Shown: positions 1-64,000 of the stretch, piece by piece
Layout of the letters: every line of letters begins with the position of its first letter
Position numbering within the stretch: position 1 is the first letter of the stretch
From: a virus
Reading direction: 5' to 3' (one strand)
Length of the DNA stretch: 64,000 nucleotides
IMG/VR virus record: IMGVR_UViG_3300050343_000266
Span: 1 to 64,000 of that record
Translations under genes and position numbers: made by a program
The notes under the pieces: generated by a model
Databases searched by the model: none
What the model was told of the DNA's origin: nothing
Seen by the model: the letters and a program-made list of their open reading frames with translations, nothing else

Positions 1-1
1 G

Positions 2-344
2 AAGTATAAGAAACTAGACCGCCGTGGAATACTTAACAGTGAAATTAGTGCCCTTCACGCCGATATACAAGAACTTAGAATGGCAATTACCTCCGGAGAA
101 ATCAAAGGAGATAACGGTGCTGCCAGGTTGGCGGCCTTGGAAAAAGAGCTACGTTCTCATATTGAAGTCTCCGAACGAATCACTAAAAGTACTGATAAAC
201 GGGGGCTCATCTTGGCCGGAGCTGACAGGGTGATGCGTGAGATTACTGGCATCTTTCAAAGATGACCCACAGTTTGCTGAACCTATCGAAAATGCAATTA
301 ATGCTGTGTGGGCTAAGGTCTACAGCGAGGTGAGTAATGCATGA
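2..344 (+). CDS. Partial gene, possible small terminase subunit (frameshifted)
   Basis: The reading frame is already open at the left edge, so the N-terminus lies outside the window. It reads as a charged alpha-helical, coiled-coil-like protein to a stop at 263-265. Shifting frame near 250-258 continues it as FKDDPQFAEPIENAINAVWAKV to a stop at 342-344, which overlaps the next start as ATGCATGA. Its place two genes before TerL and its helical make-up fit a small terminase subunit, but I see no diagnostic motif. The frameshift is probably one of many sequence errors in this part of the window. Confidence 0.4.
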
Positions 345-612
345 TCTTTCACTACCAGAAATGCCTGGTAACATTCCAAACCTAAGCGTTGAGCAGTTAC
401 GACTACAAGGAACACTTGGATCACGACTACCATCTATGCCTGGTGTAAGTGTCGAAGCATACTTTATGGGTGATAGGCAGGAAGAGACTACAGCTCAAAT
501 GGCAGCTATGGGTCTTGCTTATGAGGAAGATAGACAGCGTGCAATTATTATGCGTGCAAAGATGCGTGCTGAAGAACGTAGAGCCCAAAGATACGCTGAA
601 GGGAGAGAATAA
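337..612 (+). CDS. Hypothetical protein upstream of TerL
   Basis: A 91-residue protein that I do not recognise. The first half is rich in Leu, Pro and Met. The second half is a charged helix (EEDRQRAIIMRAKMRAEERR). It overlaps the end of the upstream gene and lies 26 bases before the TerL start, so it is co-transcribed with the packaging genes. A packaging or head role is inferred from position only. Confidence 0.5.
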   Translation: MHDLSLPEMPGNIPNLSVEQLRLQGTLGSRLPSMPGVSVEAYFMGDRQEETTAQMAAMGLAYEEDRQRAIIMRAKMRAEERRAQRYAEGRE

Positions 613-638
613 AGTTAGACTGATAGAAAAGTATCAGT

Positions 639-1578
639 ATGGCAATTGCAAGTAGCTCATTAGCATTTAAACGCGCTGCTCTAATGACGGCTACGAAGGT
701 AACTACTAAGCCCCTACGAAGAAGTACTTAGAGCAAGAGATGACTTCAAAGATTTCTGTGTATTCATGGGAAAAGCTCCAGCAAATCACATGCTGGAATG
801 GCACACAGAATTATGTACTGGCGTAGATAGTGAATGCTTGATAGGAGTAGGTGGACCTAACACCTCAATCCTCGCTCCACGTGGATCAGCAAAAAGTACA
901 GTCCTAGGTTTGTTTGCTGCATGGATGATCGGTCGCCATACCGCAGCAAAGCAAATGTTGCGTATACTATATATTGCATACATGGTTGACATTAGCAGAG
1001 CTAAGTCTGCAACCATTAAAGGCATTCTTACTAGCAACAAGTACAGAGAAGTCTTCCCTATGGTGAGGCTCTCAAAGATAAAACGTTCTGACGAGTATTG
1101 GTCAATTGATTATGAATTTGCAGGTATTGATACAGCAGGTGAAGAAGCTTTCACAATTGCGTGTGGCGGTCTCAAAGGTGCAATCACCTCTAAACGATCA
1201 CAGTTGGTGCTTATTGATGACCCTATCAAATCCGCCGCATCGATCAACAACCCGGACATTCGCCGTGAGATGGAGCAGACGTGGTCTAACGTTATCGCAC
1301 CAACGATGTTCCAGGGAGCACGGGCTATCTGTTTGGGGACACGCTTCCACTTTGACGATGTTCACGCGAACCTCTTTACAGCCAAAAACAATTGGAAGCA
1401 GATTGTCCAGCAAGCTGTCATAACAGATAACGACGGTAAGCAACGATCGTACTGGCCAGAGTTCTGGTCTATGAAATACCTCAATCAACGCAAGTTGGAA
1501 GATCGTATTGCATTTGCATATCAGTATCTAAACACCGCTGTCAAAGTAATACAGACGTTGGTATATCACCAGAGTTAA
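639..1578 (+). CDS. terL: Terminase large subunit, ATPase part (frameshifted)
   Basis: N-terminal ATPase of the DNA-packaging motor. The likely start is ATG at 639 (MAIASSSLAF...). A frameshift near 705-715 leads into the long frame that continues as SPYEEVLRARDDFKDF. Walker A is APRGSAKST and Walker B is LVLIDDP, the typical order for phage TerL. An alternative in-frame ATG lies at 766 but would drop conserved N-terminal sequence. The frame is lost again near 1550; the protein continues as VGISPELIIRGEVPEDYD in another frame. TerL is essential, so indel errors are more likely than real inactivation. Confidence 0.85.
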
Positions 1579-2170
1579 TTATCAGAGGCGAAGTGCCAGA
1601 AGACTATGACTGCTTAGGCGTAGGTATGGACCTTAGTGCAGGTTTACGAGAGAAGAATGACTGGACTGTATGACACTTAGGTGGCATCAAGGACGACAAG
1701 ATATACATGATTGATCATGCGTCGTCATCGAACACTAGGAAACATAGAAAAGATGGATCTCGTTGTGCGAGATGCTATGCTGACTGGAACATACTGCAAG
1801 AGAACGATGAAGGTCAGTTCTTCCCAACCATGTCTCCATGCATCATCTGGCCTGAGGCAGTTGCATACCAGAATAGTTTTGAAGGAGATTTCAAACGAGT
1901 GATGCTTGAGAATCGTGCTCTTATAACTTGTCTGTCTCACCAGTAAAAGGATTCAAAGGAGACAAGCTTGCTCGACTACGTGGTGTGCTTGGTTTATATG
2001 AGAACAAAAAAGTAATCTGGAACAAATGGAGGAAGTGGGACTTGCTTAGAAGAAGAGCTGCTTAACTTTGGCCAGACAGCACATGACGATAGTGTCGATG
2101 CAATGGTACTTACTATTGGTGGATTACTGAGGAGAGGAAACTACAGATGGAGTACAATAGTGACAGCTAA
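1562..2170 (+). CDS. terL: Terminase large subunit, nuclease part (several frameshifts)
   Basis: Continuation of TerL in at least four frame pieces. VGMDLSAGLREKNDW is the first acidic motif of the RNase H-like nuclease. It is followed by an in-frame TGA and a shift near 1670, then IWPEAVAYQNSFEGDF, then VSPVKGFKGDKLARLRGV (shift near 1930), then FGQTAHDDSVDAMVLT (shift near 2050). The HDDSVDA segment is the characteristic C-terminal catalytic Asp motif of TerL. The stop is uncertain; a TAA at 2168-2170 would overlap the next ATG. Every conserved block is present in order, which argues for sequence errors rather than gene decay. Confidence 0.75.
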
Positions 2171-2296
2171 TGAATGCATCAAACTCTATAACTGGTGGCG
2201 ATGTCACATTTTGCCAATCGAGATGCAGACGGATTAAACCCACAATACGATCCAAATCGTTTCAGGGAATTATTCATCAAAAATTATTTTAGCTGA
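2170..2296 (+). CDS. Small hypothetical protein (frameshifted)
   Basis: A roughly 41-residue protein reading MNASNSITGGDVTF, then after a shift in a T run near 2213 ANRDADGLNPQYDPNRFREL and a short tail ending at TGA 2294-2296. It starts in a TAATG overlap with the end of TerL. No family recognised. It appears to be a small gene between TerL and the glycine-rich gene, kept intact except for one homopolymer shift. Confidence 0.35.
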
Positions 2297-2306
2297 GGAC
2301 TGAATC

Positions 2307-3870
2307 ATGGCACGTAGAAATCAAGGTAAGGGAAACAAAGGTGGTGGAAACCGAGGCGGTGGAAACCGAGGTGGTGGAAACAAAGGGTGGTGGAAACAAA
2401 GGCGGTGGAAAATAGAGGTGGTGGAAACCGGGGTGGTGGAGGCGGTAGAAAGTCCAGCTCGCTGCATCAAGTCCTGCAGCACAGAGTGGAAGAAGGCGGT
2501 GGCGGTAGAAATCAGCCTGCATCCAAGTCCTTCACCACAGCCAGCTCAAGCTAATAAAGCGCAAAGTCAGCTTAGAACTAAAGTCCAAGGACTCCGCGCT
2601 AAAGCCAGGGAAGCTACTAAATCTGGTAACGATACTCGTGCAAGCCAAATTCGTGCAAAGATTGGCAATAAGAGAATTAAAAATACACGTAATAAACTTG
2701 CTACAGCTGAAGCTGCGGGCAATACAAAGCGTGCTGGCAATATCAGTAATCGTCTAGAGAATTTAAAAACAAAGAGAAACGACAGACGTCAAAAATCTTT
2801 TAACTCACAGCAGAATGTCAACAGTGCGGCAGATTTTGATTTCTCAAAACATTCTTCCAAGAAAGTCGGCGTAAGAGAGCTGGCACATCTCAGACGTAAT
2901 GAAGGTTTTTCTAGAGAGGATGTTGCTTCCGCCGCCAACAATAGTGGATTAAAAATTGGTAGACGCGCTCAGAATCGTCTTAACAAGTGGGCTTCCGCTA
3001 AAGATAAAGCTAATGGAACACCTGCACCTGAAACTAGTCAAACAATTATAAATGAAGAGCAGCCAATCGTTGCACCACCCTTTACACAACCAACTCAAAC
3101 GATCTCACCATCTCCCTCACCTTCTCCCTCACCTTCTCCCTCACCTTCTCCTTCTCCTAATCCGACAACAGTTACACCAAATCCAACAATTACTCCTAAC
3201 CCCACACCTTCTCCTTACACAGGCCCTAACCCGACCATCGTCACTCCTCAACCTACCGTTCAACCTACTCAGCCAAATCCTTATATAACTGATATTGATG
3301 ATAGCTTCAATGATTTTGATGATAGCTTCAACAATAACAACGATCAGAAAACTGACTATGAACAAACACAGGAAAATATAAATTACAATGATCTCCAAGA
3401 CTTTAATGTCAGTGGAGACGGTAACTATATCAATGCTCCCCTAGATGCTTCTAATCGTATCTACGGCGGCGATGTGCGAACCTTTAATTATCAAAGCAAT
3501 GGCTATGGTGGCACAGGTAGAGGGGTAGATAGTCCTGCATCTGCTGCAACAATGGCCGGTTTCTATGCACCTAGTGATAGCCATGGTGCTAACGCTGGTC
3601 GTCTTGATCGACGTATAACTCAAGGAAACGATTACGCAAAAGACAATATGAATACAAATCATATTGCTCAAGGTGCAATGATGATGGCAAGGAATAACAG
3701 AAGCATTGATCCAGGCGTCATGGATCAGCGAGTTCAAGCACGAGGTGCTGCTAAGTAAAGCTCAGGCTTACATGATGGGTAACTCTATTTATGGAGATCT
3801 TGCGGGCTTTAATCCTCAGTGGACTCAGCCTCAATCACCTAAACCAGCTAAGATGCCTAATTTTGGTTAG
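2307..3870 (+). CDS. Gly-rich/Pro-Ser-repeat low-complexity protein (frameshifted)
   Basis: Begins MARRNQGKGNKGGGNRGGG. The Gly-Asn-Arg repeat runs out of frame between about 2388 and 2530 and then returns, so the real N-terminus is probably a longer GGGNRGGGNK repeat. Next come a basic helical part (KAREATKSGNDTRASQIRAK; VRELAHLRRNEGFSREDVAS), a Pro-Ser repeat, a Thr-Pro/Asn tract and an acidic DDSFNDFDDSFNNN tract. The long frame stops at 3756-3758. A one-base shift restores AQAYMMGNSIYGDLAGFNPQ to a stop at 3868-3870. Function unknown. Two other genes here share the opening M-x-(R/K)(R/K)-N plus SP repeats (34811-36433 and 54714-55543). Its site between TerL and portal suggests a virion or packaging role. 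Confidence 0.6.
3106..3157 (+). repeat. Hexanucleotide Ser-Pro coding repeat
   Basis: Tandem tctccctcacct-like units encode PSPSPSPS in the low-complexity gene. Such short repeats are prone to slippage. Similar Ser-Pro tracts occur at 34866-34990 and 55380-55470 in two other genes. Confidence 0.8.
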
Positions 3871-3919
3871 TACATTAAATAAGAATTACTCGATAGACTA
3901 ATAGTAAAGAGAAAGTAGC

Positions 3920-5110
3920 ATGAATCAATCAGGAGATAACGGGTTCAATCAAATCCTCACTGCTGCTAAGGAGCGGCGTGGGGACTTGTCCGTTGACACA
4001 ATGATTGTTAGTTCTCATCTTTCGCAGATGAGGATGTTCATGCTGCGCCGTGGCATTGAATTTTATGCAGAACAAGATAGCTACGGCTATCGAAAAGAGT
4101 TTCTTGCAAAAGTCTGCGAGCAGAATATGCTCGACATGAAACTAGATAGTATTGTTGATTATTTCTTATGTGATGGACAAGGCTTATTTTACTTCCGTCC
4201 ATCTGGTGATGATTATCAACTTCTTTACTTTCCAAAAGAAAACTATAGAGCCTACAGAGATCAGGAAGGTAATTTAAGTAGTGTCATATTACGCTATACC
4301 TTTAACGTACAAGAAAACAAAGGCTTTGATAACTATCCCACTAACACTCAACGTGGCGGAAAGAAAAAATATATCAAACTTCAAGTTTATAAAGATCGAA
4401 TCGAGCAAACGATCTCTGATGAAAAAATTGAATTTGAAAATTCATTAGGGGGACCACAAGTTTCATTGCCAGGTCAGGTTGAAACACTCACGAATAGTCT
4501 TGGTTTTATCCCAGCAGTAGAAATCTATAACTATATGGACTGTACCGGCGAGGCTGCTGGTAATGGTGAGTTTGAATGGCTGTCTAACCAAATCATGTAT
4601 CACAATGAATTGGTTCAGAACGTTCGTAAGAACTTGAAGTTCTTCGGCAATCCTACGTTAATTTCTAGTCGTCCTAAGCAGGATATTATTGAGAGTGGTG
4701 ATGAAAATACTTTCCGTCCAACAATAAGTTCTCAAGCTGGCTTCAGTGCTATTGGACGTTCTAGTACACGTGTAAGTGAACCGTTTGGCGGTGCTTCCAT
4801 GCTAGACGGACAGATCAGAGTCCCGAGAGTTATTGCAAACCTTGAACCAACAGATCGTATTAGCTATCTAACGCCTGACAGCGTTAGTGGTGATCAAAAC
4901 ATGTATGTCAAGCAATACCGTCAAGAGATTCGTTTAGCACTTGGTGGTGTCGATGATCTTGACTTCCAAGCTGCTGGCACTGCATATGAAATCAAGACTC
5001 TGTATGGACGTGTTGCCGCGACAGCTGAAAAGAAAGCACGTGCCATGTTTACGTATGGTCTATGTCGCTTATTTGCATTAATGATCTCTCATGAAGAAAC
5101 GTATGTTTAA
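3920..5110 (+). CDS. Portal protein, N-terminal part
   Basis: A 396-residue frame that reads as a podovirus- or siphovirus-type portal: an N-terminal helical domain (SQMRMFMLRRGIEFYAEQDS), a stem region with YFPKENYRAYRDQEGNLSSV, and a helical C-terminal part. The portal is the dodecameric ring at the capsid vertex through which DNA is packaged. The ATG at 3920 is preceded by AAAGAGAAAGTAG. The frame ends abruptly at 5108-5110. The protein clearly continues in the frame that opens at 5091, so one base is missing or extra near 5097. Assignment rests on length, position between TerL and scaffold, and sequence character. Confidence 0.75.
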   Translation: MNQSGDNGFNQILTAAKERRGDLSVDTMIVSSHLSQMRMFMLRRGIEFYAEQDSYGYRKEFLAKVCEQNMLDMKLDSIVDYFLCDGQGLFYFRPSGDDYQLLYFPKENYRAYRDQEGNLSSVILRYTFNVQENKGFDNYPTNTQRGGKKKYIKLQVYKDRIEQTISDEKIEFENSLGGPQVSLPGQVETLTNSLGFIPAVEIYNYMDCTGEAAGNGEFEWLSNQIMYHNELVQNVRKNLKFFGNPTLISSRPKQDIIESGDENTFRPTISSQAGFSAIGRSSTRVSEPFGGASMLDGQIRVPRVIANLEPTDRISYLTPDSVSGDQNMYVKQYRQEIRLALGGVDDLDFQAAGTAYEIKTLYGRVAATAEKKARAMFTYGLCRLFALMISHEETYV

Positions 5111-6203
5111 TGAGAGTTTTAGCGTAGCAATTGGATTGGAGAAGCCTGTAATTCCACTCATAGAAGATTATCCAAATCCAGAGGAATATCAAAAGCAGAA
5201 TGAAAAATACAGGAAGAACTTTGCTAAGTATGAACGCTTAAAGAATGAAGCACTGAACGCTATACTTGAGGGAGGCGAAATGCCCCCTGGTGTAACTGGA
5301 CTTATTCCAGATGGAAGCACACAAGTTGACTGGCGTTGGATGGGTGAAGTTTTTGAAGATAGCTCTGATGAGATCCTCCAAAACTCCATCGTTGTCCGAA
5401 ACCTGCAAGAAGCAGGCGTTGGATCAATTGAAGCACTGAAGTACCTCTTCCCAAGTAAAACTGACGAAGAACGTTCAGCAATGCTAAGTGGATTTCCATT
5501 CAGAGTTGTCCAACAAACACAACAAAGTATTTCTCAATTCATTGGATTACTCGGCAACCTATATCAGTTGCCACATCCACAAACACCGGATAAGCCTTTG
5601 GCATCCGACCCGAACCTAGATATCACTGGGTTCTTATACAGATCACTAGATTATTTACGTAAGGAGTTAAGTTACAGTGGAAAGTACAAACCAAGTAGCA
5701 ACGACACAGGCATCAGTAAGCTCTCCGATGCAGACATCCGCCGCGCCGGTCTCGGCAGGACAGTACGCGACGAGCGCACCCCAGACATTCCAGGGCTCAC
5801 CGATGGGCCAGGCACCTCAGGCTCCGGTCTACCAGGCGCAGGCCCCGGTAGCGCAGGCTTCGGCACCAGCGCAGGCCAGCAATCCGTGGCAGGAGGCGTT
5901 CCAGGCTCTGAGCGCAAGTTTGAATACAAGCAGCCCCTCCCAGGCCCAGGTTCCATCCTCGGCGTATCAGACGCCAACACCTCAGGCACTTATCCAGGCT
6001 CCGCTGGCTTCGGTTCCCCAAACCCAGCAGCAAGCCCAGTATTCGGATCACCGGACTTACAGTCCCCAAGCTTCAACCCAGGCTTATCAGCAGCAGGCTT
6101 ACCAGCAGCAGCTGGCAGCTCAGGAGGCGTACCAGGCGCAGCAAATGCAGGCTCCGCAGGTAAACGACGGGTACCTAAGTCAAATCAGCGACGAAAGTCT
6201 TGA
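5091..6203 (+). CDS. Portal protein, C-terminal part (end unclear)
   Basis: Continues the portal: FNESFSVAIGLEKPVIPLI, a helical EEYQKQNEKYRKNFAKYERL, then LRKELSYSGKYKPSSND. Portal-like sequence is convincing to about 5670. From 5677 the scaffold gene starts in another frame, yet the portal frame stays open for 527 more bases and would add a Gly/Pro/Ala tail ending KRRVPKSNQRRKS. Either a frameshift has removed the real stop near 5660-5760, or the two genes truly overlap over low-complexity sequence. I favour a lost stop. No start codon of its own is expected; the ATG at 5091 is internal. Confidence 0.55.
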   Translation: MKKRMFNESFSVAIGLEKPVIPLIEDYPNPEEYQKQNEKYRKNFAKYERLKNEALNAILEGGEMPPGVTGLIPDGSTQVDWRWMGEVFEDSSDEILQNSIVVRNLQEAGVGSIEALKYLFPSKTDEERSAMLSGFPFRVVQQTQQSISQFIGLLGNLYQLPHPQTPDKPLASDPNLDITGFLYRSLDYLRKELSYSGKYKPSSNDTGISKLSDADIRRAGLGRTVRDERTPDIPGLTDGPGTSGSGLPGAGPGSAGFGTSAGQQSVAGGVPGSERKFEYKQPLPGPGSILGVSDANTSGTYPGSAGFGSPNPAASPVFGSPDLQSPSFNPGLSAAGLPAAAGSSGGVPGAANAGSAGKRRVPKSNQRRKS

Positions 6204-6348
6204 AGTCCTTGAGCACTTTGGTGCTGAAGCCCCTTCCCTTCTGAACACCTATGCCTGTGCCGTTGAGGATGCCCTCATCGAGCAAGTGCAGCGTGGTCAG
6301 TCCAGTCCCTCATGCTTGAGGCAGCTGGTGAAGAGCGTGCAGCCATGA
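5677..6348 (+). CDS. Capsid scaffolding protein, N-terminal part
   Basis: Starts at GTG 5677, ten bases after AAGGAG at 5661-5666, a good ribosome binding site. The N-terminal half is Ala/Gln/Pro-rich, disordered low complexity (many QAP and QAYQQQ units). It is followed by the conserved-looking block SDESLEVLEHFGAEAPSLLN and a helical segment. This layout is typical of scaffolding proteins of cyanophages, which guide capsid assembly and leave before maturation. The frame is lost near 6300 and the protein continues in the next feature. The GC content of this gene is visibly higher than its surroundings. Confidence 0.75.
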   Translation: MESTNQVATTQASVSSPMQTSAAPVSAGQYATSAPQTFQGSPMGQAPQAPVYQAQAPVAQASAPAQASNPWQEAFQALSASLNTSSPSQAQVPSSAYQTPTPQALIQAPLASVPQTQQQAQYSDHRTYSPQASTQAYQQQAYQQQLAAQEAYQAQQMQAPQVNDGYLSQISDESLEVLEHFGAEAPSLLNTYACAVEDALIEQVQRGQSSPSCLRQLVKSVQP

Positions 6349-6699
6349 ACCTCATGCTCACCGACCCAGACGTTCTTGCTGATTACGTCAACGATTTCTA
6401 CGGCCCTGAAGGTCCATATCCAACTGAGACTCCTCAAGAGGCATATGACCGTGAGCAGTACGAAGCTTACGAACAGTTCGAAGCTGAAATCGAAGCACAA
6501 GAAATGGGTCAAGTCCCCCCTTCCTTCCAGCGTCCACAAATGGACATGCCAGTTCCCGGTCGCCAGCAGAACCCTGCTAATGACTTCTGGGGTGGCTTTA
6601 GCCGAGATGATGGATCAGAACCCTGAGAACGCATGGCAGTACCTTTCCCAGGCACAGCCCGGCATGCTCTCTACCAAGATGCTTGTTCAGGACACCTGA
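6312..6699 (+). CDS. Capsid scaffolding protein, C-terminal part
   Basis: Continues the scaffold as MLEAAGEERAAMNLMLTDPD, an acidic Tyr/Glu-rich helix (YDREQYEAYEQFEAEIEAQE) and PPSFQRPQMDMPVP. This frame stops at 6624-6626. A shift near 6595 restores GGFSEMMDQNPENAWQYL and ends at 6697-6699 with MLSTKMLVQDT. Two shifts in one gene again point to sequence errors. The scaffold C-terminus normally binds the capsid protein. Confidence 0.65.
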
Positions 6700-6712
6700 T
6701 AAGTAACAGTAA

Positions 6713-6735
6713 GGGGGTACTTAGATGTATCCCCT
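6713..6735 (+). terminator. Hairpin after scaffold gene
   Basis: GGGGGTAC, a six-base loop, then GTATCCCC form a GC-rich stem just after the scaffold stop. There is no long T run, so it may be a weak terminator or an mRNA-stability hairpin. Confidence 0.45.
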
Positions 6736-6764
6736 ACAATATAAGTATTAGTTAGTAATTGAAA

Positions 6765-7257
6765 ATGCAAAGAATTTCCCCTTTTACTATTGCAGAAGAA
6801 ATGCTGCAAAATGCATCAGCCCAGCGTGGTCAAGGTGGAATGACACGTACGTCAGCTCCACTAGGCCCACAAGCAATGGCTGCTCCTAGTCCGTACACTG
6901 ATGTACGTGCTGCTGATGATGCTCAGGCTTATAACAACAATCGAATGATGGAGCAAAACATCAATCAAAATACTTTTACTGCCATGCAGCAGCAGGTGTT
7001 AATGCTAAGCGTGGTGTTCAAAAGATGCAACTTGCTTGCAGTAGACAACCAAGATATATAAAGCCAATTCACTACTTACACAGCGCACAGGTGAAGTCCT
7101 AAGCATGATGAATTCCCCAGCTACGTTGGCAATGGGTAATATGTCGCCACCACAAATGGCAGCATTCCGAGCTGACATTGCAACTGGCAAAGCAATGGCA
7201 ATGGGAGTTAATCCAGATTTAGTTATGAATCAAGTTAACGAACAACGTTACGGTTAA
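6765..7257 (+). CDS. Hypothetical structural-cluster protein (frameshifted)
   Basis: Starts MQRISPFTIAEEMLQNASAQ at ATG 6765. The long frame breaks near 6990 and again near 7050. The restored reading continues AGVNAKRGVQKMQLA and then TGEVLSMMNSPATLAMGN to end MNQVNEQRYG at a TAA near 7257. It is Met/Gln/Ala-rich and helical. I do not recognise a family. It lies between scaffold and sigma factor, so a minor virion role is possible. Confidence 0.45.
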
Positions 7258-7261
7258 TTTA

Positions 7262-7270
7262 TTAGAATAA
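7262..7270 (+). promoter_or_regulatory. Late-promoter-like box TTAGAATAA
   Basis: One of a set of GTTARAATA-like boxes. It ends 25 bases before the GTG start at 7295. Confidence 0.45.
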
Positions 7271-7294
7271 AGAGAGTTGTTGTAGATAGTTATT

Positions 7295-7564
7295 GTGCGT
7301 TTAGCAGGACAAGAAACACAACACGATCCTGAGGTATTCCAAACTATTTGGAAACACCTTAAAAGTGATGGCGTGCCAGATCAAGCTGCCAACCAGATGA
7401 CAGCTGAGATGCTTACTCATGGTGAAGACTTTGAAAGCAGCGTAGAGAAATATCAGCAATACGAAGATAATTATCGTTCTAAAGGATTTAACGAACATGC
7501 TGCACAAGCAATGGCAGTCGAAGCATTAGAAGGAAGAGGAAGAAGCACCAAAGGAAAGTATTAG
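7295..7564 (+). CDS. Hypothetical helical protein
   Basis: An 89-residue protein starting at GTG 7295. It contains HDPEVFQTIWKHLKSDGVPD and two similar helical units, DQAANQMTAEML and EHAAQAMAVEAL, which look like an internal repeat of a small UBA-like helical fold. The C-terminus is basic (GRGRSTKGKY). No family recognised. Confidence 0.55.
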   Translation: MRLAGQETQHDPEVFQTIWKHLKSDGVPDQAANQMTAEMLTHGEDFESSVEKYQQYEDNYRSKGFNEHAAQAMAVEALEGRGRSTKGKY

Positions 7565-7582
7565 ATTTGCTCGCACACATGC

Positions 7583-7611
7583 TTGACTAAATATAGAATA
7601 AGGGCTAGATT
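7583..7611 (+). promoter_or_regulatory. Sigma-70-type promoter of the sigma factor gene
   Basis: TTGACT at 7583-7588, a 17-base spacer, then TAGATT at 7606-7611, with a further TAATAT just after. It is 23 bases before the sigma ATG. It also contains a TAGAATA box at 7594-7600. This is the clearest host-type promoter in the structural half, so host RNA polymerase could start the sigma gene. Confidence 0.55.
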
Positions 7612-7634
7612 TAATATATAGACAAGAGAACAAT

Positions 7635-8573
7635 ATGTCAGCAAAAATTTCAGGCGATTCCGTACGTTCCTATCTACGAGACATTGGGCGCATCCCACTT
7701 CTAGAACATGACGAAGAAATCATACTTGGTCGTCAAGTTCAACGAATGATGGAAATCAAAGCATGCGAAGATCTACTAAATAAGCCAAGTCAAGAGGACC
7801 TAGCTGTATCACTTGGAATCACAACAAAAGAACTAAAACGTGATATGCGTGATGGCAAAAAAGCCAAAGACAAAATGGTTACAGCAAACTTACGATTAGT
7901 TGTATCAGTAGCCAAGAAATATACAAAACGGAATATGGAATTGCTTGATATTATTCAAGAAGGAACAATTGGATTAGTGAGAGGTGTTGAAAAGTTTGAC
8001 CCTGGTCGTGGTTATAAGTTCAGTACTTATGCATATTGGTGGATCAGACAAGGCATTACGAGGGCGATTGCAGAAAAATCACGTGCAATACGCTTGCCGA
8101 TCCACGTCACTGAGAATCTCAACAAGCTTAAGAAAGCCCAGCGTGAATTAAGTCAGCTTAATGGGGAACTACCTAATGTCTTTCAGTTAGCTGAGCACTT
8201 AGAACTTACAGTTGAAGAGATCAAAGACTTGATGTGTAAGGCTAGACAACCTACTTCGCTCGAAATCAAGATTGGTGAAAATCGAGATACCGCATTGATT
8301 GATCTACTGGAAGACGAAAGTCAACTGCCTGACATGTTAATTGAACGTCAGTTCATTAAAGAAGATATTAGAGATTTAATTACAGAGCTGCCTGAGATGC
8401 AAGCTGCTGTAATCTCTATGCGCTATGGCATAGGTGAAGATATCTTGGAACCAATGTCTATGACAGCTATTGGTCAAGTTTTAAATATGAGCCGTGATCG
8501 CGTGCGGACTCTTGAGCAAAAAGCAGTAAGAGGACTCAGAGAACATAACCAGCAAATTAGTAATTATCTCTAA
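7635..8573 (+). CDS. RNA polymerase sigma-70 family factor (group 2-like)
   Basis: A 312-residue sigma factor. Region 1.2 reads DSVRSYLRDIGRIPLL. Region 2 has NLRLVVSVAKKY, LDIIQEGTIGLVRGVEKF and the DNA-melting, -10-contacting KFSTYAYWWIRQGITRAI. Region 3 has RLPIHVTENLNKLKKAQREL. Region 4 has MTAIGQVLNMSRDRVRTLEQ followed by KAVRGLRE. All core-binding and promoter-contacting parts are present, and the closest style is cyanobacterial group 2 sigma. It sits between scaffold and capsid genes. It could turn host RNA polymerase to late phage promoters. No phage-type single-subunit RNA polymerase was seen in the window, which fits this role. The ATG is preceded by AAGAGAACAAT. Confidence 0.93.
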   Translation: MSAKISGDSVRSYLRDIGRIPLLEHDEEIILGRQVQRMMEIKACEDLLNKPSQEDLAVSLGITTKELKRDMRDGKKAKDKMVTANLRLVVSVAKKYTKRNMELLDIIQEGTIGLVRGVEKFDPGRGYKFSTYAYWWIRQGITRAIAEKSRAIRLPIHVTENLNKLKKAQRELSQLNGELPNVFQLAEHLELTVEEIKDLMCKARQPTSLEIKIGENRDTALIDLLEDESQLPDMLIERQFIKEDIRDLITELPEMQAAVISMRYGIGEDILEPMSMTAIGQVLNMSRDRVRTLEQKAVRGLREHNQQISNYL

Positions 8574-8606
8574 TTACAATAAGAGTAGGTACCAAGACCA
8601 CATGCG

Positions 8607-9290
8607 ATGAATGTCACACAACAGGTTATAAATATTGAGCAAAGCTACGGTGGGGCTCCTAAAGCAAATCCCGAGTATTATTCAACAAACAAAACACTGG
8701 ATTATGCGAAAGGATCTAATAGCTTATTAAATGCTCGATCTGAAATCATAACTTCTGTACCTACAACCTTTGCCTACAAAGACTCGGTTGGTTTGTTTGG
8801 TGCAGAGAATGTTTTTATCAAAGTTGATTTAGATATACAGAGTGGAAAAGGATTTTACCAAAACGTCCCATCTCTTCTTGACAACGGATATTACAGTATA
8901 TATGTCAATACCACCGATCCTGATATTGATTTTTACTTTGACCCAGCAGAGATGGATTTCGCTCGTGAGTTCTTTCCTGAAAATAGTTTTGAACCTTCGA
9001 CATTAAATGATAACCTTGATAACATCAGACATCCGGTAGTAAGTGTATCTATAAATAATTTAAAGACTGGCAACAAATTTGTTGATGCTTGGTTTGATGT
9101 ACGTTTGTACACTAAAGATCGTATCGAGCATCCATACGACACCTTATATATTGATCCAAAAAGCTATTTTTATATTGGTTTTCATGCAAGAAACACAAGA
9201 CGACTGCCATACAACGTGAGTATGACAGTCGGTGATTCTTATATTGCAGAACAAGATTTAACTAGTGAGCAGAGACGCTACCTAGTTTAG
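8607..9290 (+). CDS. Hypothetical virion-cluster protein
   Basis: A 227-residue, beta-rich protein with many aromatic and Asp residues (NTTDPDIDFYFDPAEMDFAR). No family recognised. It has an AATACAATAAG-like box about 25-30 bases upstream. It converges with the - strand gene that follows; the two stop codons overlap at 9287-9290. Probably a structural or neck protein by position. Confidence 0.6.
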   Translation: MNVTQQVINIEQSYGGAPKANPEYYSTNKTLDYAKGSNSLLNARSEIITSVPTTFAYKDSVGLFGAENVFIKVDLDIQSGKGFYQNVPSLLDNGYYSIYVNTTDPDIDFYFDPAEMDFAREFFPENSFEPSTLNDNLDNIRHPVVSVSINNLKTGNKFVDAWFDVRLYTKDRIEHPYDTLYIDPKSYFYIGFHARNTRRLPYNVSMTVGDSYIAEQDLTSEQRRYLV

Positions 9291-9745
9291 CTTTCCTCTT
9301 CGTCTTCTTTCTCAACAACCTCAGGTTCGGGCTCAGGCTCAGGAGCAGGTGGAGTAGGCAAAGGATTAATAGAGCGTTTCAGTACACTACCTCCAGAGAT
9401 TTTAGAGAACTGATACTCAACTAAAAGGTCGTTACTGCCTTCACCAAAGACAGCTACACGATCAATAGCTCCTTTGCTGTTCTGTGGGAAGGAGAAATTA
9501 CCATAGCCATCATGGCGAATTTCCATCGTCACTGGACCAATGTAAGGAACAACCAATCGTACAGATTCGCCGTTATCCAAAACTACATTGAAGATTGCTG
9601 CTTCGATATATTGAATTGATCCTTTTTTATTCCACCAACGTGGAAAGCGATGCACCGATCCACGATTAGGCAGAACCAGCTGCATCTCTGTACCAGTGTG
9701 ATTGACAACGTCAGTGCCACCCTTGTAAACAAGTTTATCGGCCAT
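9287..9745 (-). CDS. Hypothetical protein with acidic Pro-Glu tail
   Basis: A 152-residue protein in reverse orientation inside the + strand virion cluster. The first 115 residues look beta-rich (HTGTEMQLVLPNRGSVHRF; VRLVVPYIGPVTMEI). The C-terminus is a PEPEPEPE tract followed by EKEDEEES. No family recognised. Its inverted orientation, beside a homing endonuclease also on the - strand, suggests the two came in together or are expressed at another time. Confidence 0.55.
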   Translation of the reverse strand: MADKLVYKGGTDVVNHTGTEMQLVLPNRGSVHRFPRWWNKKGSIQYIEAAIFNVVLDNGESVRLVVPYIGPVTMEIRHDGYGNFSFPQNSKGAIDRVAVFGEGSNDLLVEYQFSKISGGSVLKRSINPLPTPPAPEPEPEPEVVEKEDEEES

Positions 9746-9754
9746 TAGTTTTAC

Positions 9755-10141
9755 TTAAATACCTTCTTCTATTTTAGTCATCTTTTCATCAGCACGTTTT
9801 GACCATTGAAGATTATCTGCACGACAATCTTTTTTGTTGCTATTGATATGTTTAACAACGCTACATCCTTTAAGTCGCCCATATGGAGTTGGTGGCAATC
9901 CAAGAAAAGCAAATGCAACAAGTGTATGCACAGGAATAGTTATTAACTTACGGCGTCCAATACGTTGAGTTAAGTTTACAACTGGGTAACCGCCCTTGCT
10001 TATTTTCTGCTTAAGGATTCTTTCGATCCTCCCCTTTGTACTTTTAATGAGACCTTTTTGGTTTACATAGTATTCAATGCAGCACTCAAAACCCGGCAAT
10101 GTATGCACTGGGATCCACTCATTATTATCTATAAAGTCCAT
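9755..10141 (-). CDS. HNH homing endonuclease (NUMOD4-type)
   Basis: An N-terminal NUMOD4-like start (EWIPVHTLPGFECCIEYYVN) is followed by a GYPVVNLTQ strand and an HNH_3-type core with VHTLVAFAFLG, VVKHINSNKKDCRADNLQW. These free-standing nucleases cut related phage genomes at one site and spread themselves. It lies 114 bases upstream of the major capsid gene, on the opposite strand, a usual sort of site for such elements. The start is placed at MDFIDNNEW (10141); an upstream ATG at 10195 would add a hydrophobic stretch that looks non-native. Confidence 0.8.
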   Translation of the reverse strand: MDFIDNNEWIPVHTLPGFECCIEYYVNQKGLIKSTKGRIERILKQKISKGGYPVVNLTQRIGRRKLITIPVHTLVAFAFLGLPPTPYGRLKGCSVVKHINSNKKDCRADNLQWSKRADEKMTKIEEGI

Positions 10142-10203
10142 ATAACCAAGTATTCTGGGGTATCTAAATAATATTATAGCGGTAACTATTAACATCAGTA
10201 TAT

Positions 10204-10221
10204 GTGACTAGTCGAAGTCAC
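10204..10221. promoter_or_regulatory. Inverted repeat upstream of capsid gene
   Basis: GTGACT and AGTCAC arms are separated by six bases, about 35 bases before the capsid ATG. TTATAAACC follows directly. It could be an operator or a leader hairpin. Significance is uncertain. Confidence 0.3.
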
Positions 10222-10255
10222 TTATAAACCTTTTAGCTTACGGAGTTAGAAATCC

Positions 10256-11404
10256 ATGTGGATTGATAATGACTTTCCTAAGCTCCTTGGTGCAGAGCTT
10301 TACCGCCCTCACCCTGCCTACATCATTGAGATGGCAGTTGAGCCGGTAGTTGTCCACGATTTCTCAAAGCAGCCTGGTCAGACCGTGCAGCTTGATCGTT
10401 ATCGTTTCTGGGGCAAGCCTGGCACTAAGGAGTCCCGTGAGCGGACCGCCGATCAAACCCTCGGCACCGCTTCAGCTCGCAACATCGTCAAGGACAAGGT
10501 CCTTGTGACTCTGCGTGAGTACACCGGCCCCGCCGATACCCGCGACACAGCACAGCCTTCCACCTTCAAAGTTGCTCGCGAAACCCTGATCACCGCTCAG
10601 CGTTTGCTGCTTGATACTGGCAACCTGAATGTGTTCCACCAGTCGATCGGTAGCTTGACGCTGCTTGACGACTATCGCCGTTGGCGCGATCGCGTCTTTG
10701 CTAACGAACTGCTGAAAGCAGAAGCAAACGGCAAAGCTGATAAAGAGCAAGGCGGTTACTACCTTCCTGGTGACAAAGTCAAAGGCGCAACTGGCGGCAC
10801 CTTGGGTGTTACCTATGCGACTGGCGAGTCTGCCAAGTTCGATGTAACTACTGACCTTCTCGAAGTTGTTAAGGACATGCGTAAGCGCAACGTCCCAACT
10901 TTCGCTGATGGTTACTACCGCTGCATCGTGGATCCAACTGCAATGATGCACTTGCGTCAGAACAGCGACTTCCGCGAAATCGCACGTTATCCAGGCACTG
11001 GCATGGTCAACCCCATGTCACCCAACCAGGCACCCAACGCAAACTTCTACCAAGGAATGGGTCCTGCTTACGGCCAAGCTGGCTTTGTTGCTGGTCAACC
11101 CGTAATGCCTACTGGCTTCCTCTTTGAGGGTGTCCGTTGGTTCGAGTCCACCAACCTGCCCGAGACCTCTTACAACCTTGTTGTAACCGACGCTGCTGCT
11201 GGCGCTGCTGATTACACAGCTTCCCAGTTGATCTTCTTCGGTCCTCAAGCTGTGGGCGTGGGTATTGGTGGTAACAATGCGCAGATTCTGTTGAACAACA
11301 ACGACGACTTCAGTCGTTTCATCATCATGATCTGGAGCTTGTTCGCCGGTTTTGAAGTACTTAATAAGGACTTCATCACGGTTGGTTACTCTTTCGTATA
11401 TTGA
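10256..11404 (+). CDS. Major capsid protein
   Basis: A 382-residue protein. Starts MWIDNDFPKLLGAELYRPHP after CGGAG. Features fitting an HK97-fold major capsid protein are the position directly after scaffold-type genes, the strongly biased, GC-richer codon use of a highly expressed gene, a central helical spine (DLLEVVKDMRKRNVPTFADG) and the late Gly-rich loop (GVGIGGNNAQILLNNNDD). The gene is uninterrupted. It is followed at 17 bases by a likely partner protein and then by a terminator. I identify it from order and composition more than from a signature motif. Confidence 0.8.
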   Translation: MWIDNDFPKLLGAELYRPHPAYIIEMAVEPVVVHDFSKQPGQTVQLDRYRFWGKPGTKESRERTADQTLGTASARNIVKDKVLVTLREYTGPADTRDTAQPSTFKVARETLITAQRLLLDTGNLNVFHQSIGSLTLLDDYRRWRDRVFANELLKAEANGKADKEQGGYYLPGDKVKGATGGTLGVTYATGESAKFDVTTDLLEVVKDMRKRNVPTFADGYYRCIVDPTAMMHLRQNSDFREIARYPGTGMVNPMSPNQAPNANFYQGMGPAYGQAGFVAGQPVMPTGFLFEGVRWFESTNLPETSYNLVVTDAAAGAADYTASQLIFFGPQAVGVGIGGNNAQILLNNNDDFSRFIIMIWSLFAGFEVLNKDFITVGYSFVY

Positions 11405-11420
11405 TAGGAGCTAACTAACT

Positions 11421-11990
11421 ATGTCCGTAATTTTTCCCGGTAATTATGTCGCACACTTGAACGCTTATCGCGATCAAGGTGTGTTCGCACTCCCAGGCGT
11501 TGAGTTCTATCAGGTCGTCGGTGCTGCACTTGTTGATGCCAACATTTCCAGCTCCGGTACCCTCACGCCTCAAGTCCAGTCACCTGACCTCCGTCAGGAT
11601 GACAAGCCACGCTTGAACAAGTCAGTGACTGTTCCTGCTGGTGCTGTCGTGTATCGCACGGCTATCAACACCGTCAACCTTTCTTCTACAGGCACCTCTA
11701 CGGTTGCTGTTGATGGTTTGACAACCGCTGGCCTGGAAGCATCCTTGGCAGCTGTTGGTGGCGTTTATCCTGCCGCTGGTGGCAAGACAACATTCGATGG
11801 TTTCGCAACGACTTCTAGTGAGTCTTCTGCTGCCACGATCACTATCGCTCACTCAGGTGCTTTGAACCTGGTGGATACCGATAGCCAAGCCGCTGTGCTT
11901 GTTGAAGTCTGCTACTACCTGTCTGCTGACGGTCCTGATTCAGACGACATTTCCCTCCCTTATAAGACGGAGGCTGGACAAGGTTATTGA
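11421..11990 (+). CDS. Capsid-associated protein (decoration candidate)
   Basis: A 189-residue beta-rich protein, preceded by AGGAGCTAACTAACT, in the same transcript as the capsid gene and just before a strong terminator. It has many Val, Thr, Ser and Ala residues (ISSSGTLTPQVQSPDL; AINTVNLSSTGTSTVAVDGL). Codon use is as biased as in the capsid gene, which suggests high copy number. A head decoration or second capsid protein fits, but no family was recognised. Confidence 0.65.
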   Translation: MSVIFPGNYVAHLNAYRDQGVFALPGVEFYQVVGAALVDANISSSGTLTPQVQSPDLRQDDKPRLNKSVTVPAGAVVYRTAINTVNLSSTGTSTVAVDGLTTAGLEASLAAVGGVYPAAGGKTTFDGFATTSSESSAATITIAHSGALNLVDTDSQAAVLVEVCYYLSADGPDSDDISLPYKTEAGQGY

Positions 11991-12010
11991 TAACTTAGTC
12001 CGACATTATA

Positions 12011-12037
12011 AGCGTCTCTTAGGGGGCGCTTTTTTTG
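12011..12037 (+). terminator. Rho-independent terminator after capsid operon
   Basis: AGCGTC and GGCGCT form a six-pair stem (one G-U) with an eight-base loop, followed by seven T. It closes the two-gene capsid transcript. Confidence 0.85.
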
Positions 12038-12040
12038 TGT

Positions 12041-12067
12041 CTATAATAATGGGGTACGGTATAAATA
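12041..12067 (+). promoter_or_regulatory. Promoter region of HhH gene
   Basis: CTATAATAAT at 12041-12050 lies directly after the capsid terminator and about 20 bases before the ATG at 12071. TATAAATA (12060-12067) is also present. Either could serve as a -10 box; the first fits the spacing of the other late boxes. Confidence 0.45.
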
Positions 12068-12070
12068 GTA

Positions 12071-12502
12071 ATGAGTAATCTTTTTCAGGATCAGAAAACA
12101 GGCAAGCTTGTTGAGTTTATTAATAAGCACGATAAAGAATATGCAATGGTCCGAGACGCTGGAGGCAATATTGCTTATGTATGTCTTGATTCATTAGTTC
12201 CTTATGACAAAGACAAAGGACGTCTGACGAAAGTAGCTGCACCACAAATTCAGCCTGAGCCGGAAGAAGAGCTACCAGTGCCTGTCGTGCCTATCGAAGA
12301 TACACGCCTAAATCTAAACATGGCACCAGCAGAACAAATTGCTAAAAGGCTGCCTGGTGTTGGCTATGCCACAGCAAAACGTATTGTTGAACTACGGATG
12401 TCATTGAGTGGTGAACGTTTTAACAACCTTAAGCAGTTAGAAAATATTCCCCGCGTCAACTGGGATCAACTCATTGAAGAAGACCTAATCTTTATTAGTT
12501 AA
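12071..12502 (+). CDS. Helix-hairpin-helix (ComEA-like) protein
   Basis: A 143-residue protein. The C-terminal 60 residues form a double helix-hairpin-helix of the ComEA type: LNLNMAPAEQIAKRLPGVGY, ATAKRIVELR, then NLKQLENIPRVNWDQLIEED. Such domains bind DNA without sequence preference. The N-terminal part (LFQDQKTGKLVEFINKHDKE) looks like a small beta domain, linked by a Pro/Glu stretch. It stands first after the capsid operon, so it may hold DNA at the portal or head-completion site. That role is inferred. Confidence 0.75.
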   Translation: MSNLFQDQKTGKLVEFINKHDKEYAMVRDAGGNIAYVCLDSLVPYDKDKGRLTKVAAPQIQPEPEEELPVPVVPIEDTRLNLNMAPAEQIAKRLPGVGYATAKRIVELRMSLSGERFNNLKQLENIPRVNWDQLIEEDLIFIS

Positions 12503-12530
12503 ACTAGGGTTAGTATTATTGAGAAGATAA

Positions 12531-12932
12531 ATGCTAACAGTACAGGAAGCACTATTATTTCAAGCTGCTAAGGATGAGCAGGATCGAATTGATGCGCAAG
12601 GAACTGCTGGTGTTATTGGAGGCATGACCGGTGCTGTTCTTGGAACTACCGGTGGAATGATTCCTCATAATATTGGCAAACAAATAAATAAAGCAAGAGG
12701 GCATACACCAGCTCGATTTAAGGCAGGGCCATCGCTATGGCAGGTGGTCTAACTGGTCTGATCCTTGGAGGAGCTTTAGGTGCAGGTACTGCAGCAGTGA
12801 TGAAACAAGACAACCCTGCAGCAAACATGCTTGCCAAGATTCAAGCTAAAGGTGAACTAACCGAATACGATCGAGTATCAACTCCAACAAGTGCTTCGTG
12901 ATATCTACAGCAATCAATCGAGGATGGCGTAA
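12531..12932 (+). CDS. Two-segment glycine-zipper membrane protein (frameshifted)
   Basis: The first frame gives MLTVQEALLFQAAKDEQDRI and a Gly-zipper segment GVIGGMTGAVLGTTGGMIP, then stops at 12752. Shifting near 12725 gives a second, stronger one, AIAMAGGLTGLILGGALGAG. Another shift near 12870 gives EYQLQQVLRDIYSNQSRMA and a stop at 12930-12932 overlapping the next ATG. Two Gly-rich hydrophobic helices suggest a membrane-inserting protein, for example a virion protein that opens the host membrane or a holin. I cannot choose between these. Confidence 0.5.
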
Positions 12933-13429
12933 TGGAACTAGATGATTATCTAAAATCCAAAACTAGATTTCATCTGGGATACAACTCAGGTGCACAGCTT
13001 CCAGCTGGAGATCGTTCTAGGCTTGAAGAAGCAATGGCACTCGTGCCTGATGAGCTTTGGTATAACGAGATTGTTTATCACATCAAACGTTGCGATAACG
13101 CTTGGAAAGTAAGTGCATACCTGCCTGATGACATCCTAGATCCAAGTGGTCAAGGCATTGTCAACTTCTCACGTCAAGAAATCATTTCAGGAGATGTACA
13201 ACGAACCATCTCGCAATCAGATCCATTGAAAGGTGATGAGTATTTCCGTGAAATCTATTTACGAGAATGCGATCGACTGGCTGAGACTTTGTATGTTGCT
13301 AATTACCGTCGTCCTGAAGTACGGCGCTATGCCTTTGATCGTTCTGGTGCTGAGTTTATTCTGGCTGTACCTGGTCCTGCAGACACTGCTGTAGGTTCAA
13401 GAATTGTTTTACATAATACTTGGCGATAA
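12932..13429 (+). CDS. Hypothetical head/neck-cluster protein
   Basis: A 165-residue protein, uninterrupted. It has ELDDYLKSKTRFHLGYNSGA at the start, then HIKRCDNAWKVSAYLPDD and YFREIYLRECDRLAETLYVA. It overlaps the previous gene as TAATG, so the two are coupled in translation. No family recognised. Size and position suit a neck or head-tail connector protein. Confidence 0.6.
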   Translation: MELDDYLKSKTRFHLGYNSGAQLPAGDRSRLEEAMALVPDELWYNEIVYHIKRCDNAWKVSAYLPDDILDPSGQGIVNFSRQEIISGDVQRTISQSDPLKGDEYFREIYLRECDRLAETLYVANYRRPEVRRYAFDRSGAEFILAVPGPADTAVGSRIVLHNTWR

Positions 13430-13430
13430 A

Positions 13431-13438
13431 GTAGAATA
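13431..13438 (+). promoter_or_regulatory. Late-promoter-like box GTAGAATA
   Basis: It ends 26 bases before the ATG at 13465, with the spacing shared by the other boxes of this set. Confidence 0.45.
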
Positions 13439-13464
13439 TATCTAGGATATATAGCAAGAAAGTT

Positions 13465-13766
13465 ATGACACAAAAAATCACGATGGGTCGTGATAGGCGA
13501 CAAGATGCTATCGATGCTCGTAATGCAATGCGTCAGTACGGTGGATACAATCCTAATGCTGGTGATATCCCCGCAGTGATGCCATCTGCACCATCATCAA
13601 CTGCAAATGCACCTGCTGATGATCCAATGGATCGAACAGGTAGTGTTGAGTACGGCACATCAGCAACAGAAGAACCTAATCAAATCTTCTGAACAATTCC
13701 AATCGACCGCTCTTGAATGATCGCTTGGCGAACATACAAAGAGGCATTGCTAACGGAGTGAAGTAA
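13465..13766 (+). CDS. Hypothetical small protein (frameshifted at the end)
   Basis: The first 75 residues read MTQKITMGRDRRQDAIDARN..., low-complexity Pro/Ala/Asp in the middle. The frame stops at 13690-13692, but a shift near 13685 adds NNSNRPLLNDRLANIQRG and IANGVK to a TAA at 13764-13766, overlapping an ATG. No family recognised. Confidence 0.45.
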
Positions 13767-13818
13767 TGCATATAACACTGGTAATCAACAATCGTTCTGT
13801 AACTGGGAGCATCGGCTA

Positions 13819-14353
13819 ATGAGTAGACGAGCAAAGAAAAATCTAGATCCAATGCGCTTTGCACCTGAAGCAAAGTCACTATCCAATCTGCCTGGATCAC
13901 CGGAGAATACAAATCCGATGAACATGCGAACTGCAGGTCAAGAAAGCTACTCCTCCAATTGGTGGATCAAGTATTTACTAACGATGGGGATCAAACCAAT
14001 AATGCAGAGTCTACCCACAAATGGGATCTGCAGTACTCGATCCAACAGTACACTTGCCAACTCAGATGCACACCAGTGCCAGTAGGTCAAAAGTTAAATG
14101 CTGGTTTTAATTATGGTCAGCAACCACAGCCATCAGCAAATGCTCAGTGACCCAATGGAAGGAATGCGCTTGGTCAAAATGCACAAATCGGCGAAAGGCT
14201 TGATGGCACATCCATTCTTAGGAATGACAGGATCACCTGTGATTATTCCTGGTGCTATGGATCCAAGGGACCATGGCCCAAGGTCAACCGTTGATGCAAC
14301 CCATGATCACAGTAGACGGACAAAACAATTCAAAGAAAGGAGCTAAAGCGTAA
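13819..14353 (+). CDS. Hypothetical structural-cluster gene (multiple frameshifts)
   Basis: Begins MSRRAKKNLDPMRFAPEAKS and is readable to about AGQESY (13950). It then switches among all three frames: VDQVFTNDGDQTNNAEST, NALGQNAQIGERLDGTS, and finally MAQGQPLMQPMITVDGQNNS with a stop at 14351-14353 that overlaps the next ATG. The pieces look like one Asn/Gln/Gly-rich protein of about 175 residues. This is the most damaged gene of the window. Real decay cannot be excluded. Confidence 0.4.
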
Positions 14354-14841
14354 TGGCTACTACAGCATCGAATAAACAACCCTTACTTGTTGATCGGGTA
14401 TTTCATAAAGCAGTCAGTGCTATGTCATTGGCATCTGGTTCAGCAACATCACTAGACATTGAAGGAACTAATCAGTCAGCAGTGCTGGTGGACTGCAGTG
14501 CTAACGATGGTGCTGTGGTAGAAGACCTATATGTAATCGCACGAACAAGCACAGCTCAAGCCTATACAGCTCTCTTTTATCTGAGCTCTGCAGTTGATTA
14601 CCTACGTCCAACAGAAGGTGTGTATCTAGGTAAGTTGACAAGCTCTACAACTAACGCTGCTATTACGTCATCTACTGATCTTCCAAAAGTACTTGCACCT
14701 CTTGCACATGTTGGATCTGATCCACAGGTGCGTGCTCTCTACATTCCAAAAGGAAATGTACTGTGGTGCACACTACAACTAGCAGGATCAGTAAACACTA
14801 CTGACACTCCAATCATTGCAGCACAGGGCGGCTTCTATTAA
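14353..14841 (+). CDS. Virion protein, small beta-rich
   Basis: A 162-residue Ser/Thr/Ala-rich protein starting MATTASNKQPLLVDRVFHKA. It reads as a compact beta sandwich (SAVLVDCSANDGAVVEDLYV; TDTPIIAAQGGFY at the end). It overlaps the preceding stop as TAATG and is followed at 4 bases by the large SWIM gene. A tail or head structural role is likely from the neighbourhood. No family recognised. Confidence 0.6.
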   Translation: MATTASNKQPLLVDRVFHKAVSAMSLASGSATSLDIEGTNQSAVLVDCSANDGAVVEDLYVIARTSTAQAYTALFYLSSAVDYLRPTEGVYLGKLTSSTTNAAITSSTDLPKVLAPLAHVGSDPQVRALYIPKGNVLWCTLQLAGSVNTTDTPIIAAQGGFY

Positions 14842-14845
14842 GGCA

Positions 14846-16609
14846 ATGCCTAGAAAGAAGAATGGATATGGAAACTTTAATGTAAACAATATAAAGGGTG
14901 TAAACAGTTCGTTTGACAAAGGTAAAGGCTCAACATCTGCAGGTAACTATCCTGCAGTAAGGTCGTTCGGATCAACCTTGACCAGAAGTGCTATTGAGCA
15001 ATACGACTTAGAAAGTACATGGAGTAGATGGAGACGTGGACTTGAATATTATTATCAAGGTGCATACCTAGACTTCACACAAACGGATGCAGTGCTTTAT
15101 CAAGGAACTAACTTTGAGGTTCCTGTGACGTTTATTGGTCAGAGGTTTGCAACAAAGAATGCAGACAGTAGGACTCATTATGCAATACGACGTGAGGTAG
15201 ATCAAAATCAACAGTTAGGTGTCATTGTCGAAAGGTATAACGATGAGTATGCATATCCAGAATATAGACGTGACAAAGAAATTTGGATAAAGGTTAATAC
15301 ATCAGCCGGGTATTCAGATGACTTACTATTACGTTCAGTTGGTGAGAGAGTAACTGACGGAGTCACTGCTGCAAATATTTCATGGGTACTTACATCTGCT
15401 AAGCATCCTGCTGTGTACTTAGGTAAATCACAAGCAGAGGGAGTAGTGGCAGTCACAACTGTCTCACTGAGTGATGTATTAGCAACAGAGTTTATCATTA
15501 ACAACAATGGAGATATACAGTCCCTAGTTGGTGAAGCAGTCAATATGCCTGACTTCTATCAGAACAGGACAATCAGTGCATTAGATAAATTTACGGATTA
15601 TCCATATGAATTCCGTGTGAATCTTACAGAGACAATAACTAGTACCACAATTCAAATTCTAGATACAAGTACAGGACTACCTCCAACCCTAGGTGAGATA
15701 AATACTGCAGATCAAATCTTTAGCACTACTACTGCAACCAGTACGTTGGAAGGAGACTTTATCTACGAGAAAGAACGATACCAGCGGTTCTTTGGACAGC
15801 AATATCTGACTGCTGATTTAGTTAGATCTGAACTAACGCAACTTGCATACGGAATATTACCTTGGAGCATTCAATCAGTAAAAGCAGACGTTACAAATAA
15901 TGAGCTGACAATTACTTCAGAACCATTCCAAAGCAGTCTTCAACTATATACACCAAGTGAAACATACAGATATATCATATTTCCTGAAAAAGGATTTACA
16001 GCTAAAACACCAGATGTAGATGCAGATGGTAATTACAAGCATGCACCACCAATGCCGGGCGAAAAATTATGGGAAAAAATTAATTTAGATATAGACCCAT
16101 GGATTGATGAAATATTTTCAAACAACCAGCCATTGTCTATATCAGAGATCTACACCTGTAGTTGCCCTGCATATCTACATGCTGTGCTGAGAAACCCAGA
16201 ATCTACAGACGATGATGGTAAAAAAATCAATAGACAACAACGTCTCCCCACACCTACTGCAAAAGGGGCCTCTACATATGAAGCAAATGGTTTGCTTAAA
16301 ACAGTAGGCATTGCAGAGTCTTGGGCCACTGATGAATACAAGAAAAGTTTTAAAGTCTGCAAGCATACGATTGCTGCAATGTTTATAGATAAAGTACGAG
16401 TAATGGAACCGAATACTTTTCCGAGTGCTGATGCACGTGAAAAGTTCGAAGAAAAATTAGCCAAGGATATACAAGAAGTGGCTGAAGAATTTACAGCTCA
16501 GCTTAGACGTTCAGAAATGACTCAGATAGAAGTTATATATGCGTTAGCAGAAGCATTAAATCTTGATGATGTTGAAATTGGCTATGTGCTATTAACAAGT
16601 AAATTCTAA
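14846..16609 (+). CDS. Large virion protein with SWIM-type zinc motif
   Basis: A 587-residue protein; the start is ATG 14846 (MPRKKNGYGNFNVNNIKG). The frame is open upstream, but that start would overlap the previous gene. The body is beta-rich and aromatic (ESTWSRWRRGLEYYYQGAYL; YDELYRRD-like charged parts). Near the C-terminus CSCPAYLHA and, about 75 residues on, CKHTIAAMFI form C-x-C...C-x-H, the zinc ligand pattern of SWIM domains. It ends in two helices (EKFEEKLAKDIQEVAEEFTA). The role is probably in the tail or baseplate. A SWIM motif in a structural gene is unusual. Confidence 0.7.
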   Translation: MPRKKNGYGNFNVNNIKGVNSSFDKGKGSTSAGNYPAVRSFGSTLTRSAIEQYDLESTWSRWRRGLEYYYQGAYLDFTQTDAVLYQGTNFEVPVTFIGQRFATKNADSRTHYAIRREVDQNQQLGVIVERYNDEYAYPEYRRDKEIWIKVNTSAGYSDDLLLRSVGERVTDGVTAANISWVLTSAKHPAVYLGKSQAEGVVAVTTVSLSDVLATEFIINNNGDIQSLVGEAVNMPDFYQNRTISALDKFTDYPYEFRVNLTETITSTTIQILDTSTGLPPTLGEINTADQIFSTTTATSTLEGDFIYEKERYQRFFGQQYLTADLVRSELTQLAYGILPWSIQSVKADVTNNELTITSEPFQSSLQLYTPSETYRYIIFPEKGFTAKTPDVDADGNYKHAPPMPGEKLWEKINLDIDPWIDEIFSNNQPLSISEIYTCSCPAYLHAVLRNPESTDDDGKKINRQQRLPTPTAKGASTYEANGLLKTVGIAESWATDEYKKSFKVCKHTIAAMFIDKVRVMEPNTFPSADAREKFEEKLAKDIQEVAEEFTAQLRRSEMTQIEVIYALAEALNLDDVEIGYVLLTSKF

Positions 16610-16634
16610 TCAAATACAATAGATAAAGAAACAT

Positions 16635-18422
16635 GTGAGTGTAGTTGTGACCTCAAGTAATGAAAACTACCAAGGTGTATTGGATGCAATTAATGAATTA
16701 CGTGCACGTAATGGCGAGTCTGCTCAAAACAATCCACCAAACTGGAAAGGTATTATTAACGCCTTACAGTCACTAAACAAATGGGGACAGGTAGAAAACG
16801 GAGATACTCCACCAGGTTACACACCTGATTACGATTCAAGTGGCAACATAACTGGCAGTCACTACAATCCACAACCTGATAATGGTCGTCTGTGGTTTGA
16901 TATCCGATCAGGTCGTTTGCTTATTTGGCAAGACGATGGTTGGTATCAAACAAATGGTGCGGACGGTCTACCTTTCTTTGCTACGGCAGCTCCAGCATCG
17001 GAAGTCCCAGGTGCACTTTGGTTTAATACATCAAACTTAAATCTGTATATTTATGATGGTTCAAACTGGATTTTAATATCAAGTCCTACAGGCGCAACAA
17101 CGACAACAGCACTGCCACTAACAAGTACAGAAAGTAATTTGTTCCCTGTTCCAGGCAATGTTCAAACACAAAATCAAGCCAATACTTACTTCATTAACGC
17201 TGTCACAACACTACAAACCGACGTAACAGCGCTAGAAACAGAACAAGCTGCTCCTATTGCATCTACAGCTCCTAGTGCATCTACAGCAGGTGAGTTCTGG
17301 TTTAACAGTACTACGTTGGAACTAAGAGTCTCCTACGGAGGTGCATGGGTACCTGCATCTCTTCCATTGACAGATGACACAGATTTTGTAGCTCTAAGCA
17401 ATACAGTTACTAACAACTACACGACAACAACAAACTTAATTACTGCATCTAACGTTCGTATCACGGCACTAGAAAATGAACCACTACGTACGTTGACGCT
17501 TGCAGTAGACACTAATGAAAAGTCAATTGTCCTAAATGATAGTGCTGCAACTAATACTCAAGTAAAGTTTTTGGGTACAAATGGAATTGGAATAGCGGTT
17601 ACAGCAACGGACATAACGATCGATGCTGCTGGCGTACTTACCTCTGCTAGTGCCTTAATTGCAGCAACTGGATGGGGAACAGCAATCACGAACCTAACCA
17701 CTAGGACTACCACTCTAGAAACGGATGTGACTGCCTTGCAGAACACACCGGTTGTTTCAGTAAGTGCATTCAATACTCTAAGCACTACCGTTAGTGGCCT
17801 ACCTACAACAACTGACCTTAACCTGAAGGTTGACAAAAGTAGTCCATCATTTACAACCGACGTTGACTTCAACAACAATCGCCTACTTCAAGTAGGTACA
17901 GCTACTGCATCTACAGATGGCGTAAACAAAGCGTATGCAGATGCAATTAAAACATATGCAGATAATACTTTTATTACTCAGACGACGAGTACATTAGGCA
18001 ACTTAATTATTAGTCGAACAAATCTCAGTGCGCCTGCTCTTGACTTCTCAGGTTCACATACTAATAGTTTCGAAGCATTCAAGTTTAAAACTTATGGTGG
18101 ATCAGGTGTGGTTACATTTGGTGTGACTGCTTATACTAATGAATATGCCTATACATTCACTGGCGATGAAGAGTTCTCTTGGATTGGCGCTAGTGGTAAA
18201 ACAGCATTCATAGATGACACTGGGATTACTACTGAAGCATTAACTATCGCAGACATCAGTAGAAACGCAGGTGGAACACAAGTCTTGTCCAACACAATTG
18301 ATGTGAAGGAACGCATTTCTACGTACCAGACTGCATTGATTGGAGTCAGGACTGCATTAAATACCTCTTCTGATTACGCCAGCTTTAAGACAGCTGCACT
18401 GACCGCATTAGCCAACATCTAA
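16635..18422 (+). CDS. Tail-fibre-like virion protein with Trp repeats
   Basis: A 595-residue protein starting at GTG 16635. Three copies of a short strand repeat, GRLWFDIRSGRLLIWQDDGW, GALWFNTSNLNLYIYDGSNW and GEFWFNSTTLELRVSYGGAW, lie in the first 270 residues. Heptad-like linkers (NAVTTLQTDVTALETEQ) then suggest a trimeric coiled coil. Late in the protein LLQVGTATASTDGVNKAYAD is a common phage tail-fibre repeat. Probably a fibre or baseplate-spike component. Confidence 0.7.
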   Translation: MSVVVTSSNENYQGVLDAINELRARNGESAQNNPPNWKGIINALQSLNKWGQVENGDTPPGYTPDYDSSGNITGSHYNPQPDNGRLWFDIRSGRLLIWQDDGWYQTNGADGLPFFATAAPASEVPGALWFNTSNLNLYIYDGSNWILISSPTGATTTTALPLTSTESNLFPVPGNVQTQNQANTYFINAVTTLQTDVTALETEQAAPIASTAPSASTAGEFWFNSTTLELRVSYGGAWVPASLPLTDDTDFVALSNTVTNNYTTTTNLITASNVRITALENEPLRTLTLAVDTNEKSIVLNDSAATNTQVKFLGTNGIGIAVTATDITIDAAGVLTSASALIAATGWGTAITNLTTRTTTLETDVTALQNTPVVSVSAFNTLSTTVSGLPTTTDLNLKVDKSSPSFTTDVDFNNNRLLQVGTATASTDGVNKAYADAIKTYADNTFITQTTSTLGNLIISRTNLSAPALDFSGSHTNSFEAFKFKTYGGSGVVTFGVTAYTNEYAYTFTGDEEFSWIGASGKTAFIDDTGITTEALTIADISRNAGGTQVLSNTIDVKERISTYQTALIGVRTALNTSSDYASFKTAALTALANI

Positions 18423-18424
18423 TT

Positions 18425-18619
18425 ATGCCTTCATTCAACTTTCCATCAAACCCAACAAATGGGATGATCGTTAAAAACGATACAACAGGGGTTTCGTATT
18501 CTTGGGAAAAGACATCTAATTCATGGAACATTGTACGTACAAACGTGAATGATGCTCTCGATAATGTGACGACAGCGTTAGTATCATTAACAGGTCCGAT
18601 GGGTAATAAAAATGTTTAA
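18425..18619 (+). CDS. Small fibre-type protein
   Basis: A 64-residue protein two bases after the previous stop. It carries one Trp strand repeat (NGMIVKNDTTGVSYSWEKTS followed by NSWNIV), like those in the preceding fibre protein. It may be an accessory fibre subunit. Confidence 0.6.
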   Translation: MPSFNFPSNPTNGMIVKNDTTGVSYSWEKTSNSWNIVRTNVNDALDNVTTALVSLTGPMGNKNV

Positions 18620-18815
18620 ACCAGAAGATTTTCATTTATCAATGGAAAAGGAACTCAAGAAGCGAGTAATCTTTGATGATATTAATTCTTGCGATAATGT
18701 TGAGACTCTGCAAAATAGTCTTCGTCAAGTTACTGATCAATTGATGAAGTACCAACAGCTACTAGATGCCACACTGCGACAGCTGTTAGACATTGAACTA
18801 ACAAAGTTAGAATAG
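18612..18815 (+). CDS. Small two-helix protein, weakly NblA-like
   Basis: A 67-residue all-helical protein overlapping the preceding gene. LSMEKELKKRVIFDDINSCD then a second helix LQNSLRQVTDQLMKYQQLLD. The pattern L-S-x-E-x-(E/Q)-hydrophobic...helix-turn-helix recalls NblA, but the conserved MS turn and the LLK end are missing. It could equally be a helical-pair assembly protein of the tail. Compare the much better NblA candidate at 32693-33016. Confidence 0.6.
   Translation: MFKPEDFHLSMEKELKKRVIFDDINSCDNVETLQNSLRQVTDQLMKYQQLLDATLRQLLDIELTKLE
18806..18814 (+). promoter_or_regulatory. Late-promoter-like box GTTAGAATA
   Basis: A perfect match to the consensus, overlapping the end of the previous gene and ending 25 bases before the ATG at 18840. 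Confidence 0.5.
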
Positions 18816-18839
18816 ATAGAGAACGCTACCGGATGACAG

Positions 18840-19382
18840 ATGCCTAATGTTGGAGACTCTAAAGCAAGATTTGGTCGTCAGTATATCTATTTAAATCCGG
18901 CCCCTAATGGTACAGGAACAATAGGTGAGTGGCGTTTGCGTATTGATGATAATGGACAACCACCTATTACACCAGGTGGTAGTACTGATTTGGGCTATCA
19001 AGCAGTTGTTGCAACTGGTCAGCCTACTATTGTTGCAGGCAACCTTGTTTACCTAGATTCAGCAGGAGAAGCAAAACTTGCAGATGCCTCAACTATTGCT
19101 GAATCTGTAGTTGTTGGTATGGCAACTACACAGGCAAGTGCTGGTGCTGTGGTTGAATTTACAAGGAATGAAATCAAGACAATCTTTAATGTATCAGCAG
19201 TAGTTGAAGGTGCACCTGCTGCATTGGTACCAGGAGCTGTGTATTACTTAAGTACTGTTGCTGGAAAATGGACTACAACTCCAAATGCAACTACGGCTGG
19301 TTCAGTGATTAGATCCTGTGGCACAGCAGTAGATACAGACAAAATGTCCATTGAAATTCAAATTGTTACTTCTGCAATCTAA
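18840..19382 (+). CDS. Beta-rich virion protein
   Basis: A 180-residue protein: MPNVGDSKARFGRQYIYLNP, then a repeat-like beta domain (GNLVYLDSAGEAKLADAST; VPGAVYYLSTVAGKWTTT). This kind of sequence is seen in phage decoration and fibre-associated proteins. The stop overlaps the next ATG (TAATG). Confidence 0.6.
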   Translation: MPNVGDSKARFGRQYIYLNPAPNGTGTIGEWRLRIDDNGQPPITPGGSTDLGYQAVVATGQPTIVAGNLVYLDSAGEAKLADASTIAESVVVGMATTQASAGAVVEFTRNEIKTIFNVSAVVEGAPAALVPGAVYYLSTVAGKWTTTPNATTAGSVIRSCGTAVDTDKMSIEIQIVTSAI

Positions 19383-19831
19383 TGGCAAATCGTAAAATCA
19401 CAGTCCTTAATCCAACAGGGTATCAAGAGCTATTTCAATCAGGTGACGTCCTGGTTTTAGATGGAAGTGTAGATCTTCAATCAAATGGCATTACAGGCAT
19501 TCCTGATCCAACAGCAAATTTAGATTGCTCTAACAAAAAGTACGTAGATGACACTAAAGCCTTGCTTGACAGTGACATTGCAACAATAAACACTAATATT
19601 ACAAACCTAACGAACAGTATTGGTAACGGTACTGTTAGCTTTAGTGCCTCACAGAACTTGACTGTTTCTGGGAGTCTTACTACAAACCAAGCTGGTAATT
19701 CCACAATTACATTGACAGGTCCTGATCTAACAAACTTATTGCCAAAACCATCTGCTGATGGTGTGTATGTCGTCAATAAAACAGGAGTCAATGTCACCTA
19801 CGTAGAAGTGATTGACGGCGGTTCATATTGA
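19382..19831 (+). CDS. Tail-fibre-like protein
   Basis: A 149-residue protein with VLVLDGSVDLQSNGITGIPD and NLDCSNKKYVDDTKALLDSD, the K-Y-V-D-D motif of phage tail-fibre repeats. A Ser/Thr beta region follows. Translationally coupled to the preceding gene. Likely a short fibre or a fibre adaptor. Confidence 0.65.
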   Translation: MANRKITVLNPTGYQELFQSGDVLVLDGSVDLQSNGITGIPDPTANLDCSNKKYVDDTKALLDSDIATINTNITNLTNSIGNGTVSFSASQNLTVSGSLTTNQAGNSTITLTGPDLTNLLPKPSADGVYVVNKTGVNVTYVEVIDGGSY

Positions 19832-19881
19832 TAGAATGAATACAACAGTTATTACTGTTGTTATATTGCTTATTAGTCAAA

Positions 19882-22734
19882 ATGAAGCTACAATTAAAGC
19901 GCAGTAATGTTCTAGTTAGTGGTGGTGCAAAAGAACCAACAGCAGCGCAACTAGATTACGGCGAATTAGCAATTAATTACAGTGCTGGAGATGCTGCTAT
20001 CTTCCTGAAGGATAGTACAAATAATGTTATTCGAATCGCTGGCGTACATAATATTGCCGATGATGGTCTAACAAACGTTCCTACTACCACAAGTCCTCCA
20101 ACATCTCCGACACCAGAAGCTGGAAACCTTTGGTATAACTCTGAAGATGGCCGTTTATATATTTACTACGTAGATGACAATAGCTCACAGTGGGTTGATG
20201 CAAGTCCAGATACTTGGCAAACAACAGTAATTCCAGATACAACTAATCCTGCTCATCAGGCAGGGACGTTAGACGATCGCTACGTCAATATCAATGGCGA
20301 CACCCTTACAGGTGCTCTGCTGCTGGATGGCGCTGCAACTTCTACAGCACCAGACCTTGCTTTTGATGGTGATACAAATACAGGCATTTACTCCCCTGGT
20401 GCTGATAAATTATCAATCGCTACTGCTGGAGTACAGCGCGTCACAGTTGATGGCTCGGGCAATGTTGGAATTGGGACATCGGGGCCATCAAAATCCTTAG
20501 AGATTTTTAAAGACAGTTTCCCATGTTTGATGTTAAATGACGGTGGTCAATATAAATCTTATATGCAGCTAGGGGGTAACGATCTAGAGATTCGTGGTAG
20601 TTCTGGCTCAATGGAGTTTTATACAGGTTCAGATGATGGTTTGTCATCAACCGAGCGGATGCGACTCACAAATCTTGGCTTAGGTGTAGGTACTGGCACT
20701 ATTACTGTTGGTAGACCAGTACATGCACATACAAGTGGTGGTGGATCAGCATATTTTCAATCAACAAATGACACTACCGGCCAAGGATCTGCTAACGGTG
20801 CACTGTTTGGAGTAAGTGGTGATGTTACATATGCACCTTGGAGTTATGCTAATGGGCCGATAGTTTTTGCAGCAAATGGCTCCGAGAGTATGCGAATCGA
20901 TAGCTCGGGCAGGGTTGGGATTGGCACTTCGTCGCCTAGCTCTGCTCTTGACGTTTCTGGTGCTATTTCACTTAGTGCTGTAGCCCTACCTTCTGCAGGA
21001 ACAGCAAGGATTTATTCAAGAAACACTGATAACGCTCTTTATCTGCAGACTGCATCTGGTAACAGAATTAGCTTGTTAGATGGTTCTCAAAATACTATGG
21101 CAAGTTTTGAACCAACTGTCGAAAAATTTTTTATAAGCAACATCGAGCGGATGCGAATCGACAGCTCGGGACTAATAAATGTTACGGGCGGTATTCAAGT
21201 AACTGAAAATGTAACGCCTTCAGCTGGTAGTGGCATTGAAATATTTAAGCCAACCAGTACCTCTGGTCAAATACAAGCATTCAACAGAAGCGGAAATGCT
21301 TGGATGGATTTAATCCTTAAAGGTAATACACAGCAGTTCCATGCAAATGGAAGCGAGCGGATGCGAATCGACGGCTCGGGAAATGTTGCTATTGGCGCAA
21401 CAAGCTCTACATCAAAGCTCCGTGTTATTGGCAACGAAATTCGGTTTAGCAATAGTGCCAATGCTTCGTACTACGGAACAATTACACACGATGCAGCCAC
21501 TACAGGCGCGAACATTTATAACAACGTTGATGCCACAACTGCATCCCATATTTGGCAGCACAGCGGCGGCGAAATGATGCGACTCGACAACGACTACAGG
21601 TTGTTGCTTGGTACTACGGCTGCAGGATATACAAACGCGGCCGACAATTTAACTATTGCCGATAATGGCAATTGCGGAATGACAATTAGAAGTGCAAGTG
21701 GTTATGTTAGCTCAATATATTTTGCAGATGGAACTTCTGGATCTGCTATGTATGAAGGTTTTATCGATTATCAACATAGCGTTGGAGATTTGAGATTTGG
21801 CACTGGTGGTGGACAAGAACGGATGCGTATCAACAGCGCGGGCGCGATGGGGCTTGGAGTTGTACCTTCTGCGCTTGGTGGCAATTCATTAGAAATTCAC
21901 TCTGCAGGTAGTGTCAATTCTTTCTTGGCGCTAACCAACAGCACTACTGGCTCGAATGGTAGTGTACATGGTTTTAACATAATCATGAGTGATAACGAAG
22001 CTAGATTATTTAACCGTGAAAACGGAGATATGACTTTTTGGACAAACGGCACCGAGCGAGTGCGAATCGACAGCACGGGTAATTTAATCTTGAAGCACAC
22101 AGGTAAATACATACTTAGAGAAAATAATCTTAATGCGTTCTCAATGTACACAGATGGTGCAAATGGTTCTTTGATATTTAAGGATGAGTACAATGCTGTA
22201 GAGAGAATGCGCCATGATCAGTATGGCTTAAATATCGGGAAGACTGGCTATGTAGACATGGTTACTGATGGACATCATTTAAATAAAGCTGGATGGGGTC
22301 ATCACTGCAGTACCAATGACAATGCTTTGTATCTAAACAGAAATGGCACCGATGGTAATATTGTTGCAATTTACAAGGCTGGAAGTTATCGTGGCAATAT
22401 TTACGTCAACAGCTCGGGAACTACTTTTAATTCCGTTTCTGACTATCGCCTGAAGGAGAATATCATCGATATTACTGATGGTATTACTCGTATTAAGCAA
22501 TTGTCACCTAGACGCTTTAACTTTATTACAGATGCTGATTTAACTGTTGATGGTTTCATTGCACATGAAGCACAAGTAGTTGTCCCGGAAGCTGTATGTG
22601 GTGCAAAGGATGGCGAAGAAATGCAAGGTATTGATCAATCTAAACTTGTCCCTTTGCTTACTGCTGCATTGCAAGAAGCAATCGCAAAGATTGAAACTCT
22701 TGAACAGCGACTATCTGTTGCTGGTATCGCCTAG
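19882..22734 (+). CDS. Tail fibre with S74 intramolecular chaperone (first)
   Basis: About 950 residues; the start is placed at ATG 19882 (MKLQLKRSNVLVSGGAKEPT), since the upstream TTG codons lack support. The long shaft carries at least six copies of an ERMRIDSSGNVGIGT-like unit. The C-terminal domain, SDYRLKENIIDITDGITRIK...FIAHEAQVVVPEAV...LVPLLTAALQEA, is the S74 endosialidase-type chaperone. It drives trimer folding and then cuts itself off at the Ser of the SDYRLKEN motif. Role: host receptor binding. Repeats offer places for recombination and domain exchange. Confidence 0.9.
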   Translation: MKLQLKRSNVLVSGGAKEPTAAQLDYGELAINYSAGDAAIFLKDSTNNVIRIAGVHNIADDGLTNVPTTTSPPTSPTPEAGNLWYNSEDGRLYIYYVDDNSSQWVDASPDTWQTTVIPDTTNPAHQAGTLDDRYVNINGDTLTGALLLDGAATSTAPDLAFDGDTNTGIYSPGADKLSIATAGVQRVTVDGSGNVGIGTSGPSKSLEIFKDSFPCLMLNDGGQYKSYMQLGGNDLEIRGSSGSMEFYTGSDDGLSSTERMRLTNLGLGVGTGTITVGRPVHAHTSGGGSAYFQSTNDTTGQGSANGALFGVSGDVTYAPWSYANGPIVFAANGSESMRIDSSGRVGIGTSSPSSALDVSGAISLSAVALPSAGTARIYSRNTDNALYLQTASGNRISLLDGSQNTMASFEPTVEKFFISNIERMRIDSSGLINVTGGIQVTENVTPSAGSGIEIFKPTSTSGQIQAFNRSGNAWMDLILKGNTQQFHANGSERMRIDGSGNVAIGATSSTSKLRVIGNEIRFSNSANASYYGTITHDAATTGANIYNNVDATTASHIWQHSGGEMMRLDNDYRLLLGTTAAGYTNAADNLTIADNGNCGMTIRSASGYVSSIYFADGTSGSAMYEGFIDYQHSVGDLRFGTGGGQERMRINSAGAMGLGVVPSALGGNSLEIHSAGSVNSFLALTNSTTGSNGSVHGFNIIMSDNEARLFNRENGDMTFWTNGTERVRIDSTGNLILKHTGKYILRENNLNAFSMYTDGANGSLIFKDEYNAVERMRHDQYGLNIGKTGYVDMVTDGHHLNKAGWGHHCSTNDNALYLNRNGTDGNIVAIYKAGSYRGNIYVNSSGTTFNSVSDYRLKENIIDITDGITRIKQLSPRRFNFITDADLTVDGFIAHEAQVVVPEAVCGAKDGEEMQGIDQSKLVPLLTAALQEAIAKIETLEQRLSVAGIA
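20649..22081 (+). repeat. Dispersed coding repeat in fibre gene
   Basis: Copies of gagcggatgcgaatcgacag followed by ctcggg occur near 20650, 20882, 21144, 21354, 21823 and 22052. They are more GC-rich and better conserved than the sequence between them and encode (S/T)ERMRIDSSG. Confidence 0.8.
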
Positions 22735-22744
22735 CGGTATCCCG

Positions 22745-22762
22745 CCCCGTGGCAACGCGGGG
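22745..22762 (+). terminator. Hairpin after first S74 fibre
   Basis: CCCCG and CGGGG arms with a loop between them, followed by TATTAAT. Five G-C pairs but a weak T run; probably a terminator for the fibre transcript. Confidence 0.55.
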
Positions 22763-22787
22763 TATTAATATCTCATCAACGATAATT

Positions 22788-22797
22788 GTTAGAATTA
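22788..22797 (+). promoter_or_regulatory. Late-promoter-like box GTTAGAATTA
   Basis: It ends about 21 bases before the ATG at 22818. The same ten bases stand, in reverse, before the endolysin gene at 27301-27310. Confidence 0.5.
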
Positions 22798-22817
22798 ATA
22801 ATATCGACAATAAACAA

Positions 22818-23171
22818 ATGGCCGACACTTATAGCTGGAAAGTAACAACATTAGATCGCGAGATTTCCAACGGTACTGTATATACAGTTCACTATACAGT
22901 TTCTGCTTCACGGACTAACCCTGCAGAAGGTGAGAACGATTACACAGCTAGTTCATATGGCACTGTAGGTGTTGCTGCAGATCCTACTTCCAAGAGCTTT
23001 ATTCCTTATGAAGATCTCACAGAAGACAATTGTATCGATTGGGTCAAAGCAGATCTTGGTAGTGAATCAGTAGATGCTATTGAAGCTTCTATCTCAAATA
23101 ATTTAGATAATCAAGTTAATCCTGTTGATGCAACTGGTGTACCTTGGGCTACGGAAACTACTACTGATTAA
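22818..23171 (+). CDS. Hypothetical virion-associated protein
   Basis: 117 residues from MADTYSWKVTTLDREISNGT; the frame is open further up to 22749, but the GTTAGAATTA box and position favour ATG 22818. Beta-rich N-terminal half (VYTVHYTVSA), then an acidic helical part (DLTEDNCIDWVKADLGSESV). It resembles a small protein often seen near fibre genes of marine cyanophages. Function unknown. Confidence 0.65.
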   Translation: MADTYSWKVTTLDREISNGTVYTVHYTVSASRTNPAEGENDYTASSYGTVGVAADPTSKSFIPYEDLTEDNCIDWVKADLGSESVDAIEASISNNLDNQVNPVDATGVPWATETTTD

Positions 23172-23193
23172 TCTCACAAAATAATAGTTAATA

Positions 23194-23202
23194 GCTAGAA
23201 TA
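23194..23202 (+). promoter_or_regulatory. Late-promoter-like box GCTAGAATA
   Basis: It ends 22 bases before the ATG at 23225. Confidence 0.5.
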
Positions 23203-23224
23203 AAACTTGAGTCTAATACTTAAT

Positions 23225-23410
23225 ATGGCCTGTAAAAAATCAGAGTTGGTAGGAGCTATCAACTCGTTCGCAACTGCACGTGCTAGTGGTGACAATGCAT
23301 TGCAGCAAATGTCTGCACAATTACTGCAAAACACAATCGAGACACTTGAGTTTGAGCCCGAAGAAGTTGCCGAAGACACTACTGAAGCAGAAGAAGATAC
23401 TTCTAATTAG
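23225..23410 (+). CDS. Small acidic hypothetical protein
   Basis: 61 residues from MACKKSELVGAINSFATARA. The first 45 residues are helical; the C-terminus is strongly acidic (EEVAEDTTEAEEDTSN). The start at 23225 follows the promoter-like box with standard spacing. A small protein of this form is usual among fibre genes of cyanophages. Function unknown. Confidence 0.65.
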   Translation: MACKKSELVGAINSFATARASGDNALQQMSAQLLQNTIETLEFEPEEVAEDTTEAEEDTSN

Positions 23411-23415
23411 TAACC

Positions 23416-23425
23416 GTTAAAATAG
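23416..23425 (+). promoter_or_regulatory. Late-promoter-like box GTTAAAATAG
   Basis: It lies 22-23 bases before the ATG at 23448. The same ten bases occur before genes at 27766 and 29443. Confidence 0.5.
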
Positions 23426-23447
23426 GACTATTACAAGTCTCTGAATA

Positions 23448-23972
23448 ATGGCTAAGTTAGATTTTCCTGATGCTTCTTACTCTCCTTGGGTTGCTCCAAA
23501 CAATGTAATCTATACATATATTGGAACATCACCAAATGGGTATTGGGAAGCTAACACTGCCAATGCCTCAACAAACTTAACTGCTGTCTTTGTAGAACGC
23601 ACTGGCAGCACAATGACTGGTACGTTGATATCTGGTCTCTCTGGTGCTGGTTATGGATATCAACTAAACCATGGGAATACAAACCTAGGAGGATTATATA
23701 AAGATACTGGATCTTCAAGATTAATATTAGGTGATGGTTCTACCACCAAAATTGACCTACAAGGTTCATCAGGTGCTGCATCGTTTTCTGGCGCAATTGG
23801 TACATCAGGACAGAACACCGTAAACGAAGCTAGCACATTAAAATTTAGTCAAGAAAGTGGCAATCTTTCTCAAATCAGAGCTTACGGTTCAAATGCTTCT
23901 ACGTCTGGAAGTCTTGAGTTTAAAGTTGGTCCTAGTACCGGAGCACCTTCCACGCCGCTGACTTTGAACTAG
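23448..23972 (+). CDS. Second S74 fibre, N-terminal part
   Basis: 174 residues: MAKLDFPDASYSPWVAPNNV, an N-terminal virion-attachment region, then fibre shaft (ERTGSTMTGTLISGLSGAGY; GSSGAASFSGAIGTSG). The frame ends at a TAG at 23970-23972. The shaft motif GGAASFAGDIQATK continues without loss one base out of frame, so this and the next feature are one fibre gene broken by a single-base shift. Confidence 0.8.
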   Translation: MAKLDFPDASYSPWVAPNNVIYTYIGTSPNGYWEANTANASTNLTAVFVERTGSTMTGTLISGLSGAGYGYQLNHGNTNLGGLYKDTGSSRLILGDGSTTKIDLQGSSGAASFSGAIGTSGQNTVNEASTLKFSQESGNLSQIRAYGSNASTSGSLEFKVGPSTGAPSTPLTLN

Positions 23973-26310
23973 CGGAGGAGCTGCCTCATTCGCGGGCGAT
24001 ATCCAAGCCACTAAACCAAGGAGCAGTACAGCAGGTTCGACTACGGGAGGGCTATCCATCAACCCTTCCGATTCAACCATCTATTACAACTTCAGAGTTG
24101 ACGAAGTAGATAATGGTTTGCATATAGACACGACGGCCGGTGCTAACCGGATCCTGTTTAGTAACGATGGAGACGCCACATTTGAGGGCAATGTTGCAGC
24201 TAGCAACCTCAACTGTAGTGGGAGTGTAGACGTGGGAAACCCTTCTACTAATGCTTACAAGCAAGGATTTTTAGCAGTTCCGACCCCAAGCAGCGGCGGG
24301 TCATATTTCCAAGTTTACGGTAAAAACGGAGACGTTAATAAAGCTTTCTCTGTTTACAACGGAGACCTTGCCGTCCTAACTGCGAGTATTGACAGCACAG
24401 GGGCCGCCTCATTCGCGGGTCCAGCCACTGTAGTCAATGCATCCACGCCCACCGCTTATACAAGGCTTTACGATGGCCATATGCTTATCAGCAACACTAC
24501 CGCATTCGGCCAAGCGTTTGGTTTGTATAACACCACTACAAGTGCATACGAGATTGCCATGTTTATGGATGGTAGGGCCACATTTGCGGGTGCAGTTGAA
24601 TCACAAAGTTACTTTAAAGTGACTAATACAGGTATTGCTTATTTGCAACCCAATACAGTAACTGCTTTTCAGGCATATGAATCATCAGGTCCGGCAACAA
24701 TTAACCTGAACAATAATGGCTCGTCCTCATTTGCTGCAGACGCAAGCATCAACGGTCTGACTGTTGGCCATGGTCCGGGTAACGTTTCAAGCAATACAGT
24801 AGTCGGAGAAACTGCTCTTGTTTCAAGTTCTGGTGGATACAATACAGCAGTTGGTCATCAAGCTATGAGGAGCAATACTACTGGTGAAGACCATGTAAGC
24901 GTTGGTTGGCTAACTCTTTATCATAATACTACCGGTCACTCCAACACAGCAATTGGCCGTACCGCATTGTATTCAAATACTACCGGTACCTCTAATGTCG
25001 CAATTGGTCGTGATGCACTTAGATTAAATACCACTGGTTCCACTAATACTTCTATCGGACGAGAGTCTTCATATTCCAATACTACTGGTCAATATAATAC
25101 TGTCTGCGGTTATCAAAGTTTATATAACAACAGTACTGGTTACAATAATTCGGCATTTGGATACAAAGCCCTTGCTAACAATTCAACTGGTACTCAAAAT
25201 ACAGCGGTTGGCTATGAGGCCATGAGATATACCTCTACAGGCGGCAATAATGTAGCCATTGGCTTACACGCTATGTACGGAAATAGCACAGGGTACGAAA
25301 ATGTTGCCGCAGGTGTTAATGCACTTATTAGCAATAGTACAGGGGCATGGAATACTGCATTGGGCTATAAAACTCTTGAAGCTAATACAACAGCAAATCA
25401 TAATACTGCTGTTGGAAGAAATGCTCTTATTAGCAACACTACTGGTACGATAAATACTGCTGTTGGTTCTGGAGCAATGTTTGGAAATACTGTTGGTAAT
25501 TACAATACTGGTATTGGCTATTCAGCCTTGAGTACTAGTAGTACAGGGGATAGAAATGTAGCCATAGGGTATCAGACTTTGTTCGCAAATACTTCTGGAG
25601 GATATGCCACAGCTGTGGGTATGTATGCCGGTTATTACAATACTACTGGCATGGGCAATGACGCTTACGGCTACAATGCTCTACATCACAACACTACTGG
25701 TCATTACAATACAGCACTCGGCTATCAAAGCCTGCATACAAATACTACTGGCCATCGCAACTCTGCTTTTGGACTAAATGCTCTTTATTATAATACAACT
25801 GGCACATATAATGTTGGGTTAGGACGTGAAGCTTTAAATGCTTGTACTACTGGTTCTGCAAATATTGGCATAGGTGGTACTAACAGTACTGGAACTTTTA
25901 CTCCGCCATTTAACGTCGTAACAGAGAGTAACCGATTAGTCTTAGGTCATACATCAATCACAAATGCCTATGTAAAAGTAGCTTGGACTGTTACATCTGA
26001 CGAGCGCGATAAGATGAACTTTGCTCCAGTGCCTTATGGTCTGGACTTTGTTAATCAACTTAAGCCGACTGCATATCAATTTAAGGTAGATCGTGACACT
26101 GAAACACCTGATGGCGATGTACGTTATGGATTTAAAGCGCAAGATATCCTTGCATTAGAAGGCAACAACCCAGTCATTATTGACATTGAAGATCCAGATC
26201 ATCTAAAATATAAAGGTGAACATCTCGTTCCTGTTTTAGTCAATGCAGTGCAAGAACTGACTACAATGGTTAAAGAACTTCAAGCAGAAATCAAAACACT
26301 TAAAGGTTAA
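23971..26310 (+). CDS. Second S74 fibre with YadA-like head repeats, main part
   Basis: Continues the fibre from about 23971; the first possible start inside it is TTG 24118. After a shaft region, roughly 16 repeats of about 22 residues of the form GNxNTAVGYxALxxNTTG follow. These are the left-handed beta-roll repeats of YadA-like adhesin heads. The C-terminus, TSDERDKMNFAPVPYGLDFV...YGFKAQDILALEG...LVPVLVNAVQELTTM, is a second S74 self-cleaving chaperone. Receptor-binding fibre. Total length with the N-terminal part is about 955 residues. Confidence 0.88.
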   Translation, partial: SGGAASFAGDIQATKPRSSTAGSTTGGLSINPSDSTIYYNFRVDEVDNGLHIDTTAGANRILFSNDGDATFEGNVAASNLNCSGSVDVGNPSTNAYKQGFLAVPTPSSGGSYFQVYGKNGDVNKAFSVYNGDLAVLTASIDSTGAASFAGPATVVNASTPTAYTRLYDGHMLISNTTAFGQAFGLYNTTTSAYEIAMFMDGRATFAGAVESQSYFKVTNTGIAYLQPNTVTAFQAYESSGPATINLNNNGSSSFAADASINGLTVGHGPGNVSSNTVVGETALVSSSGGYNTAVGHQAMRSNTTGEDHVSVGWLTLYHNTTGHSNTAIGRTALYSNTTGTSNVAIGRDALRLNTTGSTNTSIGRESSYSNTTGQYNTVCGYQSLYNNSTGYNNSAFGYKALANNSTGTQNTAVGYEAMRYTSTGGNNVAIGLHAMYGNSTGYENVAAGVNALISNSTGAWNTALGYKTLEANTTANHNTAVGRNALISNTTGTINTAVGSGAMFGNTVGNYNTGIGYSALSTSSTGDRNVAIGYQTLFANTSGGYATAVGMYAGYYNTTGMGNDAYGYNALHHNTTGHYNTALGYQSLHTNTTGHRNSAFGLNALYYNTTGTYNVGLGREALNACTTGSANIGIGGTNSTGTFTPPFNVVTESNRLVLGHTSITNAYVKVAWTVTSDERDKMNFAPVPYGLDFVNQLKPTAYQFKVDRDTETPDGDVRYGFKAQDILALEGNNPVIIDIEDPDHLKYKGEHLVPVLVNAVQELTTMVKELQAEIKTLKG
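24790..25880 (+). repeat. Beta-roll coding repeats
   Basis: Tandem units of about 66-72 bases encode AVGYxALxxNTTG-type repeats. The units share aatactactggt-like sequence and could expand or contract by recombination. Confidence 0.8.
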
Positions 26311-26312
26311 TT

Positions 26313-26540
26313 ATGGAAATTCTTACTCTTACTCCCGAACAGATCTCACAGAACTATTCTGCTGCTCTTGATAGTGTCACACTAATCAATGAGCTAATGG
26401 CTCTAGATTCCCGCGATGACGCTCAGACAGATACAGTTGCTCGTAATGTTGAGCACCTTGAGTTGATGGTTGCTAAAGACTACTGGACCACAGAGGATTT
26501 AAATCCTCTCAATGATGCCATTACAGCTGGTAAGGGATGA
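26313..26540 (+). CDS. Small hypothetical protein after fibre
   Basis: 75 residues, two bases after the fibre stop: LTPEQISQNYSAALDSVTLI, then VARNVEHLELMVAKDYWTTE. All-helical and acidic. Such a protein commonly follows S74 fibre genes in cyanophages and may be a fibre chaperone. A strong terminator follows. Confidence 0.65.
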   Translation: MEILTLTPEQISQNYSAALDSVTLINELMALDSRDDAQTDTVARNVEHLELMVAKDYWTTEDLNPLNDAITAGKG

Positions 26541-26546
26541 TCGTTA

Positions 26547-26567
26547 CCCCGCAGTAACGCGGGGTTT
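26547..26567 (+). terminator. Terminator between fibre operon and endolysin
   Basis: CCCCGC and GCGGGG form a perfect six-pair stem with loop AGTAAC, followed by TTT. It separates the converging + strand fibre genes and the - strand endolysin, and may act both ways. Confidence 0.8.
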
Positions 26568-26570
26568 CAC

Positions 26571-27278
26571 TTAAACCATATACTGCTTACAGATTTGATA
26601 CTTAGCAAGCCTGTCGTTATAACCGTTCCAACCACCATTGATACGGAGACAACAGGCATCAAAGCCTTCTGTCAGGCATATATTTAATAGATCATTCTCT
26701 TCAATCCAGATGCGTGCTGATGTAAATGGATAGGTGGTAGACACGTAGTCAACACCTTCCATAACCCTTGGATCGTTAATACCTTCAGCCAGACGGGAGT
26801 AGTTGTATTTGCCAGTCAGTTGAAGTACGCCTGCCCCTTTCCAAATTTCCCCTTCGTTTGGACCATGGCCTAAGTCAGTCCTACCACGTAAGTACATACC
26901 GTCTGAAATCTCTTTCATATAAACAAAGTTACATGTCTCATGCATCATGTTTGCCATGAGCATTTGTGCTGCATCAATATGTTCCGCAAATCCTGTATCA
27001 GCATACAATCGATTGCAATCATCGATAAAGACTTTATCAAAAGTAGATGACGGATATCCAGTCAACTGCTCCATCATCAGTGGAGTTACCAGCTTTCTGA
27101 ACTTTTTAATATCATCTGTTTTCCTATATGTCTTTACCCAATGCGCATTTTCGTTTAACTGATCGCAGTTACATTCCTGTAAGCCCTTGTATAGCTCTTC
27201 TACAGCTGCCTCCTGATGAGGTTCCCCTGCGTAGTACTTGAAAAAATTCTTGAAGGATTCTATTGATAGCGTACTCAT
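26571..27278 (-). CDS. Endolysin, GH19 chitinase-like
   Basis: 235 residues with the glycoside hydrolase 19 fold: the catalytic Glu in MHETCNFVYMKE, and WKGAGVLQLTGKYNYSRLAE, the usual substrate-cleft motif, followed by INGGWNGYNDR near the end. It cuts cell-wall peptidoglycan at lysis. It has no signal peptide, so it needs a holin. It is on the - strand amid + strand late genes, but carries GTTAGAATTA 22 bases before its start, the same box as the late + strand genes. It is thus probably expressed with them. Confidence 0.88.
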   Translation of the reverse strand: MSTLSIESFKNFFKYYAGEPHQEAAVEELYKGLQECNCDQLNENAHWVKTYRKTDDIKKFRKLVTPLMMEQLTGYPSSTFDKVFIDDCNRLYADTGFAEHIDAAQMLMANMMHETCNFVYMKEISDGMYLRGRTDLGHGPNEGEIWKGAGVLQLTGKYNYSRLAEGINDPRVMEGVDYVSTTYPFTSARIWIEENDLLNICLTEGFDACCLRINGGWNGYNDRLAKYQICKQYMV

Positions 27279-27300
27279 AAGAACTTATATTCATCACTGT

Positions 27301-27310
27301 TAATTCTAAC
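27301..27310 (-). promoter_or_regulatory. Late-promoter-like box of endolysin gene
   Basis: GTTAGAATTA on the - strand, 22 bases before the endolysin start. It is arranged back to back with the + strand box at 27313-27320. Confidence 0.5.
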
Positions 27311-27312
27311 TA

Positions 27313-27320
27313 GTAAAATA
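27313..27320 (+). promoter_or_regulatory. Late-promoter-like box GTAAAATA
   Basis: It ends 23 bases before the ATG at 27344. Together with the box at 27301-27310 it makes a short divergent promoter pair. Confidence 0.45.
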
Positions 27321-27343
27321 TAATTAGTCTCATTATTATATGT

Positions 27344-27622
27344 ATGACAATTAAAGAACGTGCAGCATTTTGGGAGGCTATCGAAAGTGGCAATAGTCCT
27401 CTGTTATCTGTAATGCATACCCTCGTAGAGAAATGGGGATTGCCTGCAATCATTATGTGTCTTGGTGATATCGGAAACGTATTGTCAGAAGACGCAGAAA
27501 CTGCAGCAGATCTCTCGCCAAACCAGCGCGGTTTAATTCTTGGTGCGTGTGCACAAGTATGTAATCTGAGTGATCAGATGCATGCAGAAATGGATCACCT
27601 TGCGGCTACCGAAAATGGATAA
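27344..27622 (+). CDS. Hypothetical helical protein
   Basis: 92 residues: MTIKERAAFWEAIESGNSPL, a hydrophobic stretch WGLPAIIMCLGDIGNVL, then an acidic helix. The hydrophobic segment is short for a transmembrane helix. No family recognised. It overlaps the next small gene. Confidence 0.6.
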   Translation: MTIKERAAFWEAIESGNSPLLSVMHTLVEKWGLPAIIMCLGDIGNVLSEDAETAADLSPNQRGLILGACAQVCNLSDQMHAEMDHLAATENG

Positions 27623-27743
27623 GCAAGAAAAAGAGAATTGGAAAAAAATTAAAGAGGCTTTAGAAGAAGCCGATAAAACTGACTGCTACTTCTACAAAAG
27701 AGCAGTCGCCATCTGTGATGGTAAATCAGATCCGTTAAAATAG
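27615..27743 (+). CDS. Small hypothetical protein
   Basis: 42 residues, MDKQEKENWKKIKEALEEAD then KTDCYFYKRAVAICDGKSDP. Its ATG overlaps the end of the preceding gene. Charged and helical. Unknown. Confidence 0.45.
   Translation: MDKQEKENWKKIKEALEEADKTDCYFYKRAVAICDGKSDPLK
27734..27743 (+). promoter_or_regulatory. Late-promoter-like box GTTAAAATAG
   Basis: It coincides with the last codons of the preceding small gene and lies 22 bases before the ATG at 27766. Confidence 0.5.
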
Positions 27744-27765
27744 TTAATGTATCCGCTTATATAGC

Positions 27766-28065
27766 ATGGCTAATAGAGCTGGAGCAAAGTGCAAAGCATG
27801 TGCTCATTCAAAGAGTAAAAAGAAAGGCGCTATGAAAGGCATGACCGTCAAAGGCGGACACAAACTTTCAGTCAAGCGTGGTGCCGGTTTAACCGCTAAA
27901 GGCCGAGCATCTATTAACAAAAGAACTGGTAGCAATTTAAAAGCACCCGCACCTAATGGCAAACCTGGTACTAAAGCAGGCGCTAGAAAGAAATCATTCT
28001 GTGCTCGCTCACGTGGCTGGACTGGTGAACGAGGTAAAGCAGCACGCAAACGTTGGAAATGCTAA
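27766..28065 (+). CDS. Lys/Arg-rich basic protein (DUF6321-like)
   Basis: 99 residues, very basic. Contains TVKGGHKLSVKRGAGLTAKG, NKRTGSNLKAP and SFCARSRGWTGERGKAARKR ending in WKC. This matches the layout I know for the DUF6321 family, found in many aquatic viruses. Cys residues at both ends (CKACAHS; WKC) may bind metal. Nucleic-acid binding is likely from charge; the true role is unknown. Confidence 0.7.
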   Translation: MANRAGAKCKACAHSKSKKKGAMKGMTVKGGHKLSVKRGAGLTAKGRASINKRTGSNLKAPAPNGKPGTKAGARKKSFCARSRGWTGERGKAARKRWKC

Positions 28066-28101
28066 GACTTAAATGCTGGTAAGCCTTCTTGGCAGCACTA
28101 C

Positions 28102-28371
28102 ATGACTCAAACAGAACATGCTCAAAACAATGCTGCTCGTGGCTGGAACGATTTATCCAACATGGATTACACAGTCGTAGAAGGAGCTCGTCAAGGACTA
28201 ATGGGCGACAGAATATCATCAGCTGAACTGGATGAGTTAATTTTATCTGGGCAAATAAGCCCCAAACAAGCATACATCTTAAGTGATGTTCATAACTTCG
28301 GTGCGCACGGAGATTCTTTTGATGATCCACGTTATGAAAGAATTTTACAAGCGATCAAGAGCAGTGGATAA
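28102..28371 (+). CDS. Hypothetical protein
   Basis: 89 residues, acidic to neutral: NNAARGWNDLSNMDYTVVEG, SAELDELILSGQISPKQAYI, FDDPRYERILQAIKSSG. Helical. It sits between two basic proteins and overlaps the following short gene. No family recognised. Confidence 0.6.
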   Translation: MTQTEHAQNNAARGWNDLSNMDYTVVEGARQGLMGDRISSAELDELILSGQISPKQAYILSDVHNFGAHGDSFDDPRYERILQAIKSSG

Positions 28372-28519
28372 CGATTTCCCTACACGTATGGCAGGTCAAG
28401 CGCTACAGCCTTATGTCAACACAGGGGAAGGTTGCGCAAAAATGCCAGCAAAATATCCTGCTAAACCACGTGGTGGCATGAGTCACGGACCAGAATTATT
28501 AGGACAGAGAAATGGCTAA
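28364..28519 (+). CDS. Small hypothetical protein
   Basis: 51 residues from GTG 28364, overlapping the previous stop: VDNDFPTRMAGQALQPYVNT, then KMPAKYPAKPRGGMSHGPEL. ATG 28388 is an alternative start. Pro/Gly-rich and basic. It overlaps the next gene by eight bases. Confidence 0.5.
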   Translation: MDNDFPTRMAGQALQPYVNTGEGCAKMPAKYPAKPRGGMSHGPELLGQRNG

Positions 28520-28883
28520 AGGTATTGCAACAAAAAAAGATCCCAAGAAATGGGCAGCTGCTAAGGCAAAAGCCAAAGCACGTATGGGTGGTAAGCACAG
28601 TGCACGGGCAATGCAGCTAGCGACCAAATACTATAAATCTGCTGGTGGTAAGTACGAAGGAAAGAAACCTTCAGCTAAAAATAATAAGATGAAAAAGTGG
28701 ACTAAAGAAGATTGGGGTACACGCTCAGGTAAAAATAGTACAGAGGGTAGTAAAGCTACGGGAGAACGTTATTTGCCTAAAAAGAAACGAGATGCGATGT
28801 CAGCTCAAGCCTATAAAAAAACTAGTGATAAGAAACGCAGTGATACAGCCAAAGGAAAACAATATAGTCAACAGCCTAAGTAG
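28512..28883 (+). CDS. Lys-rich basic protein (DUF5872-like)
   Basis: 123 residues, about a third Lys/Arg. The C-terminal part, KKWTKEDWGTRSGKNSTEGS, ATGERYLPKKKRDAMSAQAY and SDKKRSDTAKGKQY, fits the DUF5872 family as I know it. The N-terminal part is an Ala/Lys helix like a histone H1 tail (KKWAAAKAKAKARMGGKHSA). Probably binds nucleic acid; the role in the phage is not known. Confidence 0.7.
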   Translation: MAKGIATKKDPKKWAAAKAKAKARMGGKHSARAMQLATKYYKSAGGKYEGKKPSAKNNKMKKWTKEDWGTRSGKNSTEGSKATGERYLPKKKRDAMSAQAYKKTSDKKRSDTAKGKQYSQQPK

Positions 28884-28912
28884 CTACACTATTAGTAATT
28901 ACAGTAATAACT

Positions 28913-29092
28913 ATGGACAGACGTAAAAAGGGCAAGCGCATTACGCTTAATAATAATATCCCTGGACTGCCTGGTAATACACCGTTTATTCCTACGAATG
29001 GTGCAGGACCTGGACGACTTGATCCACGGTCAGCTGGACACGATGGTCAAGCTTACATAGATCGCAATCGATATAACCAAAACAGTCATTAG
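28913..29092 (+). CDS. Small hypothetical protein
   Basis: 59 residues: MDRRKKGKRITLNNNIPGLP, GNTPFIPTNGAGPGRLDPRS, then GHDGQAYIDRNRYNQNSH. A basic start and a Pro/Gly/Asn-rich rest. Its stop overlaps the next GTG start. Confidence 0.5.
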   Translation: MDRRKKGKRITLNNNIPGLPGNTPFIPTNGAGPGRLDPRSAGHDGQAYIDRNRYNQNSH

Positions 29093-29388
29093 TGAAAACC
29101 TTATATCTATATAGAAGTGGCGATAACACCTGTGTATCCCATGACAGCTATATACAAATGGGTGCGATGTCCCATTCGGTTGAACATCACATCAAACTAA
29201 ACCCAACGATCAACTGGATAGAAACCTACTGGTTGCCTGATGTTTTCATGCATCGTTATAAACGTGCAACATTTCAAGCACACGAACGAGTGTCTGGTGG
29301 CAAAGACAGCATCGAAACCCGGCCACGTGACTTTCCCGACGAAGGTGCATCACGAGGCTTATTGAGTGGCAAGCCTGTGGGAGATTAA
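29092..29388 (+). CDS. Hypothetical protein with duplicated 3' end
   Basis: 98 residues from GTG 29092: MKTLYLYRSGDNTCVSHDSY, WIETYWLPDVFMHRYKRATF, ending SRGLLSGKPVGD. The last 30 bases reappear, with only silent changes in the shared codons, just after the LamG gene (30502-30537). No family recognised. Confidence 0.55.
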   Translation: MKTLYLYRSGDNTCVSHDSYIQMGAMSHSVEHHIKLNPTINWIETYWLPDVFMHRYKRATFQAHERVSGGKDSIETRPRDFPDEGASRGLLSGKPVGD

Positions 29389-29409
29389 CATAGGTCGTAG
29401 TTTTCGTTA

Positions 29410-29419
29410 GTTAAAATAG
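29410..29419 (+). promoter_or_regulatory. Late-promoter-like box GTTAAAATAG
   Basis: It lies 23 bases before the ATG at 29443. Confidence 0.5.
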
Positions 29420-29442
29420 TTATATTGCCGAGGATAAAGTCA

Positions 29443-30498
29443 ATGCTTAACAATGAAAATAAAAGGTTAGGGTACACCGAAGTTTATTACAACTATAAAG
29501 CTGACAAATTTTTTACAGAAGACTTTGGCAATCAATTTAAAGGATTAGATATTACGTTATCCAATGGCGGTGGTGGAGGAAGTGGTATTCAGGCTGGAGA
29601 TAATATTAGTCAACTTACAAACGATGCAAACTATGTTGTTTCAGGAGCAAATATTAGTACTTTAGTAAATGATATAGGATATTTAACGTCCTACAGTATT
29701 CCATCGGTAACCAGCCTACCAACTACAAATTTAAGCTTTGGCAATCTTGCTGCTTTATCTACAGATAACAGTCCATATTTTTATGATGGTACAGATTGGA
29801 GAAGAATCTTCTTAGCAGGTGTCCCACCTCAAACAGGAGATCCCGATACTGATTGGGATAAAGTTATTCTTCGAGTACCTTTCAATACAACTACTACTGA
29901 TGTTAAAAGTAATTTCACAGGCACTGTATCTGGTTCTCAAGCAGTTATTACTGGTAGTCCAAGAAAATTTGGAGCTGGTGCACTTAAAGTCCAAAACTCA
30001 AGCTATATTACCTACAGTGGTAATAGTCTTGGCGCATTTTTAGATAACGATTTCACAATAGAATTTTGGCTCTATATAGATTCATTTAATGCCCAAGATC
30101 AAGATACAGGTATATTACGCAAAGGCAGTACTTATTTCTATTTTGATTACGTTGGATTTAATCAGATGGTCTTTAAAATACACCTATCGAATGTAGGTGC
30201 AACGACACCCGATCTCGTCTATAACACCGTAGGTAACATGCCAACTGGCGGTTGGCATCATATTGCTTACTGTCGAAATGCGACGTCTGGTTTGTGTCAA
30301 TTGTTTGTTGATGGTACGTCAGAAGGAACCGTTAATCTCAACAACCTGGTCGATTCAGTAGGCAGTGATTTATTCATTGGTGATCTAATAAACACTTCAG
30401 CAGATATGCTTATGGATGATTTAAGAATATCTAACTTTGAACGATATACGTCTAATTTCACAGCACCAACTGCAGAGCTGCCTACAAGTGGCAGTTAA
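29443..30498 (+). CDS. LamG/concanavalin A-like lectin fibre protein
   Basis: 351 residues from ATG 29443 (MLNNENKRLGYTEVYYNY), which has a GAGG site upstream. The middle has GGGGGSGIQAGDNISQLTND and short fibre repeats. The C-terminal 200 residues form a LamG/ConA-like jelly roll: FGAGALKVQNSSYITYSGNS, FTIEFWLYIDSFN, GGWHHIAYCRNATSGLCQLF, VDGTSEGTV, then MLMDDLRISNFERYTSNFTA. Such domains bind sugars, so a receptor-binding or head-fibre role is likely. It is flanked by a duplicated 30-base stretch and may be a moved cassette. Confidence 0.8.
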   Translation: MLNNENKRLGYTEVYYNYKADKFFTEDFGNQFKGLDITLSNGGGGGSGIQAGDNISQLTNDANYVVSGANISTLVNDIGYLTSYSIPSVTSLPTTNLSFGNLAALSTDNSPYFYDGTDWRRIFLAGVPPQTGDPDTDWDKVILRVPFNTTTTDVKSNFTGTVSGSQAVITGSPRKFGAGALKVQNSSYITYSGNSLGAFLDNDFTIEFWLYIDSFNAQDQDTGILRKGSTYFYFDYVGFNQMVFKIHLSNVGATTPDLVYNTVGNMPTGGWHHIAYCRNATSGLCQLFVDGTSEGTVNLNNLVDSVGSDLFIGDLINTSADMLMDDLRISNFERYTSNFTAPTAELPTSGS

Positions 30499-30501
30499 AA
30501 C

Positions 30502-30537
30502 AGCGAGGTTTACTGAGTGGTAAGCCTGTGGAAAACT
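30502..30537 (+). repeat. Degenerate copy of upstream gene's 3' end
   Basis: cgaggtttactgagtggtaa and agcctgtgg match the 3' end of the gene at 29092-29388 (RGLLSGKPV in both). The differences lie at third codon positions, so both copies were once under coding selection. Confidence 0.65.
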
Positions 30538-30615
30538 AGGGGGGTCTTGAGATAAGCCCTGCTTATTAGACAAGGGTACTTGACGTGGTAGATTACGCTT
30601 AGCTTCGCCAAAAGA

Positions 30616-30640
30616 GCGGGTTCGAATCCGACCCTCTCCG
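30616..30640 (+). other. Putative attP core (tRNA 3' end, tRNA-Ser-like)
   Basis: TTCGAATCCGACCCTCTCCG carries a tRNA T-loop followed by the 3' strands of T-stem and acceptor stem and a G discriminator, typical of bacterial tRNA-Ser. The 5' T-stem strand does not pair well, and no matching 5' acceptor strand (GGAGAGG) lies upstream, so this is not a working tRNA. A tRNA 3' end 73 bases before a tyrosine integrase is the classical arrangement of a phage attachment site. Confidence 0.7.
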
Positions 30641-30654
30641 TTCCTCATCACCTA

Positions 30655-30678
30655 CCCCACACAACGTGGGGTTTTTTT
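30655..30678 (+). terminator. Terminator before integrase
   Basis: CCCCAC, loop ACAAC, GTGGGG, then seven T. A textbook rho-independent terminator that separates the LamG gene from the integrase. Confidence 0.88.
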
Positions 30679-30712
30679 ATAGGTTGGTGATAGGCGTTGC
30701 TTATAACCCCAT

Positions 30713-31516
30713 ATGAATCAAATGAACGTGTTAACTCTGGCTGAAAAGACTAGGCGGCTTTTCAAGTCCAAAGTCAAAGACTCCACTTACAGCAACTGGC
30801 TTAAGGCAGTCGGACCTATTAGTAATCTGACGCTTGATCAGATTACAAATGATGTAGTTCTTGAACAGCGCATGTACTGGCTTGAACAAACCAGTGAAGG
30901 CACAGCAAAAACTCGGCTCAGCAGTCTAAAAGCAATCTGGAACAAAGCATTGATGATTCATTTGATTCCAGGCAACAAAGCAGATAACCCTTGGTTGACT
31001 GCTGACTATGGATTAACAATTCCAGAACGAGATCCTGAGTTTTATCCATGGGAATACTACGAGCAGTATCACAACGATCCTTACTTCGTCATTCTCTGGT
31101 TCACGGGTGCACGCATCGGTGAGGTTGCGGGGATGGATACAAAGATGATTGTCAGGGACGCAGGCATTCCATACTTTCAGTTCATAGATCAAGAGAACAG
31201 AGACATTAAAAACAAACCTTCAAAAAGAAAAGTTCCTATTCACCCTGCCTGTGAACACGTGCTTGATGACTTTAGGCAGTCAAAAGCAAAATGCCCTGGA
31301 GCAAGCTGGAGTGAAAACTTTAGAAAGAATATGCAGCTACCTGAATTTGAAGCAGCACATACCCTCAGGCATAGCTTTCACACTCGGTGTCGTGATGTAG
31401 AGATTGAAGAATATATGATTGATATCCTTACAGGCCATGCCAAAGCAAGCACTACTGCACAGTATGGCAAAACTCGCTTGCATTTATTAGAGAAGGCAAT
31501 CAAGAAGCTACGTTAA
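30713..31516 (+). CDS. int: Tyrosine-type integrase
   Basis: 267 residues. An N-terminal core-binding helical domain (STYSNWLKAVGPISNLTLDQ) is followed by the catalytic domain with the first Arg in WFTGARIGEVAGM, Lys in KPSKRKVPIHP, HTLRHSFHTR (H-x-x-R), a His in LTGHAKASTTAQYG and the nucleophile Tyr in AQYGK. All catalytic residues are present. It would recombine the attP-like site next to it with a host tRNA gene. The start is ATG 30713; a second ATG at 30722 is possible. Its presence suggests temperate capacity, although integrases also occur in cyanophages not known to form lysogens. Confidence 0.93.
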   Translation: MNQMNVLTLAEKTRRLFKSKVKDSTYSNWLKAVGPISNLTLDQITNDVVLEQRMYWLEQTSEGTAKTRLSSLKAIWNKALMIHLIPGNKADNPWLTADYGLTIPERDPEFYPWEYYEQYHNDPYFVILWFTGARIGEVAGMDTKMIVRDAGIPYFQFIDQENRDIKNKPSKRKVPIHPACEHVLDDFRQSKAKCPGASWSENFRKNMQLPEFEAAHTLRHSFHTRCRDVEIEEYMIDILTGHAKASTTAQYGKTRLHLLEKAIKKLR

Positions 31517-31523
31517 CTACCGT
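31506..31523 (-). promoter_or_regulatory. CGTAG direct-repeat site
   Basis: On the - strand this reads GGTAGTTAACGTAGCTT, a variant of CGTAG-N4-CGTAG. It overlaps the end of the integrase gene. See the related sites at 31602, 61017 and 61102. Confidence 0.4.
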
Positions 31524-31549
31524 AGTTTTCTATATACCTGCTTTTTAAT

Positions 31550-31584
31550 CCCCTGTGGCCTCTGCGCTATAGGGGTATTTTTTT
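31550..31584 (+). terminator. Terminator after integrase
   Basis: CCCCT and AGGGG arms with a long loop, then TATTTTTTTAT. Confidence 0.75.
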
Positions 31585-31601
31585 ATCAGTATATAGATAG
31601 C

Positions 31602-31620
31602 AGCGTAGTTAGCGTAGCTT
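31602..31620 (+). promoter_or_regulatory. CGTAG direct-repeat site
   Basis: agcgtagttagcgtagctt, identical over 19 bases to 61102-61120. It contains CGTAG-TTAG-CGTAG. A binding site for integrase arms or a regulator is possible. Confidence 0.5.
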
Positions 31621-31632
31621 CGGTGTTAAATA

Positions 31633-31641
31633 GTTAGAATA
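31633..31641 (+). promoter_or_regulatory. Late-promoter-like box GTTAGAATA
   Basis: A perfect consensus match ending 27 bases before the ATG at 31669. Confidence 0.5.
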
Positions 31642-31668
31642 TATTTAGTTAAGTAAAATCGGACAACT

Positions 31669-31809
31669 ATGGCTATCTTAGAATCGGCTATCTTCTGGAT
31701 CGTGCTTGCTGCTGCAAGTGAAATTATTGCGTTGACTCCACTTAAGTCGAACAGCATGATTCAGCTTGCGTTGTCGGCGCTGAATTCGTTAAAGCCAAAA
31801 AAGAGTTGA
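31669..31809 (+). CDS. Small one-helix membrane protein
   Basis: 46 residues: an N-terminal hydrophobic helix (ESAIFWIVLAAASEIIALTP) and a C-terminus ending LNSLKPKKS, positively charged. Such small proteins with SEIIALTPLKSNS are common in cyanophages as far as I recall. One transmembrane span and a basic tail suit a holin-like protein or an antiholin, but this is not shown. Confidence 0.6.
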   Translation: MAILESAIFWIVLAAASEIIALTPLKSNSMIQLALSALNSLKPKKS

Positions 31810-32060
31810 GCAATGTTCCCGGTGATGGGAAATGGCTCTGGCAATTTGACACTCGTTCAGACTTCGAACGAGCTCAACGCTACATTCAAAAAAAGAAGTT
31901 CAACGCCACCCTTACTAATAAGCTTGACCAGGCTGAGGAAGAGTGGAATCAAACGCAGCCAACTGAGGAACCTACGTGGGAGATCTCAGAAAAAGGGACG
32001 TTTGGCACAGACGGATGGTCCATTTCAACCCGTTATAAACATCTACGAGCAGATGATTGA
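31806..32060 (+). CDS. Hypothetical protein
   Basis: 84 residues from TTG 31806, overlapping the previous stop. DGKWLWQFDTRSDFERAQRY, then an acidic stretch (EEEWNQTQPTEEPTWEISEK) and GWSISTRYKHLRADD. The stop overlaps the next ATG. No family recognised. It is the middle gene of a tightly coupled three-gene set with membrane proteins on both sides. Confidence 0.5.
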   Translation: MSNVPGDGKWLWQFDTRSDFERAQRYIQKKKFNATLTNKLDQAEEEWNQTQPTEEPTWEISEKGTFGTDGWSISTRYKHLRADD

Positions 32061-32292
32061 AACCGCCATTCCTGTTGTCATTGCAATTGTTACGGGCACA
32101 GCTGTGCTCTTCAACAAAGTTGGCAATCGAGTCACAGTATTAGATACAAGGGTAGACCGATTGGAGTTAAAACTAGCTGAGTCTTATACATCGAAGCAAG
32201 AATTTACAGCCGCCATGGGACGGATGGAAGATCATTTGATTCGCATCGAAGACAAGATGGATATGCTGGTTACCATTAATCGCACTACATAA
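32053..32292 (+). CDS. Membrane-anchored coiled-coil protein (holin candidate)
   Basis: 79 residues: an N-terminal membrane span (AIPVVIAIVTGTAVLFNKVG) followed by a heptad-rich helix (VTVLDTRVDRLELKLAESYT; MGRMEDHLIRIEDKMDML). This N-anchor plus coiled coil is seen in several small phage lysis proteins. With 31669-31809 it may form the lysis pair that serves the endolysin. The evidence is topology and neighbourhood only. Confidence 0.55.
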   Translation: MIETAIPVVIAIVTGTAVLFNKVGNRVTVLDTRVDRLELKLAESYTSKQEFTAAMGRMEDHLIRIEDKMDMLVTINRTT

Positions 32293-32346
32293 TTACAGAA
32301 GAGACAAGTCTTAAGTAAAGTAAAGGCAGTTGCGAAGAACAACTAC

Positions 32347-32799
32347 ATGGGAATTGCTGAAGACTGGAAGGACTTAATGTTCGACCTCACTTGCTTATCT
32401 AAGCAGAGTGCCAAGCGCAGATTTAAAAAGTCAATTAAGTATGGATGGGGTGGCCTCTGCGGATATTGCAGATGCAATCGAGCAACCACACTGGACCACA
32501 TAAAGCCAAAATCCAAAGGCGGAGATAGCCGAAGGGGTAATCTCCTGCCCTGCTGCCTTGAGTGTAATCACTCCAAAGGAAGTGAACCTTGGTTAGTATG
32601 GTTTCAAAGGCAGTCTTTTTATAATGAAACTGCGAAAGAACTAATTGAAGAATGGATCTCAAACAAACGTTTTATAGAGGAAGAGTTAGCTGATGGAAGT
32701 CCTAACAGTCGAACAACGGTTTGCCTTAACAAGAGCTCGTTACGAGGTATCTCGGATGAGCCGTCCAGCCTTAGAAAAGACTGCTTTGCGTCTGCTTAA
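32347..32799 (+). CDS. HNH endonuclease
   Basis: About 150 residues. The zinc-bound HNH core is CGYCRCNRATTLDHIKPKSK, then NLLPCCLECNHSKGSEPW. Four Cys (C-x2-C...C-x2-C) hold the structural zinc; the DH pair and the Asn are catalytic. HNH proteins of this size help terminase in DNA packaging in some phages, or act as homing nucleases. The last 35 codons overlap the NblA-like gene by 107 bases and look unlike the rest, so the original protein may have ended near FIEEELADG. Confidence 0.82.
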   Translation: MGIAEDWKDLMFDLTCLSKQSAKRRFKKSIKYGWGGLCGYCRCNRATTLDHIKPKSKGGDSRRGNLLPCCLECNHSKGSEPWLVWFQRQSFYNETAKELIEEWISNKRFIEEELADGSPNSRTTVCLNKSSLRGISDEPSSLRKDCFASA

Positions 32800-33016
32800 G
32801 TCCCGCATGGAACTTAAGAACGGAACACAAAACACACTACTTAAAGCAGGGATCATGTTCAAAATTGATGAGCATCAGGCTGGCTTACCTGAGATCATTA
32901 GTGAAGAAACTTTTATGGAGCTCTTACTAAGAGCAGACGATGATTTGCCAACAAGTATTGACGATCAGGAATATGAGAATGACGATCTAGATGATGATGG
33001 TCTTATGATTGGTTAA
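32693..33016 (+). CDS. nblA: NblA-like phycobilisome degradation protein with acidic tail
   Basis: 107 residues. The first 55 match the NblA (PF04485) pattern as I know it: LTVEQRFALTRARYEVSRMS, a turn, RPALEKTALRLLKSRMELKN, then TLLK. Shared features are L-(S/T)-x-E-Q-x-F, the MS turn between the two helices, a Met in helix 2 and the final L-L-K. NblA ties phycobilisomes to the Clp protease so that they are broken down. Here an extra acidic C-terminus (ISEETFMELLLRADDDLP; DDQEYENDDLDDDGLMIG) is added; usual NblA has about 60 residues. A ribosome site AGAGGAAGAG lies 5' of the ATG. A structural comparison would settle the call. Confidence 0.65.
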   Translation: MEVLTVEQRFALTRARYEVSRMSRPALEKTALRLLKSRMELKNGTQNTLLKAGIMFKIDEHQAGLPEIISEETFMELLLRADDDLPTSIDDQEYENDDLDDDGLMIG

Positions 33017-33050
33017 AGTTAGCTAGACTTCGACTAGTTAATATTTACTT

Positions 33051-33275
33051 ATGGAATATATTTTAGGGCCAGTATTAGCTGTTGCTTTGAGTATTAAATT
33101 TACTGCTGAGAAAAGCAAGGTTATGGAAAAGCGTATCGCTGCTTTGGAAGCGAACATAGAACTCATGGAAAGTTCTTCTACAACGATGCAATCAGAAATG
33201 CCAAAACGCATGCTTGCAACAATCGTTCCTCTTGCACAAGCAGTAAAGAAATTAAATGAGCAAGTTGGTATATGA
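33051..33275 (+). CDS. Membrane-anchored coiled-coil protein
   Basis: 74 residues: a short N-terminal membrane span (YILGPVLAVALSIKF), then a charged coiled coil (EKSKVMEKRIAALEANIELM). Similar in layout to 32053-32292. The stop overlaps the next ATG. Function unknown; a lysis or membrane role is possible. Confidence 0.55.
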   Translation: MEYILGPVLAVALSIKFTAEKSKVMEKRIAALEANIELMESSSTTMQSEMPKRMLATIVPLAQAVKKLNEQVGI

Positions 33276-33469
33276 ACGTAGGGCAAGCTAAAAAGATTGC
33301 ATTTGGAAGCCAGCCATCAAATAACTTGCAAGAATATTTTGATGCATGGCAGTGGCTATATGACAACAAGATTGAGCTAAAAGAACCAGACATAAGCTAC
33401 TTAGATAAACTAATCTGTGATGGCTCAGTGATCCCTAGAGAAGGATACTTCGATATACTAGACAAGTAG
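33272..33469 (+). CDS. Small hypothetical protein
   Basis: 65 residues: VGQAKKIAFGSQPSNNLQEY, FDAWQWLYDNKIELKEPDIS, YLDKLICDGSVIPREGYFDI. Helical, neutral. Translationally coupled to the preceding gene by an ATGA overlap. Confidence 0.5.
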   Translation: MNVGQAKKIAFGSQPSNNLQEYFDAWQWLYDNKIELKEPDISYLDKLICDGSVIPREGYFDILDK

Positions 33470-33482
33470 TCGTAAAGATACT

Positions 33483-33815
33483 GTGAAAAGTGCTGGCTTA
33501 AGAAATAAACCGCTTGATCGGCGCTACTTACGTGATGACGAACGTGAAGCCTATGACGCAAGCGGTGACTATAACGCCCGTGCAAGTGCATTAAAACGAA
33601 CGAAAGCTTATAAAGGACAGATGGCCTACGCGCAAAATCGTCCGATCAGGACTGTTACAACACGTCCTGGTACAGGTGGTCAGAACTCAGGCATTGGTAT
33701 TCAACGTCAGCGTAAAGTCAATCAAGCAATGGCTAACGAACGCTCAGCTGATTTACGTCCAGAAATGAATGACACACCCAATATTTACGAACAGCTTGAT
33801 ACACGTTACGGGTAA
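33483..33815 (+). CDS. Basic hypothetical protein
   Basis: 110 residues from GTG 33483. Rich in Arg, Tyr and Asn: RNKPLDRRYLRDDEREAYDA, YKGQMAYAQNRPIRTVTTRP, GIGIQRQRKVNQAMANERSA. Mostly disordered in appearance. No family recognised. It converges on the beta-barrel gene, with a terminator between. Confidence 0.5.
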   Translation: MKSAGLRNKPLDRRYLRDDEREAYDASGDYNARASALKRTKAYKGQMAYAQNRPIRTVTTRPGTGGQNSGIGIQRQRKVNQAMANERSADLRPEMNDTPNIYEQLDTRYG

Positions 33816-33819
33816 ACAA

Positions 33820-33845
33820 TAAAAAAACCTCCGCGTTAGCGAAGG
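33820..33845 (-). terminator. Terminator of beta-barrel gene
   Basis: On the - strand CCTTCGC, loop TAAC, GCGGAGG (one mismatch), then seven T. It may also end the + strand gene at 33815. Confidence 0.75.
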
Positions 33846-33876
33846 CTTAAGACTCTTCCATTGATCAGCTTAGCGA

Positions 33877-34248
33877 TCAGAAGCGGTAGGTAGCACCAAT
33901 CTTGGTACCCAGTGAGAGGGTATCCACGTCAAACTCTTGGTCTTCTGTGATGAATGCAACTTCTCCGTAGAGTTCAAATGATTCTGAGACATCGGCAATA
34001 ACACCAAACTTACCAGACACTTCAGTCTCAAGCTCTTCATCTTCAATAGAGATAAAAGCAGGACCTGCCTGTACATAAAGGCTAACATTTTCGCTAGCTT
34101 CAAACTCATAACCAGCGTGGACTTCAGTCACTGCACCTTCAAACTCGTTGCCTACCCAACCTGCATTGTTCTCCACGTTGGCGTAGGGACCAGCAAAAGC
34201 GGGAGCTGACAGTACAGACAAAGCTGCAATAGTAATAATAGATTTCAT
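33877..34248 (-). CDS. Exported outer-membrane beta-barrel-like protein
   Basis: 123 residues. A clear signal peptide (MKSIITIAALSVLSAPAFA, cut before GPYANVENNA) is followed by alternating strands such as EVHAGYEFEASENVSLYVQA, GKFGVIADVSESFELYGEVA and a terminal GTKIGATYRF with the closing aromatic typical of outer-membrane barrels. It is short for a full barrel (about 8 strands at most). A phage-made surface protein could block entry by other phages or alter the envelope. This is inferred. Confidence 0.75.
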   Translation of the reverse strand: MKSIITIAALSVLSAPAFAGPYANVENNAGWVGNEFEGAVTEVHAGYEFEASENVSLYVQAGPAFISIEDEELETEVSGKFGVIADVSESFELYGEVAFITEDQEFDVDTLSLGTKIGATYRF

Positions 34249-34270
34249 AATTAAACTAACTAGTATGGAT

Positions 34271-34290
34271 AGCGATTTATACTTATCGCT
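34271..34290 (-). promoter_or_regulatory. Inverted repeat before beta-barrel gene
   Basis: AGCGAT and ATCGCT arms with eight bases between. On the - strand the spacer contains AAGTATAA, a possible -10 box. It lies 23 bases before the start. A repressor site over the promoter is plausible. Confidence 0.4.
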
Positions 34291-34315
34291 CTCAATATTA
34301 TATGTACTAAATAAA

Positions 34316-34346
34316 CAAAAAAAGACCCCCGCTGTTAAGCGAGGGA
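34316..34346 (-). terminator. Terminator after DUF4278-like gene
   Basis: On the - strand CCCTCGC, loop TTAACA, GCGGGGG, then TCTTTTTTT. Confidence 0.8.
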
Positions 34347-34366
34347 CAGATAATTAATTGTATAAA

Positions 34367-34561
34367 TTAGTGGCAGTAACTTACGCCACGGTATGTAAAA
34401 CAACCATGGCGTTCTTTTGTAGCAGTGGCTTTGATAGTTGGGATACCACGGTAACGTGTCTCAGACATGCGATGAACACGTAGTTCGTTCTGTGCACGAA
34501 GGTACTCTTTGCGAGCATTTTCGACAGCACGTGCTTGTAATTGGGTCATTGGAAACTCCAT
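34367..34561 (-). CDS. Small basic protein with Y-R-G motifs (DUF4278-like)
   Basis: 64 residues from MEFPMTQLQARAVENARKEY (ATG 34561). LRVHRMSETRYRGIPTIKAT and a C-terminal FTYRGVSYCH give two YRG(I/V)-x-(T/Y) motifs, as in the DUF4278 group of cyanobacteria. The open frame continues upstream to 34669 but without support. A palindrome lies about 50 bases before the start. Function unknown. Confidence 0.6.
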   Translation of the reverse strand: MEFPMTQLQARAVENARKEYLRAQNELRVHRMSETRYRGIPTIKATATKERHGCFTYRGVSYCH

Positions 34562-34610
34562 AGTGAGGTGTAGTTTCCCGTTCCTTCCCGCCATTCGTGC
34601 GGTACTTGCG

Positions 34611-34628
34611 TCTCCTAATGTTAGGAGA
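34611..34628 (-). promoter_or_regulatory. 18-bp palindrome
   Basis: TCTCCTAATGTTAGGAGA has perfect eight-base arms around TG. It stands about 50 bases upstream of the start at 34561. It fits an operator or a leader hairpin. Confidence 0.5.
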
Positions 34629-34660
34629 TGAACGTATCTATAGTTGCTAGCTAACAGGGA

Positions 34661-34683
34661 CTTCCCCACAACTCGCAGGGAAG
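34661..34683. other. Small hairpin
   Basis: CTTCCC and GGGAAG arms with an 11-base loop in the gap between the - strand gene at 34561 and the + strand gene at 34811. The rest of this gap holds only the box at 34780. Confidence 0.3.
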
Positions 34684-34779
34684 AATAATTACTCAGAGAG
34701 AAGCAGCAGAAATCTCTGAAACCTAAAGTGCACCCTGACGCTGCTCTTCTTCAGATGCATATTTAGTCTAATAAATTTA

Positions 34780-34788
34780 ATAGAATAG
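34780..34788 (+). promoter_or_regulatory. Late-promoter-like box AATAGAATAG
   Basis: It ends about 23 bases before the ATG at 34811. Confidence 0.45.
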
Positions 34789-34810
34789 TAAGAGATTTAG
34801 TATTAAACAG

Positions 34811-36433
34811 ATGGGCAAGAAGAACAGAGGTGGAAATAAAGGCGGTGGGAGAAGGGGAGGCTCATCACCTAAGTCATCACCTAAGCCGTCACGGAGTCCA
34901 TCACGGAGTCCATCACGCAATTCTTCACCAAGTCCTTCACGCAGTCCATCACGTAGTCCTTCACGGAGTCCTTCATCAAGTCCAGCACCAGCTAGGCAGC
35001 AAGCTAAAGCAGCAGCTCAAATGAGCGTTAAAGATCGTAGGGCAGGTGCAAAAGCTGCTGGTGTAAGCCTTAGGGATTTCAAGCAAGGTAAGACTGGAGC
35101 AAACGCTGTTGCTAGAAAAACTGCTCAAGTTAATAAAAGAAACCCTCAAAGCTATGGAAGTGGTGGAAATAATAGTTTTAGTAACGCTCAATTGGCAGGT
35201 AATAGTAAAGGTGGTGGCTTAGTTAAAGCCAGACGTAACGCAGCACAAAACGCTGGAATGTCTATGACAGACTATAAAGCTGGAGTAAAAGGTGGATCAA
35301 TTGATAAGCATGGTAGAGCCAAAACAGGCGGTGGCATGACTAACCAAAGTGGTGGAAGTGCTTGGGACAATCTATATAAAAACTTTAACCAAGGCGAATG
35401 GGATGCAGAAGTAGCGGCTAACGAGAAGGAATACTATAAAAACAGCCCTAACAGTGGGATGAAAAGAGGCTGGCAGGGTGCACAGTTAGGTAAAAATGGA
35501 TTCACGATGGATTCAAATAACGTAAATATGATTCCAGCATTAGGGAAATACGGATTTAAAGCAGGGGATTTTGCGTTTGATCCTGATGGCTATGGAATTC
35601 ACGATGAAAACAAAGATGGCAGAGAGGGCGCTGGAATTACAGGACGTATTTCATACGTCAGTAAAGGTGGCGGAGTACATATGGAACGTGATGGCTCTGG
35701 AAGCATTAATCCAAACTGGGATAAATACTCTAAATCCGGTTCAGCGAGGATGAGTTCAGAAGGATTGTATCAAGATAAATATAACGTCGGCTATCACGGT
35801 GCGGATGATAAAGGTGAGGATTATGCATCTACTTCAAACCTAGGAGATATTGGTAGCTATTTTAAAGGCTTCAACCAAGGAGATAAATCATTTGGTGAAG
35901 CATACCACGGGTGGGCTGGTGGAAATCGCAAAGATGGGTATGCAGGTGATGTCCTAAAGTTTATTGATCAGGGACACATGAAGGTCAGCGATGATGACTA
36001 CAACATGCTTGTTACTGATGCATCGAATTACGACTGGGGCAATCGTAATGAAATTGCAGGTAGAGACGCTGGCAGCTCTACTTATGATTCACGATCAGGC
36101 GGTGAATCACAGAACAACATAACTGCTAATGAAAACTTCTATAAGAATAGAGATGCTGGTTATCATATGGCTGGCTCTATGGATCATGAACAAGCTGCTG
36201 CTAAGTATGGAAATACTTCTCAAAACTTTGGAAGCCAAGAATCAGACTTTGCTGCACCGACTCAAGCTGCTAGTAATTTTGAAATGCCTACTGTTCAACA
36301 AAGTATGGGACCCCAGTACCAAGGCTGGCAGGAACAGATGGGGAGCACATCCCAAAGTCCATATGCTACTAGAAGTAAGTCTAGTAAAATGAACTTTAAC
36401 TTTAGCCCTTACAAATTCCAGCAAGGACAGTAG
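34811..36433 (+). CDS. RS-repeat/Gly-rich low-complexity protein
   Basis: 540 residues, uninterrupted. Opens MGKKNRGGNKGGGRRGG, then a roughly 40-residue Arg-Ser-Pro repeat (SPSRSPSRSPSRNSSPSPSR), like RS domains of eukaryotic RNA-binding proteins. Next come a basic helical part (MSVKDRRAGAKAAGVSLRDF and the similar RRNAAQNAGMSMTDYKAGVK, an internal repeat) and a long Gly/Asn/Asp/Tyr-rich part (YGFKAGDFAFDPDGYGIHDE). No family recognised. It shares its opening and SP repeats with 2307-3870 and 54714-55543. It is probably a virion or condensate-forming protein. Its own promoter box suggests late expression. Confidence 0.7.
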   Translation: MGKKNRGGNKGGGRRGGSSPKSSPKPSRSPSRSPSRNSSPSPSRSPSRSPSRSPSSSPAPARQQAKAAAQMSVKDRRAGAKAAGVSLRDFKQGKTGANAVARKTAQVNKRNPQSYGSGGNNSFSNAQLAGNSKGGGLVKARRNAAQNAGMSMTDYKAGVKGGSIDKHGRAKTGGGMTNQSGGSAWDNLYKNFNQGEWDAEVAANEKEYYKNSPNSGMKRGWQGAQLGKNGFTMDSNNVNMIPALGKYGFKAGDFAFDPDGYGIHDENKDGREGAGITGRISYVSKGGGVHMERDGSGSINPNWDKYSKSGSARMSSEGLYQDKYNVGYHGADDKGEDYASTSNLGDIGSYFKGFNQGDKSFGEAYHGWAGGNRKDGYAGDVLKFIDQGHMKVSDDDYNMLVTDASNYDWGNRNEIAGRDAGSSTYDSRSGGESQNNITANENFYKNRDAGYHMAGSMDHEQAAAKYGNTSQNFGSQESDFAAPTQAASNFEMPTVQQSMGPQYQGWQEQMGSTSQSPYATRSKSSKMNFNFSPYKFQQGQ

Positions 36434-36619
36434 TTATTTAGATTTACGTCCAAAGTCAAATTCAAATATAGCTCCTTGTAGAAATGGCTTAAGACAGAAA
36501 AGTTCTTCTTGATCTATTTCTCCTTGACCAGTCCATTTTTCTAATGTATATGACACAGCTGAATGGAGCGCACGAATAGCACGCTCATCAAATACACATG
36601 AGACTGATGGTTCATCCAT
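36434..36619 (-). CDS. Small hypothetical protein
   Basis: 61 residues: SVSCVFDERAIRALHSAVSY, TLEKWTGQGEIDQEELFCLK, PFLQGAIFEFDFGRKSK. Compact helical fold. Last gene of the - strand replication run, after the polymerase. It starts one base from the end of the converging RS-repeat gene. Unknown. Confidence 0.55.
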   Translation of the reverse strand: MDEPSVSCVFDERAIRALHSAVSYTLEKWTGQGEIDQEELFCLKPFLQGAIFEFDFGRKSK

Positions 36620-36633
36620 AGATATTATTATAT

Positions 36634-37944
36634 CTAGTGAGTAGCCGCCCAGTTCTCACCATGGTCAGCAGATGCAGCCATTGGTACGCGCAGGTTGTAG
36701 TACTTACCAGCTTCAGGCGCTGCTGCTTCTAACAATCGTTTCATACGATCAACCTCTGCAGGTACTACAGACATCTGTACTTCATCATGTACGTAAGCAC
36801 AGCGTGTGTAGTCACGGTCATAGGTAAGTCCCGCATCATCTAACATCTGCTGTCCAATTACCACCCATCGCTTGGAGATGATTGCTCCGGCAGACTGAAG
36901 TAAGAAGTTGGGACTACTGTGCTCAGCACGACAGAATATAGGACGCCCATCAAGGCCCCTAAGACGACCAGTTGAGCGAACTTTAAGTTTAACTGCATCT
37001 ACTAATGGCTCCAATCCAGGGATAGCGTCAAGGAATTTGCGGCGGAGTTCACCGCCAAGTGTTTTCTTCTGTGCATCTGACAGCTCAGGCTGCAGACTAT
37101 GGCCAAGCTTTACGTCACCTGCACCATATATAAACGCATACGTGAGCGTCTTGACTTGTGTACGTGTACATCCAACACGGTCAGCATTCTGCTGGTGGAT
37201 GTCACCGTTGACAACAACTTCAGCGAAGGAGCCCGAATCGAAAGCGGCTAGATAGTGCCCTAACAGGCGCAATTCAAGTCCTTCAAGGTCAGCTCCGACC
37301 ATTACATGACCAGGGTGTGGAACAAATAGTTCACGTGCCCACGGTGCACTTACCACCTGGCCCAAGTTGGGACCCCGATGCACATTTCTAGATGTTTGAG
37401 TAGCAAGAATGCAGCTGTGGTGGATACAGCTATCCCCCTCAATAGAGTTAAACCAAGAGTTGGTTCCCTCGGATAGCTGACCAAGCCACTTCTGTAATGT
37501 CAACAAACGGATAAACATCTCACATTCGTCATGCAGTTGCTGATTGCCAGTAGACAATGCAATGTCTCTTACTTCAGAGAGAGTTGCCTCATCAACTTTT
37601 GGCTTACCAGTCTCAGTAACTTTAGTGAAGCGTGCACCACGGAATGTTTGCAAAGCCCAGACAATATTTAGGCGTGACGTAGGGTTGAAGTCAGTCAAGC
37701 GCGTCATAGAAGCACCTGCTACATAGCCTTTCTTTTTATCAGCACGCTTTGGAGTAAATACCTTACCAGGTACGTACAGATAGATTGATTTGATTTTAAT
37801 TGTTAGATCATCAAACTCTTGCTGCAGTTTTGTGCGTACACGTACAGCAGCCTCAGTATCAAATCTAAATCCACTTGCTTCCTGCTGAGCCATAAGCTCG
37901 GCCATCCGCATTTCAAGTGCAACGTAATCAGGCATCTTTTTCAT
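36634..37944 (-). CDS. Family A DNA polymerase, polymerase domain only
   Basis: About 436 residues. Motif A is GADLEGLELRLLGHYL (catalytic Asp), motif B is RTQVKTLTYAFIYGAG (Arg, Lys, Tyr-Gly), motif C is YVHDEVQM (His-Asp-Glu). This is the T7-type palm, fingers and thumb without a proofreading domain, which is a separate gene (38154-38684). The start is placed at ATG 37944 or 37935 (MPDYVALEMRMAELMAQQEA). The frame is open to 38013 but that overlaps a well-formed 79-residue gene. It copies the phage genome. The splitting is unusual. Confidence 0.92.
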   Translation of the reverse strand: MKKMPDYVALEMRMAELMAQQEASGFRFDTEAAVRVRTKLQQEFDDLTIKIKSIYLYVPGKVFTPKRADKKKGYVAGASMTRLTDFNPTSRLNIVWALQTFRGARFTKVTETGKPKVDEATLSEVRDIALSTGNQQLHDECEMFIRLLTLQKWLGQLSEGTNSWFNSIEGDSCIHHSCILATQTSRNVHRGPNLGQVVSAPWARELFVPHPGHVMVGADLEGLELRLLGHYLAAFDSGSFAEVVVNGDIHQQNADRVGCTRTQVKTLTYAFIYGAGDVKLGHSLQPELSDAQKKTLGGELRRKFLDAIPGLEPLVDAVKLKVRSTGRLRGLDGRPIFCRAEHSSPNFLLQSAGAIISKRWVVIGQQMLDDAGLTYDRDYTRCAYVHDEVQMSVVPAEVDRMKRLLEAAAPEAGKYYNLRVPMAASADHGENWAATH

Positions 37945-38167
37945 CATCCTTGTTGAATCCAAACGTAAGTTCTTTCTCTTTAGCCGCCCTGTCTGCTCGG
38001 TTCTTGTGTCCAAGCTTTGCTACAGACTCCATAACCTTGAGACAGTCTTCTGTAGTAGAGCCATCAGGCATACGTGTGTGAACAATGTTAAAGAGCGGAA
38101 AGAAGATCTCCGCTGCCTCTGTCATTTCTTCAGAGTTGAGTGGATCTGATTTCTTAGGAATAGTCAT
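37928..38167 (-). CDS. Small gene between exonuclease and polymerase
   Basis: 79 residues: DPLNSEEMTEAAEIFFPLFN, IVHTRMPDGSTTEDCLKVME, SVAKLGHKNRADRAAKEKEL. It overlaps the exonuclease end by 14 bases and the polymerase start by about 17, so the three genes are one coupled unit. No family recognised. It may be a link or clamp between the two polymerase halves. Confidence 0.6.
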   Translation of the reverse strand: MTIPKKSDPLNSEEMTEAAEIFFPLFNIVHTRMPDGSTTEDCLKVMESVAKLGHKNRADRAAKEKELTFGFNKDDEKDA

Positions 38168-38684
38168 TCATTCTCCTTTGCAATAGTTCGTATAGCTTTA
38201 CTGTTACTTTTGTATCTTGGATGCAATAGTCAAGCATCTCAGGAGTGTAAGTAGACCAGTCATTACTGGTGTTCTTAGCAAAGTCTCCTTTGAAGCACTT
38301 TAATCTATAGCCCCATGCTTCTAGGCTATGTGAGCCGTAGAGCCTTTGTGGCATTCCAATAGGTCTTCTTTCAAAATCTCGCTCACTAATGTGAGGATAA
38401 TACAAGCGAGACAGAGTAAGTGTGTCAAGGTAAGAACCTCTTGGTGCAAACTCTGGAAACTGTTCTTTAAGAAGTGGTACATCATATCCCAGAATATTGT
38501 GGCCAATAAGAACATCAGCTCGCTCAAGGGCTTTAACCCCTTGAATAACTGCACGTTCTGGTTTGTAGTCAAAGACTTCTGCTTCTTCTACATTAGCGAT
38601 ATCGCGAATCACAATACAGTGAATCGTAGAACCGACACGTAGTAAGCCAGTACTTTCAATATCAAATAATAGTTCAGTTGTCAT
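38154..38684 (-). CDS. DNA polymerase 3'-5' proofreading exonuclease (split)
   Basis: 176 residues of the DEDD exonuclease fold. Exo I: LLFDIESTGL (D, E). Exo II: HNILGYDVPLLK (N-x3-YD type). Exo III: YCIQDTKVTVKLYEL (Asp, in place of the Y-x3-D core). This is the N-terminal domain of T7-type DNA polymerase as a separate protein. It overlaps the deaminase-like gene by 11 bases and the 79-residue gene by 14. Confidence 0.88.
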   Translation of the reverse strand: MTTELLFDIESTGLLRVGSTIHCIVIRDIANVEEAEVFDYKPERAVIQGVKALERADVLIGHNILGYDVPLLKEQFPEFAPRGSYLDTLTLSRLYYPHISERDFERRPIGMPQRLYGSHSLEAWGYRLKCFKGDFAKNTSNDWSTYTPEMLDYCIQDTKVTVKLYELLQRRMNDYS

Positions 38685-39204
38685 GGATTGTTTCTACCGC
38701 TGGTTTATCTGTGGATGGATCTGGATATAATTTTTTATCAATTTTTCTGTTGGCATGTTTGTTAACCGAAAGCCTAGGATCCTCATCTTCAAAATGAGGT
38801 TCAATAGCAATGTCTAGTTCACGTGCCAGCCGTGCTGCTCTACGGAATTCATCCTTGTAGTATGGCTCCCAGTCAGACGCAAGTACAACAATCTTTCTAA
38901 TGCCCATGATGTGCGCCTGAAAAACAGATGCAGAGAAGGGGTATCGCGTTGAGTAAATAGTTGCACCAGTCATAGGAGTTCCGCGCTTGCATGCACCAGC
39001 AATGGCATAACAAACAGGATCTATTTCTACGTGAGAGTCCGTTAGGAGTGAGCGTCCATCACCCATGATCTCTCGATCACGAACGATGACACACCCACCA
39101 GGACATGATGGATGTGTTGAGGCAGCGCCAACAGCTTTAGCAATATCAATGAAATGTTGCTCCTTGTTTTTTATATAAGTGGGATCACCTTTGGGTGCTG
39201 TCAT
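38674..39204 (-). CDS. Deoxycytidylate deaminase-like protein lacking zinc Cys
   Basis: About 176 residues from MTAPKGDPTYIKNKEQHFID (39204). The cytidine/dCMP deaminase fold is visible: HPSCPGGCVIVRDREIMGDG, then HVEIDPVCYAIAGACKRG, where HVE holds a zinc His and the catalytic Glu. The second half should read P-C-x2-C; it reads STRYPFSASVFQAHIMGIRK, so both zinc Cys are replaced. Next IVVLASDWEPYYKDEF fits the fold. It may be inactive or use other ligands. An upstream ATG at 39264 would overlap the divergent gene. Confidence 0.7.
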   Translation of the reverse strand: MTAPKGDPTYIKNKEQHFIDIAKAVGAASTHPSCPGGCVIVRDREIMGDGRSLLTDSHVEIDPVCYAIAGACKRGTPMTGATIYSTRYPFSASVFQAHIMGIRKIVVLASDWEPYYKDEFRRAARLARELDIAIEPHFEDEDPRLSVNKHANRKIDKKLYPDPSTDKPAVETIHDN

Positions 39205-39212
39205 ATCACATT

Positions 39213-39230
39213 TAAGAGTCGATACTCTTA
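39213..39230. promoter_or_regulatory. 18-bp palindrome between divergent genes
   Basis: TAAGAGTCGATACTCTTA, seven-base perfect arms. It lies nine bases before the - strand start at 39204 and 32 bases before the + strand start at 39263. Likely an operator or a leader hairpin shared by the two genes. Confidence 0.5.
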
Positions 39231-39262
39231 TATTAGGTAGTGAAACATATGATTGCGGATAC

Positions 39263-39583
39263 ATGGATTACATCAAATTTACTAAGGACATGGAAGAATA
39301 TAATGATTGGAATCGTCTCGATGGTAAGCACTCGATCAATGATGCGTGGTTAGATTTTGGAACTACCGATCGTGTGCATAGTCCAAGTCATTACACAGCA
39401 GGTAAGCAGGAAGTGATTGATGTCATCGAAGACACCATCAAGAATGCACCTGATGTAACGCGAGGGATGCTTCAAGGACAAGTAATGAAGTACCTTATGC
39501 GCCTATGGCTTAAGGACAATCCGCTTGAAGATGCTAAGAAAGCACGTTGGTATCTTGATCGCCTGATTAGCAAGATGAGTTAA
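39263..39583 (+). CDS. DUF3310 protein (T7 gp1.7-like region)
   Basis: 106 residues from ATG 39263. Contains the DUF3310 pattern: VHSPSHYTAGKQEVIDVIED, GQVMKYLMRLWLKDNPLED, AKKARWYLDRLI. In T7 this region is part of the gp1.7 nucleotide kinase. It is alone on the + strand inside the - strand replication cluster and shares a palindromic intergenic region with the deaminase-like gene. A role in nucleotide metabolism is likely. Confidence 0.82.
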   Translation: MDYIKFTKDMEEYNDWNRLDGKHSINDAWLDFGTTDRVHSPSHYTAGKQEVIDVIEDTIKNAPDVTRGMLQGQVMKYLMRLWLKDNPLEDAKKARWYLDRLISKMS

Positions 39584-39993
39584 CACCTTACAAATTTAAA
39601 TATTCCGTTCTCACAAGTAAGAGTCTCATGTTCTTGCTTGTGCTCTAGTAGTTTGTTGATGATATGAGCAGAAGCAATAGAAGTGTGCTTGAACTCAACT
39701 GTAATGCCTTGATCAAATCCTGGCAACTCTGGGTCATACCATTTAACAGGACGTAAATATTCCCATGGGTCTAAGCCCTGAGAAACCCATGCATTCAACT
39801 CTTCTAATCGTTGTGCAGTTTTAATGATATGAGCTTCGTGGGCAATTTCAATAGGCACAGACTTGAATTCGTTATTGCTTAGCAGTGCATGCTTCCACAT
39901 CAATGAACCATCCTTGTGGATCAAACGACATGGATGAACACGACTACCAGATGGCATCATATAGAAAGCATCAGGAGATATATGCCTACTCAT
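39580..39993 (-). CDS. Hypothetical protein
   Basis: 137 residues: SRHISPDAFYMMPSGSRVHP, AHIIKTAQRLEELNAWVSQG, and a C-terminus with Cys (TLTCENGIFKFVRC). The stop overlaps the end of the converging DUF3310 gene by four bases. Coupled to the upstream methyltransferase-like gene. No family recognised. Confidence 0.55.
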   Translation of the reverse strand: MSRHISPDAFYMMPSGSRVHPCRLIHKDGSLMWKHALLSNNEFKSVPIEIAHEAHIIKTAQRLEELNAWVSQGLDPWEYLRPVKWYDPELPGFDQGITVEFKHTSIASAHIINKLLEHKQEHETLTCENGIFKFVRC

Positions 39994-40664
39994 TACACGT
40001 CTCCCCTATGCTCTTCGTAATGTTCTAGGTCTTTGAACCAGTTATCACCAGCATACTCATTGTATATAATCCTACCGATGTCACGGAAGGTGTTATGGAA
40101 TAAAGTGACCTTATCAATATCACTAATGGTTGCATCCAAAGGTGGTCCATAGATTAATACATTCCAGGTTGAAGGGCAAACTGATTCAAAGCCCTTAGAA
40201 GTAGCTCGAAGTTGTTTAATGCGACGAAAAGGAATACAAACAGGATAATCCCATATAACCGGAGTCGCTCTGACGATTTCTGATGCACTAGTAAAAAATA
40301 CAAAACTGTTTATATGGTTATTGCGATACTCGTTAATGGTTTTGTTTAACCACACTCGTGTATTACGCACTGCACCCTTAGGTGCTACCCATACATTCCC
40401 ATGCCAATGTTCCTGGAGTGGGTTGGTCTCCAACGATGGAACAGACGTTGCATCTACCAATACCTGCTGAACAGGATCAGATGTTGGGTCATAGTCAATA
40501 GAGCCCATGACTTGACGAGCTCTTTCGATTAATTGAGGTGTTGGATAAAGAGGTAGTTTTAAACCACTCTCTTTAAGCTTAGCTTGTAAATTCTGCTGCG
40601 AGCGCTCGGAAGCCTTCTTGGCTCCCACCTGCTTCGACTGCAAATGTTCTTGTTCCAGCATCAC
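39993..40664 (-). CDS. Dam-like (PF05869) protein with degenerate catalytic motif
   Basis: 223 residues. The family order of phage N6-adenine methyltransferases is recognisable: YPTPQLIERARQVMGSIDYD then PTSD, later HWHGNVWVAPKGAVRNTRVW, then NSFVFFTSASEIVRATPVIW. Active members read N-P-P-Y after the V-W; here it is V-A-P-K-G. The motif is broken, so methyl transfer is doubtful. It may have become a DNA-binding or anti-restriction protein. The first 30 residues overlap the preceding gene by 86 bases, so a later start is possible. Confidence 0.6.
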   Translation of the reverse strand: MMLEQEHLQSKQVGAKKASERSQQNLQAKLKESGLKLPLYPTPQLIERARQVMGSIDYDPTSDPVQQVLVDATSVPSLETNPLQEHWHGNVWVAPKGAVRNTRVWLNKTINEYRNNHINSFVFFTSASEIVRATPVIWDYPVCIPFRRIKQLRATSKGFESVCPSTWNVLIYGPPLDATISDIDKVTLFHNTFRDIGRIIYNEYAGDNWFKDLEHYEEHRGDV

Positions 40665-41001
40665 TGATCAAGGTAATTAGTACATTTTTTGACCAGTCAT
40701 TCTCATCAATTTCTTCCAGCAGTTTACGCAGGAACTCAACTACATCGGTGTCTTCATTCGCTTCTGCAGCATTAATATCTGCTTCTAGTGAAGTGCCTGA
40801 CATAAAAGTAGTAGAGTCGTTGCACAGATTAATTACCAGTGACCCTGCACCTTCTGCAAGCACTCCATTTGAAGCGATATTAATTAAATCAGTAAGAATC
40901 AGTTCAGCAGTAGCAGCAAGAAACTTTTGCTCTTGCTCCTTCTCCTCTCCGAATTTGTCTGAATGAATTAATTGTTGAAGTAGATCTGTACGTCTAGACA
41001 T
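40579..41001 (-). CDS. Hypothetical protein
   Basis: 140 residues: LLQQLIHSDKFGEEKEQEQK, LILTDLINIASNGVLAEGAG, VEFLRKLLEEIDENDWSKNV. Acidic and helical. It overlaps the Dam-like gene by 86 bases. No family recognised. Confidence 0.55.
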   Translation of the reverse strand: MSRRTDLLQQLIHSDKFGEEKEQEQKFLAATAELILTDLINIASNGVLAEGAGSLVINLCNDSTTFMSGTSLEADINAAEANEDTDVVEFLRKLLEEIDENDWSKNVLITLISDAGTRTFAVEAGGSQEGFRALAAEFTS

Positions 41002-41033
41002 AATGTAATGACTCTTTCAATAGGATAAGTTAA

Positions 41034-41849
41034 TTAAAACTCTGATGTGGGATCTTCATCATTAGTTTCGTGATCTTCTGGTTGTTCAAACAAGCCTGGA
41101 GAATCTGGTTTCGTCTGACTGATGTGACGTCCGTTAAGCATATCTACCATGACAGCTTCAAAACGTTCATCAAACATTGAGTTTGGATTAAGGATAAGAT
41201 CTTCCCGTTGATCCAGTCCTTCAGACATAGCAATCTTCTCCTGCTCTTTCACTGCTTGCTGGATCATATACTCAGCAATTTGTTGCCTTAGTGTATGCAA
41301 CTCACATGCGAGCTCGAAACTTTCTAGATAGCTATCGTGGTCTACAAATACCCCAATATTTTGAGGAATAAGATGGAAGGGATTACAACAATACTTGTTC
41401 CCACAAGTAGTTTTAACACCAGTGAATCCGAGATCACCCCATGTAAACCACATCGCAACACGTTGAGGATGGTGCTGTGTCGATGATGAGATGCCATGCC
41501 TTCTCCATGCAAATTGAGGTTGCTTTGTTCGTTTGTTTATGCATCCGTTCCATTCCCAGCATTCATCTGGATCAGCCATGTCTACTAATGACCAGAACCT
41601 AAGAGCTTTTACTCGATTCTTTTTTAGTAACTTGGAAATATCAAAGGACATTCGCCCTTCACGTGCACCAGCTACGCAGCGAACACAAGCCTGGTGGCTG
41701 TCATAGCGCATGCTGTGGGAAGAGAATCTCCCAAGGGAATGTCCTGAGTAAAGGCAAAGCTCTCCCTCCTCAGCTGTATTAGACATCTGTTTGACGCGCC
41801 TGCCATAAGCATGACCGCCAACTTTTTTAGAAGGTTGAGCCTCAGCCAT
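41034..41849 (-). CDS. HNH-type endonuclease
   Basis: 271 residues. CWEWNGCINKRTKQPQFAWR, then HHPQRVAMWFTWGDLGF and TTCGNKYCCNPFHLIPQN give the C-x(n)-C-x4-C-x-NP-x-HL motif of phage HNH nucleases. An N-terminal pair CVRCVAG may bind zinc. The C-terminus is acidic and ends in Phe (DEDPTSEF). It lies in the replication cluster and may process replication or recombination intermediates. Start MAEAQPSKKVGGHAYG. Confidence 0.72.
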   Translation of the reverse strand: MAEAQPSKKVGGHAYGRRVKQMSNTAEEGELCLYSGHSLGRFSSHSMRYDSHQACVRCVAGAREGRMSFDISKLLKKNRVKALRFWSLVDMADPDECWEWNGCINKRTKQPQFAWRRHGISSSTQHHPQRVAMWFTWGDLGFTGVKTTCGNKYCCNPFHLIPQNIGVFVDHDSYLESFELACELHTLRQQIAEYMIQQAVKEQEKIAMSEGLDQREDLILNPNSMFDERFEAVMVDMLNGRHISQTKPDSPGLFEQPEDHETNDEDPTSEF

Positions 41850-42085
41850 TAGAAAGATCCCTCAGGTTTTACATATGTCCCACCATGAGGTGGGTATTGA
41901 TCTTCAGTGTCAAGTGATTCGAGTTGATTATTAATCATGTACTCATAACGAGTGGAGTTCTCATATTTAATTCGAACTAGTTTTGAGCTTGGGGTGTAAT
42001 ACTCTGGTTGTCCAACAACCAAAGCATTCATCCCATTAGTTTGCACACGGACACGCAGCCCAATTTTGATATCGGAAGCAAGCAT
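41849..42085 (-). CDS. Small hypothetical protein
   Basis: 78 residues: DIKIGLRVRVQTNGMNALVV, VRIKYENSTRYEYMINNQLE. A small beta-barrel, perhaps of the SH3 or Tudor type. Its stop overlaps the HNH start. Possibly a nucleic-acid-binding accessory. Confidence 0.5.
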   Translation of the reverse strand: MLASDIKIGLRVRVQTNGMNALVVGQPEYYTPSSKLVRIKYENSTRYEYMINNQLESLDTEDQYPPHGGTYVKPEGSF

Positions 42086-42114
42086 ATTAATACCTTATAT
42101 ATTGTTTAGTTTAA

Positions 42115-42747
42115 TTAGAAGTCGTTCAAGATATGGGATTCATCTAAAGGATCATCTTTTGGACGTTGCCAAATACGTATCGATTTAGATTTACCATTAG
42201 CGTCTTTCCTGCTTGTTACCAAACGACGCCACCCCATTGACTGAAGTACATCAGCAACACGGCGTCCTTCACGACGTGACTGGTTGCGAGGGTCAAGCTC
42301 CAGTGCATGTGTAAGCACATCGGCTGCAGTGACCTCCTGCTTGATTGAAACGTAAGCTCCAATCTTGTCTAACCAAGGATCTGGGTCGCCAAATTCTTGG
42401 ATGTATTCAGAGATCGCAGCAATCTCACCACTGTTGAATTCATATCCAACGCCGCTACGGTAAGCATGTACCGCCGCTGCCCATAGACTATCTCGTTCTT
42501 GCTCTAATTGCTTCCAAGGAATCTGAAATCCTCCTGCAATTTCTAGTGGAACGAATCGTCTATTGCCAGTACTGTCAACAAGGAATTGATTCCTATTGGT
42601 AGTGCCAATCATCACAAAGCGACGTGGCAACTTCGATGGGAGTGATGCATATGGATAACGAACCTCATCCACTCGACTTGTGATTAGGTTCTTGAAGTTC
42701 TCAATGTTCCTGACATTGAAGTAATTATCGATCTCAGGTAAGCTCAA
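42115..42747 (-). CDS. Primase-helicase, VirE-type helicase C-terminal part
   Basis: 210 residues that complete the VirE-like P-loop helicase of the next feature: LPEIDNYFNVRNIENFKNLI, RRFVMIGTTNRNQFLVDSTG, NRRFVPLEI (sensor/arginine region), then a winged-helix-like tail (DPRNQSRREGRRVADVLQSM). One frameshift near 42740 separates the halves: the upstream frame ends AWLLELT and this one should join as LLELPEIDNYF. Probably one gene with a sequence error, or a real split. Confidence 0.8.
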   Translation of the reverse strand: MSLPEIDNYFNVRNIENFKNLITSRVDEVRYPYASLPSKLPRRFVMIGTTNRNQFLVDSTGNRRFVPLEIAGGFQIPWKQLEQERDSLWAAAVHAYRSGVGYEFNSGEIAAISEYIQEFGDPDPWLDKIGAYVSIKQEVTAADVLTHALELDPRNQSRREGRRVADVLQSMGWRRLVTSRKDANGKSKSIRIWQRPKDDPLDESHILNDF

Positions 42748-44350
42748 GCAACCATGCCATATGCAGGCGGTACTGCTCTTTCATCAGAGTCTCCAAGGGG
42801 ATGGTGATCTCTGCGAACAGGGCATCAGGTACCAAGTTTCTTGCAAACATGGACTTACCTACACCCTGAGCACCCACAAGAATGGGTAGCCAGGACATGG
42901 ATGCACCTGGGTTGTAGGCACGAGCTACTGCACCAATCATCATGCGTTGCATGGCAAGAGTTGCTAGCTGATGCTTGTTACCTAGGAAGACTTCTCCAAT
43001 ACGGTCCCAATCTTTATGCGGGATCGCATGTGCTGCACAACTATCAAGGTACCGAGTGATCGGGCAGTAACCGTTTTTACCTGCTGCGTACTGAATAGCT
43101 GACTTGATACGCGGCTCAGGAATGAAGACCCCGTACTCACAAGCAAGCTTGGTAGTCATGATGTCTAGGTCATTACCTTCGAGCTGAACAACTTTCCCGT
43201 TGGGGTCGTCATACTCAATGGCATTCGTAAGTCTGTTCTTACGTAGACCAGTCAAGATTGCTTTGACTTTATCTACGTCAGCTTCACGTTCTTTGGCAGC
43301 ATCATCACTGCTTTTCTTTGGTCGTCCACGTTTGGCAACCTTTTTGGAATCCGGTAAGGGTTCCGGTTCAAACTGCATAGTTTCTCCTTTTGCTTGTCGT
43401 ATAACCTCTTCAAAACTGACCAAAGGATCAGTCTCTGTATAACCAACTGCTCCACCAGATGCACCAAAGCGCACATCACGGGGAAGCTTACTAGTCCAAT
43501 TAGGATCTTGCTTTTTTGCAAGCGAATACAGTTTAGTATGCCCAGCATATTTGCCGAGACCTTTCCACTTAAACGCACGAATGTTTTCTTCTTTGTGACC
43601 GTGGTGGCCACGAATGACCCAGTCAACCCAGTCATCAAACAGAACGCCACCTACACCAGCACAAGCTGCCATGACAGGCACGTAGTAAGACTCGTACTCA
43701 TCGTCGTCAGACGGACGTAGGAACTCTCGAAGGAGCCACTGACATCGCCTTACGTCAATATCCTCACAGTCTGAATGTACAAACTCTGTAGGTTCGTCGT
43801 AATCAATGTCAGTCAGTAGGAATTCAGGTACCAATGCACCATCATTAAGACGATGACGGGTAGCTGTATTGCCATACCAAAGGCGCTCAGGCTTTTGTCC
43901 ACAGTTATCTTTGAGATCATCGAGCTGCAGATCGGCAAGCAAACGGTTAACGATTAACCAGTAAGCACCACGATGCTGTCTAGAAGATTCAAGATCAATT
44001 TCTAATGCAAAGATCGCACGGAATCTGTGCTCTTCTTCTGTGTGACTTGCAGAAGTATAAGTAGCAAGGCACCACTCTTTAGCAGTTGTGGTTTCCCAAA
44101 ACTTATCAAGAGTAGTGTCGCCATCAAAGTCAATGACAATGATGTTGCTACCAGCTGCATTATCTGCACGCCTGTGTCGATCAATAAAATGAGTGGCGCA
44201 CCAGCCGTAGCCATGCTCCACCCATCCAAGTAGCCAGTCAATGCTGACTAATACATTTGACCAACCACGAGCAACCAGTTGTGGGTTGCTTTTATTTTGG
44301 CAGTTCTTATTGACTGCTATCTTCAGTATCTTTTGCACTCTCCATCTCAT
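42734..44350 (-). CDS. Primase-helicase (AEP-like primase plus VirE helicase)
   Basis: 538 residues. The N-terminal domain resembles the archaeo-eukaryotic primase type of plasmids and phages: NIIVIDFDGD (metal-binding Asp), TYTSASHTEEEHRFRAIFAL and CGQKPERLWYGN. A middle part has a basic linker (KKVAKRGRPKKSSDD). The C-terminal VirE-type ATPase has Walker A PILVGAQGVGKSMFARNLVP. It is the replicative primase-helicase, in place of a T7 gp4-type protein. The start near 44350 overlaps the exonuclease gene by 44 bases; a later start is possible. Confidence 0.8.
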   Translation of the reverse strand: MRWRVQKILKIAVNKNCQNKSNPQLVARGWSNVLVSIDWLLGWVEHGYGWCATHFIDRHRRADNAAGSNIIVIDFDGDTTLDKFWETTTAKEWCLATYTSASHTEEEHRFRAIFALEIDLESSRQHRGAYWLIVNRLLADLQLDDLKDNCGQKPERLWYGNTATRHRLNDGALVPEFLLTDIDYDEPTEFVHSDCEDIDVRRCQWLLREFLRPSDDDEYESYYVPVMAACAGVGGVLFDDWVDWVIRGHHGHKEENIRAFKWKGLGKYAGHTKLYSLAKKQDPNWTSKLPRDVRFGASGGAVGYTETDPLVSFEEVIRQAKGETMQFEPEPLPDSKKVAKRGRPKKSSDDAAKEREADVDKVKAILTGLRKNRLTNAIEYDDPNGKVVQLEGNDLDIMTTKLACEYGVFIPEPRIKSAIQYAAGKNGYCPITRYLDSCAAHAIPHKDWDRIGEVFLGNKHQLATLAMQRMMIGAVARAYNPGASMSWLPILVGAQGVGKSMFARNLVPDALFAEITIPLETLMKEQYRLHMAWLLELT

Positions 44351-45059
44351 GAAATTGTTGGGCTCTTTTCAAAAACTTTGCTTCGAATCTGTCCAGCTGA
44401 TCGGTATCTATAAAGATACCTTGAGAGGTTTCTGGAGTAGAGACAATAATCAAAGCTACATCACATTTATATCCTGTTCGTTCAGCTAACGCGAGGCGGT
44501 ATGCCGCCATTTGCTGAGCGCACTTTTGATACTTCCTAAATCCACCAAAACCTAAGCGGTCTCCTTTCTCAGGAAACACAGCAGAGTAAGGAGCGTTACT
44601 GGTTTTAAAGTCAGCAATTATCTTTACCCCACCTATCTCTCCGATCAAGTCAGGACAACCAGCGTACAAATGTTCTGTTGACCAGACATATGCAACTTCG
44701 CGGTCATCGCTTCTGAGGTGATTCCAGTCAGGACGCAAAGGACGTTCCGACCAATGAAGTGTATCAAACCAATCTAGGTATGGTGTGATTCCATTCCAGA
44801 AGTCTTGATATTCTTCAGAAACTCCGGGATCTAATCCACGGAGATAGTTTTCACAACCAAGGTGAATAGCAGAGCCACGAGTTGAGGCTGCTTCTAATGC
44901 ACCAGGGTTGTTCTTCTGCCAGTTACGTAAGCCAGCCTTAGCCTTTTCAGTTTCTGTAGCAGACAGGACTGTTGTAACCGAAGGCATATACAGACCTGAA
45001 CAAAGGTACTTTCTATAACCGCTCGGAGTTTGTATCCGATACGGCTTATCAGTAGTCAC
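44307..45059 (-). CDS. PD-(D/E)XK exonuclease (Cas4/RecB-like)
   Basis: 250 residues. YAGCPDLIGEIGGVKIIADF followed by KTS carries the G-x-P-D...D-x-K nuclease core, and KYQKCAQQMAAYRLALAERT is motif III (Q-x3-Y type). YMPSVTTVLSATETEKAKAG is the usual N-terminal helix of this phage group. It likely degrades host DNA or makes ends for recombination, in the place of T7 gp6 exonuclease. Confidence 0.8.
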   Translation of the reverse strand: MTTDKPYRIQTPSGYRKYLCSGLYMPSVTTVLSATETEKAKAGLRNWQKNNPGALEAASTRGSAIHLGCENYLRGLDPGVSEEYQDFWNGITPYLDWFDTLHWSERPLRPDWNHLRSDDREVAYVWSTEHLYAGCPDLIGEIGGVKIIADFKTSNAPYSAVFPEKGDRLGFGGFRKYQKCAQQMAAYRLALAERTGYKCDVALIIVSTPETSQGIFIDTDQLDRFEAKFLKRAQQFHEMESAKDTEDSSQ

Positions 45060-45426
45060 CCTCTTCTACCTGCTCTTGAAAGTTCTGCGAATACGTTGCG
45101 CCTGTATCTGTAACAGTGGTTTGCTCCTGAAACATGGCATACAGTTGCCCCACTGCGTTACCTACGGCTTCTGTTACCTGTCCAATTGCTTCAACACGCT
45201 GAGTCATAAACGAAACTTCGTTCCTCATATCTGCAACTTCTTGACGCAATGCAATGGTGTGATCCATCAGGGAAGGCACTTTTGGAAGGGGCCTTGTTGC
45301 TAGTGGTCGTTGCGGAGCATCGGGTACAACGGGTTCAGCAGGAACGGTTGCTTGTGCTCCTGCGATGATCTGTGCAATACGCGCCTGCATTTCAGGTGGC
45401 AAGTTATCCATATTTGAATTAGTCAT
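45049..45426 (-). CDS. Hypothetical coiled-coil protein
   Basis: 125 residues: an N-terminal helix (LPPEMQARIAQIIAGAQATV), a Pro-rich linker (PVVPDAPQRPLATRPLPKVP) and a coiled coil (IALRQEVADMRNEVSFMTQR). The acidic end reads FQEQVEEGDY. It overlaps both neighbours, so it is made with the exonuclease. A partner of the recombination proteins is possible. Confidence 0.55.
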   Translation of the reverse strand: MTNSNMDNLPPEMQARIAQIIAGAQATVPAEPVVPDAPQRPLATRPLPKVPSLMDHTIALRQEVADMRNEVSFMTQRVEAIGQVTEAVGNAVGQLYAMFQEQTTVTDTGATYSQNFQEQVEEGDY

Positions 45427-46163
45427 TAGAATTCAGTTTCCTCTTCTACTTTTTTAGTTGCAGTTGTTGTCCCTACATGGGCTCCACGTTTGTCGGTTCC
45501 ACCAGCAGGAAGACCTTTCTCATCGACTTGTTTGCCATCGAAAGGATCCTTGCCTTCAAAGAAATTAGGAAGCCAGATGGTGTCCTTCTCTTTGTCCCAA
45601 GTTGACTTAATTTTATCTGGCACCTTACGGACCTTCGGTAGGATGCTGTATGTAGTTTCCAGACCGGCTCCCTTGCGGCTAATCTTAATTGAAAAATTAG
45701 CAAGTCCGTCTTCTGTCCAAGTGTAGTCTTCAATTTCTTGAAGAATTTCTGTGAGCTGTTCTCTAAGTGATTTTTGTTCAATGAAAAGTACCTCTAAACG
45801 ACCGCGAGCTGCACTAGTGCCAACCCAAGCGAGGAATCGCCGGGGCTTGACATAAGTTCCATCGATTTTTGGTCGATCGGGCTTGGACCAATCGGTCTCT
45901 CGTGCGATGTCTTCGGGCTGCCCAGGATGAGTGCGAGTAACAACGTAGCCGTTGAAACGCAAATCACCAGTCTTAGCATCACGGCATTCGGATGCGTACT
46001 GCCAACCCACGATTGCGTGTCCCGTTTCGTAGCAGCCGAGTAGCCGGAACTCTTCTGACTCGCCATCTTTAAGACTGCTTGGTTTCCAGTAAGGTTGTGG
46101 TTCTCTTGTTTCAATTTTATCTTTTGTCTCCAGCATTTCTGGAGGTAGGACTTGTAGCGCCAT
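45426..46163 (-). CDS. Hypothetical replication-cluster protein with acidic Phe tail
   Basis: 245 residues: FRLLGCYETGHAIVGWQYAS, RFNGYVVTRTHPGQPEDIAR, ARGRLEVLFIEQKSLREQLT. Beta-rich first half, possibly an OB-type fold. The last residues, KKVEEETEF, are acidic with a terminal Phe, like the tails of single-strand-binding proteins. Together with exonuclease and coiled-coil genes next to it, this suggests a DNA-binding or annealing protein. A typical SSB-like gene also exists at 46894-47553. Confidence 0.5.
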   Translation of the reverse strand: MALQVLPPEMLETKDKIETREPQPYWKPSSLKDGESEEFRLLGCYETGHAIVGWQYASECRDAKTGDLRFNGYVVTRTHPGQPEDIARETDWSKPDRPKIDGTYVKPRRFLAWVGTSAARGRLEVLFIEQKSLREQLTEILQEIEDYTWTEDGLANFSIKISRKGAGLETTYSILPKVRKVPDKIKSTWDKEKDTIWLPNFFEGKDPFDGKQVDEKGLPAGGTDKRGAHVGTTTATKKVEEETEF

Positions 46164-46216
46164 ATTGATGTTATTTAGACTCTACAAATATAAGTAATAC
46201 AAAGGATAAATGTGAG

Positions 46217-46837
46217 CTATGAAGCTAATACTTTGTGCCCATACCAGACAACTAAACTATACCGAGTACCTTCTCTAAGCATATTGACTCGATGCTCACA
46301 TTTAGAAGGGAAGACTACGAAGTCTCCGTATTTCATTTTGAATACACGGATATTAGAATCACTGCCATCTTTAATAAATAATTCAGCACCGTCATACATT
46401 TCAGAAGAACTTAGGCATACACTGATGCTTAGCTCTCTAACAAAATCAGTAACGTCATCATCATAATAATCTTGATGCCAGTCATAATGATCGGTGACTT
46501 CATCGTAGATAGTAAATTGATATTCCCTAGCTGAGTCGGAGATATTTAAATTAAAGAATCCTACGTTGATTTCTTGAATTAACTTGTCAATAAGATCAGT
46601 AGCCTCTTGAGATTCTGTTAGCCAATGTAATTTTCCTTTTCTTATCTCTAAGTTGAGATCATCACCAGACTCATCGTCTTCAGAGTCACCAATGTAAGCC
46701 TTTGATAGCTCTTCTACTTGACTGACTTCATTAGCTATTACTTCATCTATAAACTCTGCTGTTTTAAGACATAGCCTTCCACTAACAATGTTGTCTGTAA
46801 CCAGGTCAATATCAAAGGCTGGATATTCTGTAAACAT
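46217..46837 (-). CDS. 2OG-Fe(II) dioxygenase (PKHD-type)
   Basis: 206 residues. YDEVTDHYDWHQDYYDDDVT gives the H-x-D iron ligands. GAELFIKDGSDS, then GDFVVFPSKCEHRVNMLREG gives the distal His, and GTRYSLVVWYGH the 2-oxoglutarate-binding Arg. This is the prolyl-4-hydroxylase-like family, frequent in cyanophages. The substrate is unknown; protein or nucleotide hydroxylation are both possible. Confidence 0.87.
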   Translation of the reverse strand: MFTEYPAFDIDLVTDNIVSGRLCLKTAEFIDEVIANEVSQVEELSKAYIGDSEDDESGDDLNLEIRKGKLHWLTESQEATDLIDKLIQEINVGFFNLNISDSAREYQFTIYDEVTDHYDWHQDYYDDDVTDFVRELSISVCLSSSEMYDGAELFIKDGSDSNIRVFKMKYGDFVVFPSKCEHRVNMLREGTRYSLVVWYGHKVLAS

Positions 46838-46857
46838 AAGCGTCCATTTTTTGGCAT

Positions 46858-46886
46858 TAAAAAAGGTCTCGCGTAAGACCTTTTTG
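46858..46886 (-). terminator. Bidirectional terminator
   Basis: AAAAAAGGTCT, loop CGCGTA, AGACCTTTTT. It lies between the SSB-like gene and the oxygenase gene and can act on the - strand transcript. Confidence 0.8.
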
Positions 46887-46893
46887 GGTATAT

Positions 46894-47553
46894 TTAGTAG
46901 TCAGGCACAGGGTCTACTTCGCCGTAGCCCTTTGCTTGGCCCGTTGTTCGAGCTTGAGAATTAGATCTCTCCTTTTCTTTGCGAGTAGTGAAGTCGTTTG
47001 CAACGATTGCACGGTAAGGACTTGCGTCACCTTCCTTTCGGTATTCACGAAGATAGCCATGGACGCATATGCCACGTCCACTGCGGATTCGATCGCTAAG
47101 TTTAGACTTCCTGCTTTCATGGAGTTCCATAAAGAGCCAGGTAGTGACGTCAGCGTTATCTAGGGTAGTCCCAATTTTGGTTGCGATTTGTCCATTCTTC
47201 CGTTCTTTAATATCGTTTGATCCAAAGAATGCATTACCCAGGACAACCTGATTGCAATACATATCCTGTGGGATGTTGAACTCGACGGTAGTCACCATCA
47301 GATCCAATGGCTGTGCTGTGTCTTCAGAGAAAACAAGGTAGCCAGTGATCAGTGCACGATTACCTTTCTTCCATTCGAGGAACGAATCGAGCTTGGGACC
47401 GGATCTGTCGTAACAGAGAACTCGGAGTTTGACCTCGTTGTCACCACTGCCAGCGGGGATAACAGCATCAGCCCCGCGATAGTCCAACCCATAAGCATTG
47501 ATCGGATCTGAAATAATGGATCTGAGTTCAACTGTGGCTGCGATAAAATTCAT
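46894..47553 (-). CDS. ssb: Single-stranded DNA-binding protein
   Basis: 219 residues. Two OB-fold-like stretches: RALITGYLVFSEDTAQPLDL...VTTVEFNI, and QVVLGNAFFGSNDIKERKNG, TTWLFMELHESRKSKLSDRI, then RGICVHGYLREYRKEG. The second has the typical order of bacterial SSB (G-N-x-x-x-D, W, L-x-x-G-x-x-V-x-V-x-G-x-L). The C-terminus is a disordered linker ending EVDPVPDY. It protects single strands during replication. A terminator follows. Confidence 0.72.
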   Translation of the reverse strand: MNFIAATVELRSIISDPINAYGLDYRGADAVIPAGSGDNEVKLRVLCYDRSGPKLDSFLEWKKGNRALITGYLVFSEDTAQPLDLMVTTVEFNIPQDMYCNQVVLGNAFFGSNDIKERKNGQIATKIGTTLDNADVTTWLFMELHESRKSKLSDRIRSGRGICVHGYLREYRKEGDASPYRAIVANDFTTRKEKERSNSQARTTGQAKGYGEVDPVPDY

Positions 47554-47589
47554 TATTGCCTATATATTTATCAGTCTTTAATATAAGCA

Positions 47590-48213
47590 TTATGACCACA
47601 TGGCGCGAGATATAGTTGGTAATTCTGTGTCAAGAATCTCTCCGATCTGTCTAGCAATTTGTGAGTGCTCGACTTGAGTCCCATGACTGGCCCGCAGATC
47701 AATATAGTGCAGCCAACTTCGTATAGTACCTGACATATACATCCTAGTTTTGGTACTTAATGGAAGGACGTTACGTGCACATTCTTTGGCAACACCGTAG
47801 GCAAGCAGCTTTTTATATAGAGAATTGGATTTATCATTATGCAAGGTGATCATATCTTGCAGCTCTTCTGATAGCTCTTCAGGAAAATCATCAATAGAAT
47901 TTTGGCGATTATTTAAGTCCTGTCTACGAAGTTGGGGTACTTCTATTTCAGTGACTTCCGCGTAGCGCTGAGAGAACTCTTGAAATGAGAACGATCTGTG
48001 CCTGAGGATTTGCGCTCCAATAGCTCTTGTAGTCTGAATCTCGACGCACATGGACGCCATTTCGAATGGACTCCAGTGCTTGTGCTTGATGAGATATTTG
48101 ATGAGACGTTCGACATTGGGATTATCCTCGTTAGCTGGATTTGATACTCGGGCAAGTTTGCCGATTAATCTTTCGGCATCAGGTGTTACCCATACCAGTT
48201 TAGCTGTGTGCAT
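47590..48213 (-). CDS. thyX: Flavin-dependent thymidylate synthase ThyX
   Basis: 207 residues with the ThyX signature RHRSFSFQEFSQRY (R-H-R-x7-S-x-R-Y), HKHWSPFEMASMCVEIQTT before it and TRMYMSGTIRSWLHYIDLRA with SHGTQVEHSQIARQ after it. It makes dTMP from dUMP with FAD, NADPH and methylene-tetrahydrofolate. With NrdA/NrdB and MazG it supplies DNA precursors. Full length. Confidence 0.97.
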   Translation of the reverse strand: MHTAKLVWVTPDAERLIGKLARVSNPANEDNPNVERLIKYLIKHKHWSPFEMASMCVEIQTTRAIGAQILRHRSFSFQEFSQRYAEVTEIEVPQLRRQDLNNRQNSIDDFPEELSEELQDMITLHNDKSNSLYKKLLAYGVAKECARNVLPLSTKTRMYMSGTIRSWLHYIDLRASHGTQVEHSQIARQIGEILDTELPTISRAMWS

Positions 48214-48322
48214 GAATTGCTAGGAGTTGACGTAATTGTTTGACAGTTAATTTATTTGCACGTTCTCTGACGTAGAGACAGAGATCGTCTATGTAATCAC
48301 TCTTCAGTTTTGATTTTGCCAT
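48200..48322 (-). CDS. Small hypothetical protein
   Basis: 40 residues: MAKSKLKSDYIDDLCLYVRE, RANKLTVKQLRQLLAIHAHS. It overlaps the end of the upstream gene and the ThyX start by 14 bases, a sign of translational coupling. Helical and basic. Unknown. Confidence 0.45.
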   Translation of the reverse strand: MAKSKLKSDYIDDLCLYVRERANKLTVKQLRQLLAIHAHS

Positions 48323-48584
48323 ATAAATTTGGTCGTATTTTTCCGTAACCAGACTGAATTTTAATTAATTCACCTATGCCTTTGAGCTTATCGTAGTAAG
48401 CATCAAAGATATCTACCATTGTGTAGGCACGAACTACATCATAAGCAGTAGTTCCAGCAACAATGTAAGTAACGATATGGCAATCAGATGGTAAGTCGCT
48501 GTCAACAAAGGTCTTGGGATTAATCTCTTGGTCTACTATTTGAATCTTGATCTTTTCTTTAACGGTAAATTCAAGCGGTGGCAT
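48297..48584 (-). CDS. Hypothetical protein
   Basis: 95 residues from MPPLEFTVKEKIKIQIVDQE (ATG 48584). Then CHIVTYIVAGTTAYDVVRAY, VDIFDAYYDKLKGIGELIKI and QSGYGKIRPNLYGKIKTEE. The frame is open upstream to 48656 inside NrdB, but that is unlikely. This small alpha/beta protein lies directly after NrdB and may belong to its operon. Confidence 0.55.
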   Translation of the reverse strand: MPPLEFTVKEKIKIQIVDQEINPKTFVDSDLPSDCHIVTYIVAGTTAYDVVRAYTMVDIFDAYYDKLKGIGELIKIQSGYGKIRPNLYGKIKTEE

Positions 48585-48585
48585 A

Positions 48586-49317
48586 TTAAGCGTACTGAGG
48601 TAAGTTTTGGTTGGCAGTCTCAAAAAACGCTGGCATTCTTGAGGCGCGAGTATCAATTAATCCTTCTGCTTTACCTCTGGAGTAGAGCGAATCTGAATTC
48701 GCCAGCCAGAAGTTAGACGACAGATGCTTATGCTCTGCTTCACCTTTAAGGGATTGAAGGCACCAAGCAACCGTAGCTCGCCTAAGGTTATTGAGGGTTT
48801 TGTCAGACTTAAGTCCAAGCGCTTCACACACGAGTGTGTTCGCTGCGACATGGGTCTGTTCGTCTCTTGAGATGTCGGCAGATGTTGTGCGTAATCCTGT
48901 ATCTCCCAGTCGTCGGAAGATGGGCAGTAAGACGAAGAAGACTGATCTCTCAAGTACCACAGCTTTGAGAACAGGATGGCGGTCCAACTCAAGCCAGGTT
49001 TTACAAATGTGTGCAGCTTCTTTCTCAAACCGAGGGGAGACTCCGTGTGCAGCAGCTGCGAAATTAAGGGCAATGTCATGTTTCTCTTCATCAACAACGT
49101 TAGAAGCAAGTAGTTCCTTACAGCCTTTAACGTCAGGCAGATCGCCCTTCATAGCGTCAGTAATAAAATCACCAACGGGAATCTCAAGACAACGTAGCGC
49201 TAATGCACGTTGAATGACTTCTTCGCCACCATCAAGTAGCTGACCAGCTGATACTTGAACCGGAGTCCAGGTACGCTTGCGCTGGTGAAGATGAATGTAA
49301 GGAGTTTCTGCTTTCAT
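48586..49317 (-). CDS. nrdB: Ribonucleotide reductase class I beta subunit
   Basis: 243 residues, shorter than the usual 320-375. Di-iron ligands are visible as VVDEEKHDIALNF (E-E-x2-H) and SADISRDEQTHVAANTLVCE (D-E-x2-H). The fold matches ferritin-like RNR small subunits of cyanopodovirus type. The tail lacks the long C-terminus of bacterial NrdB. It makes the radical for NrdA, which is the next gene upstream at 18 bases. Confidence 0.82.
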   Translation of the reverse strand: MKAETPYIHLHQRKRTWTPVQVSAGQLLDGGEEVIQRALALRCLEIPVGDFITDAMKGDLPDVKGCKELLASNVVDEEKHDIALNFAAAAHGVSPRFEKEAAHICKTWLELDRHPVLKAVVLERSVFFVLLPIFRRLGDTGLRTTSADISRDEQTHVAANTLVCEALGLKSDKTLNNLRRATVAWCLQSLKGEAEHKHLSSNFWLANSDSLYSRGKAEGLIDTRASRMPAFFETANQNLPQYA

Positions 49318-49334
49318 TGGATTGGGTATAAGGT

Positions 49335-50759
49335 TTACTCAGCGCAGCCAACACAGGCTGCAGGGTCATTAAAGATGTTGATAATGCCGTCATCATCGGC
49401 GTCACCGTCGTTGAATCCGAACATAGTTCCAAAATCACCGTCTAGTGCAGCAAGTGCATCATCTTTTGCCTGCGTATTCTGCATAACTTGCAAGCTGTAG
49501 TACAGCGAAGTTTGGGGAGAATCAAGCCAAGCTTCAATGAAGTTATCGTCATAAGTAACAACGTCGCTCCATGAATTGAAACTATAGCCATGTGCCAGGC
49601 CGGTGCGTTTAAGCATTTCCATAATGCCATCGACTACACGTTTGTAGTTGTCCCAGCCAACTGAATCGGCTGTTTCAACTTCTCCGTAATCGAATGTTTC
49701 GACACCGAATGTAGAGCTGTCCCTATCCACTGTGCGTCCGATTGGCGGTGCAATTTCGGGGGCCGTGGTATAGCCAGCTCGGTCTGTGTAACGGTAACTA
49801 CATGAGGCAGTTGGTGCAATAGCAAAGCAGCGATCCATATTGGCTCGTTCTGCAATAGCTGCTGCTGAATCAACACCTAGCTGAAGTTCTTTAACTATCT
49901 TACGTGCTTCTGGAGTCGTAATGTAATCACCTTCGGGATACAAATGTGCAGTAAGTGCTTCGCCAAACTGCTCGTAAGTGACGTTCTCTAGAGCCAATAG
50001 GTTTGCTAGTCCAAGCATGCCTAGTCCTACCTGACGATCCTCCTGTTGAGTGAGATACTCACCTGTTTTTTCGACACCAGTTTTTGAATGCAGATCAATA
50101 AGCTCTGACATTCCCGCAATAAATGCGGACGGAATATCTTCAGGACGACAAGCCCCCAAGTTTATATGTTCTAAAAGACAGGTTCCACGGCTCTTGAGAA
50201 AAACCTCAAGGCAAACGTTGGCATAAATACGCTCACCATGCTGATCACTGCGGATCTTGGCAAGCCAGATATCACCACGAGCAATGCCTTTGAGGATTGC
50301 ATCTTTGACTGCAGGCTTGGCCATGTCCCACATGACGTTAGACAAGTTAATGCAACGCTTAGCCCAAGGGATTTCGTGCCTAGGCATATTGATGAACTCA
50401 AGGATGTCCTTATGGTTCAAATCGAGGTGAAGCACCACAGCGCCGTTCTTGTAGACCCCACCTCTACGTAGCTGCTCATTCAAACAGCTATAGATTTTGC
50501 CGAATGAACAAGGCCCAGAACTTACTAGCCCTTTACCGTTGTCATGCCCGGCAGGACGAATCTTGGAAAGATGTACAGCAACCCCCGCCCCGAAGCGTAA
50601 TCCGTGACTCACGTAGCGCCAGCTGGCCTCGATTCCGTTATCACCAGTCATGCTGTCATCCACAACAAATACTGTGCAGCTAACTGGTAAACGACTAGCT
50701 GGATCATCAATCCAATTTTGTACACGTCCAGTGCGTGCAATCACTTGCTTATTTTCCAT
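49335..50759 (-). CDS. nrdA: Ribonucleotide reductase class I alpha subunit
   Basis: 474 residues. RLPVSCTVFVVDDSM holds the first redox Cys, LRFGAGVAVHLSKIRPAG the substrate loop, HINLGACRPEDIPSAF the second conserved Cys, CFAIAPTASCSYRYTDRAG the phosphate-binding loop, and DPAACVGCAE the C-terminal C-x2-C reductant. There is no N-terminal ATP-cone, so it lacks overall activity control by dATP, as in other phage enzymes. It reduces ribonucleotides for phage DNA synthesis. Confidence 0.92.
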   Translation of the reverse strand: MENKQVIARTGRVQNWIDDPASRLPVSCTVFVVDDSMTGDNGIEASWRYVSHGLRFGAGVAVHLSKIRPAGHDNGKGLVSSGPCSFGKIYSCLNEQLRRGGVYKNGAVVLHLDLNHKDILEFINMPRHEIPWAKRCINLSNVMWDMAKPAVKDAILKGIARGDIWLAKIRSDQHGERIYANVCLEVFLKSRGTCLLEHINLGACRPEDIPSAFIAGMSELIDLHSKTGVEKTGEYLTQQEDRQVGLGMLGLANLLALENVTYEQFGEALTAHLYPEGDYITTPEARKIVKELQLGVDSAAAIAERANMDRCFAIAPTASCSYRYTDRAGYTTAPEIAPPIGRTVDRDSSTFGVETFDYGEVETADSVGWDNYKRVVDGIMEMLKRTGLAHGYSFNSWSDVVTYDDNFIEAWLDSPQTSLYYSLQVMQNTQAKDDALAALDGDFGTMFGFNDGDADDDGIINIFNDPAACVGCAE

Positions 50760-51192
50760 TGGTGTCGTAGTAGTTAAGTTGAGGTTTAGGTAGGCAGTCG
50801 CCTAGATCGGGCGGTAAATACGATGGACCTTTAAGGACCTTTCCGTCTTCTCTGTAAATTGGCTTTCCTTGTTCATCTAGTTTACTGAGATTAGACTCAT
50901 AAACGAGTTGCATAGCCTTATCTAAATCGATGCCATAAGTAGCAGCAAATTGATAGCAAACAAAGACAAGGTCTGATAGTTCTTTAACAAGTTCTTCTCT
51001 ACGTTTTGTGTTTTCAGGATCAGCAAAGCATTCATCGGCAGCAGTCATAAACTCCTGGCCCTCTTCAGCTATTAATCGTAGCTGCATATCCCATAAATTC
51101 TTCTTAATAAATCCAAACCTAGAGATATTGTCAAGAGTTTCTTGATTAAAAATCTCTCTGAATTTACGTGCTTGATCAAGTAATGTCATCAT
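50749..51192 (-). CDS. mazG: MazG-like nucleotide pyrophosphohydrolase
   Basis: 147 residues. The all-alpha NTP pyrophosphatase motif: LWDMQLRLIAEEGQEFMTAA (E-E-x2-E), then REELVKELSDLVFVCYQFAA (E-x2-D) and YGIDLDKAMQLVYESNLSKL. Cyanophage MazG hydrolyses dNTPs in vitro; the role in altering host ppGpp is debated. It overlaps IF-1 on one side and NrdA on the other, so all three are one operon. Confidence 0.9.
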   Translation of the reverse strand: MMTLLDQARKFREIFNQETLDNISRFGFIKKNLWDMQLRLIAEEGQEFMTAADECFADPENTKRREELVKELSDLVFVCYQFAATYGIDLDKAMQLVYESNLSKLDEQGKPIYREDGKVLKGPSYLPPDLGDCLPKPQLNYYDTNGK

Positions 51193-51416
51193 TATTCCCT
51201 GAATGTGATGCGTCCTCTTGTTAAATCAAAAGGACTAAGTTCTACGGTAACTCGATCACCAACCAAGAGCTGGATCTTACGTGTTACCAATTTTCCTGAT
51301 GCTCTACACAAACACTTATGTTCTGCTGGCTCATCTAGTTCAACATTGAAGTATCCGTTGCCGCTCTCCTTAAAGATGACACCTTTCGTTTCAATGACAT
51401 TTGCTTTTTTGCTCAT
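51192..51416 (-). CDS. infA: Translation initiation factor IF-1 homologue
   Basis: 74 residues, the usual IF-1 length. VIETKGVIFKESGNGYFNVE, a central basic SGKLVTRKIQLLVGDRVTVE and LSPFDLTRGRITFRE match the S1/OB fold of bacterial IF-1, with the nearly fixed G-D-x-V-x-V-E-x-(S/T)-P-(Y/F)-D-L-T-x-G-R-I-x-F-R end. IF-1 binds the A site of the 30S subunit during initiation. The loop contains an unusual HKCLCRASGK with two Cys. It is coupled to MazG (stop and start overlap). Phage-borne IF-1 is uncommon. Confidence 0.9.
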   Translation of the reverse strand: MSKKANVIETKGVIFKESGNGYFNVELDEPAEHKCLCRASGKLVTRKIQLLVGDRVTVELSPFDLTRGRITFRE

Positions 51417-51564
51417 ATTCTTTTACAGATTTGAAATATAGTTTGTTGTATTTAACGATCATCTCGTTAATTACTTCGCGGTCGTCAAGCTCATCAATAG
51501 CAATTAGGTGCTGAGAGCATCCATGAAGCTCACCAATAAGGAGTAAGTATTGTTCAGGCAGCAT
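51391..51564 (-). CDS. Small hypothetical protein
   Basis: 57 residues: MLPEQYLLLIGELHGCSQHL, IAIDELDDREVINEMIVKYN, KLYFKSVKEYEQKSKCH. Helical. It overlaps the IF-1 start by 26 bases and the next upstream gene by 11. Unknown. Confidence 0.5.
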   Translation of the reverse strand: MLPEQYLLLIGELHGCSQHLIAIDELDDREVINEMIVKYNKLYFKSVKEYEQKSKCH

Positions 51565-51769
51565 TAAAACCTTTTATTTTTTTGTGTTTCTTTTTGTCTT
51601 TCTTATACAGATTATGTGGCCCAATTTTACAAAGCTGCTCATCGCTTTCCTTAGAAAGGATAGAACACATTTGATCTACTGCCATGGCAAATATACCTGC
51701 ATGAGACAGTTTGGCAACCATGTGATGTGAAAGATCAAATATAAACTCTTCACGCTCGTTTTCTGTCAT
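51554..51769 (-). CDS. Small hypothetical protein (paralogue of 53350-53580)
   Basis: 71 residues: MTENEREEFIFDLSHHMVAK, LSHAGIFAMAVDQMCSILSK, then a Lys-rich tail KKDKKKHKKIKGFNAA. The opening (E-R-E-x-(F/Y)-I-F-D) and the A-M-A-V...C pattern are shared with 53350-53580. A small regulator or inhibitor is possible. Confidence 0.5.
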   Translation of the reverse strand: MTENEREEFIFDLSHHMVAKLSHAGIFAMAVDQMCSILSKESDEQLCKIGPHNLYKKDKKKHKKIKGFNAA

Positions 51770-52110
51770 TCTGGATGTGCGTAAGTGTAGGCATCGAGTG
51801 TTGCTTGGAGGTGCTCAATAATTGAGTTAGCTCCCACGAATCGTTCAACAGATTCTTCTCTATAGTCACAATCTTCATCGCCGTCTTCATCTAGTCGGCA
51901 GGAAACCTCCTCATGAACGACAACGAGTGTTGGTGACAGTTCCACCGATAACTCCTCCGCCAACGCTGTAGGGCCGCCTGAGGGCGCTTTAAGAGGGACA
52001 AAGTCCAACTCAGCCGCTTCGTTTTCCGTGAGAGTTTTGACGTGGTCCTTGAGACGATCGCAAGGAGCACACCCGTCTTGGGTAAAAACATAGAGCTTGT
52101 AGTTTTTCAT
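51766..52110 (-). CDS. Thioredoxin/glutaredoxin-like protein
   Basis: 114 residues from MKNYKLYVFTQDGCAPCDRL (ATG 52110). The C-A-P-C active site follows the first strand, and VELSPTLVVVHEE has the cis-Pro after Ser. A Cys/Asp-rich loop (CRLDEDGDEDCDYREES) is unusual. It may reduce the phage ribonucleotide reductase, or serve the T7-type polymerase as host thioredoxin does for T7. The second idea is an inference. The open frame upstream to 52152 looks untranslated. Confidence 0.78.
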   Translation of the reverse strand: MKNYKLYVFTQDGCAPCDRLKDHVKTLTENEAAELDFVPLKAPSGGPTALAEELSVELSPTLVVVHEEVSCRLDEDGDEDCDYREESVERFVGANSIIEHLQATLDAYTYAHPE

Positions 52111-52117
52111 CATTGTT

Positions 52118-52426
52118 TTAGGCAGGATTACCATCAGTGAAATAGAAACCACCGATACAGTTCTCGTTATTTGATATTACTAAATGTCGTGCATGTTGAT
52201 AACATCTCATACCCATATGATAGGAAATCATGACGGGATCACCGACAATTACGGTGTCTAATCGGTCGCACATAATTAAACGAACTGCAGGTGGTTTGCG
52301 TTTGTACTGAATCTCTGCGTCATAGGCAAGGTGGGAGTCTTCGTTGAGTGTGTTTGGGTTGAAAACAGTTCGAACTCTGGGAGCAGTCACAGGGATTGCT
52401 TCCATTTCAGACATTAGTTTTTTCAT
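52118..52426 (-). CDS. Hypothetical protein
   Basis: 102 residues: AIPVTAPRVRTVFNPNTLNE, RKPPAVRLIMCDRLDTVIVG, MISYHMGMRCYQHARHLVIS. Beta-rich. Overlaps the upstream gene's end. No family recognised. Confidence 0.5.
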   Translation of the reverse strand: MKKLMSEMEAIPVTAPRVRTVFNPNTLNEDSHLAYDAEIQYKRKPPAVRLIMCDRLDTVIVGDPVMISYHMGMRCYQHARHLVISNNENCIGGFYFTDGNPA

Positions 52427-52620
52427 TCGTCGGCAAAGGTTATATCAATTAGTTGGGATTCTTCGAAGAGCAGCTCTTGTACAGCACCGCTCTCGATCTC
52501 TTCTTCGCTGAAATGCCAGTCTGCAAGGTTCTCTAAGTAGTAGTTAACCTCGTCATGGATATTGTTATCCAATGCACAGCGCAGGAATGTACGGAAATGA
52601 TCTCGTTGTACTTCAGTCAT
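52423..52620 (-). CDS. Small acidic protein (paralogue of 52617-52835)
   Basis: 65 residues: MTEVQRDHFRTFLRCALDNN, IHDEVNYYLENLADWHFSEE. The opening resembles the next upstream gene (Q-x2-(H/R)-F-R-(T/S)-F-L). Strongly acidic C-terminus. These look like tandem duplicates. Confidence 0.5.
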   Translation of the reverse strand: MTEVQRDHFRTFLRCALDNNIHDEVNYYLENLADWHFSEEEIESGAVQELLFEESQLIDITFADE

Positions 52621-52835
52621 GATCTTCCAAAAGGGTCAGGTGTCCATTGAAATGAAATATTTGAAGCATCTTCTATAAATGCTTCTTCGAGTTCCTCATA
52701 TCCCTTGTCAGAAAGGTCATCCTGTAAATGAGGTGAGTTGTCTATGTAGACAGGAATGAGTTGTTCTATTTGACGCATGAGTGAGTTTGCAAGAAATGAT
52801 CGAAACCGTGTTTGTTCTTGTACTGTAAGTTTCAT
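52617..52835 (-). CDS. Small acidic protein
   Basis: 72 residues from MKLTVQEQTRFRSFLANSLM (ATG 52835). Then LIPVYIDNSPHLQDDLSDKG and YEELEEAFIEDASNISFQWT. Similar at the start to 52423-52620. The frame is open to 52865, but ATG 52835 overlaps the upstream stop, as in the rest of this run. Confidence 0.5.
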   Translation of the reverse strand: MKLTVQEQTRFRSFLANSLMRQIEQLIPVYIDNSPHLQDDLSDKGYEELEEAFIEDASNISFQWTPDPFGRS

Positions 52836-52975
52836 TCGTTTGTAATTAGACGGTATGTTGTACAACGCTTGCTGTTAGCCACACGTTGCTTGAGCAAAGC
52901 CAATTCTTTTTTGGCAAGTTCTTCATCCTCAAAGGATTCTTTGGTGACCCAGACTTGTTGTTGAATGTGAATCAT
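52832..52975 (-). CDS. Small hypothetical protein
   Basis: 47 residues: MIHIQQQVWVTKESFEDEEL, AKKELALLKQRVANSKRCTT, YRLITNE. A strand-helix-strand shape. Overlaps both neighbours by four bases. Confidence 0.5.
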   Translation of the reverse strand: MIHIQQQVWVTKESFEDEELAKKELALLKQRVANSKRCTTYRLITNE

Positions 52976-53193
52976 GAGTTAGGCAGGTGCAGTTTTAGCG
53001 GAGGTAGATACTTTTTCTCAGCAAGGTACACTTCGACTTCCTGGCGCTGATCGCTAGTGAGATAACCAAACATGATGTTGAGTATCTGGTTGAGATAGTG
53101 CGTAGGAAATTCTGGTGAGTCTTGGGCCAGTGCTGCGTGGCACAGGAGTACGACATCGAGCACGTCATAGTCGGGCAGTTTGTCAACGTTCAT
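52972..53193 (-). CDS. Small hypothetical protein
   Basis: 73 residues from MNVDKLPDYDVLDVVLLCHA (ATG 53193). Then FPTHYLNQILNIMFGYLTSD and QRQEVEVYLAEKKYLPPLKL. Helical. Overlaps neighbours. No family recognised. Confidence 0.5.
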   Translation of the reverse strand: MNVDKLPDYDVLDVVLLCHAALAQDSPEFPTHYLNQILNIMFGYLTSDQRQEVEVYLAEKKYLPPLKLHLPNS

Positions 53194-53353
53194 TTGTAAA
53201 TTTGATGTATTCGGTGGGATTTTCTGCAAAGTAATCAAGAAGTTCAAGTAGCCGACATGCTGTTATGTGCTCCCCATCAATAGATAATTGGAGGAGCACA
53301 CTGTTGAGGTAACGTCTAGCAGCCAGCAGTTCGGTAACTGCTCGTGATGTCAT
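53183..53353 (-). CDS. Small hypothetical protein
   Basis: 56 residues: MTSRAVTELLAARRYLNSVL, LQLSIDGEHITACRLLELLD, YFAENPTEYIKFTNER. Helical. Overlaps its neighbours; part of the run of small genes at 51.4-54.6 kb. Confidence 0.5.
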   Translation of the reverse strand: MTSRAVTELLAARRYLNSVLLQLSIDGEHITACRLLELLDYFAENPTEYIKFTNER

Positions 53354-53580
53354 TCGTCTTCTTCTTCTTCCTCTTCTTTCTTTTGTAGCTGCAATTGAGT
53401 TTGAGCATATTCAGAAACACAGCCATCGACAATCCATTCAAGAGTCTCAGCTTCGAGTTGTTCTAATGCCATTGCACAGACAGAACATCGTATAGCCATT
53501 GTCATTGTTGGATAGTTATCGATGAGATAAGCGTCAATATCAAAGATGTATTCACGCTCGTAGTCAGTTTTTACAGGCAT
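53350..53580 (-). CDS. Small hypothetical protein with Glu-rich tail
   Basis: 76 residues: KTDYEREYIFDIDAYLIDNY, MTMAIRCSVCAMALEQLEAE, then LQKKEEEEEEDE. The C-S-V-C pair is notable. Related at its start to 51554-51769. Confidence 0.5.
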   Translation of the reverse strand: MPVKTDYEREYIFDIDAYLIDNYPTMTMAIRCSVCAMALEQLEAETLEWIVDGCVSEYAQTQLQLQKKEEEEEEDE

Positions 53581-54227
53581 TAGAAGTTCTCCTCTTCTGT
53601 GTCAGCAGGCAATGCACGTAAGTCATCTAGGACAGTGACTTCAGTAGGAACACCGGATATCTCTGCAGACAGGATTTGTACTGCATCTGTAACGCTTCTG
53701 ATGATGCCTTCCTTGTCTCTGTCAGAACGCAAGTCGCGAAGCTGCTCATACATATGATTGTCAGAAACACGCTCGCCATCTAGATAGATGTTGGCGAAGG
53801 AAGGACGCTTGCCTTGATCACCACGCTTGGACCAGAAGGTGAATGGTGTGTTGAAGTCATACATTCCTGACCCCATGATTCCCATCAGAGCTGTGACGAC
53901 AGCTTGTGACCACATGGTCTCGACACCAGAAGTGAAGCAAAGCTTGATACCATTAGGACCACGCAGCTTGAGATTTAGCTTTGATGCTTTGAATGTACCA
54001 ATGTCATGAACAATTTCAATGCCATAGCAGACAACATTTTTGAATGATTGTAGTGGCTTGCCGTTTGCTTGATTAAGAAGAGCAATGGGCTTGGAGTCTT
54101 TGTAGAAGAAAAATACAGCGTCAGATTCTTTCATTACGCCAACTCCAATAAGTAGGTCGTAATCAACTGGCGCAGATAGACCACCAGTAAACTCAGAAAT
54201 AATTGAAGCAGGATTAGCGATTGTCAT
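53580..54227 (-). CDS. Hypothetical protein with acidic Phe tail
   Basis: 215 residues: LSAPVDYDLLIGVGVMKESD, VVCYGIEIVHDIGTFKASKL, WSKRGDQGKRPSFANIYLDG. It ends DTEEENF, an acidic tail with terminal Phe as in single-strand-binding proteins. The body is beta-rich. First gene after a terminator hairpin, so it probably heads its own transcript toward RNR. A DNA-binding role is a guess from the tail. Confidence 0.5.
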   Translation of the reverse strand: MTIANPASIISEFTGGLSAPVDYDLLIGVGVMKESDAVFFFYKDSKPIALLNQANGKPLQSFKNVVCYGIEIVHDIGTFKASKLNLKLRGPNGIKLCFTSGVETMWSQAVVTALMGIMGSGMYDFNTPFTFWSKRGDQGKRPSFANIYLDGERVSDNHMYEQLRDLRSDRDKEGIIRSVTDAVQILSAEISGVPTEVTVLDDLRALPADTEEENF

Positions 54228-54269
54228 AGTAAAAAGTAAGTGAATGCCATATAGGCAATAGAAAATAGA

Positions 54270-54285
54270 GGACCCATTAGGGTCC
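54270..54285 (-). terminator. Hairpin terminator with TAAT loop
   Basis: GGACCC and GGGTCC, six perfect pairs around a four-base loop (TAAT on the - strand), followed by TCTATTTTCTATT. One of a family of four. Confidence 0.65.
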
Positions 54286-54290
54286 GTATA

Positions 54291-54455
54291 TCAGCGGTTT
54301 CGAGCAGGATCTAAAGCCATTAGCCGATTGGCTTGTGCTTGGCAGCGATCAGCTACAAGTTGATAAACCTCTTGTGGGTTATCAGCTTCATGCTCTTGAA
54401 TTAATTGCACCAGGAAATGCATAAACAATCCTGTTAGCTCTCTTGTATTTGTCAT
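54291..54455 (-). CDS. Small hypothetical protein
   Basis: 54 residues: MTNTRELTGLFMHFLVQLIQ, EHEADNPQEVYQLVADRCQA, QANRLMALDPARNR. All-helical. It ends just before a terminator hairpin. Confidence 0.5.
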   Translation of the reverse strand: MTNTRELTGLFMHFLVQLIQEHEADNPQEVYQLVADRCQAQANRLMALDPARNR

Positions 54456-54458
54456 TCG

Positions 54459-54626
54459 TCAGGCTGCTGCTAGTTCTCCTGCCATCTCAGCCAACTTGGC
54501 TGTAGCACGGCATTGAAGGACGATCCAAGCAAGCTCTCCTGATAGTTGATTTGTGTCGCAGAAATATTCGATTGTGTCGTCTATCAAACCTTCCAGCTCG
54601 GACAGCTGGTCGCGTGATAATTGCAT
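54459..54626 (-). CDS. Small hypothetical protein
   Basis: 55 residues: MQLSRDQLSELEGLIDDTIE, YFCDTNQLSGELAWIVLQCR, ATAKLAEMAGELAAA. All-helical and acidic, three bases before the next small gene. Confidence 0.5.
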   Translation of the reverse strand: MQLSRDQLSELEGLIDDTIEYFCDTNQLSGELAWIVLQCRATAKLAEMAGELAAA

Positions 54627-54677
54627 TCATGAGAGATATAAGTGTTCAGGCCCATCGCCGGGCACAACCTAAATATA

Positions 54678-54693
54678 GCGCCCATTAGGGCGC
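54678..54693 (-). terminator. Hairpin terminator with TAAT loop
   Basis: GCGCCC and GGGCGC around TAAT (- strand), followed by TATATTTAGG. It lies downstream of the Met-rich gene. Confidence 0.65.
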
Positions 54694-54713
54694 AATAGCT
54701 ATGACATTTATAC

Positions 54714-55355
54714 TTATTTTTTCAGGTTGTAATCAATTGATTTTCTTCTGCGAGCAAACTTCCCATCTTTCATTAATCCTTGGTACACATCAGCTTTAGA
54801 GGCGGCTCTTTCAGTTCCATAATAATTAACTGACGAACTTGGAGAAGGTGACGGAGATGGATTAGGGAAAGGAGATGGAGATGGAGATGGACTAGGAGAA
54901 GGCGATGGAGAAGGATTAGGAGAAGGCATTGGTATATCACTACTGCTAGGCATAGGAATTATTGGCATAGCAATAGTTGGCATACTCTTAGGAGGGGTAA
55001 TACGCGGCATAGGCATACGCCCAGGCATAGGCATACGCCCAGGCATAGGCATCTTCATAGGCATATTCATACCTGGCATCTTCATAGGCATATTCATGCC
55101 TGGCATATTCATAGGCATATTCATAGGCATATTCATAGGCATATTCATGGCATATTCATAGGCATATTCATAGGCATTCATAGGCATATCCATACCCGGC
55201 ATCTTCATAGGCATAAACATAGGCATGAACATTACCTTAGGCATAGGCATATTCATACCTGGCATCTTCATAGGCATGAACATTACCTTAGGCATAGGCA
55301 TAGGCATAGGCATAGGCATGCGCATAGGCATAGGCATGCGCATTACCACAGGCAT
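54714..55355 (-). CDS. Met/Pro/Asn repeat protein, main part
   Basis: 213 residues. A long Met-Pro repeat (MPMRMPMPMP, VMFMPMKMPGMNMP, GMNMPMKMPGMNMPMKM) is followed by an ITPPKSMPTIAMPIIPMP stretch, a Ser-Pro repeat (PSPNPSPSPSPSPSP) and a basic C-terminus (ERAASKADVYQGLMKDGKFA, RRRKSIDYNLKK). About a third of the repeat is Met. A NAYEYAYEYA stretch inside it is the same DNA repeat read out of frame, so slippage has occurred. The gene begins in the next feature; the two are joined by a shift near 55385. Function unknown. Met-rich repeats bind Cu(I) in other proteins, which is one possibility. Confidence 0.6.
   Translation of the reverse strand: MPVVMRMPMPMRMPMPMPMPMPKVMFMPMKMPGMNMPMPKVMFMPMFMPMKMPGMDMPMNAYEYAYEYAMNMPMNMPMNMPMNMPGMNMPMKMPGMNMPMKMPMPGRMPMPGRMPMPRITPPKSMPTIAMPIIPMPSSSDIPMPSPNPSPSPSPSPSPSPSPFPNPSPSPSPSSSVNYYGTERAASKADVYQGLMKDGKFARRRKSIDYNLKK
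55010..55340. repeat. 12-base tandem repeat (Met-Pro-Met-Asn/Lys coding)
   Basis: Repeats of cataggcatatt and variants (cataggcatact, cctggcatcttcataggc) run through about 330 bases. One unit encodes M-P-M-N or M-P-M-K on the - strand. Unit boundaries show small deletions near 55150 and 55180. Confidence 0.85.
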
Positions 55356-55543
55356 AGGCTTGGGTTGAGGCTTTGGTGCAGGCTGAGGTGAAGGTGAGGT
55401 GAAGGTGAAGGTGAAGGTGAAGGTGAAGGTCTAGGTGAAGGACGTGGTGAAGGTCTAGGCGATGGCCGTGGTGAAGGTTTAGGTTGAGGTCTAGGCATAG
55501 GCATGCTCATACCCATACCCATCATCATGTTTCTTCTACCCAT
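55343..55543 (-). CDS. Met/Pro/Ser repeat protein, N-terminal part
   Basis: Opens MGRRNMMMGMGMSMPMPRPQ, then an Arg-Pro-Ser repeat (PSPRPSPRPSPRPSPR). The frame then drifts into HLHLSLHQSL within a GAAGGT repeat; shifting near 55385 restores PSPSP and leads into the Met repeat. It starts three bases after the SET gene ends. The opening M-x-R-R-N and SP repeats match 2307-3870 and 34811-36433. Confidence 0.6.
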   Translation of the reverse strand: MGRRNMMMGMGMSMPMPRPQPKPSPRPSPRPSPRPSPRPSPSPSPSPSPHLHLSLHQSLNPSLCLW

Positions 55544-55546
55544 TGC

Positions 55547-55930
55547 CTATTCCTCAAATGTTGTATCTCCCACTCCGTAATCTAAAGTTAATTCGGAGCC
55601 TGCGGAAATTGTTTTAATGGCAAAAAATACCATACATTCATTGTAATCATCAATGTAATAGTTGATATTGCCTCCATCATCCGTATGGTTATACAGTGCT
55701 GCATGACCAAAGCCAATTACAGAGTATTCATCAGAGAATGCATAACAATGTGAATGTATTGTTGCTTCTTCTGTCTCTTGGTAAGGCAGATAGAGCATAG
55801 GAGACTCTTCTATTAGATCTCCTTCTTCAAAGTCTTCATTAGTGAAAACTCCATATCGATGTATGTTTGATTTTTTAATACATAGACCTGGACTGGTAAA
55901 TAAATCAGTCTTATTAATATTTGGATGCAT
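55547..55930 (-). CDS. SET-domain protein lysine methyltransferase (vSET-like)
   Basis: 127 residues, a minimal SET domain without pre- or post-SET parts. GLCIKKSNIHRYGVFTNEDF and EEGDLIEESPML form the N-SET strand (Y-G-V-F, F-x-x-G-x-(L/I)-I-E-E). IGFGHAALYNHTDDGGNINY carries the N-H(S/T) AdoMet motif, and FFAIKTISAGSELTLDYG the final E-(L/I)-T-x-D-Y-G with the catalytic Tyr. Length and motif order are like chlorella virus vSET, which methylates a histone Lys. Here the neighbours are a protamine-like basic protein (upstream) and the Met/SP-repeat protein, both possible substrates. This pairing is inferred. Confidence 0.85.
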   Translation of the reverse strand: MHPNINKTDLFTSPGLCIKKSNIHRYGVFTNEDFEEGDLIEESPMLYLPYQETEEATIHSHCYAFSDEYSVIGFGHAALYNHTDDGGNINYYIDDYNECMVFFAIKTISAGSELTLDYGVGDTTFEE

Positions 55931-55932
55931 AT

Positions 55933-55970
55933 AAAAAAAGTAGCTCCTTATGATTTTAAAGGAACTACTT
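55933..55970 (-). terminator. Terminator after basic protein gene
   Basis: On the - strand AAGTAGTTCCTT and AAGGAGCTACTT form a long stem followed by TTTTT. It ends the transcript of the protamine-like gene; the SET gene starts just beyond it. Confidence 0.8.
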
Positions 55971-56010
55971 ACATTTAATGACTATAAAAAAGTTAATTAA
56001 AGGCTTAATA

Positions 56011-56361
56011 TTAACGACGACGACGAGTAGCCCGACGAGTAGCGGCAGCAGCTTGACGTGTTGACCTACGAGCTGCACGCCGTTGCGCTGCAGCAGCTTG
56101 GCCACCAGCTGTGTTGCGTGTTTTTACACGGCTAGAGTTTTTGCCGTAAGTAGTACCGCCGCGCATCATTGATTTAACTGCGCCACCAGTTGCAGTTTTG
56201 CGTGTTGCTGATTTGACTGCGCCACCTGTTGTACGACGACTAGTTCGAACTGAACCATCAGCATTAGTACGCTTGCGTTGAATCGTACCGTCTTTACGCT
56301 TGCGTTCTTGAATGGTTGCTCCTCGTTTAGTACGTCGCGTACTAGTAGCTCGTTTCATCAT
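56011..56361 (-). CDS. Protamine/histone-tail-like basic protein
   Basis: 116 residues, mostly Arg, Lys, Thr, Ala and Gly. KRATSTRRTKRGATIQERKR, a repeat TTGGAVKSATRKTATGGAVK, then an Arg/Ala tail (RRAARRSTRQAAAATRRATR, RRR). The GGAVKS repeats and Ala-Arg helices resemble protamine, histone H1 tails or viral core proteins. It would bind phage or host DNA without sequence preference. It lies between Hli and a SET methyltransferase. Lys residues in the A-V-K-S repeats are possible methylation sites (inferred). Confidence 0.7.
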   Translation of the reverse strand: MMKRATSTRRTKRGATIQERKRKDGTIQRKRTNADGSVRTSRRTTGGAVKSATRKTATGGAVKSMMRGGTTYGKNSSRVKTRNTAGGQAAAAQRRAARRSTRQAAAATRRATRRRR

Positions 56362-56412
56362 TGTTCAATACAATTAAGTCTCCTTAAATTGTATCAACTA
56401 GATAATACTTAA

Positions 56413-56604
56413 CTACCACATTCCTGGAATCATTTGTCCAGTCACTGCATAGCTTCCAAGTGCTGCGATAATACCCAGCATTGCCAAACGGCCATTTAGT
56501 TTTTCAGCTTTAGTGTTGTGGTCCATGGTGATCTCCATTACTTGCATTTGTGGTTCTTTGGCGTAGATATTTGTTCTTCCGCCGTCTTCAATAATTGTAG
56601 TCAT
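56413..56604 (-). CDS. hli: High-light-inducible protein
   Basis: 63 residues. The C-terminal helix EKLNGRLAMLGIIAALGSYA with VTGQMIPGMW is the chlorophyll-binding Hli/LHC motif (E-x2-N-G-R-x-A-M-x-G). One thylakoid membrane span. It binds chlorophyll and protects photosystem II while D1 is replaced, acting with the phage psbA nearby. Start ATG 56604 overlaps the upstream small gene. Confidence 0.93.
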   Translation of the reverse strand: MTTIIEDGGRTNIYAKEPQMQVMEITMDHNTKAEKLNGRLAMLGIIAALGSYAVTGQMIPGMW

Positions 56605-56744
56605 TTCTGTAATGTTTTGTTAAGCAACTTAAGTATAGCCTCGAATTCTTGATAACGAGGATTTCTAATTGAGATATTATTCTGCATATAGAGAACTACT
56701 GCAGCACGAACATCATTCAGTTGTTCTTGAGTTAAGTCATTCAT
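56601..56744 (-). CDS. Small hypothetical protein
   Basis: 47 residues: MNDLTQEQLNDVRAAVVLYM, QNNISIRNPRYQEFEAILKL, LNKTLQK. Helical. It overlaps Hli by four bases (ATGA) and the endonuclease by eight, so all are translated in series. Confidence 0.5.
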   Translation of the reverse strand: MNDLTQEQLNDVRAAVVLYMQNNISIRNPRYQEFEAILKLLNKTLQK

Positions 56745-57147
56745 TGGTATGTCGAGCAATGTATGCAATGAGCTGCTTTAGATGCTTAGGACTATCAGAA
56801 ACAATCCCTAAGACGATATTACAATCTTTGCAAAGCAGTTCACGAACGTTGTTGGTTACATGGTCGTGATCCACACACCATTGGTTGTGCTTTCCTCTAG
56901 GTTCTGAAGAACCGCAGCAGGCGCATCTGGAGCTTTGATTAGACACCATCCCATTGAAAGTATCAAGAGTGATGCCGTAAGTACGCCGATAGTGTAAATC
57001 TCTTGCTCGCTCTGGGTCTCGGGTAGCCTTAACCCTTGCTTTAGTACACTCTTTACATTCATTCTTTCTTTTTAATTTTTTAGCTTTGTCAGCATAGAAC
57101 TCAGATAAATCTTTTGTTTCTTGACATATACTACATATTCTTTCCAT
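56737..57147 (-). CDS. Endonuclease VII-like nuclease beside psbA
   Basis: 136 residues. Two zinc pairs (CSICQETKDLSEFY; NECKECTKARVKATRDP), then CACCGSSEPRG, CVDHDHVTNNVRELLCKDCN with IVLGIVSD. The V-D-H-D-H and L-C-x2-C-N parts match the recombination endonuclease VII family (PF02945), which resolves branched DNA or acts as a free-standing homing nuclease. It lies directly after psbA, separated by the psbA terminator. Confidence 0.85.
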   Translation of the reverse strand: MERICSICQETKDLSEFYADKAKKLKRKNECKECTKARVKATRDPERARDLHYRRTYGITLDTFNGMVSNQSSRCACCGSSEPRGKHNQWCVDHDHVTNNVRELLCKDCNIVLGIVSDSPKHLKQLIAYIARHTNE

Positions 57148-57148
57148 T

Positions 57149-57172
57149 AAAAAAGGCCCACACTCGTGAGCC
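57149..57172 (-). terminator. psbA terminator
   Basis: On the - strand GGCTCAC, loop GAGT, GTGGGCC, then TTTTTT, 27 bases after the psbA stop. Confidence 0.85.
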
Positions 57173-57198
57173 TATCTAAACTAATTGTTAGTTGTGGA

Positions 57199-58281
57199 TT
57201 AACCGATAGAAGGTGCAGTTAGAGCTACAGAAGTAGTCTCAACAGCTGCTAAGTCTAAGGGGAAATTGTGAGCGTTACGTTCATGCATCACTTCCATTCC
57301 AAGACCTGCGCGGTTCAGAATGTCAGCCCAGGTGTTGACAACGTGTCCGCCGTGAACGATTGACTGGTTGAAGTTGAAGCCGTTCAAGTTGAAGGCCATA
57401 GTAGAGACACCTAGTGCGGTGAACCAGATACCTACGACCGGCCAGGCCGCTAAAAAGAAATGCAGTGAGCGACTGTTGTTGAAGCTGGCATATTGGAAGA
57501 TGAGACGACCAAAGTAACCATGAGCAGCAACGATATTATATGTTTCCTCTTCTTGGCCAAACTTGTAACCGTAGTTCTGTGACTCGGTTTCAGTTGTCTC
57601 GCGAACGAGTGAAGAAGTAACAAGTGAGCCATGCATAGCAGAGAACAAAGAGCCACCGAATACACCGGCAACGCCGAGCATATGAAACGGATGCATCAAG
57701 ATGTTGTGCTCTGCCTGGAAAACCAGCATGTAGTTAAACGTGCCAGAGATACCAAGAGGCATAGCGTCAGAGAATGAACCCTGACCGAATGGATAAACGA
57801 GGAAGACTGCGGATGCTGCTGCAACAGGTGCAGAGTACGCAACGCAGATCCATGGGCGCATACCTAACCGGTAGCTAAGTTCCCATTCACGTCCCATGTA
57901 AGCGAAGATACCGATAAGGAAGTGGAAGACAACAAGTTGGAATGGGCCTCCGTTATAGAGCCACTCGTCCAGTGAAGCCGCTTCCCAGATTGGGTAAAAA
58001 TGCAGACCGATTGCGTTTGAAGACGGGACAACTGCTCCTGAAATAATGTTATTTCCGTAAAGGAGCGATCCAGCAACTGGTTCACGTATGCCATCGATAT
58101 CTACAGGTGGTGCGCCTACGAAGGCGATAATGAAACAGATGGTTGCAGCTAGCAACGTAGGAATCATCAAGATGCCAAACCAGCCCACATAGAGGCGGTT
58201 GTCAGTTGATGTAACCCACTTGCAAAACTGCTCCCAATTGGACTGAACGCTAGATGCGCCAGTAAAAATTGTTGAAGCCAT
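57199..58281 (-). CDS. psbA: Photosystem II D1 protein
   Basis: 360 residues, complete and without intron. The five membrane helices and cofactor ligands are in place: YFYG-region [34 protein letters not shown] (Tyr Z and Asp 170 region), [20 protein letters not shown] (His 190 and 198 region), [20 protein letters not shown], and [13 protein letters not shown] at the C-terminal cut site. The residue equivalent to position 130 is Glu (GREWE), the form linked with high-light D1. It replaces damaged host D1 during infection. Protein length is two residues longer at the N-terminus than the usual numbering. Confidence 0.99.
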
Positions 58282-58340
58282 TAAATTAATGCGGTGTTTT
58301 GTTTATTTGGGTTAGTACTCGCGTGTGATTAACGCTACCT

Positions 58341-58361
58341 AACAATCATACCTTGATTGTT
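58341..58361 (-). promoter_or_regulatory. Inverted repeat upstream of psbA
   Basis: Perfect eight-base arms AACAATCA and TGATTGTT, five bases apart, 60 bases before the psbA start. No T run follows on the - strand, so an operator or 5' leader stem-loop is more likely than a terminator. Confidence 0.5.
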
Positions 58362-58385
58362 ATGAAATAAACACAGTATATATAC

Positions 58386-58517
58386 TTAAAGGTCGAGATC
58401 TTGGGTTCTAATTTTATAGTCTCGTTGGAAATCTCTAGATTGCTTGCGTTCTTTAAGCTGGTGTTCGAGATGTGAGGAAAATCCTTTCGTAGTTGGATGC
58501 TTAATAGTCTTTGACAT
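58386..58517 (-). CDS. Small basic hypothetical protein
   Basis: 43 residues: MSKTIKHPTTKGFSSHLEHQ, LKERKQSRDFQRDYKIRTQD, LDL. A good ribosome site AGGAGAAAAGA precedes the ATG at 58517. Basic, helical. Unknown. Confidence 0.5.
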   Translation of the reverse strand: MSKTIKHPTTKGFSSHLEHQLKERKQSRDFQRDYKIRTQDLDL

Positions 58518-58542
58518 TCTTTTCTCCTATTTAGTTTTAGTT

Positions 58543-58561
58543 AGGAGCAGGGAATGCTCCC
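58543..58561 (-). terminator. Hairpin after RlpA-like gene
   Basis: On the - strand GGGAGCA, loop TTCCC, TGCTCCT. Not followed by a clear T run; weak terminator or stability hairpin. Confidence 0.5.
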
Positions 58562-58600
58562 AACTATGTTTAATATATCAGCGAACACACACTGATGAGA

Positions 58601-58945
58601 TTAAATATAAGTAAAGCTTACATAATCTACACCTGGGTGTGTAAGTCCGATTGCTAATGCTGCTCCGTACGATAAATCAAGCTCACGAGCACCAATGTAG
58701 GGGCCGCGATCATTGATACGTACATCCACGCATCCTTGGTAACAAACGCGTAATTTTGTACCGAAAGGTAGCGTCTTATGTGCGGCGGTATGTCCGTACA
58801 TATTGTAAGTTTCGCCGTTGGCTGTTGTCCTGCCGTGGAAATAGCTACCGTACCAGGAAGAAAGCATGGAGCCTCCTGCCTGGACGGATGTGCCGAGGCT
58901 GAGCATTGCAACAGCAGCGAGAGTACTAATAGATTTAATAAACAT
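58601..58945 (-). CDS. Secreted RlpA-like double-psi beta-barrel protein
   Basis: 114 residues. A signal peptide (MFIKSISTLAAVAMLSLGTS, cut near VQA-GGS) is followed by the RlpA/barwin-like fold: SSWYGSYFHGRTTANGETYN, AAHKTLPFGTKLRVCYQGCV, INDRGPYIGARELDLSYGAA. His and the Asp of N-D-R-G-P-Y are the catalytic positions of lytic transglycosylases of this kind. It would act in the periplasm on peptidoglycan, at lysis or to remodel the wall during infection. Confidence 0.88.
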   Translation of the reverse strand: MFIKSISTLAAVAMLSLGTSVQAGGSMLSSWYGSYFHGRTTANGETYNMYGHTAAHKTLPFGTKLRVCYQGCVDVRINDRGPYIGARELDLSYGAALAIGLTHPGVDYVSFTYI

Positions 58946-58987
58946 TTAGTTGATAACATTATTTTCTAAACCTTAAGCTAACTAATA

Positions 58988-59009
58988 GGGAGCACAATTA
59001 AGTACTCCC
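58988..59009 (-). terminator. Hairpin after DUF932 gene
   Basis: GGGAGCAC and GTACTCCC arms (one mismatch) with a loop of six bases, 14 bases after the DUF932 stop on the - strand. Confidence 0.45.
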
Positions 59010-59022
59010 AATCGTATAACTA

Positions 59023-59979
59023 TCACGCAGTAACTAAGTCACGTGCGATTGTGAAGGCTTTCTTGCTAATCTGAGCACCAATACCGAATGTGCCACGTGC
59101 AAACTGAGCACGAGTTTTAGCAGCGGTCTGATTACGAGTGCTTGTTTCTATTTGGGTAATAGCATTAAAGCCATTCCAAAGAGAGAACGAGGCATACTCT
59201 GCACCATAGCCAGCACGGAATGCTTGCTCTAGCTTCTGACGTTTACGTAGGACATCACCTTCGTCTACGTTATATACCTCATCAACGAACTCGTTGAACT
59301 GAGACATATTCATAGCTGTACGAGAGAACTCACGCATCAGGTCACATTCATGAGCAAAGTCTTGACGCGATACATCAATGCTGCTGATAAGAGTATCGAA
59401 GTTTGCGTTGGCAGTGCCCTTGTGAGTGATGCTTGAGTGAGCACCTGTGTCACGCAAGGCAGCAGTCAGTGTGTTCTGACAGACAACACGGATGTTGGTG
59501 AACTTTGCACCACAACCAGTCTTGCCGTCATGACCTAAGTAGCCGACGATGCGTCGTTTGACTGTGTCGCCAGGGACGATGTCCGTCTCCGCACCACGGA
59601 GTGTGGCGGTAAAGCATACTTTGGCTCCGTCTGATAGAACGATGACGCAGTCCATGTCTGCCTCTTCGCGGATAAACTCCGCCATGCGAAGCAGCGATTC
59701 GTTTTGAACGATTTCGTACTGCTTGGTAACGACACCGAGCAAGGCTTGGGTGTCAGTACGGACAACTCCGAAGACACCTGCTGGCAGCCAAAGGGGCTGA
59801 TCGTTGTCAGGTTGAGTGTTGTTGTTCCAGTATTGAAGCTCTCGCTTCTCGACAGTAAATAGTGCGTCTGCTGTTTCAAACGCCTCTCGCGCTGGAAGCG
59901 TGCCAGGGGTGACAACCCCCTGCCCGTGCCATGCACGTTCGCCATTGCCGAGCCAGCCAGATGTGAAATTTGCGGACAT
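59023..59979 (-). CDS. DUF932 phage/plasmid-like protein
   Basis: 318 residues from MSANFTSGWLGNGERAWHGQ (ATG 59979). The DUF932 order is seen: WHGQGVVTPGTLPAREAFET, LLGVVTKQYEIVQNESLLRM, VCFTATLRGAETDIVPGDTV, FTNIRVVCQNTLTAAL. The family is common in phages and plasmids and its biochemical role is not established. It is the first large gene after the regulator pair. Confidence 0.85.
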   Translation of the reverse strand: MSANFTSGWLGNGERAWHGQGVVTPGTLPAREAFETADALFTVEKRELQYWNNNTQPDNDQPLWLPAGVFGVVRTDTQALLGVVTKQYEIVQNESLLRMAEFIREEADMDCVIVLSDGAKVCFTATLRGAETDIVPGDTVKRRIVGYLGHDGKTGCGAKFTNIRVVCQNTLTAALRDTGAHSSITHKGTANANFDTLISSIDVSRQDFAHECDLMREFSRTAMNMSQFNEFVDEVYNVDEGDVLRKRQKLEQAFRAGYGAEYASFSLWNGFNAITQIETSTRNQTAAKTRAQFARGTFGIGAQISKKAFTIARDLVTA

Positions 59980-60015
59980 TTTGATGTAGCCATGTATTGG
60001 ACACAAGTTGTAAAA

Positions 60016-60032
60016 GGCCCCGTTAGGGGTCC
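60016..60032 (-). terminator. Hairpin terminator with TAAC loop
   Basis: On the - strand GGACCCC, loop TAAC, GGGGCC, then TTTT. It is upstream of the DUF932 gene and downstream of the RHH pair. Confidence 0.7.
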
Positions 60033-60147
60033 TCCAAAGTATGGCAATTAGCTTTAAAAAACAAAGTCACTAAATATACATTTGCTGAGTTATTTATATC
60101 TACATGTTTATCAGCCTACGATTTATTAAGTTAACAATCAAAAAAAA

Positions 60148-60465
60148 TTAAGCTTGAAGATCAATGTACTGAGATATCTTCTCAGACATTTCCCAACCAC
60201 CTTTATATTTCCCTGTTTTGCAAGCAACTAGGTGCTCACAGGCAAAACATGGATGTCCATAACATTCTTTAGTAAGCCGTTTGTCAGCTTGGATACGTCT
60301 GAATGTAAATAATGAATTGATATATCCACAGTTTTCTGAATGTTTGTGCATAAAGCAGCGAGTGGCTTCATACATCACTTCAGACATTGTCATGCCCCAA
60401 GCATTGGCGTAGTCCTTTAATACTGCGTGACACGGGTCAGGCATTTGAACTTGAATTTTTTTCAT
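60148..60465 (-). CDS. Ribbon-helix-helix protein with Cys cluster (second copy)
   Basis: 105 residues from MKKIQVQMPDPCHAVLKDYA (ATG 60465). A beta strand and two helices (WGMTMSEVMYEATRCFMHKH) form an Arc/MetJ-type ribbon-helix-helix DNA-binding domain. The C-terminal half has CYGHPCFACEHLVAC (C-x4-C-x2-C-x5-C), a likely zinc site, with K-x-GGWEM. It is the tandem paralogue of 60462-60821; they share W-G-M-T-M-(S/G)-E-(V/L)-M-Y-E-A and the Cys spacing. Likely a transcription regulator. Confidence 0.72.
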   Translation of the reverse strand: MKKIQVQMPDPCHAVLKDYANAWGMTMSEVMYEATRCFMHKHSENCGYINSLFTFRRIQADKRLTKECYGHPCFACEHLVACKTGKYKGGWEMSEKISQYIDLQA

Positions 60466-60821
60466 GAGATACAACTGTCACATGAACATCTTTTGACGTG
60501 TTGCTTCAACAAATGCCTATATTCTTCAGCAATTTCCCATTCGTTTTTGTACAGACCAGTTCTACACGCAAGCTCATGTTTACAGCACCGGCAAAGATAG
60601 CCGTAGCAATGCTTGGCTGAACGTTTGTCAGGAAGCATTCCCTGTTTTCTGAGTATTCCGTCTGCCATTTCACATACCTGAGAAGATCCATGTATGTGCT
60701 GTTTCGCAGCCTCATACATGAGCTCTCCCATGGTCATGCCCCAATAAGCGCAGTACTCCTTGAGGACAGCAGCAAATTGTTCGTCAACCTTGACGTCTAT
60801 CCGCTGCATAAATGCGAACAT
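60462..60821 (-). CDS. Ribbon-helix-helix protein with Cys cluster (first copy)
   Basis: 119 residues from ATG 60821, which follows AGAGGATTCATTTTC. MQRIDVKVDEQFAAVLKEYC, AYWGMTMGELMYEAAKQHIH is the ribbon-helix-helix part. Then CYGYLCRCCKHELACRTGLY is the Cys cluster (one extra Cys compared with the paralogue), and CSCDSC lies at the end. It overlaps the second copy by four bases. The 280-base repeat-rich region just upstream is the probable control site, perhaps self-regulated. Confidence 0.72.
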   Translation of the reverse strand: MFAFMQRIDVKVDEQFAAVLKEYCAYWGMTMGELMYEAAKQHIHGSSQVCEMADGILRKQGMLPDKRSAKHCYGYLCRCCKHELACRTGLYKNEWEIAEEYRHLLKQHVKRCSCDSCIS

Positions 60822-60903
60822 GAAAATGAATCCTCTTGAACATAGGGGCAAAGAGACGGATCGGACACGATTTGAGCAAATTGCTTCTCGGTAAAATTTT
60901 ATT

Positions 60904-60942
60904 AAGCGTACATTTTTTAATCATTTGTGTAGCAAGCGTACA
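60904..60942. repeat. Direct repeat AAGCGTACA, 30-base period
   Basis: Two identical nine-base copies whose starts are 30 bases apart, about three helical turns, 80-120 bases before the RHH start. Confidence 0.6.
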
Positions 60943-61016
60943 ACCGTGCTTTTTTGCTTGTATTCAGCTGCAAGGGAAGGGAAGTGCTCAGACAGTACCC
61001 CAATAGAATTATGGAA

Positions 61017-61037
61017 AAACTACGTTTGCTACGCTTC
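61017..61037 (-). promoter_or_regulatory. CGTAG direct-repeat site (reverse)
   Basis: On the - strand GAAGCGTAGCAAACGTAGTT: two CGTAG half-sites with a four-base spacer. Confidence 0.5.
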
Positions 61038-61101
61038 TTCCTTATATATCTCTTTTTTAATGCACCTCTCCTCTATTTATTTAATGGTTATATAGAGAAT
61101 T

Positions 61102-61120
61102 AGCGTAGTTAGCGTAGCTT
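61102..61120 (+). promoter_or_regulatory. CGTAG direct-repeat site
   Basis: Identical over 19 bases to 31602-31620, next to the integrase. Both are preceded by a TATATAGA-like stretch. Confidence 0.55.
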
Positions 61121-61137
61121 TTTATATAGCAGATACT

Positions 61138-61162
61138 AAAAAACCCAGCACTTGACTGGGCT
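61138..61162 (-). terminator. Terminator after 61170-61859
   Basis: On the - strand AGCCCAG, a seven-base loop, CTGGGTT then TTTT. Confidence 0.8.
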
Positions 61163-61169
61163 TTGGATG

Positions 61170-61859
61170 CTACGCAATGGTCGGTTTAAATTGAAAGATG
61201 TCTTTGACGCCGCCTGTATATTGTCGGGCAAACTCATTAACGTCGGTAGTAGGTTGATAAGGATTTGCTTCTTCAGAATCGTATGCCATATCCTGGAAAT
61301 TACTTTTGTAAGGAGACAAATTTCCGCCAGCCCCGAAGGTGTTTTCCCAATCAGAAACAATCCCTGCATTTTTTAATAATTCAGGTGAGGGCTCATATGG
61401 TTCCTCAGTTGTGTCAGGTGTAATAGAAGCATTAGTTTGTTCGTCATCGTTAGTAGATAAAGCATCAATCTTATCTCTTAGTAAACGTTGAGCATCGTTA
61501 ACTAAATTGTTCGTGACGCCAGTAATATCTTTGTTGGAAGAGTATTTACCTTCGTTCCCTGCTTTCTTGTGAAGCTTGTGAGCGCCACGTTGATAGGCAA
61601 CATAATCAGATAGTTTTCCGTCGCCTTCGATATCGTCCATATGTTGAGCACTGGTGCGATAGTCAAAGTCATTACGGACTCGATCTTCGACAGCTGCTCT
61701 TAAGGCATCATCGTCAAAGTCTTCGTAACGACTGCCACCATGTGCGTCGTTAGTAAATTGATCTTGATCAATTCCATATTCGTCTGCCAAGTCACGAATG
61801 TAATTACGCTGGCCCATAAGACCTAATTTGCCGAACTTTTTTGGCTTGTCTCTTCCCAT
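61170..61859 (-). CDS. Hypothetical protein
   Basis: 229 residues: RDKPKKFGKLGLMGQRNYIR, DLADEYGIDQDQFTNDAHGG, LRAAVEDRVRNDFDYRTSAQ, then an acidic, disordered second half (DDEQTNASITPDTTEEPYEP; FQDMAYDSEEANPYQPTTDV) and a C-terminus YTGGVKDIFQFKP. The basic start and disordered body resemble virion-associated proteins. No family recognised. Confidence 0.6.
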   Translation of the reverse strand: MGRDKPKKFGKLGLMGQRNYIRDLADEYGIDQDQFTNDAHGGSRYEDFDDDALRAAVEDRVRNDFDYRTSAQHMDDIEGDGKLSDYVAYQRGAHKLHKKAGNEGKYSSNKDITGVTNNLVNDAQRLLRDKIDALSTNDDEQTNASITPDTTEEPYEPSPELLKNAGIVSDWENTFGAGGNLSPYKSNFQDMAYDSEEANPYQPTTDVNEFARQYTGGVKDIFQFKPTIA

Positions 61860-61883
61860 GACACAATTAAATAGCTTTTAAAT

Positions 61884-62081
61884 CTATTTTACTTGGTCTG
61901 AAGTTGACTTTTTAGGTTTGTAGTAAAGAGGCTCGTCAAGATAATCGCAGACAAGTTCTGCTAAGTCCCAATAGTGAATAAACCAGTCGGCTATTAGTCC
62001 TGAGTGGGGTAGTGCGTGATATCGATATTCGACATCATCTATTTCGTCAAGAATTTTGTCGCGTAGTTCCTGCTTGTTCAT
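61884..62081 (-). CDS. Small hypothetical protein
   Basis: 65 residues: NKQELRDKILDEIDDVEYRY, HALPHSGLIADWFIHYWDLA, ELVCDYLDEPLYYKPKKSTS. Helical with a basic tail. Unknown. Confidence 0.55.
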   Translation of the reverse strand: MNKQELRDKILDEIDDVEYRYHALPHSGLIADWFIHYWDLAELVCDYLDEPLYYKPKKSTSDQVK

Positions 62082-62174
62082 TCATAGAGTCTAGATCTAA
62101 ATAGCATTTAATGCTGGCTATTAGCCCTAGTTACTTATACAAATTGCATACAATTTATAAAGGAGAAGTTACTT

Positions 62175-62180
62175 ATGTAA
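62175..62180 (+). other. Start-stop element ATGTAA with strong ribosome site
   Basis: AAAGGAG (62159-62165) stands nine bases before ATGTAA. A start followed at once by a stop can hold ribosomes in a leader. It is 33 bases upstream of the next gene. Alternatively a frameshift has cut off the true N-terminus of that gene. Confidence 0.35.
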
Positions 62181-62212
62181 AACGCAAATAACACATAGGT
62201 ATATAAATATGA

Positions 62213-63313
62213 GTGTTACCCGAAAGATTACGTAAAGCCAAAATCAGGCGAGATGTATCACGTTTAAATACTGATATAAGAGATTTAGACTTTGATGAAA
62301 TCGCAGATGGATTTGATCTTAAGGACGACCCACAGATTTATAAACTTCTGAAAGAGTTATCGCAAAGAGAAGCTTTAAGAGCTGAGGTAGGCGATTATCA
62401 TGATATTATTCCTGATCCAGGTAGGCCCGGTAAATGGACTTTCTCTGAATACAAAGAAAGCGATCCAGTTTTAACTCATAATCAGCAAAATGCTTCACTT
62501 AATCATTACTTGAACAGTGAGCTATCGGGAGGTTATATGCCTTCACTGCCTATGGATACTAATCCAGCATTAATGGCTGAATTAGAAGAAGCAGTAAAAG
62601 CTTTGATGTCACGAGAAACACTAGAGAAATTTGGAGGTAAGCATGGGATGCATGGAGGAACTCGCAGAGTATCTGATCAACCAGGTGTAATGGCACAATA
62701 TATTCATGATTTAGGATTAGGATACGATCGTGTGTATAGAGATCCAATAACACATCAAAAACCAAATCAAGGTCATATCGCCGCACATGCTAGTAGTGAT
62801 GTTTTGTCTCATTTAAAAGAGAACATAAGACTACAAGGAGGTCATTTAAATCAAATTCTTCGAAATGAAGAATCAGACATGGTTACAGCAATATTAGATC
62901 AAATGCAAGGTAGACGGCAGGTGGTTGATCAAGTTGATTTAGACAAAAACATTGTAGAAATCAAAGCTGCTCAGAATTTACGAAAGAAACAAAAACAACA
63001 AGAAACTCGACAAAAAAATAAAGAAGTTAAAATGAAATTTGATGCTGGAGCTAGTAATTTGTTAGATAAAAGATTTGCAGATGCAAGAGTTTTAGACGAA
63101 TTTCAAAAGCTAAAACAGAGTGCACTACAAGAAATAGATGCCAAGCGTGATGCTCAAGCTGCAGGTGCAGTGGTTGGAGAGAAGCCAACAGTAATCAATG
63201 CTGGTGAAGGATCACGTGTCTATGTTGAAGGCGGTAACGGCAATGGTAACGGACATAAAGTCGATAAAATTAAAGCAGCGATGAAGAATGGATATGGGAA
63301 CGGTAAACATTAA
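62213..63313 (+). CDS. Hypothetical protein, helical, + strand
   Basis: 366 residues from GTG 62213. LPERLRKAKIRRDVSRLNTD, DFDEIADGFDLKDDPQIYKL, YMPSLPMDTNPALMAELEEA, then a long basic coiled coil (AAQNLRKKQKQQETRQKNKE) and a Gly/Asn-rich end (VYVEGGNGNGNGHKVD). An ATG at 62209 runs into a stop in another frame, so the start is uncertain. The only + strand gene in the right part of the window. No family recognised; its make-up recalls head or internal virion proteins. Confidence 0.55.
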   Translation: MLPERLRKAKIRRDVSRLNTDIRDLDFDEIADGFDLKDDPQIYKLLKELSQREALRAEVGDYHDIIPDPGRPGKWTFSEYKESDPVLTHNQQNASLNHYLNSELSGGYMPSLPMDTNPALMAELEEAVKALMSRETLEKFGGKHGMHGGTRRVSDQPGVMAQYIHDLGLGYDRVYRDPITHQKPNQGHIAAHASSDVLSHLKENIRLQGGHLNQILRNEESDMVTAILDQMQGRRQVVDQVDLDKNIVEIKAAQNLRKKQKQQETRQKNKEVKMKFDAGASNLLDKRFADARVLDEFQKLKQSALQEIDAKRDAQAAGAVVGEKPTVINAGEGSRVYVEGGNGNGNGHKVDKIKAAMKNGYGNGKH

Positions 63314-63314
63314 G

Positions 63315-63479
63315 TTAGTTCCAGCAACTTAGATATTCATCAGTTGAAACTAGGATTGTTTCCGTCAGTGGAAGACGTGTCATTGATATTTGGTCTACGT
63401 CCATATAATCAACAGTCATAACGCCAGGGCTGGTTTCAATTGCGCCGACGATAAACACTGACATAAGTAATGTGCACAT
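63315..63479 (-). CDS. Small hypothetical protein
   Basis: 54 residues: MCTLLMSVFIVGAIETSPGV, MTVDYMDVDQISMTRLPLTE, TILVSTDEYLSCWN. A second start at 63464 (MSVFIVGAIE) is more likely. Beta-rich. It converges on the + strand gene ending at 63313. Confidence 0.5.
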   Translation of the reverse strand: MCTLLMSVFIVGAIETSPGVMTVDYMDVDQISMTRLPLTETILVSTDEYLSCWN

Positions 63480-63537
63480 ATTTATTGCATGTATAGAACA
63501 CTGAAAAATAGGCTAGCCAATAGGCCAGCCATATGTG

Positions 63538-63771
63538 TCAGTTGACAGGAAGGTTCGATTCGATTGTTTGAATCGCCTCGCGTAATGTTGCACCTGCATA
63601 ACCAGATGCACCTGAGTAAAACTCAGTAGGTTCTGCATAGATGTCCTCTTGTGATTGAGGCCAGCTAAGAGGACGTGCCTTGCGACAGTAGCCTTCAGAG
63701 AGACGCATCATCGTGAGCAGATGATCAAGTTGATATCTAGGAATAGAGACCATCTCAAATTCGAAGTTCAT
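63538..63771 (-). CDS. Small hypothetical protein after tRNA-Asp
   Basis: 77 residues from MNFEFEMVSIPRYQLDHLLT (ATG 63771). Then MMRLSEGYCRKARPLSWPQS and ASGYAGATLREAIQTIESNL. The frame is open further up, through the tRNA, but that part is not coding. It follows a terminator hairpin. No family recognised. Confidence 0.55.
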   Translation of the reverse strand: MNFEFEMVSIPRYQLDHLLTMMRLSEGYCRKARPLSWPQSQEDIYAEPTEFYSGASGYAGATLREAIQTIESNLPVN

Positions 63772-63802
63772 GTGTTCCGTATAGGGGACACAAAGAACTA
63801 AA

Positions 63803-63818
63803 CCGCCCATTAGGGCGG
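63803..63818 (-). terminator. Hairpin terminator with TAAT loop
   Basis: CCGCCC and GGGCGG around TAAT (- strand), then TTTAGTTCTTT. It ends the tRNA-Asp transcript. Confidence 0.65.
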
Positions 63819-63831
63819 AAGGTTGTTTAAA

Positions 63832-63903
63832 CGACCCATGCGAGATTTGAACTCGCGATACCACCGTGACAGGGTGGCGTGATAACCGCTTCACTAATGG
63901 GTC
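63832..63903 (-). tRNA. tRNA-Asp (anticodon GTC)
   Basis: A 72-base cloverleaf. Acceptor GACCCAT pairs with ATGGGTC; anticodon arm CCACC-CTGTCAC-GGTGG with GTC; T-arm GCGAG-TTCAAAT-CTCGC; discriminator G. The CCA end is not encoded. All stems are perfect, so it should be functional. It may add to host decoding or serve as an integration relic. Confidence 0.93.
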
Positions 63904-63914
63904 TAGTAGGGGTA

Positions 63915-63931
63915 TGGGGTTTAAGACCCCA
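63915..63931. other. Hairpin next to tRNA-Asp; rest of window end empty
   Basis: TGGGGT and ACCCCA-type arms with a five-base loop, just upstream of the tRNA on the - strand. I see no gene between 63904 and the window end at 64000. Confidence 0.4.
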
Positions 63932-64000
63932 GTACCTAGTAATCACTCTTGGAAGCAATAAGTAACCATCCAATCCATTACATGGCTGGCTGAACGTAGT

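Follow-up and report, generated by a model that had tools for sequence, protein, structure and literature searches.

A vSET-like gene of a tailed phage and its recurrent Met-rich virion neighbor

The SET locus

The DNA considered here (the window) comprises positions 1 to 64,000 of a 72,332-base cyanophage contig, IMG/VR record IMGVR_UViG_3300050343_000266. Its terminase is 60% identical to that of cyanophage S-EIV1 over half its length, and about 93% identical to many viral contigs. The locus of interest, with psbA and a high-light-inducible (hli) gene on either side, has the following features:

54714..55543, minus strand: Met/Ser-Pro (Met/SP) repeat protein, about 276 residues, arm-type partner; two ORFs joined, orthologue in contig L198
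55547..55930, minus strand: minimal SET-domain protein methyltransferase, 127 residues; Pfam SET, vSET sequence and fold match, motifs
56011..56361, minus strand: basic GGAVKS-repeat protein, 116 residues; neighbor but probably not partner; kept in SET-minus G025, absent from SET-plus G014, G021 and G042
54720..56010, no strand assigned: block comprising SET and Met/SP; the close relative G025 lacks it, the DNA on its two sides being 92% and 79% identical

A small, secreted-looking double-psi beta-barrel protein (lytic transglycolase, PF03330; window 58601-58945) adjoins psbA.

On the minus strand, the basic gene is followed after 80 nt by SET, and SET after 3 nt by the Met/SP gene. The original prediction had set the SET gene beside both of the others; the 3-nt spacing to the repeat protein holds, but the basic gene is not a tight neighbor, a place that belongs to Met/SP.

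The 127-residue ORF is as had been described, with its YGVF, NHT and ELTLDYG motifs all present, and its product matches Pfam SET (PF00856) at 42.7 bits (E 8.5e-11; cut-off 22.4). The same Pfam family is matched by 16/16 long relative contigs, while NCBIfam gave 0 matches to the window protein and PHROGs weak matches only. The proposed kinship with the minimal vSET enzyme was borne out as well: vSET is the best PDB sequence match (E 2e-10) and the top fold match (Z 16.2 over 105 residues, 27% identity) of the AF2 model, which has a pLDDT of 80. N81-H82, Y63 and Y118, which include the NH motif and the catalytic Tyr, are invariant in 14 aligned sequences. Judged by sequence and modeled fold, the window gene encodes a vSET-like, compact SET-family protein methyltransferase, and its motifs predict that it binds AdoMet and methylates protein lysine. 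It is the most divergent member of its family, on a long branch of the SET tree.

The window protein and PBCV-1 vSET (A612L; PDB 1n3j/3kma) are both minimal single-domain viral SETs of about 119-127 residues, and vSET is the closest known protein in both sequence and fold. The two differ in setting: the window SET comes from a tailed phage of a bacterium, and phage SETs lie mostly in a virion-gene module, paired with a Met-rich virion arm, whereas vSET acts on eukaryotic histone H3. This histone is not expected in a bacterial host.

The Met/SP gene is read as two ORFs (55543->55343 and 55355->54714) because a CCTTCA repeat has lost 1 nt; a further pair of frame shifts that cancel each other gives AYEYAYEYA. 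A repeat protein with a basic tail had been claimed at this position and is real, but it had been taken as too short, since the joined product is about 276 residues long. The C-terminal tail (..KSIDYNLKK) is kept in the L198 orthologue, which indicates that Met/SP is a genuine gene. The protein has 16 Lys, so that the lysine loss described below for other phages is not displayed by the window itself.

Frame changes relative to G025 were found in 8/66 window proteins compared, which makes sequencing or assembly error likely. The splits affect the terminase, a virion structural protein, a primase/helicase and others (window 660-7254, 23448-26307 and 42118-44350; G000 68608-69121), and they reflect either error-prone assembly or gene decay.

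The adjacent basic protein

Does the SET enzyme act on the basic protein next door? The very basic GGAVKS-repeat ORF that had been reported is there, with a net positive charge of 28% and a 56%-identical orthologue in G025, and the original prediction was that the phage makes this protein and methylates it to build something like chromatin. The closeness of the two genes in the window and the Lys/Arg-rich composition of the protein would suit such a scheme. However, when the suggested check for co-occurrence was run, the two genes were found to part ways in both directions: G025 keeps the basic gene while it cleanly lacks window 54720-56010, SET and Met/SP being missing together, and in G014, G021 and G042, relatives that do have SET, no match to the basic gene was found. 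Nor did any basic gene stand out in the SET neighborhoods examined at other loci. A phage chromatin built by SET from this protein is therefore highly improbable, and the sequence comparisons suggest that the basic protein is a bystander and probably not the partner of SET. A trace of the chromatin idea survives in the lysine-rich arm of SET-minus homologues and in the positive N-terminus of T7 gp7.3 around the DNA end, both described below. The window encodes two more small, strongly basic proteins, at 27766-28065 (PHROG 10346) and 28512-28883 (PHROG 14910), both of unknown function.

A SET family with a recurrent arm

Single-sequence lookup of the window SET in viral contigs, genome contigs and phage records found no relatives, and the family came into reach only when the window SET was aligned with the two SETs from related phages and this alignment served as the query. 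The family comprises about 100 viral loci, and those examined fall into 20 clusters when grouped at 80% identity; the IMG/VR contigs compared are fragmentary, and some are almost copies of one another. A search of 50,697 phage records gave relatives from a single uncultured phage of 735 kb, present as two deposits (LR756501; L135 8223-8606); its SET has no low-complexity neighbor within about 5 kb. A scan of genome contigs with the SET alignment found no cellular relative, although its narrow patterns mean that this says little.

In most relatives SET lies in the virion module, and what recurs beside it is the low-complexity arm of a virion protein, in which Gly, Ser, Ala or Pro abound and Met usually appears at regular intervals. 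In the first of three architectures, SET is followed about 4-112 nt downstream, on the same strand, by a gene that has the arm as its N-terminus. This arrangement is found in at least six phage types (the window, L113, L148, L114/L132, L115/L117, L152-type and L155/L136-type), and its surroundings vary: in L113 and L148 the SET/arm gene pair stands before a T7-like portal, and in the L155/L136-type after the tail fiber. By a fixed criterion, Met-rich low-complexity N-termini occur in 35/2659 ORFs, 30 of them directly after SET; of the remaining five, two are cut off where the contig stops (L198, L199) and one belongs to the SET-bearing G021. Fiber S74 was tried as a constant partner of SET and rejected, as some SET-plus loci have other fiber ends and an S74-like end is present in SET-minus L319.

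Joint gain and loss of SET and the Met arm

The L155-type family, whose arm-protein homologues were fetched by conserved core peptides and not by SET or arm, allows the two features to be followed separately. SET and a Met arm are found together in 45 homologues, and 11 have no SET and a KKKK arm, with the start M(G/S/A)KKKKS.., in a sample that favors SET-plus relatives because the query alignment was built from SET-plus members. There are no interpretable exceptions to this split (L306 is without upstream sequence, and in L305 the ORF call is broken and SET is present), and no SET was found elsewhere on six contigs of the 11 SET-minus homologues. In the core tree, a quick search with SH-aLRT support only, supported branches force at least four SET switches, and close neighbors are of opposite type (L286 versus L280/L281).

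The arms differ sharply in composition. Over the first 60 residues, SET-plus homologues average 0.04 Lys and 11.1 Met, versus 7.7 Lys and 1.8 Met in SET-minus ones. The difference extends into the core of the arm-bearing protein, with 0.23% versus 1.25% Lys (counts that ignore relatedness), whereas a neighboring 633-residue protein has 1.74% versus 1.75%; GC is equal and core Arg is no different between the two groups. Strong Lys depletion of the arm protein is restricted to the L155 and L115 types; the L113 protein is Lys-rich, and no depletion is seen in the window. AF2 models the L155-type arm protein poorly (pLDDT 43), with the arm unstructured and the rest helical, and PHROGs give only a weak tape-measure match. 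A conserved Lys of the downstream protein was considered as the SET substrate in this type and dropped, since there is no invariant Lys column. The coupling of SET and arm, consisting of adjacency, joint gain and loss, and the change of the arm from Lys to Met, is well supported.

A similar relationship may exist at the pre-portal gene of T7-like phages. This hypervariable gene often encodes a lysine-rich N-terminus (27 hand-picked SET-minus arms were averaged). The only Met arms seen there are those of L113, L148 and L199, the last of which is truncated; since L113 and L148 were found through SET, the unbiased part of this result is the lack of a Met arm among 78 other pre-portal genes, several of which are on contigs that end too early to show SET. 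In T7 itself, the N-terminus of gp7.3 is positively charged and its density surrounds the end of the DNA inside the tail channel; upon infection the protein is ejected (PMC11784390). By position, immediately ahead of the portal, the arm gene of L113, L148 and their relatives corresponds to gp7.3; the SET-plus versions carry Met/Gly repeats at the site of the N-terminal lysines of many SET-minus relatives.

Other arrangements of SET and arm

In the second, T4-like architecture, the arm and then a Peptidase_S74 domain form the C-terminus of a large VrlC-like adsorption tail protein; SET comes next, and after it the split-off C-terminal half of the protein. (T4-like SET contigs with the split protein are L111, L122, L125, L128, L131, L146, L147 and L151.) The VrlC/adsorption-associated tail protein (PHROG 358) thus bears the arm in these contigs and is split by the arm-S74-SET insertion, whereas in seven SET-minus T4-like cyanophages (L376-L382) it is a single, uninterrupted ORF of 2400-2700 residues without arm or S74. 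The T4-like arm of L125 is rich in PRPSP and poor in Met, and Met is thus no universal feature of the arms.

The third architecture is that of the EIV1-like contigs G014, G021 and G042, in which SET is at another locus than in the window, away from virion genes, with no arm beside it; in the two such loci read in detail, it has an HNH gene on one side and a recombinase-like gene on the other. These three long SET-plus contigs represent a single clade, and all of them encode, away from SET, homologous very basic proteins:

G021 71614-72766; G014 28944-29681; G042 53972-54856: Met/Arg-repeat protein (..SRPMRSRPMRS..)

The first G021 ORF has 0 Lys and 54 Arg. The protein is absent from SET-minus G010, G025, G022 and S-EIV1.

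Could the SET enzyme have nothing to do with the arm and be an early takeover factor that hits only host proteins of the nucleoid, ribosome or photosynthesis? The auxiliary genes (psbA, hli) around the window SET would agree with this, as would the EIV1-like SETs away from virion genes, but the position of SET in the virion module of most relatives and its co-switching with the arm make a purely host-directed role improbable.

Alternatively, repeat DNA and a moron gene might simply be swapped together at tail loci as a recombination cassette, with no joint function. Repeat DNA is prone to recombination, and since the SET and arm genes touch, one exchange would move both. Transfer is in fact shown by the SETs of the unrelated contigs L148 and L152, which are sisters (support 100/98). 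On the other hand, the gene order is arm-S74-SET in the T4-like contigs and SET-arm elsewhere, the Met-rich style recurs though the arm sequences differ, the lysine loss reaches into the core of the arm-bearing protein, and EIV1-like contigs with SET elsewhere still encode the Met/Arg-repeat protein. That exchange is the whole explanation is thus doubtful.

How might SET and the arm work together?

The reading that we prefer, with a probability of about 0.5, is that SET is a methyltransferase of the late virion module and acts in concert with an arm of low complexity, usually rich in Met, on a virion or tail protein; in the window, Met/SP would supply this arm. In this scheme the enzyme would be active, and the Met repeats would probably serve as multivalent K-to-M pseudosubstrates that dock in the lysine channel of SET. 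Docking on the arm would keep SET on the tail protein, where it could methylate lysines of neighboring tail proteins, or those of the host after ejection. The arm protein would have shed its own lysines, while the methylated lysines would sit elsewhere. A multivalent pseudosubstrate arm is the simplest model because it covers the loss of lysines too.

There is a precedent for such trapping: H3K9M traps Clr4/G9a when AdoMet is present (PMC5030085), and AdoMet-dependent trapping by K-to-M oncohistones includes H3K36M/SETD2 (PMC5030085, PMC5335568). As in the oncohistones, Met replaces a Lys that faces a SET domain; the phage proteins differ in having arrays of Met, and the likeness is a resemblance only.

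A more conventional possibility is ordinary lysine methylation of the tail fiber, S74 or the arm-bearing protein during assembly, with the arm a co-traveling spacer and not a dock. SET lies in tail or virion gene neighborhoods in several phage types, and Lys is kept within the repeats of Met/SP in the window, L198 and L113. However, the L155-type arm protein is nearly Lys-free and has no invariant Lys, and the arm co-switches with SET, so this can only be entertained tentatively.

Finally, SET might methylate Met itself, so that the arm becomes a string of S-methylmethionine sulfonium cations, whose permanent positive charge would stand in for the lysine-rich, possibly DNA-contacting arm of SET-minus homologues. 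Such a reaction would account for the ability of a Met arm to take the place of a cationic one, but we consider it very improbable.

SET proteins are already named in uncultured-phage entries and known from viruses, so the enzyme itself is not new. The coupling of SET to Met-rich virion arms appears to be: in the open literature searched, which leaves most subscription journals outside, no publication on it was found, nor any paper combining "SET domain" and "cyanophage". Protein methylation in phage virions is a little-explored subject. If the docking model is true, SET with the swap of a Lys arm for a Met arm would be nature's own version of the K-to-M trick of cancer histones, and if SET rides on the tail, a methyltransferase may be delivered at infection. 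The idea is testable with two small proteins.

Low-complexity N-termini are also found in two other proteins of the window. One, at 34811-36433, begins with MGKKNRGGNKGGG..SPSRSPSR and has a counterpart in SET-minus G025; the other, at 2307-3758, begins with MARRNQGKGNKGGG.
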